Program-made: the position numbers and the translations under genes
From: Pinguiococcus pyrenoidosus
Taxonomy: Eukaryota; Sar; Pinguiophyceae; Pinguiochrysidales; Pinguiochrysidaceae
Assembly: GCA_019677205.1 (NCBI GenBank)
Contig: JAAMXY010004250.1
Span: 48,107-95,236 of the forward strand
Length of the DNA stretch: 47,130 bases
Direction of reading: 5' to 3'
Notes under the pieces: model-generated
What the model was told of the DNA's origin: nothing
Database searches by the model: none
Seen by the model: only the letters and a program-made list of their open reading frames with translations
Shown: piece by piece, positions 1 through 47,130 of the stretch
Position numbering within the stretch: the stretch's first letter is position 1
How the letters are laid out: the number at the start of each line of letters is the position of its first letter

Positions 1-160
1 CGACCTTGCATTGCATTCTGGACGGCAACTTTCGGCAAGTTGGTGGATAGATCGATGCACTTCGCCTGCTGGATCCGGCGCCAGGGGCAGATGCCTCCTA
101 GTAGCCAAGGCCAGGAGGGCTGGAGGCATAGAGAGCAAGTTGCCGCAGTACAGAGCCCAG

Positions 161-2220
161 ATGACGTCGCGGAATTATGGCGGAGTCGGAGAGGGAGGAA
201 GGAAGCGAAAGCGCGAATCTAATCGTGGATCCTTTGGCTTTCCAGCGCGTCTGAGGCTCCTGGTGGAGCAGAAGGGTGTCCTCAGCAATGCGGTGGACAA
301 GGACGGCTGCTCGCTGCTGCACTGGGCCGCCATCAACGGCCACGCCAGGATCACAGAATACTTGCTAAGTCAGGGTAAGGAATCTTCGCTGCGAAGCGCC
401 AGGGGCCAAGGAACTAGGCGCCAGCACCCTACCAGGACAGAACAACAGGACGCCTAACGTCCGACTTGTCGTCGTGCCAGGTGCGGATCCGAATAACTCT
501 GGCGGGGTGCTCGACGAGATTCCGCTGCAGTGGGCGGCTCGGGAAGGTAGGGATTTCCCCCGTGGTTCCGTGTCCACGCCCTGCCGCTGCACCACCTTTT
601 GCTTCACACAGCTTCGCTTGCCATGGGACAGGAAAGCTGCAGGTCATGAGGCTCCTCGTCGATGCTGGCTCACGGTTGGAGCATGTGAACGTGCAAGGCC
701 GAACGGTGCTTCACACGGCGGTGCTCCAGCAGCGACGGAACGTGCTGCTCTTCCTTCTTGCGTACGGCGCGGATCCCTTCGTCACGGACCAAGACGACAT
801 GACGCCCCTGAGCTGGTGCTGCCGGTACCGGCCGGGTGCGCTCAAGATTGTGCAAGTGTTGGCCCGCTTCTCGCGCAGTCGAATAAACTACCAGGACCGG
901 CACCTGAGGAACACGGCGCTGCACTGGGCTGTGCAGTGCTCCACGGCGCAGACTTCGGCCGCGGCGCCCGGGGCGCACGGCGACACGGATCCCTCCCTAT
1001 CGGGCGCCATGGCAACGCGGCGACAGATGGTCACGCGAGCGAGCCTGCTCAGCGGAGCGGAAGCCGTGAAGGTGCTGCTGGGGAACGGCGCGGACGCCGG
1101 CATCATGAATAGTTTCGGGCACAAACCAATGACGGTCGCTCTTCACTGGGAGAATCGAAGAGTCGCAAACGTCCTCCAGGACTACGAAAGGGAAAAGTCC
1201 CACAGATGCACGAGCATGAGCATTCCGCCGCTGGCGATGCTCTTCGGATTGAGTTCTGTTGGGCTGCTTGGGCTTTTCTACGGGAGCCTGGTGGGAGTCG
1301 CAATAAAAGGGGCGCTTCTCCTTGCGCACGGGAGGTTCACGCCGAGGTTAATGAATAGCATAGGGCAAAGCGCGGCGATCACGTCGGTAGGGTTCCTTGA
1401 GCTGATCCACCTGACGTTCACGGCGCAGCAGTCCAACGTGCTGGAGAACGCCATCCAGTTCGGGCTGATTGCGATGACAGTCACGCTTTGGTATACGTGT
1501 CACTGCTCCACGTCACAGATACTGAGCGCGTCGGACTCTTACCTCAAGAGGGTCGTTCAGAGGGTAGCCAGTGGAGCACGAGACGACCAGGATGCGGCGA
1601 TGAGCCAGATATGCAGCAGCTGTTTGGCACCGCAGCTGCCGACCACCTGGCACTGCAACTGCTGCAACGTACGTTTCCTCACCCGACGGTCTTGTCACAT
1701 CCTTGTACTAAGCTGATCTCTCGTGGGCAAACAGGGCTGCGTCGATCGGCACGTGAAGCATTGCTACTACTTGGGCACCTGCATCGGGCGGGAGAATCAC
1801 TTCACCTACGTCTCGTTCCTGTTCACCGCGTTGATCATGACCATCTGGAACGCCTACTTGCAGCAAAGGTCCTACGTAGAGGGGCATTCGGACTATGGCC
1901 CTCCGTTGCTCTTCGCCCTGTCCTTCACGTGTGTGTTGATGGTCTTCTTGGTGAAGGAAATGGCAGTCCAGACGATGCACATTGGTTGCAAGGAGCCGCC
2001 GACGAAGAATAGAGGCACGGTGAGGCGAGTTCGGGCGTCCGGTGATACTGCTTCTCCTAGCGCTCACCACGGTAGCGACCGTGATCCGGAGTATGGTGTG
2101 GACTATCACAGCCATCTTCACAGACCGACGAGAGGATGCTGTGGCAAGGTTTGCATCTGTGCCCAAAACCTGAGCGAGTTTGCGCTTGGTCATGATTCAG
2201 ACGAGGACAGTGACTTCTGA
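161..2220 (+). CDS. Ankyrin-repeat DHHC-type protein S-acyltransferase (HIP14/Akr1-like), degenerate DHHC
   Basis: Exons 161-374, 481-546, 632-1668 and 1735-2220 join across GT-AG introns into about 600 codons. The N-terminal half holds ankyrin repeats (for example DGCSLLHWAAINGHA, then GADPNN, then NTALHWAV), followed by hydrophobic segments from about genomic 1207-1490. A zinc-finger region starts CSSCLAPQ and continues HCNCCNGCV. This order is that of the HIP14/Akr1 branch of palmitoyltransferases, which attach palmitate to cysteines of Golgi and plasma-membrane proteins. The usual D-H-H-C tetrad aligns with V-K-H-C inside DRHVKHCYYLGTCIG, so the catalytic Asp and first His are missing while the Cys remains. 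A recognisable TTxE motif after the last membrane segment was not found. The start is uncertain: ATG 161 is in frame, but 'ctttggctttccag' before 246 resembles an acceptor, so a 5' exon could lie further upstream. Confidence 0.82.
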
Positions 2221-2862
2221 CGATTGGCCAATGATAGCTGCCCTCCTGCACGGGATACGAGGCTTCGCCAGGCAACTTCTCGGTCGCTCGTCCTCCTCCT
2301 GTCGGTGACGAGGAGCGCGGCCTGGCAAACCTTCAAGATAGACAGCCCGGTTGGTCCCGGAAGCCAGGGCTATCATTCGCGATGCTGTCGACATGATAGT
2401 GTGTGGGAGCCGTTTGCTGCAGTATAGAGGCCGACACCCCATCGGTGGTTCTCGACAGACGGAGGTTCCGTTGCAACTGCCGCTCATGCCTGCGCAGCTT
2501 GAATCCTCACGAGTCGGAAGTTGGTAGCTGTGTCGGCCCTCGGATTTTGTACGTCATTCAGCGTGGTGAGTGTTGCGTCCTTTTTGTCGATTCCTAGTGG
2601 ACCGAGATTGTATCAAGTCAACTAGATGAATGCGTGAAGCGAGGTTCTCCACACCAAGCAAAATGTTCACATGTGGAAGTTGTCAAACATCTCTCCAAGG
2701 TTCGCTTCCGCCATGGAGTAGTAGGCCGCGGATGCCGCGCTGTCTGCATCTCCGCCATTGTACACTGCGACCGCCCGGGCTACGTCGGCCGCGAACCTGT
2801 CGCAAGTCGGGTTTGCCAATCAGTCCTCGGTCGCGGGGTGCTCCGAGCGCATCCAGAACTCC
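2221..2862. other. Intergenic, convergent 3' ends
   Basis: This 642-bp stretch separates the stop of the ankyrin-DHHC gene from the stop of the TRAPPC2L gene on the other strand. Small open frames occur on both strands but none shows family motifs or a sensible splice structure. No RNA gene or repeat was recognised. It probably holds both 3' UTRs. Confidence 0.5.
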
Positions 2863-3322
2863 TCACCTCGGGGACTCTATCGGTTCACCCAGCTTCGAGA
2901 AGGGATTCATCACGTGTCTCTGGATCGCGGCGTGTATGGACCGCATCAGAGTGACAACCCCTGGGAAGGTTTCGTGAGACGCTGATGTACTGAACCAAAA
3001 GCGCCCGGATCTTCTCTTTCCGCCGGGTACCTTCTTCTGCGACGATTTCCGCGTCTTCTAGGACGGCGAGGATCTTCAGCTGACTATTGGTGAGATACGC
3101 GTATATCTGGAACTCCTCCATGAAGCACAGCAAGCCCAAGAACATGTCCGGCGTCTTGTTGCTGCCGCGGTTGCGCTCGTCCAGCACATCCAACGCGCTG
3201 TGACAGGTGAAATGGTACCGCAGCTCGGGCCCATCCTCAGCGCCCCCCGCCTCGCCTTGGAGGAAGCGTCTGAAGAACACCGGCTCGTTCCGGGGCCCGA
3301 TGATGCTCACGCAACGCAGCAT
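2863..3322 (-). CDS. TRAPPC2L: TRAPP complex subunit 2-like (TRAPPC2L, sedlin family)
   Basis: TRAPP complexes are Rab exchange factors that tether vesicles at the ER-Golgi and Golgi. The protein starts MLRCVSIIGPRNEPVFFRR and continues with YHFTCHSALDVLDER, MFLGLLCFMEEFQIYAYLTN and SQLKILAVL, the strand-helix pattern of the longin-like sedlin fold. Exon 1 is 3322-2981. Using a GT-AG intron at 2980-2920, exon 2 (2919-2863) adds RHVMNPFSKLGEPIESPR, which supplies the conserved family ending V-M-x-N-P-F. Without the splice the frame gives an unrelated tail. The total is 132 residues, close to the roughly 140 of animal TRAPPC2L. The ATG at 3322 was chosen because the family starts at this point; the open frame continues upstream to 3442 with low-complexity residues that look like 5' UTR. 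Confidence 0.86.
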
Positions 3323-3812
3323 GGTGGCTTTTGTGGCGCCGCCTTTCCCGCATCGTCCATCAATTCTGTGGCATAGTCGATGAATATCTTGATAAAGACT
3401 ATAAAAGTCTATGAAATATCTGTTCTCGTCCACCTGTCCCATATTGTGTGAAAATCATATCCGTGATATAGTATTTCATTGACTTCATCAGCAACGCTTT
3501 TTGCATTTCGCGGGACTCGGAAGCTGAAGTTTGGCGCAGTTGAACTGCAGGTCTGCGCACGCCTGGCGTAGCTGGTGTTGCGGAAGATCGGACTCGCTGT
3601 TGCCCAGCCGCCTGGTATTTGAGAGACGAATGGCTCGCGCGTCTCTTCGGCGGCTCTCCACCATGGCCCTTCTGATAAACGCCGCTTCGCTGCGGCTGAG
3701 ACCAAGAAGTCGCCCCTTCACGCGCCTCTTCATGGCCACCGAGAAGGTCGTTCATCTTCTTGAAGCCGTGATCTGCACATCACGATGCATTCACAAGCCA
3801 CCTTGGCCTTTC
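3323..3812. other. Divergent intergenic region between TRAPPC2L and LysRS
   Basis: About 490 bp lie between the two outward-facing starts. The 3360-3480 part is AT-rich and includes a short inverted repeat around TATAAAAG (agact/agtct, near 3397-3411). Open frames on the minus strand (for example 3488-3739, basic and helix-prone) have no recognisable family and I do not call them genes. Both promoters are expected here. Confidence 0.4.
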
Positions 3813-5780
<1,968 letters not shown>

Positions 5781-5922
5781 CATCGTGCAGGCGTCTTCCG
5801 ATTGCCCGCTGCCCGCTGGTCCGTCGCGGCAGCGTGTCCTTCCTCTAGCCATGGCAAACTGAAGCAAATTCTCTAGCAAATGCTTTAGCAAATTGACGCA
5901 ATTCCTTTGGTATCGAGCGATC

Positions 5923-7578
5923 CTATGGGAACCAGCAGATCGGAGCCGAGCGTGTCCGTTCTACGCTGGCTTTGTGTCCGAACAGCGTCCGGATGTTCTT
6001 CACGCGGTACTTGATCATTGTGGGTCTCTCCAGGCTCAGGCCCCACGCAATCACCCGCACGCCTTCCGGCAGGCCCATAGGGCGGAGCATCTCTGGTCGA
6101 AAGATGCCCGAGTTGCCGATCTCTGTCCACTTGCCCAAGTCGGGGTGGTATCCAAAGACTTCCATGCTCGGCTCCGTGTACGGATTGAAGGCAGGCTTGA
6201 AACGAAGCTCCGTGATGCCGATCTTGGCGAAGAAGGTCCGGATCGTCCCAATGAGGTCGCCTAGGGACAGGTCGTAGTCGGCAACGAGGCCTTCGACCTG
6301 ATGAAACTCGCAGAGATGCGTGGCGTCCATCGTCTCATTCCGGAAGACGCGATCGATGCTGAAATACTTCTTCGGCGAGAAGGTGCCTCCATTCGCGTCC
6401 ATCTCTCGTGCCAAGCGGTACAGCATCTGCGCTGATACGGCCGTCGTGTGAGTGCGCAGGAGGTTCTTGAAGGCCTCTTCCCGCTTGAAGTCATAGCCGT
6501 GGCCCACGGACCCGAATCCGCCCGTCTCGTGGATCTCCTTCACGCGCTCGTAGTAGTCCTCGGGCATCCGCACGCTGTGCACGGGATCCTTGATGAAAAA
6601 CGTGTCATGCGCATCTCGTGCCGGGTGGGATTGCGGCTGAAACAGCGCGTCAAAGTTCCAGAAGCTGGACTCGACCCACTTGTTCGTGGGCATCTCGTTG
6701 AAACCCATCTGCATCAAAATCTGCCGGAACTCGGCTCGCACTTTCAGCAGCGGATGGACGAAGCCTTGTGCCGGAATCACGGGGACGCTGTTCAGGTTGA
6801 AAGGCTTGAATTCCTCCGCCTGCCACTGCCCAGACTGCAGCATCTCGTAGGTGAGGTCTGCCGCCTTCTTCTTGCGGTCCAACGTGAACTCCGGCCCTTT
6901 CGTCACTTTCCAGCTCACCCTGCGGCCAGCTTGCACCAGCTGACGCTTCTTGAGGGTCTTGAGGTCGTTTCCGGCCGGCGCCCTCGTCTCCAGATTCCGA
7001 AGCATCTCGGCAACCTGGTCCCTGTCCGCCGGCACCTGTCCTGGGAAGTAGTTGCCACTGGCCTTGTCGTAGCGGACCCATTTGTTCTTGAGCGCTGCCC
7101 CCTTGGCGAATCGGAGCACGGCAGCGCCCAGCTGCTCCGCGAGAGCGGCTTCGCTGGTGCCATCTGGCGACACCAGGCCGACCAACTTGAATTCCGGTGT
7201 GCCCTCGGACGCATACTTGGCCCCCTCCTCGGTCAGCGTCAAAGTCGGCTTCTCCAGCCGTTCTCGCTCGATGAGGTTCTCGCCCTCCAGCGAGTTCAAA
7301 GCTCCCACCACCTCGTCGTGAACAACGCCGGTCTGTGCCAGGTGCGGCCGACCAGGATTGCGGCAATCATCGCGCGCAAGGTGAGCCTCTCCGTCGTCTG
7401 GACAAGGTCGCACGCTAGCCTACCTCCTGGGCGAACTCCCACGTGTCCTCGAGGACGCCGAAATCCTCCAACAGCTGCAACAACTGGGATCCAAGGTCTG
7501 CGCAGACGCAGAGAGCGGCGAAGCATCTAAGGACAGACCTGCGGACAGAGACGCGCGCTTTCCGGTACCTCTGCTCAT
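5923..7578 (-). CDS. FARSA: Phenylalanyl-tRNA synthetase alpha subunit, cytosolic
   Basis: This is the catalytic subunit of the heterotetrameric cytosolic PheRS. Three exons are inferred: 7578-7539, 7497-7424 and 7332-5923, separated by GT-AG introns of 41 and 91 bp. Together they give 507 residues, essentially the length of animal FARSA (508). The N-terminal winged-helix region (LGSQLLQLLEDFGVLED, VVGALNSLEGENLIE) precedes the catalytic core. The core shows MPTNKWVESSFWNFDALFQP, HPARDAHDTFFIKDP, NLLRTHTTAVSAQMLYRLA (motif 2 region), YFSIDRVFRNE and FNPYTEPSMEVFGYHP, and ends AWGLSLERPTMIKY (motif 3). The beta subunit is not in the window. The gene converges on the LysRS gene with 142 bp between stops. 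The first exon and its 41-bp intron rest on splice signals and frame only; the other exons are secure. Confidence 0.95.
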
Positions 7579-8123
7579 CGTCTCCAGCTACGTCGCGGGA
7601 AGTTTGAGTGCCCCGAGCTTCACGAAGATAATCTTCAGGTCGCTGTGCACAGTCTGGCGCGTAAGCCAACTCAACGGCCGTGAGCAGGATCCGTCAACTT
7701 GGGGCCTTTGCCGTCCGCGAATCTCCGCCGCCCGCGGTCAGCTGATTGCTTCTGTAGGACAGACGGATCGTGTTTTGCTGATTGGATATTGTTATGATGA
7801 GCGTACCGATGATTTGCTCCCATGCGCCAAGTTTGATTTCATTGGTGGATTGTGTTCTGTGATGGAATGATGTTATAATATTGCGTCATTGAGGGGATGT
7901 AACATCCGTTAGGAGCATTTTGTTCTTGCTGACGGCGAAATCCCCAAGAAGAGACAGCGAGAGACTCCTTCCCGTTGCTGCCTGGTCCCGAGCTCTGAAG
8001 GAGCGACGGGCAAGACATTGCAGCACATGGGAATGCCAAAGTCATAGCAAGTTGGCCAGGTGGCCTTGGAGAATCCAAGCGAAAGAGAGTTTGCTCCCTC
8101 GGCATGTTGAGAGAACTTTCCGC
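7579..8123. other. Divergent intergenic region upstream of the 7TM array
   Basis: The open frame of the first 7TM gene extends upstream to 7920, but that extension has no counterpart in the other three copies, so I treat it as 5' UTR. The 7780-7900 part is AT-rich. No RNA gene was recognised. Confidence 0.4.
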
Positions 8124-9560
8124 ATGTGTACGGACGACTACCTCACTGAGCATCCCTGCGACGAGCCCTACACAATTGGAGAGGACGGGCAGTGCTCAGT
8201 GCTGGTCGAGGATGCGCTGTGGGAGAATGGGCCGTCGCGCTTGGTGTTCTCCCTGCTAGTCGGGGCGTTGTCCCTGGCGTGCTTGGTGGTTCAGAGCCGT
8301 CGTCTGCGGATTCTGTGGAAAGAAGCAAGCCAGAGGCGCAGGAGGCCGATGACTTTCTGTCACTGGCTGTGGCTTCCTTCCACCCAGATGAACATTGCCA
8401 TTGCCTACCTCGCTGTGGTGCTGCTCATCCACAGCGTCGACTTCTTCGGCTACGGCGCGAGGCTGCCGTTGGTCGTGGCGATGATCGCCCTGGATCAGGC
8501 CACTTGCGCCCTCATTGCGATCCTCGTCCATGGACTGGTCGGCTGGCGAACGGCGGTAGTGGAAATGTCCAACCGACGCGTCGTCCACCGTCTCTTCGTC
8601 TTGTCATGGGTCCTCGTTGCCATCTGCTGCTTGGACTTGTCGCTGCTGACCTTCCTGGCCATCCACTTCCGGCCGGACGACGGCACCGTCGGCGTCATGA
8701 ACGGCTACGTGGACGCCGCGAAGCTCATGATCTTGTGCCTAGTCATCGTCGTTTGCCAGGTCTACGCAGTGGCATTCTACCTCAGAATGCGGACGCTCTT
8801 GGCGCGGGGAGCGAAACTGGTCACGCCAGCGCCGTCTGCGCTGACTGTGTCGCGTCGCGACGGGGTGAAGTTGAACGTCAGAAGCAGCATCGACTCGACG
8901 AGCCGGCTGCCCGATCCGGTGAGGATGCAAAAGGTGCAAGATGTGGCGGTTGTCCCCAGGCTGTCCGTCCGGACTTCGCTACCGGGCGGATCCAGGAAGT
9001 CGGCGGTCCGAGAACGTCGATCGCCCGTCGCTTCGCCTCACCATCACGAGGCGGACGCCAGGGTCTACACGCTCTACCAACTCGGCAAGTACGTGGCGGC
9101 GACCCTCTTCTTCGGGAGTCTGGGCCTCTTTCTGATGCTGTCGAGGACGGTGGTGCGATTCCAGACCTGCTGGGTGTGGTTGAAGACGCCAGAAACCTCG
9201 CAGTGGTACCACGAGGTGATCGTGGTCCAGCTGGCAGCGCTGATGGGCGCCATTGCGGCGAACACGAAGCGATCCTTCTCAAGCTCGACGCAGGCCAGCG
9301 ACCCAGCGTCGAGTGTGCAGAAGGGCGGAAAGTCTGCCGCGTCTCGGCGGTCGAAGACGTCTATCACGCGGAGCAAGCAGCTCACTCCCAAGGGTCGCAT
9401 CTCCGAGGGCGAGAGACGCACTGGGCAGAAGCCGAGTAGCGTGGTCGAGGCCTTGGAGAAATCCGAGACGTCTGGGAGGACCGTGAACCCGCCACCTCTA
9501 GAAACCATGAGAGAAGAAGTCAGTTCGCTCGACACAGGGATTGAGTCGCTGGTTGTGTGA
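8124..9560 (+). CDS. Seven-transmembrane protein, tandem array copy 1
   Basis: I do not recognise the family. The 478-residue product begins MCTDDYLTEHPCDEPYTIG, a short Cys-containing N-terminus shared by all four copies, which fixes the start at 8124 rather than at the earlier in-frame ATG (7920). Hydrophobic segments lie at about residues 40-57, 90-107, 114-138, 157-179, 199-220, 322-340 and 363-381. Basic residues in loops 1-2 (RRLRILW), 3-4 (GWRTAVVEMSNRR) and 5-6 predict the N-terminus outside and the C-terminus inside. The 5-6 loop is long (about 100 residues), variable and rich in Ser, Arg and Lys, as is the C-tail (about 95 residues), which ends with an acidic ETMREEVSSLDTG stretch. 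This is receptor-like topology, but no GPCR family motif (DRY, NPxxY, retinal Lys) was seen. There are no introns, unlike most neighbours. Confidence 0.85.
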   Translation: MCTDDYLTEHPCDEPYTIGEDGQCSVLVEDALWENGPSRLVFSLLVGALSLACLVVQSRRLRILWKEASQRRRRPMTFCHWLWLPSTQMNIAIAYLAVVLLIHSVDFFGYGARLPLVVAMIALDQATCALIAILVHGLVGWRTAVVEMSNRRVVHRLFVLSWVLVAICCLDLSLLTFLAIHFRPDDGTVGVMNGYVDAAKLMILCLVIVVCQVYAVAFYLRMRTLLARGAKLVTPAPSALTVSRRDGVKLNVRSSIDSTSRLPDPVRMQKVQDVAVVPRLSVRTSLPGGSRKSAVRERRSPVASPHHHEADARVYTLYQLGKYVAATLFFGSLGLFLMLSRTVVRFQTCWVWLKTPETSQWYHEVIVVQLAALMGAIAANTKRSFSSSTQASDPASSVQKGGKSAASRRSKTSITRSKQLTPKGRISEGERRTGQKPSSVVEALEKSETSGRTVNPPPLETMREEVSSLDTGIESLVV

Positions 9561-10233
9561 CTGCCACCGTGAGTCTAGACGCAGTTGATCCGCGGTCAGG
9601 GCGTGGGTGAAGCGGCTTGAGAGGGAAGAAGTATTGGGAAGTAGATGCCGCGAAAGGCAAACAAGTTCAACTCCGATTTCGTGCGCGGCCACTGCTCCGG
9701 ACTTGAAATGGCATGCAACGAATCGCAGAACTCCTAGATGCCCCATGCCATTCCCCGGCATCCATTCAACACGAGTGATGGACGATGACGAAATGAAACG
9801 CGTTCCTGCTTGAGACCGCGTCCCTAAGAAAAGAAAGGGTGTTGATATAGGAAACCTCGACGATCGTGATCGAGAGAACTTGCCAGGGAAACCCTGACTA
9901 ACGAAGGGAACACGCATCTCGTTCCGGACTGCGTCCTTCTTCTTATGATGCGTTTGAGAATGATCACAAGAATACTGGGTTGCGCCAACGCATCCACCCT
10001 ATTGGCTCCCTTTGGCATCTCGCCGTTTCCCCCTGGCCTTCCTATGGCTGCATAGTAGGGTCTTTTCTACCGAAGGCATCATCGGTTGAGGCGTTTTCTG
10101 GTGGGGCTTGTGCGGCCCACGCCGGGGCAACGCGGCGCACTCCTCGCGATGGTGCTCCTTTGGCACCACGGGTGATGCAACATCTGCATCGGGAAGGGGT
10201 GCCGGCGAGGACTGATTGCCTTCTTGAGGTGGA
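9561..10233. other. Spacer between array copies 1 and 2
   Basis: The 673-bp spacer has no supported gene. A short hairpin (CAGGG-AAA-CCCTG) lies near 9889-9901. The spacer shows no obvious similarity by eye to the other array spacers, so duplication units may be limited to the coding part or be old. Confidence 0.4.
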
Positions 10234-11787
10234 ATGTGCACGGACGACTACCTGACGGAGCATCCATGCGACGAGCCGTACACCATCGGCGACGACGGCC
10301 TCTGCTCCATGCTCGTCGAGGACGCGCTGTGGGAGCATGGTCCTTCTCGCTTGGTCTTCTCCGTCTTTGTTGGCGTGGTGTCTCTGGCCTGCCTGCTGAC
10401 GCAGCTCCGGCGTCTGAGGATTCTCTGGCTGGAGGCCACGCAGCGGGCGAATCGGGAGCGATCCTTCGCGCAGTGGCTGCTGGTGCCCTCCACGCAGATG
10501 AACATCTTCCTCACGTACCTCTCCATCCTGCTGCTGATCCACAGCGTGGACATTTTCGGCTATGGTGGACGCCTCCACTTCGTGTTCGCGATGCTGGTGA
10601 TGGATCAGGCGACCTTTGCGGTCGTCGCGGTGGTAGTTCACGGCTTGGCTGGCTGGTGGAGGACAGCCTTGAGAATCTGTCATGCGCATATCGAGCGGTG
10701 GCTCCTCATCCTGTCGTGGAGCACGGTGCTGCTGTGCGGTGTTGATCTTTCTCTGATGAGCTTCCTCGGCATCCATATGCGACCCGTGGACGGAACGCTG
10801 GGGGTCATCAACGGCTTCATCGACGCGGCCAAGCTCTTTATTCTGGCCGTCGTCATCATTTCATGCCAAATCTTCGTCGTTGCGGTCTTCGTGCACATGC
10901 AGAAACTTCTCCGGGAGGGCAACGCTGTCATGACGACTTCCACGACAGCCGGTCGCTCGCCGACGAGTAGGCGAGATGGAAATGCCACCGATGCCCCTCG
11001 AGGCAATGACGCGTCGATGAAGAGCGCATACAGAGGCATGCAGCGTTCGATGTGTAGCAATAAGGTTTACGTGGAGGCGACCATTGCGAGCTCTGATAAG
11101 ATTGCCCCCGCACCCCGAGGTTCCACGCCGCGCCGGATCAACGTCCTAAGAAGTCCCACTGCGGCACGGGCGTCGCTGGTTTCCGGCAGTGAAGGCGATG
11201 CCGGCCGAGGTACCGCTGACAGAGCTCGACGCTCGTCAATTGTGGCGCCGGCGCTGGAGGACAGGCCGACCGCATCCTTCATGCCGGTGGCCACGAAGAA
11301 CTACACGCTTTACCAGCTCGGCAAGCACATCGCCGTCATCCTCGTCTTCGGCACTCTTGGACTTATGCTCATCATGGCGCGTATCGTGGTACGATTGGAG
11401 AACTGCTGGATCTGGCCGCAGACGCCTGAGAAGTATCAGTGGTACAACGAGATTGTCGCGGTGCAACTGGGTTCATTGGTCTTCGGCATACAGGCGAACA
11501 CGAAGAAGTCCTTCAAGGCTTCTCGCCGGACCAGACTGTCCGTATCTAGCGCAAGGGTCGCGCAGCGGAGACTCGCAACGGACAACGGGTTAGTCCCACC
11601 TCCTTCAAGTTGCATGCCTGCGTCGTTGGCAGGCGATACGGAGCGGCGTGTCGCACCAGCACGAACGAGCTCTCCGGCGTCGCTGCCTGGTTTCGCCTGT
11701 CAAGATCGCGGCGCACGTATGGACGCGATGAGGGCGTTGCGAGAAGAATCGACGGCGCCTTTGAGGGTAGAATCTATGGACTTTTAG
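10234..11787 (+). CDS. Seven-transmembrane protein, tandem array copy 2
   Basis: This 517-residue paralogue of the 8124-9560 gene differs from it at about 13 of the first 71 positions by eye. It keeps CDEPYTIGDDG, ALWEHGPSRLVFS, HSVDIFGYGGR, MDQATFA, RPVDGTLGVINGFIDAAKL, YTLYQLGKHIAVIL, and the CWIWPQTPEKYQWYNEIVAVQL segment between and into membrane segments 6 and 7. The cytoplasmic 5-6 loop is the longest of the four (about 135 residues) and is rich in Arg, Ser and Thr with RRSS-type basophilic kinase sites. The tail after ANTKKSF is likewise basic and Ser-rich. One exon. The function is not recognised; the long variable cytoplasmic loops suggest signalling or scaffolding (inference). Confidence 0.85.
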   Translation: MCTDDYLTEHPCDEPYTIGDDGLCSMLVEDALWEHGPSRLVFSVFVGVVSLACLLTQLRRLRILWLEATQRANRERSFAQWLLVPSTQMNIFLTYLSILLLIHSVDIFGYGGRLHFVFAMLVMDQATFAVVAVVVHGLAGWWRTALRICHAHIERWLLILSWSTVLLCGVDLSLMSFLGIHMRPVDGTLGVINGFIDAAKLFILAVVIISCQIFVVAVFVHMQKLLREGNAVMTTSTTAGRSPTSRRDGNATDAPRGNDASMKSAYRGMQRSMCSNKVYVEATIASSDKIAPAPRGSTPRRINVLRSPTAARASLVSGSEGDAGRGTADRARRSSIVAPALEDRPTASFMPVATKNYTLYQLGKHIAVILVFGTLGLMLIMARIVVRLENCWIWPQTPEKYQWYNEIVAVQLGSLVFGIQANTKKSFKASRRTRLSVSSARVAQRRLATDNGLVPPPSSCMPASLAGDTERRVAPARTSSPASLPGFACQDRGARMDAMRALREESTAPLRVESMDF

Positions 11788-12051
11788 ACTAGAGAATAGT
11801 GTCATCCTGGATGCGTATCAACGGTGCGAAGGCAAAGTACCACGGAGACCAGTAGAGGATGGGGGGAAAAGGCGGGGAAGGAAGACGCAAAGAAAGAAGG
11901 AGGGTGCCGATGTCGACGGAGCAAAGAAAACAAATGTGTGTATCATAACATAAACAACACGTTGTAATGGGGAGAAGAGGGGCTCGTCTGTCACGCGTTG
12001 TTCGGGGGAGGTGTGAGTGAGGGTCGTCTTTGCGGGCGTTGCGGGATGGAA

Positions 12052-12111
12052 AGATAGAAACACGAGGGATAGAAACAAAAGGGATAGAAACAAGAGGGAT
12101 AGAAACAAGAG
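12052..12111 (+). repeat. 15-bp tandem repeat, four copies
   Basis: Units of the form GGATAGAAACAAGAG follow one another with one or two changes each, then run into two copies of GGACAACA. The strand is strongly purine-biased. Confidence 0.8.
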
Positions 12112-12196
12112 GACAACAGGACAACAGGAAGGAAAAGCTCAAAACAAGACGGTCCGTGCCTCTGGCGCATTCCATTCCAGGATTCGTTGACAGCGA

Positions 12197-12531
12197 CATG
12201 GGGCTTGGAGGTCGAAACCTTGTTTGGGATCAAAGCGCGCAAGCTGCAGATCTGGTGGGCCAGAGATTTAGGAAATATGGGAGCTTGTCCAATAAGCTTC
12301 TTGAAAAAATTAGAAATATTTTGAAATTTATCCAATCAGCACAAGATATTACGTCACATCCATTCTATCAAGGGAGTCCTTACTTCCGCTATTTGGGTCT
12401 CATTGGGTGGAGTTCTCCTCCCTGATCAGCTATGTCATCAACTGCTCTGAGCCCAATTCCACCTTTATGCGGACACATCGGGAGCTGAAATGGCATGGTC
12501 GCAAACAAGGTTTCGACCTCCAAGCATGGGG
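12197..12531. mobile_element. MITE-like element with 23-bp perfect terminal inverted repeats and 7-bp target duplication
   Basis: Bases 12204-12226 start CTTGGAGGTCGAAACC and are the exact reverse complement of 12502-12524, which end GGTTTCGACCTCCAAG. The two arms are followed inward by a few more pairable bases. Immediately outside each arm is the same heptamer CATGGGG (12197-12203 and 12525-12531), as expected for a target-site duplication. The 321-bp interior has an AT-rich core (about 12275-12370) and no coding capacity, so the element would be non-autonomous. Size, inverted ends and flanking direct repeats fit a miniature inverted-repeat transposable element. Superfamily is not assigned. 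No second copy was noticed in this window. Confidence 0.78.
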
Positions 12532-12702
12532 GGTGTTGAACAGGGTCCACTCGGTTTGTGAGACCAGTTACGGAAGTGGCGTTGCTGGGCATTGCATTCC
12601 TGGTGCGCCAACGAGTCTGCAGATGCAGACGCGATGCTCTGTGCGAGGTTGCGTGGCCGTGTTCAGAACAGCAGTCCTCCGTAGCAACGGGACTGGCGCG
12701 GC

Positions 12703-14181
12703 ATGTGCACGGACAAGTATTTAACGGAGCATCCGTGCGACGTGCCGTATACCATCGGCGACGACGGCCTGTGCTCTCGGATTATCGAGGAGGCGCTGTG
12801 GGAGCATGGTCCGTCTCGCTTGCTGTTCTCGCTCCTGGTTGGCGGCGTGTCGCTCGTGTGCTTGCTGATCCAGATGCGCCGGCTGCGCGTCCTCTGGCAC
12901 GAAGCCAAGCAGAGGCCCAACAAGCCTGAGAGCTTCTTCCAATGGACGCTTCTGCCGTCGTCGCAGTTGAACCTCTGCATCTTGTACCTGGCCGTGGTGC
13001 TCATGGTCCACAGTACCGACCTGTACGGCTACGGAGGGAGGATCCCCTTTGTCGTCATGATGGTTCTCCTGGACCAGCCGACCTTCGCAACGCTGACAAT
13101 GCTGATCAGTGGCATTCTCGGGTGGCGCATGACCGTGGTGGGGATCTCGGAGCGACGGACTGCGCATTGGCTCTCCGCGCTGTCCTGGTCGTTCGTGGTC
13201 CTGTGCTTCTCAAACAGCGTTTTGATGCCCGTGCTCGAAGCGCAGCTCCGCCCCGAGGACGGTGCGCTCGGAGTCTTGAACGGCTGGTGCACGTCAACCA
13301 AGCTCGTCGTCACCTTTCTGGTGTTGCTGCTGTGCCAAGTGTACGGTGTCTATCTATACTGTCATCTGAAGAAGATCATCGCCAAGAGCAATGCGCTCGT
13401 GAGTTCCATGCGGAAGCTGCCATCCCACCTACGCGCCAGCAGCAAGCACTACTCAAAAGGCGCCGCAGAATCGTCAGCAGCACACCTGAAGACTTCCGAG
13501 TCGGAAGGTGCGCCTGTTCGGAGATTGGTGGTCAGACCGCTGGCTGGCTCAGCGGCGCACTCGTCTGAAGAGATGCGAGATGCACCAAGCAGCGCGCAAA
13601 GCCCGCACGAGGCGCAGACGTCCTTCGAGAAGCGTGCTGCCTGGCCGGCATCGCAAAGAAGCCACGGGCGGCATGCGAACCGACTCACTGATCTGGACGC
13701 TACAGTGCTTCAGCTACGCAAGCACGTGCTCATCCTCGTTGGCCTTGGCCTCATCGGCCAGCTGCTGCTCGTAGACTTGATTTTGAACGCAAGTCGCGAG
13801 TGCTGGTGGTGGTTCCCAACGCCCAAACGGCATCGCTGGTACGACGAGATAGTTTGCTTTCAGCTCGCATGCCTAGTTGTCTCGATTGCCAGCAACTCCA
13901 AGAAGTCGTACCAGGTCTTCACTGGGAGAACGAAGCCGTGTTCCGGGCGCAACCGGGTGAATCCAAGTGGGAAGACGAGGCAACTCGGGTTGTCAAACGG
14001 CTTGCGTGATCCGGTGGCTAGCGTCTCGGAGGATCGTCCACACCTAACGGACCTTCTGCGAAACCAGAAGTCGCCAGCAACCCTTTCGTCGAAGCTTGAG
14101 AAGCTGAGGTCGCCAGATGAGACGGAGCCCGCGAAGCGTCTGGTGCTCGAGTCCATAGACGACGAAGCTGAGCCAGGGTGA
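12703..14181 (+). CDS. Seven-transmembrane protein, tandem array copy 3
   Basis: This 492-residue paralogue is the most divergent of the four in the first membrane half (MCTDKYLTEHPCDVPYTIG, HSTDLYGYGGRIPFV). It keeps ALWEHGPSRLLFSLLVGG, RRLRVLWHEAKQR, GWRMTVVGISERR, RPEDGALGVLNGW and CWWWFPTPKRHRWYDEIVCFQL. The hydrophobic profile again gives seven segments with positive loops inside. The 5-6 loop (about 110 residues) is hydrophilic and variable, and there is no intron. The 3' flank carries an 8-bp hairpin (14305-14328). The family is not recognised and is described by comparison with its three neighbours. Confidence 0.85.
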   Translation: MCTDKYLTEHPCDVPYTIGDDGLCSRIIEEALWEHGPSRLLFSLLVGGVSLVCLLIQMRRLRVLWHEAKQRPNKPESFFQWTLLPSSQLNLCILYLAVVLMVHSTDLYGYGGRIPFVVMMVLLDQPTFATLTMLISGILGWRMTVVGISERRTAHWLSALSWSFVVLCFSNSVLMPVLEAQLRPEDGALGVLNGWCTSTKLVVTFLVLLLCQVYGVYLYCHLKKIIAKSNALVSSMRKLPSHLRASSKHYSKGAAESSAAHLKTSESEGAPVRRLVVRPLAGSAAHSSEEMRDAPSSAQSPHEAQTSFEKRAAWPASQRSHGRHANRLTDLDATVLQLRKHVLILVGLGLIGQLLLVDLILNASRECWWWFPTPKRHRWYDEIVCFQLACLVVSIASNSKKSYQVFTGRTKPCSGRNRVNPSGKTRQLGLSNGLRDPVASVSEDRPHLTDLLRNQKSPATLSSKLEKLRSPDETEPAKRLVLESIDDEAEPG

Positions 14182-15146
14182 GACATGCGGCCGAGATTCG
14201 CTCCGCTGATTGCAACGAGCTTCTGTAAGAAGCGTGTGGAGATGTTGAGCATCGAGGGGAAAAGCAAAAGCTCGAGTCCTTAGGGAAGGACGTTCAAAAG
14301 CTTCAGACTGGTCCACTATCACCAGTCTTGATCATTTGGCTCCATTTCACAAACACTACGGAAGCTCTCGTCCGCGATTCTGCGAATCCACTCTTGACTG
14401 GCATAGTTCCGACACACTTTTGGGTCTTCTGCCTCTTGTCCTCGCGTGACCGACGGCCAAAGAAACACTCGCGTGACCGCTTTTGCCGCCTTCGCCGGTT
14501 CGTTCAAGCGAGCTTGGCCTTCAAGTCGGCAAGCCCCAAAGCTTCCCACTTTGGCGCGTGTTTGTTCACCACTGCCTCGACGCGCAATCAGGCAGCTTGA
14601 TCATCTAGTGCGTGCGCTCTCCGCTGAGTCGTAGCTTGTGTGGTGTGTGTGTGGCGGCATCGGCAGCGGCAGCGGCAGAGGTCTTGCGCTCTCATTTCCA
14701 TCGTTCCCGGCATCATAACAAGAAATCGATATGGTCGACGAAAAAATAGGAGGCCATTCATGCCAGACCACGTCGTCCTCAAACGCAGTCCATCGAGGCC
14801 ACAAGTCGGTTCCTCCGCTTCCTCCGGTTCCTCCGCTTCCTCCGCCACGACATCAAACCCACATCAAACCCACACCATACAGATGAGATCATGATGGGCT
14901 TGGCACATTCCGTTCTTCCGGTCGACTGGAGATTCTTGTTTGCATGATTCGGCGAATGGAAAGAAGGAAACAGCCAATCCAGGGAAGAGAAACGCCGCGG
15001 CGGTTGGAAGGCGTCTCCTTTGTGGCTCATTGCACGAAAATTGGGCGAAGCACGTGGCTCGCCCGATGCTCCTGATGCGTTGCGCCCAGGCTCTCAGCGG
15101 TGCCAGCTAGTAGGGAGGGGCCTCGAGGGGCCTCAGCCGGAGCGGA
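14182..15146. other. Spacer between array copies 3 and 4, with simple repeats
   Basis: No gene is supported in this 965-bp stretch. It holds a perfect 8-bp stem with an 8-base loop at 14305-14328 (agactggt/accagtct), a GT-rich run plus GGCAGC repeats at about 14637-14678, and a TCCGCTTCC/TCCGGTTCC repeat at about 14808-14850 followed by two CATCAAACCCA copies. Confidence 0.5.
14637..14850. repeat. Cluster of short simple repeats
   Basis: The cluster contains (GT)n at about 14637-14653, GGCAGC repeats at about 14660-14678, and 9-bp TCCGCTTCC-type repeats at about 14808-14850, with unique sequence in between. Confidence 0.6.
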
Positions 15147-16637
15147 ATGTGCACAGACGACTACCTGGAGGAGCACCCGTGCGACGAGCCGTACATCATC
15201 GGCGACGACGGCCAGTGCTCCAAGCTCACGGAGGATGCGCTATGGGAGCACGGTCCGTCCCGCTTGGTGTTCTCGCTCTTTGTCGGCATCGTGTCGTTCC
15301 TCTGCATGGTGGTGCAGTCGCGACGGCTGCGGATCCTTTGGCTAGAAGCCATGCAGAGGCCGAAGAAGCCGGAGAGCTTCTTCAAGTGGCTGCTGTTGCC
15401 GTCGACGCAGGGGAATGCTTGCGTGGTCTACCTCGCTGCGGTGCTGGTGCTGCACAGCGTCGACATCTTCGGCTACGGAGGCCGCATTCCGTTTGCCGCC
15501 GCGATGGTCATCGTGGACCAGGCAACCTTCGCCCTCATGGCCATCATGATCCACGGCATCATTGGCTGGCGCATGACCGTGGTGGAGATCTCGAACCGAC
15601 AGGTCGCGGATCGGCTCTTTTGGCTGTCATGGGTCCTCGTGGTGATCTGCTTCCTGAGTCTCTCCGTCGTGACAGTCTTTGAGGTTCATCTTCGGCCCGG
15701 TGATGGGAAGGTTGGCGTCATGAACGGACCGTGCAGCTCCGCCAAGTTGATCGTCATCTGCGCAATCCTACTGGTGTGCCAGGTCTATGGAGTGAAGTCC
15801 TACTGGCGCATGAAGACAATCCTGTTGAAGAGCACCGGCATGAGCACCTCCGTCTCCGCGCTGCCGTCGCAGGCGCGCCTCAACGTCAAGTCTACGGAAG
15901 GTGCCGGTTGGAGATCGCCGGCCATCAAGTCCCAGAAGGGAAAGGCGACGAGTCTTCCCGCGAAGAGGATTTTGGTGGAGCCTGTGGCCGCGTCGATGAG
16001 CAGCACTGCCTCTAGCGTGCACACCCAAGACACGTGCCACACCAAGGATGTCACGGCGGAGATTTCGACGACATCCTCTAGGCTTGCGGCTTTTTTACCG
16101 ATGCAGCTGAGCAGAAAAAGCTCATCGTCGGCAAAGCAAGACGCTGTGGACGCCTCAATCCTGCAGATGCGCAAGCACATCTTTGCGATTCTCCTGTGTG
16201 GCGGCCTTGGCCAGCTTTTCATGCTTTCACGGGCAATCGCAAGGCTTCAGACCTGCTGGTGGTGGCTCACGCCGCCCGAACGACACCACTGGTACGACCC
16301 GGTTGTTTCGCTACAAGTCATTTCTCTTGTGGCTAGTGTGATCGCCACATCGAAGCGATCCTATGGATTCCTGGGAGGCTTCAAAGGACGCAGCTCTGCG
16401 GAACGTAGTAGGACGCAGCAGAAAAACGCGTCCAAGAAATCGAGGTCGTCGAATCGAAACCACGATCTTGTCGCGGTGGCGCCAGAGCCCGAGCCGCGAC
16501 GGGTCTCAAGCACGCAAGAGACAAGCTCTGTTGCGGCCGTCTGGGGCGATTCGGACTTCCGGGTCTCCTCAGATGGAGGCGCCCAGCCAAAGTTCCAAAA
16601 GCTGCAGACCATGAAGGAGGAACCGTCGACACCGTAA
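15147..16637 (+). CDS. Seven-transmembrane protein, tandem array copy 4
   Basis: This 496-residue paralogue begins MCTDDYLEEHPCDEPYIIG, then ALWEHGPSRLVFSLFVGI, RRLRILWLEAMQR, LHSVDIFGYGGRIPFAAAM, GWRMTVVEISNRQ, RPGDGKVGVMNGPCSSAKL, LQMRKHIFAIL and CWWWLTPPERHHWYDPVVSLQV. Seven hydrophobic segments follow the shared positive-inside pattern. The cytoplasmic 5-6 loop contains SRKSSSS, a likely phosphorylation cluster, and the tail ends QTMKEEPSTP, resembling the ETMREE end of copy 1. It is a single exon and the last copy; the next gene is unrelated and on the other strand, 209 bp away. The function is not recognised. Confidence 0.85.
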   Translation: MCTDDYLEEHPCDEPYIIGDDGQCSKLTEDALWEHGPSRLVFSLFVGIVSFLCMVVQSRRLRILWLEAMQRPKKPESFFKWLLLPSTQGNACVVYLAAVLVLHSVDIFGYGGRIPFAAAMVIVDQATFALMAIMIHGIIGWRMTVVEISNRQVADRLFWLSWVLVVICFLSLSVVTVFEVHLRPGDGKVGVMNGPCSSAKLIVICAILLVCQVYGVKSYWRMKTILLKSTGMSTSVSALPSQARLNVKSTEGAGWRSPAIKSQKGKATSLPAKRILVEPVAASMSSTASSVHTQDTCHTKDVTAEISTTSSRLAAFLPMQLSRKSSSSAKQDAVDASILQMRKHIFAILLCGGLGQLFMLSRAIARLQTCWWWLTPPERHHWYDPVVSLQVISLVASVIATSKRSYGFLGGFKGRSSAERSRTQQKNASKKSRSSNRNHDLVAVAPEPEPRRVSSTQETSSVAAVWGDSDFRVSSDGGAQPKFQKLQTMKEEPSTP

Positions 16638-16846
16638 GCCCAGCGACGTTGACGAGACGCCTGCTTGTCCTGCACCTGCACCTCACACAGACATGGGGAG
16701 CCTTGTTCAGGCATTCGCGCATCTTCGAGATCACTATCCCGGAACATCATAGATCAGGACGTTGGCAGCAGAAGGGTCCTGCTGCTCTGCCTTGAAACGG
16801 AAGACATTGACAAGATTTCGACCAAACCACGAGAGAATGATTGTCA

Positions 16847-17446
16847 TTACGTCGTCGGCCTTTGGGTGTTTCTCCGCTTCGTTCCCGACCACGCCTTGAC
16901 GTCTTCCGTCACCACGTTCGCCCGCTTCTTGCTCATTTGCGGTGGAACAAGCACACGCGGCCCCAGGCTCGCAGCGGCCCCTGTGCCTGCACCAAGCGTC
17001 CCAGGCCGTGCGGCAGGCGGTCCCTTCTGTGTCTTGCCCGGGTTTCTACCGGCGGTTCCAGTGCTCTTTGTGGCACTACTCGATCCGAAGAGCTCCTCCG
17101 CCGATGGCAAGGTCTTCCGAGGCCCCCTTGAGGCGGGGCCTCGATTTCGCCCCGCCGTGCTCGGCTTTGAACTGCCGTTCTTAGCGTGGCTACCCTCAAA
17201 AAGCTCTGCTGCTGTTGGAACACTGCGCTGTTCTCCTGGAGGTACAGGCAAAACGATACACATCAGAGCGTCTGCATTGCTGTTCACCAGTCTTGGTCAA
17301 GACAGCATACCGGCGGCTTCTTTGGAACTCTTCTTGGCAGGCTTTACGACTGTCGAAGCGGGAGAGGCCTCGCTTTGCCCTGTGGCGTCGTCCGACTCCT
17401 CCTCCGACTCGGACTCGTAGTCCACCAGACCTGCCAAAGCACTCAT
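16847..17446 (-). CDS. Small Ser/Lys-rich, probably nuclear protein of unknown function
   Basis: Exon 1 (17446-17311) starts MSALAGLVDYESESEEES, an acidic opening typical of several small nuclear or splicing-associated proteins. A 75-bp GT-AG intron (17310-17236) leads to exon 2 (17235-16847), for 174 residues in all. Exon 2 contains two related motifs, PTAAELFEGS and LPSAEELFGSS, each in a disordered Ser/Gly/Lys stretch. The C-terminal block LVPPQMSKKRANVVTEDVKAW is probably the conserved part. I cannot name the family. The gene is head-to-head with ureG, sharing a 231-bp intergenic promoter. Confidence 0.75.
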
Positions 17447-17677
17447 GCTCTGCTGCACAGCTCAAAAGGAACACGTCCAGATGCAGCGGTGCGCTGAGAG
17501 CGCCCTGGATGTTCCAGTGGCGCCACGCGTGGTCCGCGCCGCTGATGTGTCTATAGCTTGTCTATAGATATTTTCACCTTATTCACGTTCTCTATATTTC
17601 TGTTTAGGCAGAGTCGATCGACTCCGCCGCCGAAGACAAAGATACTGGGGGAGAATCCTTCATAGACGCCGCGGCCG

Positions 17678-18575
17678 ATGTCTTCAGCGGCAGCAGAAGA
17701 GACGCCGAATGGCGCAGGCGATCGGAGCCATGCGCACGAGCACCGGCACGGCAATGGAAGCCACGAGCACGCCCATGACCACGAGCACGGGCACTCCCAC
17801 GAGCATCTCGAGCATCCGGGGGTCTTCGACGGCCGGGAACGCGCCACTCCCAGGAGCTTCGAGTGAGTGCTCCGTGGCGTGCTGAGCATCCATCTGCTCC
17901 GAGAGAAAGCTAAGCATGAACTCTGGCGTCGCTAGGCAACGGGCCTTCACGGTCGGCATCGGAGGCCCTGTAGGCAGCGGCAAGACCGCGCTCATGCTCC
18001 GCCTCTGCGAGAGCCTTCGAGACGAGCTGAGCGTGGTGGCCGTCACGAACGACATTTTCACCCGAGAGGACGCGGAGTTCCTCACGAAGAATGGGGCGCT
18101 GCCCAAAGAGCGGATCTACGCGATCGAGACGGGCGGATGCCCGCACGCGGCCATCCGCGACGACGTCACGTCCAACCTCCTTGCGGCGGAAGAGGCCACG
18201 ATCCGGCACGGCGCCGATCTGGTGCTGCTCGAGTCGGGAGGCGATAACCTCGCGGCGAACTTCAGCAGGGAGCTCGCCGACTACACCATCTATGTCATCG
18301 ACGTGGCTGGCGGGGACAAGGTTCCCCGGAAAGGCGGCCCGGGGATCACGCAGAGCGACCTGCTCATCGTGAACAAGACCGATCTGGCGGAGGCCGTAGG
18401 AGCAAGCGTAGAGGTCATGGAGAGAGACGCCAAGATCATGCGCGGCGAGGGACCAACTGTCTTCGCTCAGGTGAAGCATGGCGGAGGGGTCGACGAAGTT
18501 GTCCAGCACATCAAAACGGCGCTGTCGGCGCAGCGTGGTCCGCAGAAGAAGAAGACCAAGACGGCAGATGCCTAG
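17678..18575 (+). CDS. ureG: Urease accessory GTPase UreG
   Basis: UreG is the GTPase that delivers nickel to urease with UreD, UreF and UreH-type partners. Exon 1 (17678-17862) encodes a His-rich metal-binding N-terminus ([20 protein letters not shown] and on), as in plant UreG. A 73-bp GT-AG intron (17863-17935) splits the codon for Glu in [13 protein letters not shown]. Exon 2 carries the P-loop GGPVGSGKT (residues 71-79), [16 protein letters not shown], the metal-site ETGGCPH (Cys-Pro-His), ESGGDNLAA and the guanine-specificity motif NKTD. The total is 274 residues, ending in a Lys-rich tail ([10 protein letters not shown]). Urease itself and the other accessory proteins are not in this window. 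Confidence 0.97.
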
Positions 18576-18681
18576 TATGACATCTGCCTCAGCAATGGGA
18601 AACGAAGCCGAAGGGGCTCTCCGAAATGCACTCGATACACGCAAAGCCTAGACGAGAAACGCATTCGAAGGTCGATTTGCT

Positions 18682-21600
18682 CTACCGCGTCTTTCGTCTT
18701 TTCTGCCCATTCGTTCCTTGCTTCTCGCCTGACTTTCGCCTCTTTGGGCGGCTTGACTCCGGCTTTGATACAGGCTTCGATCTAGATCTAGGCGTAGATC
18801 CCGCATCTGCGCCTCGCCATCTTCTCTCCTTCTCAAGCCCCAAGTGATCCAATTGGTTCTTGAACCAGAGCTCTGCGAAGCCAGTGCTCTCCTCCGTCGC
18901 GACCAGTCTTCGGCCTTCGACAGTTGAGTCACTGAGCAGCAGGGGGCACCATCCTGCGCACAGAACAAGGCCATCTGGCGCTGCCTGCACTCTTCGCTCA
19001 GGGAGTAGATCTGCCTTGAACTGCTCCACGAGATCTGCCGAAGCCCCAGCCTTCTTCTCCGGCTCGGAACTGAGGATCAGGGCCGGGCCGTAGCCGCACA
19101 GCTGTGGAGCTGCAGAGCTCAGAAGCGTCGCAAGCCTATGCTTCTCGTCGGCGTTTGCTAAGCGCTTGAAAGCCGGGGCCAGAGCGGCAATGGCAATGGC
19201 CACAATGCCAGGACCGCTCAAGGAGTTTTGTCGGTCTTGCTCAAGTCCTGCGCCTGGACTCTGTGAAAACACTGTCAGAACTCGCTGAAGATCCTCTTTC
19301 ACGACGCCCTCAAGTCTGCTGAAGTCCGCCTCTTCGCCACCACGCACGCCTACCAGCAGGGTATGAGCACCAAGGAACAACAAGCACAGCAAGTCCTCGA
19401 CATTGTCGCAGATCGGCTTTGCTGCCTGCCTCATCGGCAGGAACGCCTTCGGCGGCATCATCGCCCGCAGGACACGCCTGCATGTCGCCACCTGACAGCT
19501 CGAAAAGAAATCATCCAGCAGCTCCGAAAACTTGCCGGCCTCTCCACTCCGGTCTTCGTCGAGTTCGTCGACGTCCCTTAGCGCAGCAAGAAGAAGACCG
19601 TTCTCGGCGAGCGCTAGACTCTCTGTTAAAGCTCTCAGAGCTTCACGCAAGAGCTTCACCTCGCGATCCATCGATGTGGAGGCAAGTCCTTTCATCCCCG
19701 CGAGGCGCGACGAAGCGTGCGATCCGAGTTTGGAGACGACATGAGCAAGACCGACACACGTTCGGCCTTGGACGATCTCCGCGATTGCAGAAGCCCCCTT
19801 CACTCGCGTCGTTGTAAAAAGGAGTCTTCTGGTGAGATGACGCAAAAGCTCCACGAGCGCAGCGTGCAACGCGATGCTCTTCGGATTCTGCAGCATCACG
19901 AGATGACCTCGAATGATCGGCAGAACCCCGACGCGCCCGACCGCATCGGTCAGTCCGGCATCAAAGGTTGTGTACAAAGTGAGGAAGTCGCAGACGACGG
20001 CAGCTTGGCGGGCGTCCTCTGCGTGAAACCCCAGTGATCCTTCAAGGAAGGTCAGCGCGAACTCCACTACGTGCTTCCGCTCCAGCAGCGCAACGCTGTC
20101 TGCGCCAGTGTTCCCTGGGGGTTGATTCAGTTGCGCACGCAGACCACAGCAAATCGTCTCGAGAAGCCAGGTACGAGCGTGCAAGGCAGTCGACGCTTCA
20201 TCGCCGGCAGAGCTCACCACGTCCGTGCCCTGCAGCACGCTCAAGAAACCCGGGAAGAAGTCTTGACGCAAGTCCCAGCGCCCCAAACGGCTCCGCTCTC
20301 TGTCGTCGGTGAAGACACAGCGGCTCATGAGCATACGATTCAGTGCACGATACGCAGGATGGGCAGCATCCGATAGCGCCATGGAAACCCGAGCTAGGGT
20401 TAGCGCAGCTAGAGGCGAGAAGCTGGGTGCCTCGGTGGAGTTCTCCGCATTCTCCACTAGGCATTGCTGGACTGCCTCGTTCACCGTGTGCACAAGGAGG
20501 AGCTGCTGCTGGCGGTCGTGAAACAGCGCATCTTCGGCCGCCGAGACACCAGCGAGCAGTTGTTCCATCTCGTTCAAGGCCACCTGCGTGCACTTTCGAA
20601 CTCGATCATCCACGCTGGACAACGCCGCCAGGCACAGGGCAGTACATCCCCTTTCCGACAGTTCTCGGGCCGGCAGCCTGTGCGCCTCCTCCGGCGGGCA
20701 TCGTATCATCCTCAGAAGCAGAGGGATCACGAAGGACGGGTCCAGTGGTGCCTCGTCTTTCCCAGCCTCGTCATCGTCGTCGGCTTCCCTCGCGGCATCT
20801 GACCTTTCCTTGGCACCGCCATGGAGGCTGCCAAAATCCCGAAGCGTTGCCTTCACGCGTGTAAGGCGCACTTCCCTCGCAAACCACCGAGGCAGATGCA
20901 GGTCTGCACCCGTTTGGGAAGCCCCCGCAGTCCCCACGCCTCCCGAGATCCTCAGGAGTGCCCTGTCCACTGCTCGCGTCGATCCCCTGTAGCCTGCGAG
21001 GCATCTGAGAACAACTTTGCGAAGATCGCGAGAATGAGATGCTGCTGACATCTCCGCAGATGCATCGCCTCTGTCCTCCAGAAGAACCTCGAGCAAATCT
21101 ATGGCAAGGGTGCGGAAGCGCTTGGCATTCGCATCCTCTAGCGCTTTCGTTGCCAGGAGATGCTGCAACAGCTTCTTAGTAGCTTCTGCGTCGACCTGCG
21201 CAAGCCTCTTTCGCTGAAGCCTCAGAATCTTGATATATGCTGACAATGCAGTTGCAAGGCTATCAAGATCGGCAGCTTGGAGCACGCGGAAGCTGGCCGT
21301 GCTCGAAATGCCAGTGAGCGCTTCAGAATCAGCGGCAGGCACGTCGATTTGCCTTGCCATCCCCAGATCGCCCAGTGCCGAAATGCACTCCCAAGCGGCA
21401 TCGGTGGAAACGGAGACATCGACTGCGCGTCGGAGCAGACCAAGCCCCTTGGACATCAAGGTCTCAAGAGCAGCCCGGTGACGGCCTTGTGAATCCATGC
21501 GGAGCCGAGGGACGAAGAGCGTGAGCACATCCGAGAGTACCTGCCACTGGATTCCACTGAAGTCGTCGGTTTGCAGACTGGACAAGACGGCCATTGCTTC

Positions 21601-24600
21601 TGAGACGCTCTGCAGCGCAAGCTCGGGATAGAATCTCAGCTGGCAAGCGAATGCCACCAGCATCGGCTCCCACGCGCTCAACGACAGCCCGCCTGGCTCA
21701 GCTTCGCAGAGAGATCCACGTGACGAAGGGGCGTCGGCATCCGCTCCCGCCGAGAGCCCAGCATCCGTTCCCGCCGAATGCCCAGCATCTCCACCAGCGG
21801 CAAGCGCCCTACAGGCATCGCCTATCGCGTCCCTCGCCCACTTTTCAATGGCCCGCTGAAAGCACAGCGCGAAGCCCTTCGCGTCGGTTGCTTCCAGTAC
21901 GAGGCTCCTCGCGCACTCCAAGAGAAGAGACATGGCAAGCGTGAAACGCTTGGCCATCAATTTCCCGCCTTGCATTTCTGGGATTAGGATCAACAGGTCC
22001 TTGAAGATAGACACTGCAGGCCCACCGGGATACCTAGCAAGCACCGCGAGGATTGCTTTGCTGGCGAGCAGCTCGCCGTCGTCAAGCGAGAACGGTATGT
22101 CTTCCCGCCCTCTCTTCATTCGATCCCAAAGGCGAATTGCGATGCTCGCGGCATCGCTGTCTAAACACACAAAGTCCTCCAAGCCAGCTTCCAGTAGCAT
22201 CGTCGCAAGTGCAGCTCGCGTCCGATCGCCCGTCGAGCTGCTGAACCAGGTCAGGATTGCCTTCAGCACGGCAGCTTTGTTCGTCAATGGCTCTGCACGA
22301 AAGACGGTCGACAAGACGTCCATAGATGCCGGGCGCTGACGGCAGCGTGATGCGAAGGCGTCCAGTCCTTGCGCGATCACATCAAGCCTCTCTGGTTTTT
22401 CATTTCGCAGCGCGTCCAGGAACGTCTTGACGAGTGACTCGTCGGACATCAGGCTACTCAACTTCTCTCCGAACTGCAGCTTTGGAAGCACGCTCTCCGG
22501 CAGTTGAGAAAGCTTTTGCACAAACGGATCCGCAAGACGCTTCAGCATGTTCATGGACCCGTCGGGAAGCCGGCGGAAAGCATCTTGGCGCAGCAGCCAG
22601 CTGAGTACGTTCTTCGCCTGTCTCATGGTGGGTTCGGCGATCTCAGCAGCTTTTCCGTCGCCGCAATCGGCAACCGACTGCGCGACGACCCCAGAGGATA
22701 GAAACACTCCGAGGCATTGAACAAAGCCTGACGCTCCCGCTTGATCGTCTTGGTCGCTCTCGCCCTGCTGCACGGCGAAGTCTAGCGCCGACTTCAGAGT
22801 TGCTTGAAGACAGTCAAAAAGACAGGACGCCGCGGACGCGTACGACGCGGCAAACCCGCCAGGGGCTTCACGAGCAATCCAGTAGTGCACCTGCAAGCAC
22901 GCGCAAATCTGCTCGATCGTCTCGTCTATCCCGGATTGGTCATCCGAAGAGACTTGGCCTGCACAAGACTGTAAGAGCCGGGCGATGCCCGAATGATCAG
23001 AGGGGGCCGTCGCTTGACCAGCGGCGATCGACAGAGTTCGAATCACCGTGGCCTGGTACACAAGTAATGCAGTTGGCAAAAGCGACAGCACACTCCTGAT
23101 ATTTCGAGCATCCTTCCGGGTCAGCTCGGCAGACATCAACGCCGAGTCTCCCGCAGCGGCCATCTCAAGGGCACGGATTACGGTAGCATTTTCCAGGAGG
23201 CTTGGCTGTACTCGCCCAATCGCCGTGAATACGATGGGCCCTGGCGGTAGTTTCCGCTTCCGGTGTGCTCGGAGAAGCTCAGGAAGGAGCATCTGGTCCG
23301 CGCACAGCACTTGCCATGGTCCCACGCCAAGTTCCTGTGGAGAATCGTCAGCAGCACCGGACGGAGCACTCAGCACCTCCGCGCAATGCCTCGCAGCTTC
23401 TCGAGCGCCCGCACCTGCGAGCTCTTCGAGGCTCAAGAGGTAGCTTCGAAGAATGTGCTCGGCGTTCGCTCTCGTGTCCACGCCCGCGACCTCATTGGGA
23501 GCATCCCCGGAACACCGCGGCACAAGGTCTATACGCCAGTCCTTCGCGACGGATCCCAAGATGTCACGAGCTTGCGATTGCCGTGCGCGAGATCCCGTTT
23601 GGGCGAGCAACGCTCTCGCTGCGACGGTGATAAGCGTCCTAAGCTCTTGCTTCGCCGCACCGCCCATTGCGGCGCCGTTGCCGCTTCGGTACTTGCGTTG
23701 CTGGTCCTTGGTCGACAGGACGACGATCATTGCCGGCAGCAGTGGACTCGAGTCCAGCATCATGATCTTGCTCAAGGCTCGGCAAAAAAGGCGAGCCGCG
23801 AACTTCCCAGCAATCTCGTTCTGAAGACTGTCCAGAGCGGACCTCATCAACTGGCGGGTGCGCTGGGGCAAGTGCATTCCGTGGGCGACAAGCACCTCTG
23901 CAGGACTCACGCCCATCACGGCCATTGAGGCAGCGACTACCAAGTGGCACGGTCTATCAAGGCGAGTCGGCTTGGACGAGACGAGCGGCCAGGCCTCTAA
24001 CAAGGCCGTCGCTGCTAAACTGACTACCGACGGGTCGACAGCGATCAGCTTCATCAGAGCAGCGAGGACGCCCGATCGACTGCCGGTCTCGTATTGGACT
24101 GCAAGGGCTTCTCGCACAAAAGCCATCTGCTGCCGAAGTCGCAATCGCTGGACGAGTCGCCGGAGCTGCTGATCTTCGCTTTGGTTCTGCTTCGCCCTGG
24201 GCACGGAGCGAACGAAGTCCATCACCAGCCTCGATTCCGCCGACTCCTCTGAATGAAGCGCTTCCGCAAGCACCTCGTTTGCGAAATCCTTCAAACGAGG
24301 CGCACTGCTGCCATCGCCGAGGAACTGAAGAAGCGAGTCAAGTGGCGTTGCTGCCTCGGTCGTGCTTTCCGCAACCACAGTGATCGATTGCGTCCAGTTG
24401 AGGCGAAGCTCGCTCTCCTTGCTCCGACCAGACCGTGTGGACGATCCAAGCAAATCCTCAAGAGGTCGACACACGAGATCTCTCAACAGGTGGATGTACT
24501 CCTCCTTGTCTGAGGACCGCCATAGATGGAACGAGCCCAACAGCTTGAGCACGTCAAACTTGGCTCGTACAAACGACTCCGACAGAAGCGTGGCATACTT

Positions 24601-26625
24601 GTGCACCAGCCGGAGCCAGACAATCCAGGCATTCTGTTGCATGCTTTGCTCCTCCCATTCCTCCGTGCTGCCGCCGACGGCAGGTTCCAGCTTCGCCCTC
24701 AAGCCAACTAGCGTTTGCATGAGAGGCAGCGCTTGTGCCACGTGGGCCACTAGGCCCTCCCAAAGCCTTGTGCCAGCACTTCGGCTTCTCGCCCGATCCC
24801 CAAGAAGCTTGCCCAGACGCTGCAGACGCAAAAGGGTTGCATCCACAACGCTCAGCGCAGCGAGGGAGACGTCCGTCACCGGACTGAGGCATGCCCTCGT
24901 CAGGTGAAGTCTCGTCAAGCTCTGGGGAAAGACCAACGACTGCAGCGACGAGTCTGGACTCTGCGCCACAGACTCGGGAAGATACACAGGCAGCGAGTGC
25001 AGTAGCCCCGCCAAGAGCGTGAACCCTGCGAAGGTCTGGCGCTGAGCACCCTCTGCAGCATCACCGACGGGAGCCTCCGAAGGCCTCTCGCTGGTTCTTT
25101 CGTGAGTTTCCACACTAATGCCTCTTGCGGCCCAAAACGGGGGAAGCTGCTCAAAGAAGGGTCGGATAAGGCTTGGGCTCCGAGAGAGCACTTGCACGAG
25201 AAGCTCCTCCTGGTCTGCGTCATTCAGAGCGCCGCGGACTAAACCGAGAGACGTCCGGAGAAGTGCGCGTTTGGACTTCTCCTTCATTGCACCGTCCCGC
25301 CCACCGCGTGCTGGAAGGAGCGGCGAGCTTCCACACTCGCACAGGACGTTGAAAAGCAGCGAACGAGCTTCTTCTCTTGCCGCTGCTGCTGCCGCTGCTG
25401 CCGCTGCTGCTGCTGCTCTATGACGCTTCTGCGACGCGCTTTCCTGTCCCTCGTCGCCAGTTGAGGTCGCGTTCGGGTCGTGCTCCGCGAAGGCTGCAAG
25501 CCGGAGGCTGTCCAAGGCATAGATTCCGTAGAGCTCCCTCGCATTGTGTGGGCGCCCCTGGAGCACATGCCGGACGTGGCTGGACTGAAGGGTGCGGAGC
25601 ACGAGAAGCTGGGTGCCCGGCGGGTCGTTGTGTAGTCTGCGCAGAAGACCACCCAGTGGAGACTCCCGAGCCCCCGCCAAGAGCGCCGAGGGAAGCCTTG
25701 GCAAATCGCGAAGACAACAAAACGCCACACCAAGTAGCGCGCAGCACAAGTCCCTCGTCGTGCAGGTCGCAGCTCCTGGCAGCGCGGAGTCGGTGGGCTG
25801 TTTGCCACCTGTTCCTGCTTTCGCCACGCGGCGCTGGCTCAGAAGCGCCTGAAACGTCCGTCCACCCCATGCGAATTTGCTGCTCAGTTCCCTCGCTAGC
25901 TCCCCGTCCGAGAGCATCAGCGCCATGAACAGCCTGGAGGAAAGACACAAGCATCGGGGGGGGGAGGGGGGAGCAGGGGAACAACGGACAAAAGGACAAA
26001 AGGACAAGAGGAGCAAAAGAGACAAAAGGACAAAACGAACAAAGAGTCAAAAGGACAAAAGGAACAAAGAGCCGAAAGGGCAAAACGACAAAACGACAAA
26101 ATCAGCGATCCATACGTCAACCTCTGATCTGCGTCTCTGCAGGAGCAATCGCTTCCCCCCACAGTACTACGGTTTGTCAGAAGCATACCTCAATGTAGCG
26201 TGGACCACTGGCGCGTGGTCCGTGGTCAACTGCATGATGCAGGACTTCAGACGATCCTTCAGGATGCGCCTGGCAACATGCTTGCCAGCGCGACTCCTCA
26301 AGACGCAGCAGAGGAAAAGCGTGTGCGCACTTTGCAGACGCCAGCTTCTGCCTCTCTCCGGGAGGTCCCAGAGAATGAACGCCTCGTTCGCGCGAGGCGA
26401 CGCCTGGAGGTACTCGTGAACTGTGCTGGCATTGTCGACGAGCAGATCCGCGGTGCGGTGCACATCTGGCTGGCTGCCTGGTCGAATGATGTGCTCGGTG
26501 TAGCACAAGAACGGGTCCCAGCGCCAGTCATGCGCGACGCTCTGCCTCCACAGTGCTTCCAAAGACGTGGCGCAGGCATCGACGTCGCTGTCGTTGAGAG
26601 CGGCGAGAAGATCTTCCAAGTCCAT
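18682..26625 (-). CDS. URB1: URB1/Npa1-like nucleolar pre-ribosome scaffold
   Basis: Npa1/Urb1 is a very large helical-repeat protein of early pre-60S particles, needed for 27S rRNA processing. Exon 1 (26625-26189) begins MDLEDLLAALNDSDVDAC and ends ..VVHATLR. A 255-bp GT-AG intron (26188-25934) joins to LFMALMLSDGELARELSSKF, and this junction reproduces the family's Npa1-domain sequence around L-R-L-x-x-x-M followed by a conserved R-E-x-x-x-x-F. The second exon is a single 7.25-kb frame. The 2,562 residues are mostly leucine-rich helical repeats, with an alanine run near residue 330 and an AGTDAGLSAGADAD repeat near genomic 21720-21800. The C-terminus is basic (PKRRKSGEKQ.. QKRRKTR), a nucleolar signal. 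An alternative start lies at 26679. The assignment rests on the N-terminal match, size and basic tail; the middle is too divergent to judge by eye. Confidence 0.82.
25378..25417 (-). repeat. Trinucleotide run encoding polyalanine in the URB1-like gene
   Basis: An almost pure CTG/CCG run on the plus strand reads as GCA/GCG/GCC Ala codons on the coding strand, giving about 13 consecutive alanines. Confidence 0.8.
25986..26100 (+). repeat. Degenerate GACAAAAG repeat inside the URB1-like intron
   Basis: About fourteen 7-9-bp units such as GACAAAAG, GACAAAAC and AACAAAGAG fill much of the 255-bp intron. On the gene's own strand this reads CTTTTGTC, so the intron has a long pyrimidine-rich stretch. 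A run of guanines (25957-25970) precedes it. Confidence 0.75.
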
Positions 26626-27472
26626 CCTCGCAAAGCTCGCCGCACACAAAGCTGATGTTTCACGCTGATGCTGATGCAATCCCGAGAGGCACGCTCAAGT
26701 TGCGCTGCTCCATGACGATCCCTGAACGACGCAAATGGCCCGAGAAACGAGGTTTCGCGCCGCAAACGCAAACGTAAACGCAAAACCCCCCAGAGCAGCT
26801 GCAGCAGCAGCACCAGCAGCCGTGTTTGCCGCGCATCGGCGGATTTGGCGGCACTGCGCGCTCAAAACAAGAATCGCTCAAAATTGAACAATTAAACCGT
26901 GTGTGCTCAAAACAAGGCATCGTGCTCAAATGCTCAAATCAAAACGCTCACAATTCCGGAACTTCCGGAACCTCGTTCGGTGTTTCAGTTTTCGTTGTTT
27001 TCGGCGTTTTCGGTCTTCGTCTTTCGTCTTTCCTGGCTCAAGGTCCAGATTTGAGAAATCGAAAGTATATTTTTTTTTGAACTTCACGGGAGTGCTACAG
27101 CAGCTCAAGGCTTCAACTGTCGAGCATCGACCGTCCCCAGTCCAATCAGTGGTGGTGGCCACGCCGCCTCGGAGCGACTGCTTCCGCATTCTACGCCAGC
27201 TTCAAGCGCTGACCGTTCGGCGCACAAGCTGTGACGCCCCGGAAAGCTGGAGCGGACCTCGTCCACCGAGCGCTGGCTCTTCTCCAATGGAATTCAAGGA
27301 CTTTCCAAACCGTTTCTAGGAAAGTGGAGCAAGATCAGAACACATCACGGGTGGCGTTATGAATGACCGCTTGTGGCACTCGCGTATGGAAATCCCCTCG
27401 CTTCGAGAGCGGGCAGTTGCGACAAGGTTTCCACGCGCAACCCGTGGTCTGAGGACACGCGCGAGGAGGGAT
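26626..27472. other. Divergent intergenic region
   Basis: This 847-bp region lies between URB1-like and the acidic-protein gene. It includes a CAG-type run (26797-26820) and an AT-rich part (26865-27085) with several GCTCAAA(A) repeats and a T9 run at 27069-27077. No gene is supported. The open frame of the downstream gene extends back to 27359, but the natural start appears to be 27473. Confidence 0.4.
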
Positions 27473-29122
27473 ATGGCCAGCACGGACTCGGACGATGACT
27501 GGGGCGACATCGAGGGATCTGCGGAGAACATGGCGCGGCTGACCATCCACAGCGCCCCGCTCAGCTTGCCCGCGGGAGCTGAGGAAGAGGAGGACGACGA
27601 CTGGGGAGACTTGGAAGTGAGAGAGTCGAATTTGGCCGTGCACGATGCGCTGGGCGCCACCAGGGCGCCCTCCGCCAAGGCAGCGTCCGGCCTGCCGAAC
27701 CTGGACGCCGCGCATGACGACTTCGGCCTGGACCTTGACGTGATCGACGAGTCCGGCGGCGGCGCCAACATGCTTCAGCTGCGCATGCGCGGTGCGGACG
27801 GCAACAGAATGCAGCCGGCGGCAGCCGCTTCGAGCACGTCGAATTCCCCGAGGGCGCAGTACAACCGGTTCACGCAGCAGTGGGAGGGGGGCTTCGAGGT
27901 GGACATGACCGAGTTCGACTCCTCGGGCGACGAGACCGAGGCCAGCAAGCAGCAGCGCTTGATTGACCGGGTGGGCTCCTTCCAAGAGGACGACACCGAT
28001 GACTGGGACGACGACTTTGCCGACGCACCGTCGCCGAAGGCGCTCGGGAAGCTCCCGAAGTCCAAGGCGGGCAAAGCCGCGGGCGTCGCCAAGAAGAGCG
28101 GCGCCGGTCCCTGCCTCATCACGCTGGAGGACATGGAGGCGCAGGGCATCATGCCGTCGCAGGCCACGCCGCGGTACAATCCCGAGGACATGCTGCCCTT
28201 CTACGCAGAAGACGAGAACGAGCTCGAGGACGTCGACGAGATTCGCACTGTCGACATGGAGCAACGAAACAGCGGCGTGGCGCCGAACCTGGGGGCGCTG
28301 GGCCTGTCGCCGAACCGAACGCGCGGCCGGGCGGGCGCGGGGCCGACCCTGGTCAGGCCAGAGGATGTAAATTTGTCCCAAGTGGCCGGGCAGGACGGGC
28401 AGCGCAGCGTGTTCGTCGACGAGCAGAACCGATGGGTTCAGGTGGAAGGTGTATACATGGGGAATCTAGAGAATCGTGTGGTGGACTTAGAGCACGTCCG
28501 GCGCATGAGTAGCTCGGCGGGGTCGTCCGGGAGCCAGCGCATGTCCTCCTCCGACGACTTCGACCTGCCCCGAGCAGTCATTTCTTACTTTGATCGGTGC
28601 GAAGAGGAGCACCACGAGATCATGCGGCTGATTCTCGGCGAGGCCCTCTTCCGGCGCCTCCGGCGCGAGGGCAAGGAGCGGCTCAAGGCTCGCTCGCCAT
28701 ATCTGCAGCACGACGACGACAGCGCCTCGGAGGCGACGTCGGACTCGGGAAACTCGGACGACATCCCGGGGGAGATCGGGTACACGACCGGCACGCCGGA
28801 CTCGGCCAGGCGGCGACGGTCCATGCGCGCCAAGGTCGAGCAAATCGAGGCGCCAAACTCCGGATACCGCCGGCGACCGGCATCGCAGCGGGTCATGCAG
28901 CGCGGCGCGGGCACGAACACCGGCGCGATGCGCTCCTCCGGATGGGTTCGGACGGCCGGGCCGGTGCGCGCACAGCAGCCCATCAGCATCGATACGTCCA
29001 CCCCGAACCGCCCGCTGAACTCCAAAATAGACGACCAGGAGCGCATCCTGTCCGCGTACGGGAGGCAGCTCCGGCGGTTTAGTGAAGCGCGGAGGATGGC
29101 GCTTGGACGCGCAGAGCTTTGA
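27473..29122 (+). CDS. Acidic, largely disordered protein with repeated DDWGD-type motifs
   Basis: The family is not firmly recognised. The 549-residue product begins MASTDSDDDWGDIEGSAENM, then EEEDDDWGDLEVRESNLAV and later DDTDDWDDDFADAPSPKA: three acidic tryptophan motifs in the first 200 residues. Further on are RYNPEDMLPFY, DEQNRWVQVEGVYMGNLENR and a helical block AVISYFDRCEEEHHEIMRL followed by a charged segment (FRRLRREGKERLKARSP). The end is basic-helical (AYGRQLRRFSEARRMALG). The combination of D/E-W-D/E-F motifs with an NRWV-type segment faintly recalls the Byr4/Bfa1 class of spindle-pole scaffold proteins, but this is only a hint. Intronless. The upstream in-frame ATG at 27359 is possible; 27473 is preferred because the preceding residues look like UTR. 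Confidence 0.7.
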   Translation: MASTDSDDDWGDIEGSAENMARLTIHSAPLSLPAGAEEEEDDDWGDLEVRESNLAVHDALGATRAPSAKAASGLPNLDAAHDDFGLDLDVIDESGGGANMLQLRMRGADGNRMQPAAAASSTSNSPRAQYNRFTQQWEGGFEVDMTEFDSSGDETEASKQQRLIDRVGSFQEDDTDDWDDDFADAPSPKALGKLPKSKAGKAAGVAKKSGAGPCLITLEDMEAQGIMPSQATPRYNPEDMLPFYAEDENELEDVDEIRTVDMEQRNSGVAPNLGALGLSPNRTRGRAGAGPTLVRPEDVNLSQVAGQDGQRSVFVDEQNRWVQVEGVYMGNLENRVVDLEHVRRMSSSAGSSGSQRMSSSDDFDLPRAVISYFDRCEEEHHEIMRLILGEALFRRLRREGKERLKARSPYLQHDDDSASEATSDSGNSDDIPGEIGYTTGTPDSARRRRSMRAKVEQIEAPNSGYRRRPASQRVMQRGAGTNTGAMRSSGWVRTAGPVRAQQPISIDTSTPNRPLNSKIDDQERILSAYGRQLRRFSEARRMALGRAEL

Positions 29123-29196
29123 TTGCGCGGAGGGCTTTGGTTGCGCGCAGAGCTTAAGAACCACGCACGAAGCGAACCGAAGATTCTTCTGCTCCT

Positions 29197-29667
29197 TCAT
29201 TGCCGAGTCTCGTCGCTGGTGTCAGACGCGGTTGCTACAATCTCGCCTTCTTCCTCATGCAGCCGCAGGAGTCTATCGTAGTCGTCCCGAGCAATGGCAT
29301 GCTGCTCCATCACTCTGGAAATCGCGGATTCTATGCTGGCAACATCGATGGCCTCACTCTGCTGCCTTGCGTACTGCTTCGTCATATACACCACGCCGGC
29401 CAGAGTGCCCACGATCTTCGCCGTGTCGCCCGGCGTGCAAGTCTCTAGCTCCTCCCTGACAATCTGACTAACATACCTGGCGAACTCGCTGTGTGGCCCG
29501 GCGGCGCTCTGCAGCAGCTCCGCGGCTAGATCCTCCGCCAGTGCCACAGGCGCTGACACCGCCGCAGCCGCCGCTGCTGCCGCCGCTGCTGCTTCCGCCG
29601 CCTCCGCCTGGCCTTCAGCGTCGCCGTTGACGAACCCAGAGAAGTCTGGGACGCCGTGGTCCGCCAT
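29197..29667 (-). CDS. Unknown 156-residue protein with polyalanine stretch
   Basis: It starts MADHGVPDFSGFVNGDAEGQ, has an alanine-rich segment (about 29560-29608), then a helical body: LAEDLAAELLQSAAGPHSEFARYVSQIVREELE, TCTPGDTAKIVGTLAGVVYMTK and VASIESAISRVMEQHAIARDDYDRLL. The body looks like a compact helical domain with conserved-looking spacing but I cannot name it. The open frame extends upstream to 30048, through the promoter and coding start of the divergent gene, so the ATG at 29667 was chosen. It converges on the acidic-protein gene with only 74 bp between stops. Confidence 0.65.
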   Translation of the reverse strand: MADHGVPDFSGFVNGDAEGQAEAAEAAAAAAAAAAAVSAPVALAEDLAAELLQSAAGPHSEFARYVSQIVREELETCTPGDTAKIVGTLAGVVYMTKQYARQQSEAIDVASIESAISRVMEQHAIARDDYDRLLRLHEEEGEIVATASDTSDETRQ

Positions 29668-29821
29668 GCTGCTGGCGGTGGCGCATCGATCGGTCTCGAA
29701 GGCCGATTCCTGCTTCAACCGTATTCGGCCATAGGCTAGTGCAGATACGAACTCAAAAAAGGCGGGCTTTTCAAAGAACGTACGTCTGCCAGACACGGCG
29801 GGCGCGTCGCCAAAGCTCAAC
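29668..29821. promoter_or_regulatory. Compact divergent promoter region
   Basis: Only 154 bp separate two outward-facing start codons, so both promoters must share or overlap this interval. No TATA box or named operator was identified. Confidence 0.5.
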
Positions 29822-31945
29822 ATGCTCGCCAACCACGTGGCGCTCGTGCTCTTGAGTCTCTCGCTCGGAGCGAGCGCTCTCCGCGTGCCGCTGCGCTGTG
29901 CGGCGTTCAGCGCCGCGAGCGGCGCCGTCGCGCAAAATGCCGAAGCGCTCAAGCTGCGCGTCCTGCGCGACATCGTTGCCCTCGAGAGCGCCTCCCAAAA
30001 GCCGCAGCTGCCCGAGGCCGAGGGGCGCGGATGGTTTGCCCGACGCAAGGCTCAGCGTGCGGCCAGGGTGCAGCAGCGGCGCACTGTGGCGATGATGGAA
30101 GCAGTGCTGGATGAGAGCATCACTGCGCTGGAGGACAGCTCGGCCAACCTGCGCTATGAGGATGCCACCGCGGACGGCGCCTGGAACCTCGTGTACACGC
30201 GGAATGGCAAGAAGGCGACGCGGTCACAGAAAGTGGCGCCGAATGACGGGCAGCAGCAGATCTTCGACGTGGCGAACCGCAGCTTCGACAACCTCGTGAC
30301 GTTCTCGCCGAAGAGCTTCCTCAACGCCAAGGTCGCTTACGAGCCCGTGGTGATGCCGGGCTCGTCGATGGTGCAGCGCCTGGACTGCCGCATCTCGAAA
30401 GCGGTGCTGCAGCTTCGTCCCTGGCTGCGCCTGCGCCTGCCGCTTCGCGGCAAGGGGTGGCTGGATTTCGTGTACATGGACGCGGATCTTCGGGTGACCA
30501 AGGGCAATCGCGGGTCAAGCTTCGTCCACGTCAAGGAAGGTAGCGAGTTGAATGGCATTCTGGCAAGCATGAGAAGCACCGGTGTCGACGCTCAAGAGGA
30601 GCAGGCCCCCCCGAAGGAGAGCAGTCCGCCAGAGAGTGTGGCCGCCGCCGAGCCGGTTCCTGCCGCGGAGGACGAAAGACCCGACGAGATCCAGGCGGAT
30701 TCGAAGCCGGCTCAAGTGGCTGGTCGCTTGAAAAGCGAGATTGCCAAGCAGCTGGACGAATTGAAGGAAATCAGGAAGCGCAAGGGCCACGATGTGCAGC
30801 TCGGTGGGGTGCAGGAACTGACGCCGCGTCGCAACGGCGCCATGCCGCCTTTGAGTGGTGCGACCGTAGCCTCCACCGCAGCATTCCCAACGGCCTCCAC
30901 GGCATCAGCTGCGGCAGGTGCTTCTGCAGTGGAAAAGAGCGACACCATCGCCGAGAGCAAAAAGAGCGCTCAGACCGACGCTCCCTCTAAGCTCGCGGCT
31001 AGCTCAGCTGGCACCAACGTCGTCGATAAGGCCGAAGCGGAAGCGAAAGAGAGAAACGAGCCTGAGACTCTTTCAACGGGAAGTAGTACCTCTGCGAAAA
31101 AGGACTTGAAGCCGGTGGACCCTGTCGAGAAACCTGTTGAAGGAAAAGGCGCTACTTCTATCCCGCCAAGCTTGGACAAGGACTCGGCGAAGCCTGTGGT
31201 AGAAGCGGCGAAGCCTGCGCCAGAAGCCGTAAAGCCTGTGCCAGAAGCCAAAAAGCCTGTGGTGGAAGCTGTGAAGCCCGTCGTGGAAGCGGCGAAGCCT
31301 GCGCCAGAAGCTGTAAAGCCTGTGCCAGAAGCCGCGAAGCCTGTCGTGGAAGCCGCGAAGCCCGTCGTGGAAGCCGCGAAGCCCGTCGTGGAAGCTGTGA
31401 AGCCTGCGCCAGAAGCCATGAAGCCTGTCGTGGAAGCCGCGAAGCCCGTCGTGGAAGCGACAAAGCCTGTAGCGGAAGCCATGAAGCCAGCGCCAGAAGC
31501 TTCAAAGCCTGTCGTGGAAGCCGCGAAGCCCGTCGTGGAAGCTGTGAAGCCTGCGCCAGAAGCCGTAAAGCCTGCAGCAGAAGCCGTGAAGCCTGCGCCA
31601 GAAGCTGTGAAGCCTGCAGTCGCGGCTCAGGAAATGAAGGCTCCAGCTGCCCCCGCGACAGCAGTCGATGTTGTCAAAGCGAAGCCGCCCGCACCACCCG
31701 CTCTGAAAAAAGAAGCCGCCCCTGCCGTTCCGGTCGCCATTGAACCCGCAGCAGGAAAGCAGGAGGTCAAGCACGAAGGGAAAAAGGAAGCCGCCACGCC
31801 TTCGATCGCAGCTCAAGAGGATGTGGGTGTAGCTGGGCAAGGGAAATATGGATGGAAGGGACCCTCCGGCGCTCTACTTGATCAGTTGATTGACAAGTTG
31901 GAGGAGGACGACGAACCCAAAACGCCGGAGAAGGTCAGCGGCTAA
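29822..31945 (+). CDS. PAP/fibrillin-domain plastid protein with signal peptide and KPxxEA repeat tail
   Basis: The 707-residue product has three parts. Residues 1-19 (MLANHVALVLLSLSLGASA) are a signal peptide, and cleavage before LRVPLRCAAF leaves a basic, Ser/Ala-rich transit-like segment. This is the bipartite form used for complex plastids, whose hallmark A-S-A-F-type site is here A-S-A-L. Residues about 75-245 resemble the plastid-lipid-associated protein (PAP/fibrillin) fold: GAWNLVYT, QIFDVANRSFDNLVTF and the closing GWLDFVYMDADLRVTKGNRGS. The rest is low complexity, including 21 heptads of KP(V/A)xEA(A/V) (31190-31630), and ends GKYGWKGPSGALLDQLIDKL. Fibrillins bind plastoglobule or thylakoid lipids. 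Plastid location is inferred from the N-terminus and domain. No intron was found. Confidence 0.8.
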   Translation: MLANHVALVLLSLSLGASALRVPLRCAAFSAASGAVAQNAEALKLRVLRDIVALESASQKPQLPEAEGRGWFARRKAQRAARVQQRRTVAMMEAVLDESITALEDSSANLRYEDATADGAWNLVYTRNGKKATRSQKVAPNDGQQQIFDVANRSFDNLVTFSPKSFLNAKVAYEPVVMPGSSMVQRLDCRISKAVLQLRPWLRLRLPLRGKGWLDFVYMDADLRVTKGNRGSSFVHVKEGSELNGILASMRSTGVDAQEEQAPPKESSPPESVAAAEPVPAAEDERPDEIQADSKPAQVAGRLKSEIAKQLDELKEIRKRKGHDVQLGGVQELTPRRNGAMPPLSGATVASTAAFPTASTASAAAGASAVEKSDTIAESKKSAQTDAPSKLAASSAGTNVVDKAEAEAKERNEPETLSTGSSTSAKKDLKPVDPVEKPVEGKGATSIPPSLDKDSAKPVVEAAKPAPEAVKPVPEAKKPVVEAVKPVVEAAKPAPEAVKPVPEAAKPVVEAAKPVVEAAKPVVEAVKPAPEAMKPVVEAAKPVVEATKPVAEAMKPAPEASKPVVEAAKPVVEAVKPAPEAVKPAAEAVKPAPEAVKPAVAAQEMKAPAAPATAVDVVKAKPPAPPALKKEAAPAVPVAIEPAAGKQEVKHEGKKEAATPSIAAQEDVGVAGQGKYGWKGPSGALLDQLIDKLEEDDEPKTPEKVSG
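31190..31630 (+). repeat. 21-bp coding minisatellite, 21 copies
   Basis: Each unit encodes a heptapeptide of form K-P-[VA]-[VPA]-E-A-x. The copies alternate irregularly between KPVVEA and KPAPEA types, and the last copy (KPAVAAQ) is degenerate. The array sits wholly inside the PAP/fibrillin-like gene and stays in frame. Confidence 0.9.
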
Positions 31946-32227
31946 GTGTTGGGCCCTAAGAATCAGGACGGTAGGTCTGGCGCGCCTTAAGCCGGTGCCT
32001 CCTGGGCAAATCCAAAAGCTGCCGTGAAGCAGCTCAGCACGTTTCAGAGTTTGCCGTATACTCTGTGGGTGACACAGTTTTTCTTTCCGAGCAACTAGTC
32101 AAGGCGTCACGCGTGTGCGCCCTACGCAGGACCTTGGATGCGACTTGCGAACGGTGCAAGAGAGGGGATAGGACCCGAGCTATGCTTTGCAAGGAAAATG
32201 CATTCATGTCGCTTATCAGACGACTTC

Positions 32228-33142
32228 TCATCGCACCCACCGCCGAGAATACAAGAAGAAGAGCGCCAGAGAAGCTCCGAAGATGAACCCTCCAGCATGA
32301 GCGGTGTGATCTATCTGGTCTAGCTCTAGGAGTGCATCCAGCGTCCATGGGACTCTCTTGAGCTCCTCCACGAGCCTGATGCAGTCCTTCGAGATGAGCA
32401 GCAGGTTGGCCGCATCCACGAATCGGAAGGAAGCCGACTTGCGGAATGGCAAGCTTGCGAGGCGCAGTACCATGGACGACGCGAGCACCGAGTAGACTCC
32501 AGCAGACGCGCCGACGCGCTTTGCAGACTCGTTGAGCACAATGGCCGCGAGCTTGCTCATGTTCCACGATGCTGTGACGCCTCGAGACAAGACCTTGGCC
32601 AGGGTGTTGTAGCCCGACTTGTCGCACCACCAGAAGTCACACTGCAGGCGGGATTCCTCGCGCCGGAGCCGCTCCTCGAACTGGTGGCGATGGAGCCTGG
32701 TGAGACAGATGTTCGACATGAAGCCGGCGACCCCACCTCCGAAGTAGCACAGCAGGAAACGCTCGAGATCGAAGTTGCTCGGCAGCGCTGCGGTGGAGAA
32801 GTGCAGCGACAGCATGTTCCCCACGAGATGCTCCCAGGTGGCATGGACGAACATGGAGACCAGGACGCCTCCAAAGAACTCCGCAGCGCTCTCTGCAGCG
32901 GAGCCCGCTTCCAGCCCCTGTCCGACGCTCTTGCACCAGCGCTCGAGGTTGAGCTCTCCGTTCTGCTGCAGCACGAAGATCACCACATTCGCGACGATGA
33001 TGGCATTCTTGGCCAGCCGCACGGGACTGGACAGCTCGGGCCGGAGGAAGCGGTGCCACAGCACGTCGATTCCGCTGTCCGAGTCGTCGTCCACAATTCG
33101 GCCGTCTCGAAGCGTTCGCCGGGGCATCGTACCGCACCTCAA
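32228..33142 (-). CDS. Rhomboid-family intramembrane serine protease
   Basis: The product of up to 304 residues carries the rhomboid hallmarks: HATWEHLVGNMLSL (H100, H105 and N109 of the first core helices), the nucleophile loop VGASAGVYS (Ser213) and the catalytic His in IDHTAHAGGFIFG (His282). Helices between them contain GGGVAGFMSN. The enzyme would cleave membrane-spanning substrates within the bilayer. A long hydrophilic insert (about residues 150-195, rich in Arg and Glu, with a C-D-x-W-W-C motif) lies between the first core helices and the Ser helix. The first 40 residues are acidic/basic with no signal peptide. The start may be 33142 or the second ATG at 33127. No intron. Confidence 0.9.
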   Translation of the reverse strand: MRCGTMPRRTLRDGRIVDDDSDSGIDVLWHRFLRPELSSPVRLAKNAIIVANVVIFVLQQNGELNLERWCKSVGQGLEAGSAAESAAEFFGGVLVSMFVHATWEHLVGNMLSLHFSTAALPSNFDLERFLLCYFGGGVAGFMSNICLTRLHRHQFEERLRREESRLQCDFWWCDKSGYNTLAKVLSRGVTASWNMSKLAAIVLNESAKRVGASAGVYSVLASSMVLRLASLPFRKSASFRFVDAANLLLISKDCIRLVEELKRVPWTLDALLELDQIDHTAHAGGFIFGASLALFFLYSRRWVR

Positions 33143-33578
33143 GTCACCTCTCCAGCTCCAGGCCGCGCAGCCGAAGAAAGAGGGTCAGGAGGTAGACATC
33201 AGGAGAAAGAAGGGAGGGGGAAAGATGCACGAGATCACGCGCTATCCTACGAAGAGAACAGGCACGCATGCGTGGAGCTCCGCCGCTGCTTGAAATGACA
33301 AGCGCCAGGATCGATCCTGCACGGAGGAAAAGCGGCGGCCGCGGTTGGCCTTCGCGCGGAGCTCCTCCCGTGCCGGGACTCGAAACCTGGGACTTGCTCC
33401 CCTGCGGAGCGGAAGGCGGCTGCGACGTGGACGACTGCGGAAATCGGTTCCTGCCACCTCGCGGTCCTGAGAAGTCTGAGAAGGGCTTTCCGCGATCGGT
33501 GTGTGCCGTCCGGACGAGAGAGCCTGGTCGCCAAACGTACGGGGAGAATTCTGCAGCCTGCGACAGAAGTTCGACAGG
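33143..33578. other. Divergent intergenic region
   Basis: Between the rhomboid and 70-residue membrane protein starts, the 436 bp hold overlapping open frames on both strands, none with family motifs. A tRNA-like string at 33372-33396 was considered and rejected. Both promoters are expected here. Confidence 0.4.
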
Positions 33579-33791
33579 ATGCCGCAGCGCGCTCGTGAGT
33601 CCAGCTTCATGAGCCTGCGATACCTGAACCAGAAGATTCGGGACGCGAAGATTGCACGTGGCGAAATTCCCCGCGGCATCTACGTTCAAGACCTCGGCTA
33701 CTACTTCGCCCTCGTGGCGCTCGCGCTAGCCCTGCTGATTGTGTTTATCAAAGTTGCAGCAAGGGTGGTACCGAAGCGCAAGCGAGACTAG
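33579..33791 (+). CDS. 70-residue single-pass membrane protein, unknown family
   Basis: The product starts MPQRARESSFMSLRYLNQKI, has a charged helical N-terminal part (RDAKIARGEIPRGIYVQD), one strongly hydrophobic helix (LGYYFALVALALALLIVFIK) and a basic end (RVVPKRKRD). It resembles tail-anchored or small ER membrane proteins in layout, and the terminal KRKRD-type end could act as an ER or basic sorting signal (inference). An in-frame ATG at 33501 would add 26 residues that look like UTR. The family is not recognised. Confidence 0.6.
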   Translation: MPQRARESSFMSLRYLNQKIRDAKIARGEIPRGIYVQDLGYYFALVALALALLIVFIKVAARVVPKRKRD

Positions 33792-33963
33792 AGCTGCATC
33801 TGTAGTGCGCTTGCAGAGCCGAGCAAGGCGACTTTGCTCCGAAGGATGAGAAGCCCCTCAGACTGACCAGTAAGTCCACTCCGCCAACAAGATCGACAGA
33901 CTGGGCCTTCATGCCGACTCGGACCGAGGGAAGATGAAGCGATTTTAAGGCTCGTGGCATGCA

Positions 33964-34026
33964 AGCGCAGGGGAGCGCAGGGGAGCGCAGGGGAGCTGTG
34001 AAGAGCGCAGGGGAGCTGTGAAGAGC
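33964..34026 (+). repeat. 10-bp tandem repeat
   Basis: Units AGCGCAGGGG and AGCTGTGAAG alternate over about six copies in the convergent intergenic space between the 70-residue protein and the glycosyltransferase gene. Confidence 0.85.
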
Positions 34027-34088
34027 GGCTCAACCTTGATCAAGCAGACTCTATTGCACTGGGATCGTGGGGAACGGACACTCTCGTC

Positions 34089-35961
34089 TCATGTCGACTT
34101 GCCTTCTTTCTCACGTCTATGGGCGGACACGATGTAACAGAAGATGGATCCTATCAATCCCAATATCAAGGCTACGGCCGTGAAGCTGGTGCCGACTGCT
34201 CCTGCTGAGGGCTTCGCTTTCGAGCCCTCTCCGCTCCCTTCAGGAAAGCCAGGCTTGCCAACGTCTCTTGCTCGAAGGAGCGGCGCTTCGTCCCGGGTAG
34301 CCGCAGCCTCCGCTCTCCTGTCCCCCTCCTTGAGCACGGGTGCAACCGTCTCCGGCCTTGGCGTGGTGGGGATCATGTTCACCGGAATGTCACGGTTCTC
34401 TTTCTCGACGACATCCGACGCGTCCATCATCTTGGCCAGATCATCCAAAACCCACTGAGGCGGATCTAGCGGCGGAAGCTTCCCAGGGCGCGACGGCAGC
34501 GGCACGTACGGTGGTGCCGCATCCTCCTGCCACGGGACGTACCGATCGATGCGGCAGTGCGTTTCGTGGTACTCGTTCCGCACGGTATCCACACCAGTCA
34601 GTGCGATGTAGTCGTCGAAACTGCGGCGGCTCCCGAGGTCATACCCTTTCAAGTATTCGTCCAGGTCAAAGTTGTCCGCCAGATCTCGATCGGCGGTTTC
34701 CTGGTGCCGCAATAGACGGGCGAGCCTCTTCTCGGCGATCCTCTTCTCTGCCATGTTCGGCCGCCAGGATCCCTTGTTTCCCTTGTCGCTGCCGTAGTAG
34801 GTGCCGATCATCGGCCGGGACATGGTGTAGAAATCGTATCCATTCGTCCAGAGCCTGGCGCCCCTGCTGAACTCCTCCCCGGTGAAGATCTGCTTGAGAT
34901 TGGGATCCGACGGGACGTCCGTTTCGGCGTGACAGCGACTGAAACTCAGACCGGCGGCCCAGAGCTTCGAGAGCACCGGCCTATCAAGCATCGCTGCCGC
35001 GCCGGCTTGAGCATTCCGCACCACGCCGGGGGACATTATTGCTGCCTTGCACATGTGCGGCATTTCCCAGTGGCCATTCACGTTTGGCAAGACGCTGACG
35101 TCCTTCACCTGATCAAACCCCGTGGGATACGAGGTCAAGACGGCGTACTCATTCTCGGTTCTCGCCCATTCCTCGATCATTCGCACGTCCCAGCTCTTCA
35201 GGAAGATCGTGTGGGCGTCAATCTGCATGCAAAAGTCCTCGACGTCGTCACCGGAAGCCAACAACCGCCGCTGCTGCGCGCGGGCGAACACGGGACCTTT
35301 GGCCTCGCGGGAATCCATGCGAAACACGCGGATCTGCCTGGCAATCGTGCACGCTTCGAGACTCTCGTCGGTGTACCGCTGGTGCCCATAGGGGTCTTCC
35401 TCCGGCAGGCGCACTTTGATGTCCAACTCTGGCTGCTTCAGCTGCAGCGGAGTTCCACGGCGCTGGCAGACGGTCTCGAGCGCATCGTCGTCCTCCTTGG
35501 CGTTCTGCTGCACCACCCCGACCACGACTCGCTCTGGAAAGGCCGCGTTCTCGAAGATCGACTCGATGGTGGCTGTTCGATGCCAAAACAAACAAAGGAC
35601 AGAAATAACAGAAGATATGTTTAGCACGAATCAGAAAAGGCCAAGAGCCCACGCAGGCGCTTGCCGCGAGCAAGCCCGACGGATAGTCGGAGCGCAACTC
35701 ACCCACTACCCGCGTCTCTCTAAAGGACGCGATGAGCACGATGATACTGCTGTCATTCTTGACGGCGATGTAGTCCTCCTGGGGCGGCTTCGGTCGCTCG
35801 TCGCCCTCTCGAAAGAACGGCTCGCGCACTTTCGTCCACTCGTGCTGGAACAGAACGATATTGGGCGTCTTCCAGTTCGGTTTCGGGGTCGCTGCTTCCT
35901 CTGTGCTTGCCCCCAGAAGTGCACAGACGCCCACCCCGAGCGCGAGAAGATGACGACGCAT
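34089..35961 (-). CDS. GT60-type glycosyltransferase (Skp1 hydroxyproline GlcNAc-transferase-like), membrane-anchored
   Basis: Exons 35961-35703 and 35572-34089 join across a 130-bp GT-AG intron into 580 residues. The catalytic part begins SIIVLIASFRETRVVATIES IFENAAFPERVVVGV and continues with ASGDDVEDFCMQIDAHTIFL (a D-x-H metal site after QI), WDVRMIEEWARTENEYAVLT, GLSFSRCHAETDVPSDPNLK, IFTGEEFSRGARLWTNGYDF. These are features of the family that adds GlcNAc to hydroxyproline of Skp1, a step in an oxygen-sensing pathway of several protists. Unlike the cytosolic Dictyostelium enzyme, this one starts with a hydrophobic MRRHLLALGVGVCALLGAS and ends with a membrane helix (TAVALILGLIGSIFCYIV) and a short basic tail, so it probably acts in the secretory pathway on another acceptor. 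Substrate is not shown. Confidence 0.85.
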
Positions 35962-36210
35962 CTGCAGCCGCAAGGCTCGGCTTGGCGCAGAAGGGCTTCC
36001 GAACCTGCGGCGGATCGTGCGACTTCGCAGAACCCTGTCTCGAACCTTTGCTATGAGCAAATAGAACGATTGGCCAGTTTGGGGACCAACCATTGGCTGA
36101 CAGCGCCAAGAATACTGATAGGCCGTTTCTAAGATCCAGTGAAGTTGGCTTTGATCTGGGATCTTCGCCTCAGGCACACGTTGGGCGTTCGCCGCGGAAC
36201 TTCGGCGCTC
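35962..36210. promoter_or_regulatory. Divergent promoter region between glycosyltransferase and XPF genes
   Basis: A 249-bp gap separates the two start codons. No named element was recognised; both promoters are inferred from gene orientation. Confidence 0.45.
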
Positions 36211-39200
36211 ATGAGTGGCCATATTCGCCAGGCGTTTCGTGAGCTGCATGAGAAGGATGGGCTGGTCGTCATGGGCAAGGGTCTGGGGTACGTCCGTCCC
36301 TTATTCGTGCTCTCCGGAGCTCGGCTCACAGTCTTGCAGTCTCCAGCGGCTCTTGTGCAAGTTCTTGCGGCTCTACTGCGTCAGCAAAGACGCCGAGCTG
36401 GCGCGTCCCCTTGTGTTTTGTCTGAATGCAGCCAAGAATCAAGCTGACGCGAAGGTCTACTCCGATATGCTGCTCTCTGAAGGCGTGCGGCCGGATGAAC
36501 TGCCCAGGATCATCACCAATGAGGTGTCCTTTGCCGAGCGGGCGTCCTTGTACGGTTCCGGTGGCGTTTACATCGTGACGAGCAGGATTCTTGTCATTGA
36601 CTTCCTGAACGAGGCTGTCGACGTGGCCCGGGTGGCGGGGCTGCTGGTGTACGACGCTCACGAGATCGCCGAGAACTCGACCGAGGCGTTCATCCTCCGG
36701 ATCTTCCGGCAGGGCAACGACACGGGCTTTATCAAAGGCTTCAGCGACGAGCCGGAGGTGCTTGTGCGGGGCTTCAACCGCCTCGAGAACACGATGAAGT
36801 ACCTGTACCTGTCGCGCCTGTACCTCTGGCCACGCTTCCATGCTGCAGTCATGGAAGCACTCGGGGGCACCAAGGCCAGGAAGCGGAAGCGACCATCGGG
36901 GCAGACTCAACCGTCCGACAGAAAGAAGCTCAAGGCAATGGCAGGGGCGGGACCGCGGAACAATCCTGTGCCCATTGTTGTGGAGCTCGATTGCTCCCTC
37001 ACGGAGTTCCAGACGCAGATTCAGCTGGCCATCGTCGCGGCAATGGACATGTGCCTCCAAGATCTCAAGAAGAGTGCGCCCATGCTCGATGCGAGCGTCC
37101 TCACGGTAGAGGAGAACATCTACAGGGCTTTCCACATCCAAGTGCGCAAGCAGCTCGAGAGCGAATGGCATCGCGTACCACTTCGAGTAAAGCAGATTGT
37201 CGAAGACTTGCGGACGCTGAAAGAACTGCTAGACTATTTGCTGAAGTACGACTGCTGCACCTTCTATCAGCTTCTGCTGAACCTCCAGGCCATCAACGTC
37301 TTCTACATCAGCAAGGGGAACACGCCCAGCCCGTGGCTTTCCACCGTAGCTGCGGAGTCCATCTTCACCTTCGCCAAGCACAGAGTGTATGACGTGGTGA
37401 ACAAACGAGCGGGGAAACGGGAAACCTACACGGTAGACGACGGCGATGACGACGATGGCGAAGGGGAGGTTGAGAAACTCGAGGGGCACCAGCCAAACAT
37501 CGAGGAGTGGCTCGAGGACCCCAGGAAATCGGAAGGTCAGAGGAAAGCAGAAGCTGCCATTCGGAATCGATCGCGCGAGGGCAGGAAGAAGCGCGCAGAG
37601 GTGCTGACGACGCGCAAGCTCACCACGCGCCTGGAGCAGAATCCTAAGTGGCAGATCTTGAGCGAGGTACTCACAGAGATTCACCGGGGCGTGACATCCA
37701 CCAGGCGCGGAAGCGCTTCTTTGGGAGGTATTCGGGCCCTGGTGCTCGTGAAGGAGAATGCAACCGTGGATCTCCTCCATCAATACCTGAGCCAGGGTGG
37801 CAGCAAGATGATGACCAAGAAGTTTGTGAGGTTCATGAGACAGGTGCGTTGGCCAGCGAAAGAGCGAAAAATTCACACGTCTGCCGTCGTCCAAGACCTC
37901 AGCAGCACATGCACAGGTCAACGGGAGGGCGAGACGACTGTTCCAAACCTCGGGGAACTCCGAGAAAAGGACGAAGAAGTCGGGCAAGGCCTCCAGGAAG
38001 AAAGACTGGAAGAGCCGCAGATCTGAGAGTGACGAGCAGAGCATGGGGGATAAGAGAATCGATCCGGGGCTCTTGTGGGCGTCTCTGACGCCGGAGCAGA
38101 TCCTTCTTTTCGCGGAGGAAGGGAAGTGGGAGAATGCCGCTTTCGATCCCTTGTCCCGCGATGGAGCAGGCAGCGCCCCAGACTGGCAGCGGGCGAGCAC
38201 AAGCTTTGGTCGACCCGCGTGGAGCAATGAAGACGGATCTGACCTGATCGCCGGCGGAACTGGCCAAGTGGGCAGCATCGATCCTGCCAGTCGACAGCAG
38301 GACGAACCCATGAATGCGATTGCAATGGCGGAGGAGCAGCTTCGAAAGGAGACGCAGGGAAGCGCGGACGCCCCCGAAACGTCCGTGGGAGTCCTCCCGA
38401 AAGAGTCCGGAGACGTGATCGGAGAGGATGGCGCATTATGCTTTGTGAAGGACCATGGTGCGGCGATAGTAACGATTGACGAGCTCATGCAGGGCGGTGG
38501 AGAAGAGTTTCTCTTCCTTCTCAACCCAGACGCCGTCATCCTATATGACGTTGAGCCAGCTGTCATTCGAATGCTCGAAGTCTTCCAAGCGCGGCGTTGT
38601 GAGATTGCGGACAAGCAAGATCCTCATCTGGGATTGAGCCTGAAGGTCTGCGGCCTCTCGCGGCAAAGCTTTCAGCGTTGCAGCGACGCTGCACTGACAT
38701 GTACCTGCCTCTTCCGCTTCTCAGGTGTACTTGATGATGTATGAGGATTCCGCAGAAGAGCAGAAGTATCTCTCAACGCTGAAGAGGGAGAAGGAAGCTT
38801 TCGATCAGCTCATATCGCAGAAGGCCTCTCTGGTTGTGCCGGCCCGTAGCATCCTCGATTCAAGAATGGTCCGCGAGAGGACCAGCACACGCGTCGGCGG
38901 CCGTGCTAGAGGCTTAGGACCGAAAACCTTGGAAAGGGTCGTCGTGGATTTGAGGGAATTCCGAAGTTCGTTGCCTGGGCTGCTCCATCGGGGAGGCTTT
39001 CAACTGAAGGCAGTGACGCTCACGGTAAGCCGGACTGCAGAACTGTGGGACGCTTCCCTAGAGAGGCTGAATCCGCGTCGCGATTCCTGCGTCAAGGTTG
39101 GAGATTTCGTGCTTTCACCGGAGATATGCGTAGAAAGGAAGTCCTTGCACGATCTGTTTGGCAGCTTCCTAAGCGGCCGACTTTACAAGCAGGTTAGGCG

Positions 39201-39801
39201 AGACGCGGGAATCGCGCACCTGCGGCAACAGGTGGCGCTCACCCTTTTTCGCTGACGCCCACAGGCTCAAACGATGCAGCGATACTATTCCTGCCCGGCA
39301 CTGCTCATCGAGTTCAGCTCGGAGCGTACCTTTGCCATGCAGAATGCCGAACAGATTACACAGCACATCTCCCCCGACAACATCTGCAGCAAGATCGCGC
39401 TTCTGATAATAAGCTTCCCCAGCCTGCGAATACTGTGGTCGAGAAGCCCGCACGCGACTGTGGAAATTTTCGAGGCAGTGAAGAAGAACCTTCCGCAGCC
39501 CGACGCGGAAGTTGCGGCCCGCCATGGACAGGAAGCGTCAGAGGAAGAAGCTGGGGACGTCGGCGACGCGGACGATGGCGCCGAGAAAGCCACAGACTCG
39601 GCAGACGATGTCCGACGTTCTGCCATCGACGTTCTCTTGCGTCTGCCAGGAGTGACGCCACAGAACTTCTGGGCCCTTGCTCGGAAGGCAAAGACGCTAC
39701 GCGGCCTCGCGAAGCTGTCCTTCAGGGAAATGGAGACCTGTGTCGGGCCCGTGAATGCGAAGAAGCTTGCATACTTTCTTCGCCAGCTAGCGCCAGTGTA
39801 A
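36211..39801 (+). CDS. ERCC4: DNA repair structure-specific endonuclease XPF
   Basis: XPF with ERCC1 makes the 5' incision in nucleotide excision repair and acts on crosslinks. Six exons (36211-36287, 36340-37843, 37917-38645, 38725-39024, 39097-39192, 39265-39801) give 1,080 residues. The helicase-like half reads EKDGLVVMGKGLGLQRLLCK, YIVTSRILVIDFL and EAFILRIFRQGNDTGFIKGF. The nuclease domain has VVDLREFRSSLPGLLHR, VGDFVLSPE and the catalytic ERKSLHDL. The end is a tandem helix-hairpin-helix (DVLLRLPGVTPQNFWALA.. GPVNAKKLAYFL). All splice junctions restore family sequence, for example LKAVTLT-VGDFVLSPE and GRLYKQ-AQTMQRYYSCP. The fourth intron (39025-39096, 72 nt) has no in-frame stop, so retention would insert 24 residues just before the active site. 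An upstream in-frame ATG at 36139 is possible. Confidence 0.97.
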
Positions 39802-39946
39802 GAGAAGTCCTGGATGTGTCGTTGGTCTCTCTCTCTCAGTCCTTTCCAGATCCAAGACCTCCCGCTCACTCCCGGACTGTTCTTTTTGGTGCTTTCTTTT
39901 CTTTTTGTTCTGGTGCGAAAGGGCTCTTGACTTCTGCTTGTACTCG

Positions 39947-40792
39947 TCAGTTTTGAGGAGAGAGCACATCGGGCTCAGCACTTGTTGAAAGCTCTACCGA
40001 AGCATCTCGATTGAGGTCGGTATCTGCAAGCCACCAGAAGTTGCTTCGGTCGAGCGCTTCTTCACGATTCATCATGGCCTCGCTTGGAGCCTTCAAGGTG
40101 ATCCTTGGGCCACCTCCATAGAGACTAAGGAGATGCTCCCAAGTCTTCGCGTTCACCACGCGATAGTGCTCTACGGCCTTCAAATCTGGCTTGAAGATGT
40201 CTTCTCCGGTTTCGAGCAGGAGATGGTTGTCAATCGGGCCGGGCTGGCAGTTCCGATCGCGAACGAAAGAGACCCAGGATTCTACCCATTTGCTCGATAC
40301 AACGAACAGCTCTTCGCTCACATCCCAAGCTGAGTCACCGCTTCCCAAGTCGCGAAGAATGCTGAGCTCAGCATCGGGATCATGCTCGCGAGCGCGATCT
40401 TCAAAGCGGAGAATGCCGTCCTTGTCGTAGAAGTAATTCCGCCTCCTGGCGTCGACTTTTGTCTTGAGTTTCGCCGTCTCATCCCGCTTGCTTGTCCTCT
40501 TCGTGCACGGGAGGCAGAGGCAACTGAAGTGATCCTCCTGTCCGCCAACTTCTTCCTCATCTCCGACTGTCGCTGCCCTCTGCCGACTGTAGTGCGACTT
40601 CGAGCCTCGCGTGGACGGCGAGGGGAGCTGCCGCCCAGAGCTCCGTGGGTACTCCACCTCGCGCGAGGAGCTAGGCGAGGCCTCTGAAGCTAGCTTCAAG
40701 TCGGATTCTCTCGCGTGGGTTTCCCGTTCCGTTCGGCCATCGCTCGTACTCTCCGCTTCTGCCTCTTGCGCAAGGATTCGCGTCAGATCCAT
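39947..40792 (-). CDS. Stand-alone DUSP-domain protein
   Basis: The 281-residue product has a disordered Ser/Arg/Glu-rich N-terminus, a Cys-basic patch (FSCLCLPCTKRTSKRD, residues 89-104), and a DUSP (domain present in ubiquitin-specific proteases) at about residues 160-236: LFVVSSKWVESWVSFV, then the signature PGPIDNHLLL (residues 185-194), then HYRVVNAKTWEHLLSLYGGGP. DUSP domains usually precede the catalytic domain of USP4/15-type deubiquitinases, but no Cys or His box follows here and the protein stops about 45 residues later. It may be an adaptor. No intron was seen. The cysteine-rich basic patch could be a lipidation or membrane site (inference). Confidence 0.84.
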   Translation of the reverse strand: MDLTRILAQEAEAESTSDGRTERETHARESDLKLASEASPSSSREVEYPRSSGRQLPSPSTRGSKSHYSRQRAATVGDEEEVGGQEDHFSCLCLPCTKRTSKRDETAKLKTKVDARRRNYFYDKDGILRFEDRAREHDPDAELSILRDLGSGDSAWDVSEELFVVSSKWVESWVSFVRDRNCQPGPIDNHLLLETGEDIFKPDLKAVEHYRVVNAKTWEHLLSLYGGGPRITLKAPSEAMMNREEALDRSNFWWLADTDLNRDASVELSTSAEPDVLSPQN

Positions 40793-41619
40793 ACTCTCGT
40801 CGCTACCTCAGGATTATCCCCATCAGCCCTTGAAGAGCGACCAGAAGTTGAGAGGATTCCCGTGGTCTCGACCAGCGACCCGTGCTACGCCTCACGCTAA
40901 AAAGAGTGAAAGCGAGTCGCGTAGCACCCGTATCCGGCGGGCACTTCCGACAAGTCTTCGCCGGGAACAGCGTGACCTCCGGCCTCCGGCGGCGCAGCCT
41001 TGATGCTTGGACTTCTCTGCGTCTTCTGTGGCGTATGTTTGCGGTGCTTCTCACCAGTACTGTGACGGTGGCGAACCAGTCTTCACTTTCCTGGCCGAAG
41101 CTATGACGAGATTGGACAAGGGACTGAGTCGCGAGTGCATACCTGCAAGTCTGGGGAATTACCCTTCGGAAGTCGCCAGGGGTTGATCAGTCTGATTGCG
41201 GACGCTGGAAGTGACCTGGATCCCTCTGTTCCAGTGCCCATCCACAGGCTGCCTGGAACCTGGAACCTACAGCAGAGCTCGGCTGGACGCTGGAGGCAAA
41301 CCGGGACATGCCGGGCAGAATTGCGGTTGCTATGTTTGGTGATGGTGGCGTTTTCCCCAAAATTTCGGGACGCCAGACATTCGACTATTCGCTGGCCGCA
41401 CGTTCAGCAAGCTTTCTGCGACGTCAAAGGGTCAGCGTCCCCCACTAAGCCTTTCGGAACCGTGGGGAGCCGCTACTGCATGCTCCGGACCTGGCAAAGC
41501 CTCAAAATCGGCGGCGGCGCACCGGCGCGCTTTTGGACATCGAGGCGATGGACCTGGTGGAGTAGTGGTACCCGGTGGTCCTCTTCCTTTGTCTCGCGCT
41601 CGAAGGGCGGAGAAGGGCG
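40793..41619. other. Divergent intergenic region
   Basis: The 827 bp between DUSP and TerD genes show no supported gene. A weak open frame (41135-41770) overlaps the TerD start and has no motifs. A small GGAACCT direct repeat occurs at about 41254-41270. Confidence 0.4.
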
Positions 41620-43065
41620 ATGGCTGACGGCGGCGAAGAAGCGGAGAGCGCGGCGGTACCGAAGGACATTTTTCATAAGCAGCCCGTTGCTTTTGGTCTG
41701 CCTCGCGGAGAGTTGCTGCGAGTGCAGTTGGAGTGGAGCTCGCCGCAAGAGCCGGAGACGGCCGGCTTAGACTGCAGTGCGGTAGCGTTTGATCGCTTCG
41801 GCGCGATTTTGGACGGAGTCTACTTAAACTGCATGCGGGCCTTCGACGGCTGCCTCGGCTACGAGATGGACATGCCCACGAGCCTCGGCGAGAGCGGCGG
41901 GGACGACGCGGACTCGACGAGCTCGCGGTCCTTCTACGTGGATCTGGCGCTTCTGCCGCAGCATGTCCATGTCATCTTGTTCCTGTGCAGCGGTCGGGTG
42001 TCCTCCTGTTTCCGGTACGTCGCAGGGGCCTTTTGCGAGCCGTACAGAAGCGCGCTGAGCGCCAAGGGAACATGCTTGCTGACACGAGTTGCTCGACTTT
42101 GGCATCGCAGGGAAGTCAGCAGTATAAGCATGTCCCTAGTGTCCTGCAGCAAGATGCAGGTCGACGAGCCGGCTGAGGAGCAGGGGAAGAACCAGACGAT
42201 GCTGCACCAGTGCGTGTTGGACGTTCTGGATGTCAGCGTGCACACGTCCGTCATCCTTGCCGGCATCTTGCGCACGGAGTACGCCTGGGCGCTGCAGAAG
42301 GTCGGGAAACCCACCATGGCTTTCACGTTCTACGACGCCATTGAAGACATGAGCCAGTGCGTGTCGTCGCTGCTGGACATCAACGCCGTGCCAGGAAAAA
42401 TAGTGAGAGGGGATACGGTCTTCAACATGTCCAAGGGGGACGTGGCGCTGCTGCCGGAGGACGTTTCGATGGTCACCGTCGGCCTGGGGTGGAACGCCAA
42501 GGGGAACTTAGATCTAGACGCGTCAGCTGTCCTGCTGGGAGACTACCAGCCCGACCGGGGCGCCGAGCTGCTGGACACCGTGTGGTACTATCAGAAGAAG
42601 TGCCGGCTTGATCCCGACTTCGTGCTGCACTCCGGAGATATCGAGGTCGGCCGTGGGGTCGGGGACGACGAGAGCATTGAAGTCAAGTTGCAGCTGGCGC
42701 CGCCGCAGGTGAAGTCGATAGTGTTCGTGGTGAACTGCTATGGCGGGGGCACCTTCAAGGACTGCTACCGGAGCTACATAGCGCTCCGGGCAGCCAAGGG
42801 GAAGAAAACCACGACGAGTAAGACGCTAGCATCGTTCAACATCGATTCACACTGCAGCACGCAGGGGATTATTTTTGCGCGACTCTTCCGGTATGATGGG
42901 AAATGGGCGTTCCAAAGCCTGGGCGTGGGGTGCAACGGCCAGACCGTTCTTTCTCTGGAGACGATGGAGGTTTTGACCGGGCGAAAGCCAGGCATTCACC
43001 TTGATCTCAGCGACGAATCGAATGGGGTAATCTGCATTCGTCGACATTGCTGCTTGCTGCAATGA
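41620..43065 (+). CDS. Tandem TerD-domain protein with C-terminal CaaX-like motif
   Basis: TerD domains are calcium-binding beta-sandwiches best known from bacterial tellurite/stress operons. The 481-residue protein has two. The second (about residues 270-455) is canonical: KGDVALLPED, VTVGLGWN, NLDLDASAVLLGD (Asp-rich calcium site), VGDDESIEVKLQ, IVFVVNCYGGGTFKDC, IIFARLFRYDGKWAFQSLG. The first (about 20-250) is divergent: TAGLDCSAVAFDRFGAILD, FYVDLALLPQHVHVILFLCSG, HTSVILAGILRTEYAWALQKVG. An odd segment (about genomic 42060-42200) interrupts it where the family has a short strand, perhaps an insert or unspliced intron. The last residues are HCCLLQ, where CLLQ fits a CaaX box and the extra Cys could be palmitoylated, so membrane anchoring is likely. 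Start 41620 is the first ATG with good downstream match. Confidence 0.9.
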   Translation: MADGGEEAESAAVPKDIFHKQPVAFGLPRGELLRVQLEWSSPQEPETAGLDCSAVAFDRFGAILDGVYLNCMRAFDGCLGYEMDMPTSLGESGGDDADSTSSRSFYVDLALLPQHVHVILFLCSGRVSSCFRYVAGAFCEPYRSALSAKGTCLLTRVARLWHRREVSSISMSLVSCSKMQVDEPAEEQGKNQTMLHQCVLDVLDVSVHTSVILAGILRTEYAWALQKVGKPTMAFTFYDAIEDMSQCVSSLLDINAVPGKIVRGDTVFNMSKGDVALLPEDVSMVTVGLGWNAKGNLDLDASAVLLGDYQPDRGAELLDTVWYYQKKCRLDPDFVLHSGDIEVGRGVGDDESIEVKLQLAPPQVKSIVFVVNCYGGGTFKDCYRSYIALRAAKGKKTTTSKTLASFNIDSHCSTQGIIFARLFRYDGKWAFQSLGVGCNGQTVLSLETMEVLTGRKPGIHLDLSDESNGVICIRRHCCLLQ

Positions 43066-43624
43066 CAAGAACCTGCAACCCGGGGGGATGGTGCGGAAGC
43101 ACGTGGAAGCCTTAGCGACCGGCTCCGTGTTGTGTTGCCTCGCCTCGCTCGCCTGGAGCTACCTGCTCCAGGCTTGCCTGCGACCGCTCAACAAGGACCG
43201 CCGGAGCACGGCCGGTCCGGGATGCCGTGGAAGCTGGAGCACTCGCCCTCCCACTGGGCACGCCAGGCTTGCAGCAAGCTTGGGCCAAGGGATCCATTGC
43301 AGTGCGCGCCGCCTATCGGTGCGTGCAAAGGTTGGTCCCAAGTCTTGGCAGTTCTGGGTCGGGCAAGCCTCGTAGGCAATCGCCAAGAGCCTTTTGGTTG
43401 CAGTAAGAGAGCTGCTGCCGCACCGTTGGCTCGAATGGAAGCGCTGCATTGCCGACGTGGGAGTCACGAGAACGCATGGAATCCCTGAGAACATCATGAC
43501 GGCCCAGGGAAGGGCAGAAACGCAAGGTGTCGCGCTGCCATGGCGGCGTAGGATTGTGCGGGGGGTAAGAGCTCTCGAGAAGCGAAGAAGATGGGACATT
43601 TGCTCTTTTCTTGAATCGGGACTA
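43066..43624. other. Convergent intergenic region, possible small ORF
   Basis: Between the TerD and MBL stops lie 559 bp. A plus-strand frame at 43088-43375 starts with a hydrophobic segment (VLCCLASLAWSYLLQACL), but the rest is low complexity and there are no homologous features, so it is not called as a gene. It may just be 3' UTR. Confidence 0.35.
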
Positions 43625-44901
43625 CTAGCACTCCTCCCGCATGGCCCTTGTGCCTTCCGCAACCTCCTGCGCCACGCTGACGGCTAGTCCGTCGCGGGCT
43701 AGACATATTCGGATCCCTTCCTTCTCTGAGATTGCGTTTAGCTCTTTGGAGACCTCATGGTAGTCTACTCGACAGCTCATGCCGACGATGTACGTTTGCG
43801 GAAATCGCATGTCCACGGCGACTTCCGTCGATTCCCGGACCGACATATGGGCCGAGTTGTGCACGTCCGGATTCAGCCCGTCAAGAATCACTATCTCAGG
43901 GTCGAAGGCGCGCAACAAGACTTTCACTTCTTCAGGCACGGAGCTGATGTCGCTCATGTACGCTATGCGCTTCATCGGCACCGCATCCTGCGCACCAGCC
44001 TCCGCCTCAGGAAGGAGCTCCGTCGATTCTCCTGCCCTCAACTCGCCCCTGGCCTCCGCCAAGCTTTCGCCGGAGCTGCAGAGCGCCCGACGGGCACGAG
44101 TGTGGTCCTGCAGCGTGCCTCCCACAAGGAAGGCGTTGCAGATGAAGGAGCCTCCGTGCGGTACGCCAAAAGGTGTGATTGGAAGACCGCCTGGGGCCGA
44201 GAAGGTTTGCAGTCTCTCAAAAACCTGGTACTCCAAGCGAGCTACCAAGCGTTTTATTCCGCCGTCATCGACCCCTTTGGCGGCTTCGGGAACGAGGTAT
44301 GGGAATGCCCTGCGCACGGTGGAAAAGGTGTCGCTGCACAGGAATATCGGCAGGACCGGACTATTGCGGTACTGGAGCCCGCGCAGGTCGTCGAGCCCGC
44401 CGAAAGCGTCCATGTGCCCATGGGTGATAACGACGCCGTCTATGCGCGGTATCCCCAGCCTCGGGAACCATCTCACTGCATTCTCGCGGAAGGTCTTGCC
44501 CGCGTCAATTTGGACAAACGTTGGGCGGTCTCGGCCATTGTAGTAGTGCCGCAGCACAAGGGACGGGTTTCCACGATAGTTCGGGTTCTCTTCCGGGGCC
44601 AGCCAGCGGCTGCTATTGCACACCGGGCAGTCGCTCTCAGGGTCCATGAGGCAACGAGCCAAGGGCACTGCCGAGCTGCTGCCGGCTCCCAAGAACATCA
44701 TCCGAGGCTCGCCGTCGTCATCTGCGAGACAGATCAGTTCGCAAGCGGCTTCATCCGCGACGTGCTCGCTTCCTCCTTACCCTTTGGCATCTGCAACGCA
44801 AGGGCCTTCCGGGTGCGACTGTCCAGAGCCAGGCCGCCCGCGCAAGCGCAGGTCAACGCGGCCGTGAGGGGTCTAGCGAATTGCCATAACAGCCCAGGCA
44901 T
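43625..44901 (-). CDS. Metallo-beta-lactamase-fold hydrolase (PhnP/At1g30300-like)
   Basis: Exons 44901-44781 and 44721-43625 join over a 59-bp GT-AG intron into 405 residues. Exon 1 is hydrophobic (LLWQFARPLTAALTCACAGG), a signal or targeting peptide, and the splice gives MPKDDDGEPRMMFLGAGSSS. The body shows FLGAGSSSAVP, PESDCPVCNSS, RDRPTFVQIDAGKTFRENAV, the metal motif THGHMDAFGGLDDLRGLQYR, FGVPHGGSF, MSDISSVPEE and ILDGLN. This matches the PhnP-like clade that hydrolyses phosphodiesters; plant relatives also have Ala after the motif Asp. An Arg/Glu-rich insert (RRALCSSGESLAEARGELRA) lies after FLVGGTLQDH. The in-frame ATG at 44934 is an alternative start. Substrate is unknown. Confidence 0.86.
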
Positions 44902-44934
44902 TCTTCTGCGGGATCGAGCAGTCTGCGGGATCAA

Positions 44935-45871
44935 GCTTCCGCGAGACGTTCTCCTCGCTACTTGTCGTTGCCGCCTCGGCAGCGCGCCAGCGGATGGCTT
45001 TTAGTCTGGACGGGCACCACAACCACAACACCGCCCCAGGGCCTTCGAGGAGGACACAGGAAAAGCGACAGGGACATTTCTTCTTGTCGGCGGCCGCTGA
45101 CGTTGCGTGGTCAGCTGATTCGTTCCGCCAAAGGCCGCTGAAATATGGCTCCAGAGTGGAAATAGTTTGTTTATACTGAAGCACAAGGTAAATTGAATTC
45201 AAAACTTTCAGCTGCCTTTACGGAGCTTCATTGGCTGAAGAGACCGAGCAGCAAAAAGATGCCACGTTTCTGGAAACGCGCGCGCCGCTGGACTTCCCAG
45301 GGCCGAGCACCTTGGACGGTCCCCATCAGGCATCGGTGGTGTGCACGGGCGGGAGCCAGCTACTGTCTCCAAAAGCTGGATAGAGCTAGCCTCCGCCTCC
45401 ACACAGGGCTAGAGGCTTCTGCAGAGTCTGTTCTTGCCATTCCTTCTCCTTCTCCTTTTCACTGTGGTGCCACGACCCTCCAAATGGCACGACTTGATCT
45501 GTGCACTTGAGAGCCTGGCATCCTCTCAAGATTGACAATTCCGTGAACCTTCGAGCTCGCAAGGCTGCTACTGCAGCTGCGGTTGGGCGTCCATGTCTTC
45601 GCATGTGGAGTCGACGCAGCAGCCGTGGGACCATTCCCCGGGGCCCGGCTACGGACCCGTCCAAGCCTCCAGTTGAACTCCGGACGAGAGGCTGGAGTGC
45701 AGCGGAACCCAGCGCAGGGCCCACGGGTTCGGGAACCCCATCCGATGGCTATGAGCAGCGAGCTGACTTGCACGGCGAGGTCCAGAGCGGCCCTCCGAGA
45801 ATTTCGCCCTTCCGATTGGCGCCCCTGCAAGTGTAGATCTTCGAGCGAGTTGCTGACGGTTCCCTTTTCGC
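44935..45871. other. Intergenic region downstream of the alpha/beta hydrolase
   Basis: The 937 bp lie between the stop of the alpha/beta hydrolase and the start of the MBL gene on the same strand. Several short frames exist (for example 45459-45875 and 45583-45930) without family motifs. The 45130-45210 part is AT-rich and probably includes the MBL promoter. Nothing else was recognised. Confidence 0.4.
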
Positions 45872-46907
45872 TCACTCGGCGGCGACAGACGGCTTCATCG
45901 CGACCGTGTCCACAGACTGAGCGAGTCTGAGTATGGACTCTCGAATCGATGGCTGATGCTCCTCCATCTGGTGGATGCTGTGCGAGCCCCCTGGGACCAC
46001 CAGCTTCTCGACCGGTGCGCCTCGCTTCACCGCGATGCGCTCAAAGCGTTCACAATTTCTGTAGGGAGTGGCGCTGTCCCGCGTTCCCCAGATCAGCTGG
46101 ACAGGCACCCCGCGACTGCAGAGGTCTTCGAAAGGCTCGCGGAAGCTCCCGAAAGGAAAGTACCGGTTGGTCGATCGAATGGACGCAAAATACTTGGGAT
46201 TCTGCCGAAGCAGCTTGTCCACTTGCGAGATGACGTTGTCTTCGATGTCGGGCATTCCCGCGCACGCCTTCCGCACAAAACTCCTACAGGCGGTCTTGAT
46301 CAGCGGACTGTGCACCTCTCTCGTCAAGCCTGACGCCATCTTACCGATACGTGCGATGTCCCAGTCGGCGCGTCAGCCAGTCCCCCACGATGGGCACATC
46401 TGCCACCCTCGCAGCGAGCGGCTTGGTCACGGGCAGGCCGGCCGACGACATGAGCACGATGCCCGCGATCTTCCCAGGAGCGATAGCGGCAAGAGCCAGG
46501 CCGACGGCTCCACCAGTGGAGTGGCCAACCCAGGTGAAGCGCTTGTCGCCAAGGCCGAGACTCTCGAGCAGCGATGTGATCTGATCCACGTAGACCTCCT
46601 TGGTGAAGGCCAAGTCGTGCTTGAATCCGTCCGTCTCATACTCCGCAGCGCTTTGGCTGAGGCCGCGGTCGTAGAAGTCGTAGCGAAGCACTTGAAAGCC
46701 CCTCTCCACCAGATGCCCCGTGACGAAGTCGAAGTGGTCCATCGATGCTCCCAAGCCCGGACTGAGGACAATCAAGGGATCATCCGCATCTCCACTCAGC
46801 TGATAGTGCGTCACGCCCCGAAGGGTGTTGGCGAAGCGCTTGGGCGCCAACTCGATGCCGCGGCAGGCTGCAAAGACGCTCGCGATCCAAAGATGTTGAA
46901 GCTGCAT
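45872..46907 (-). CDS. Alpha/beta-hydrolase with signal peptide
   Basis: Exons 46907-46345 and 46307-45872 give 332 residues if a 37-nt GT-AG intron (46344-46308) is removed; unspliced, the frame hits TAA right after GHRTYR. Splicing yields GHRTYR-PLIKTACRSFVRKA, continuing the fold. The catalytic triad is visible: nucleophile in VGHSTGGAVGLALA, Asp in LIWGTRDSATPY and His in PGGSHSIHQ. The oxyanion strand is LIVLSPGLGASMDHFD. The N-terminus MQLQHLWIASVFAACRGIELA looks like a signal or targeting peptide. The nearest relatives are generic lipase/esterase or hydrolase proteins of the MhpC type; the substrate cannot be told. An in-frame ATG at 46952 would add 15 residues. It is on the same strand as the MBL gene, the only such neighbouring pair outside the 7TM array. 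Confidence 0.86.
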
Positions 46908-47130
46908 TCCTCCAACCAGCGAGGACACCTCCGCGAAGCCCTCGCAAAGCACCCAAACGACTCCCGAGCAGCCCCGCTGTAGGCAAGCCTAAACAAGCCG
47001 ACCTCGGGTCAAGGCGAGGTTCGAAGAAGTACCGCACAGCAGCGCTGTGGCCTCTTGAAAGCCGAGTCGAAGGGTCCACAGCATGGTTCCGGAACGTGTG
47101 GCGGTACTGTACTCCCGCAGCGGGTACTCG

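Follow-up and report, generated by a model that had tools for sequence, protein, structure and literature searches.

GPCR-PIPK and oomycete GPCR-bigram proteins have reportedly each been the subject of a paper of their own (PMC5784254, PMC6033456). Predicted class C GPCRs (PF00003) occur in ochrophytes: four diatoms have two to five class C-like candidates each (PMC3727952), and expression of single GPCR genes in Phaeodactylum leads to the surface-colonising form (PMC7452957), as stated in the passages cited from these papers. In choanoflagellates, orphan GPCR families have been defined by clustering together with predicted structure, according to the cited part of that survey (PMC12716839). 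Here, we analysed a window of 47,130 nucleotides, meaning the whole stretch of DNA under study, from a 23.7 Mb assembly in 768 contigs of Pinguiococcus pyrenoidosus (Ochrophyta, Pinguiophyceae) or a very near species.

The window holds a tandem array of four genes belonging to a family that resembles several of these systems in part. Like class A GPCRs (PF00001), the family has a short N-terminus, no extra Pfam domain, a predicted N-out/C-in topology and, in its models, the same helix order and packing. Unlike them, it shows no conserved E/DRY, NPxxY, TM6 CWxP or TM3-ECL2 disulfide, and its conservation lies on the outside. With class C GPCRs it shares the standing of predicted seven-transmembrane (7TM) receptors of ochrophytes, but it has neither a PF00003 match nor a large ligand-binding domain. 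Seven helices are also found in THH1/TOM1/GPR137 proteins (PF06454), which are present in the genome (C622). GPRch2 of choanoflagellates, with which the family was compared by description only, is likewise an orphan 7TM protein with an unusually large third intracellular loop (ICL3) and no extra domain; outside holozoans, the cited part of the survey reports its detection only in green algae (PMC12716839). Our preferred reading, which we consider reasonably probable, is that the genes encode a GPCR-like family, probably lineage-specific and oriented N-out/C-in, in which the extracellular cysteines and loops are conserved while ICL3 and the tail are disordered and evolve fast.

An initial annotation of the window had described four consecutive intronless genes on the same strand. 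All four were found exactly where it placed them, each as an uninterrupted ATG-to-stop ORF:

8124..9560, + strand: copy 1, 7TM receptor-like gene, 478 aa (ORF, alignment, hydropathy)
10234..11787, + strand: copy 2, 7TM receptor-like gene, 517 aa (ORF, transcript protein P0001)
12703..14181, + strand: copy 3, 7TM receptor-like gene, 492 aa (ORF, alignment)
15147..16637, + strand: copy 4, 7TM receptor-like gene, 496 aa, modelled with AlphaFold2 (ORF, model)

The gaps between consecutive genes are 673, 915 and 965 bases. Alignment with copy 1 gave identities of 48%, 37% and 45% for copies 2, 3 and 4, respectively, and copy 4 as the query of an own-genome search retrieved the other three with E-values from 3e-129 to 2e-102; judged by these sequences, homology among the four is far beyond chance. 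The motifs said to be shared by the copies were present, with one deviation: copy 3 has HSTDLYGYG in place of HSxDxFGYG. The MMETSP transcript protein P0001 matched copy 2 over 517/517 residues at 99.2% identity, and this end-to-end match supports both the limits and the expression of the gene. The statement that most neighbours have introns did not stand as written. UreG (17916-18575), which adjoins the array, is a single ORF with a complete cobW domain; the 2447-aa ORF downstream of the array (18682-26025, NopRA1 domain) is likewise uninterrupted. Since both of these adjoining genes, which the comparison covered, are single ORFs, the intron contrast with the array is weak.

Own-genome searches, each seeded by an earlier-found member, identified at least 20 family genes, many copies being one of the outcomes that the initial annotation had named as support: four in the window, two on C375, four on C460, two on C24, and one each on C604, C183, C451, C640, C365, C32, C724 and C246. 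The count is a lower bound; searches from the most distant group retrieved known members only. A weak match on C56, covering 49 residues of loop 3 at E 0.054, was dropped. We divided the family into group A (window and C375), group B (C460, C604 and C183) and group C (the remaining eight). In a tree built from the N-terminus to TM5 (238 columns, 20 rows), group C was split from A and B with support of 100/100. Group A received 87/100 and the four window genes 94/98 (92% of 200 bootstrap trees), neither being starred; group B was not resolved as a clade, and group A fell among its members. The grouping of the four window genes agrees with the local duplication proposed for them. Profile comparison of an A+B alignment (13 rows, with P0001) with a group C alignment (8 rows) gave a probability of 98.8% and an E-value of 1.2e-16 over 212 columns. 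Gene structure differs among the groups. All six group A genes are single ORFs. In all six group B genes, a GT lies just within TM7, the frame stops soon after it and a hydrophobic segment resumes past a downstream AG, so that TM7 appears to be interrupted by an intron; the intronless state is thus not a family trait. In group C, the frame is broken around ICL3 in three of the eight genes (C32, C724 and C246).

Hydropathy analysis gave the annotated seven segments in three of the four window copies; in copy 2 it gave six, TM7 falling below the threshold used. Seven long helices were obtained in the AlphaFold2 model of copy 4. Lys/Arg residues abound in loops 1, 3 and 5 and in the tail; the N-terminus, 39 residues long, is acidic, with 1-3 K/R and 8-11 D/E. 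These positive-inside charge counts predict an N-out/C-in topology for all four copies, as the initial annotation had proposed. The regions of copy 4 referred to below are as follows:

15147..15260, + strand: N-terminus, aa 1-38, acidic and with cysteines, predicted extracellular (YxxExPCDxP...C; low pLDDT, 49-68)
15819..16148, + strand: ICL3, aa 225-334, long, basic and Ser/Thr-rich, predicted cytoplasmic (model, charge)
16233..16298, + strand: ECL3 with CW motif, aa 363-384 (model, alignment)
16362..16634, + strand: fast-diverging C-tail, aa 406-496, predicted cytoplasmic (mostly low pLDDT)

In the model of copy 4, pLDDT stays below 50 from aa 238 to 324 of ICL3, and short strands occur at aa 191-193 (ECL2) and 371-373 (ECL3). 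Mean pairwise identity among the window copies was 0.83 for the N-terminus; the helices ranged over 0.39-0.69, and ECL1, ECL2 and ECL3 stood at 0.70, 0.57 and 0.43, respectively. The short ICL1 (0.56) and ICL2 (0.39) were not unusual, whereas ICL3 and the C-tail reached 0.20 and 0.19. These regional identities agree with the annotated contrast between a long, fast-diverging loop 5-6 and tail and the conserved outside and membrane parts.

The four window copies were too diverged for dN/dS, which was hence taken from three closer pairs (the C24 pair, the C375 pair and C24b-C365; values in this order). The ratio was 0.43, 0.28 and 0.43 from the N-terminus to TM5 and 6.49, 0.55 and 1.33 in ICL3, the first of these coming from 51 codons with very few synonymous changes. 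In each pair, ICL3 exceeded the N-terminus-TM5 part, but TM6-TM7 was raised as well (1.32, 0.47 and 0.77); with the C-tail at 0.44, 0.80 and 0.93, the contrast is not simply one of loop versus membrane. We took the ICL3 ratios to reflect a faster-evolving loop rather than positive selection. The C375 pair is a mosaic at the DNA level: identity is 98-100% over codons 1-60, 80-83% over codons 61-140 (approximately TM2 and TM3), 95-100% over codons 141-220 and 65-68% over codons 241-300 (ICL3). Its upstream flanks showed no significant similarity, with an 11-base match at most (E 0.20). Patchy gene conversion would be the simplest cause of this pattern.

Twenty alignment columns were conserved in at least 80% of the 20 rows, not counting the initiator Met and columns filled in fewer than 14 rows (TM7 and tail). 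With loop limits drawn from the copy 4 model, 18 of them lie in the N-terminus or ECL1-3; the other two are L61 and Q88 of copy 4. Among columns with 9-13 rows, the same level was reached only by W at aa 141 (12/12, absent from group C) and P at aa 279 in ICL3 (9/10), and by no column of TM7. The groups align with uncertainty in TM6-TM7, so the true conservation of the helices may be higher. C12 and C24 are conserved in 20/20 rows and C370 in all 17 rows reaching ECL3, and an additional N-terminal Cys, at about position 2, falls into two columns of the alignment, with 12 rows in one and 8 in the other. A disulfide between the N-terminus and ECL3 is likely from this pattern. The conserved loop motifs are DxxG in ECL1, PxDxxxGV in ECL2 and CW in ECL3. 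The absence of GPCR class motifs, as annotated, was confirmed for those of class A: E/DRY in TM3, NPxxY in TM7 and CWxP in TM6 were not conserved in the 20 rows, with TM6 present in 17 and TM7 in 11. By regular expression, NPxxY occurred in 0/20 rows, [DE]R[YFWHC] in two (copy 4, within ECL3, and copy 2, past TM3) and CWxP in one (C365, in TM7). No conserved Cys for a TM3-ECL2 disulfide was found atop TM3 or in ECL2 in these rows.

A Pfam scan of all 20 members, three of them incomplete, returned no family above cut-off, and for Pfam the description "no recognised family" is therefore valid. The lowest E-values came from three different members (7tm_1 0.0032, DUF4401 0.0047, Bac_rhodopsin 0.0077); such sub-threshold matches, weak and inconsistent, were not taken as membership. 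For PF00001, the best score was 17.4 bits against a cut-off of 30.5 (C460d, one of 20 members). PF00003 matched 0/20 members, as did PF06454; the scan is incompletely sensitive, however, since it left PF06454 unreported for the genome's own TOM1-like protein C622 too, which a genome search scored at 48.9 bits (cut-off 25). As Pfam scans can miss relationships, we also relied on own-genome searches. The PF00001 search scored one place, below cut-off and not a family locus; PF00003 gave 13 places, none on family contigs; and the PF06454 search picked up no locus of the family. A suspicion of TOM1/THH1 kinship, raised by helix patterns, found no support in a profile comparison with the single C622 sequence, a weak test that leaves such kinship some probability.

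In a database of 5.77 billion proteins, the family alignments retrieved P0001 and P0002 only. Both are near-identical to copies in this genome; the latter, a EukProt protein of Pinguiococcus pyrenoidosus, matched the C365 member in three pieces (97.3, 98.8 and 100%), which is why we assign the assembly to this or a very near species. The search scored 7,992-7,998 candidates per alignment, and as counterparts of only two of the 20 genes were returned from these, it does not prove lineage restriction and may miss distant relatives. Viral contigs scanned with the family alignment gave two pattern matches and no relative, and a profile search of the sequences of solved structures produced no meaningful match, the best being a cationic amino acid transporter at E 0.18. 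Among the literature matches listed for the Pinguiococcus genome and Pinguiophyceae, no title or abstract start concerned the family.

AlphaFold2 models of two distant members, one of them copy 4, predicted seven helices in the GPCR arrangement. Foldseek searches of the PDB gave 942 and 1006 matches, and among the 50 listed for each model, named receptors of the GPCR kind accounted for 49/50 and 50/50. A GPCR-fold hit had been put forward as support for the receptor idea; GPCRs do fill the matches listed, but no Foldseek E-value passes 0.001. The values also fall short of the E < 1e-9 that the choanoflagellate survey demanded for structure-judged candidates, a bar that applies to AlphaFold databases (cited part of PMC12716839). 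The best VIA-align Z scores, 15.4 and 15.7, are only just above the level that helical models can reach by common arrangement. Against viral models, the best Foldseek match was an uncharacterised Solumvirus protein (E 2.1e-3). Next came several proteins from giant and herpes viruses that carry a GPCR label, and non-GPCR proteins appeared at weaker E-values.

The likeness to GPCRs could be that of a shared seven-helix bundle, the proteins being transporters, enzymes or scaffolds (SWEET-, PAQR-, ceramidase- or TOM1-like). We regard this as rather unlikely: no other 7TM fold was named among the matches listed, 50 in each of four PDB listings, none of the 20 members scored above a Pfam cut-off, and the conserved residues lie mostly in predicted extracellular loops, not within helices. 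The hhalign comparison with C622 aligned 11 columns at a probability of 0.2%, a weak test with a single sequence on one side.

Two receptor types of other kinds have features in common with the family. Ligand-gated ion channels resembling insect odorant and gustatory receptors are 7TM proteins with the N-terminus inside; they match in having seven helices, 400-500 aa and intracellular loops longer than the extracellular ones, and GRL proteins are known from unicellular eukaryotes (cited part of PMC7746228). We nevertheless hold this identity to be very improbable, since the charge distribution favours an N-out prediction, insect receptor structures are absent among the PDB matches listed, and the TM7 motif (T/S)Yhhhhh(Q/K/E)(F/L/M), described in the same source as diagnostic but not definitive, occurs in 0/20 rows, 11 of which include TM7 (PMC7746228). 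A retinal-binding photoreceptor of the rhodopsin type, with light as the cue, would suit seven helices in an alga; one opsin was among the 50 matches listed for the second model, C640 had a sub-threshold Bac_rhodopsin match (16.2 bits, cut-off 24.6), and four of the five C451-group relatives reaching TM7 have a lysine inside it. On the other hand, TM7 lacks a lysine ahead of its cytoplasmic end in all six window and C375 copies, and C640 has none at the position used in the C451 group. A Schiff-base lysine is thus not a family feature; as no rhodopsin Pfam family scored above cut-off either, we consider a photoreceptor extremely improbable.

For the GPCR-like reading, the signalling context was examined. 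G-alpha matches exceeded the Pfam cut-off at five loci of the genome; those at C468, C304 and C620 were strong and without stops, and stops interrupt the best ones at C75 and C254, pointing to introns or broken genes. There were also 16 RGS matches, all above cut-off, and the 13 class C GPCR matches. Several of the parts needed by a GPCR family hence exist in the cell, and the G-alpha and RGS genes would permit G-protein coupling. Given their predicted GPCR shape and the lack of a match to any family signature tested, the proteins probably represent a new type of sensor at the cell surface; we infer their receptor function, ligand binding and membrane location. The acidic N-terminus with its conserved cysteines and ECL1-3 would together cap the helix bundle as a conserved extracellular lid, with disulfides from N-terminal cysteines to the ECL3 cysteine probably holding it in place. 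An external cue might bind on this lid or beneath it and move the helices, whose cytoplasmic face would then act on the heterotrimeric G proteins of the cell. ICL3 and the tail, predicted to be disordered and rich in Ser/Lys/Arg, may serve regulation and output.

More speculatively, and in our estimate with a low probability, the family could be a lineage-specific GPCR class that is the opposite of odorant receptors, having one shared input and many outputs. Because the extracellular lid is fixed across the 20 paralogues, their cues would be identical or closely related, and ICL3 and the tail would be free to evolve towards copy-specific coupling or regulation. The C375 pair fits this only in part: codons 1-60 and 141-220 are near-identical and ICL3 is diverged, and codons 61-140 differ too.

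Little is known about the sensing receptors of single-celled algae, and the diatom papers, in the passages cited, each deal with few GPCRs (PMC3727952, PMC7452957). At least 20 predicted GPCR-shaped proteins that Pfam does not recognise, in a genome of 23.7 Mb, suggest that sequence profiles undercount protist GPCRs. Their conserved outside and variable inside raise the question of how a receptor family may share its sensor yet change its output.

Two members of the seven-helix receptor-like family lie in tandem on contig C375 of the Pinguiococcus pyrenoidosus assembly:
L009 (stretch of C375), 2789-4039: first family gene
L009, 4639-5949: second family gene
The identity between the two genes was a mosaic, in which blocks of 95-100% adjoined blocks of 65-87%, and comparison of their upstream flanks revealed no significant similarity. 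Together, these sequence comparisons suggest patchy gene conversion in the pair.

Other genes of the genome, and one elsewhere in the window, were also located:
L035 1848-2969 and L036 1124-1690: frames where the genome carries THH1/TOM1-like genes of its own (on C622 and C59)
L056 1318-2832: separate 7TM-like ORF of 504 aa, with a weak 7tm_1 match
C514 4959-6779: four tandem RGS domain matches in one 895-aa open frame
Window 41575-43065: TerD-domain ORF
At the THH1/TOM1-like genes, PF06454 scored above the cut-off in the genome search, though the Pfam scan of the two frames did not report it. The match of the L056 ORF to the rhodopsin family (7tm_1) reached 24.7 bits, under the cut-off; DKY was seen by eye at a DRY-like place. 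Class C GPCR (7tm_3) matches numbered 13 in this small genome (on C216, C44, C576, C500, C454, C91, and C155), several of them clustered (three each on C44 and C91, two each on C216 and C155).

Within group C of the family, the C365 member (L043), the C24 pair (L044), and the C451 member (L037) carry a lysine within TM7, just after a proline, which is missing from the window copies. The C365 gene was matched by its public EukProt gene model, P0002, in pieces only, and the frame shifts between the pieces around the long, predicted cytoplasmic loop (ICL3). Because of this piecewise fit, the public gene models of the family may contain errors.
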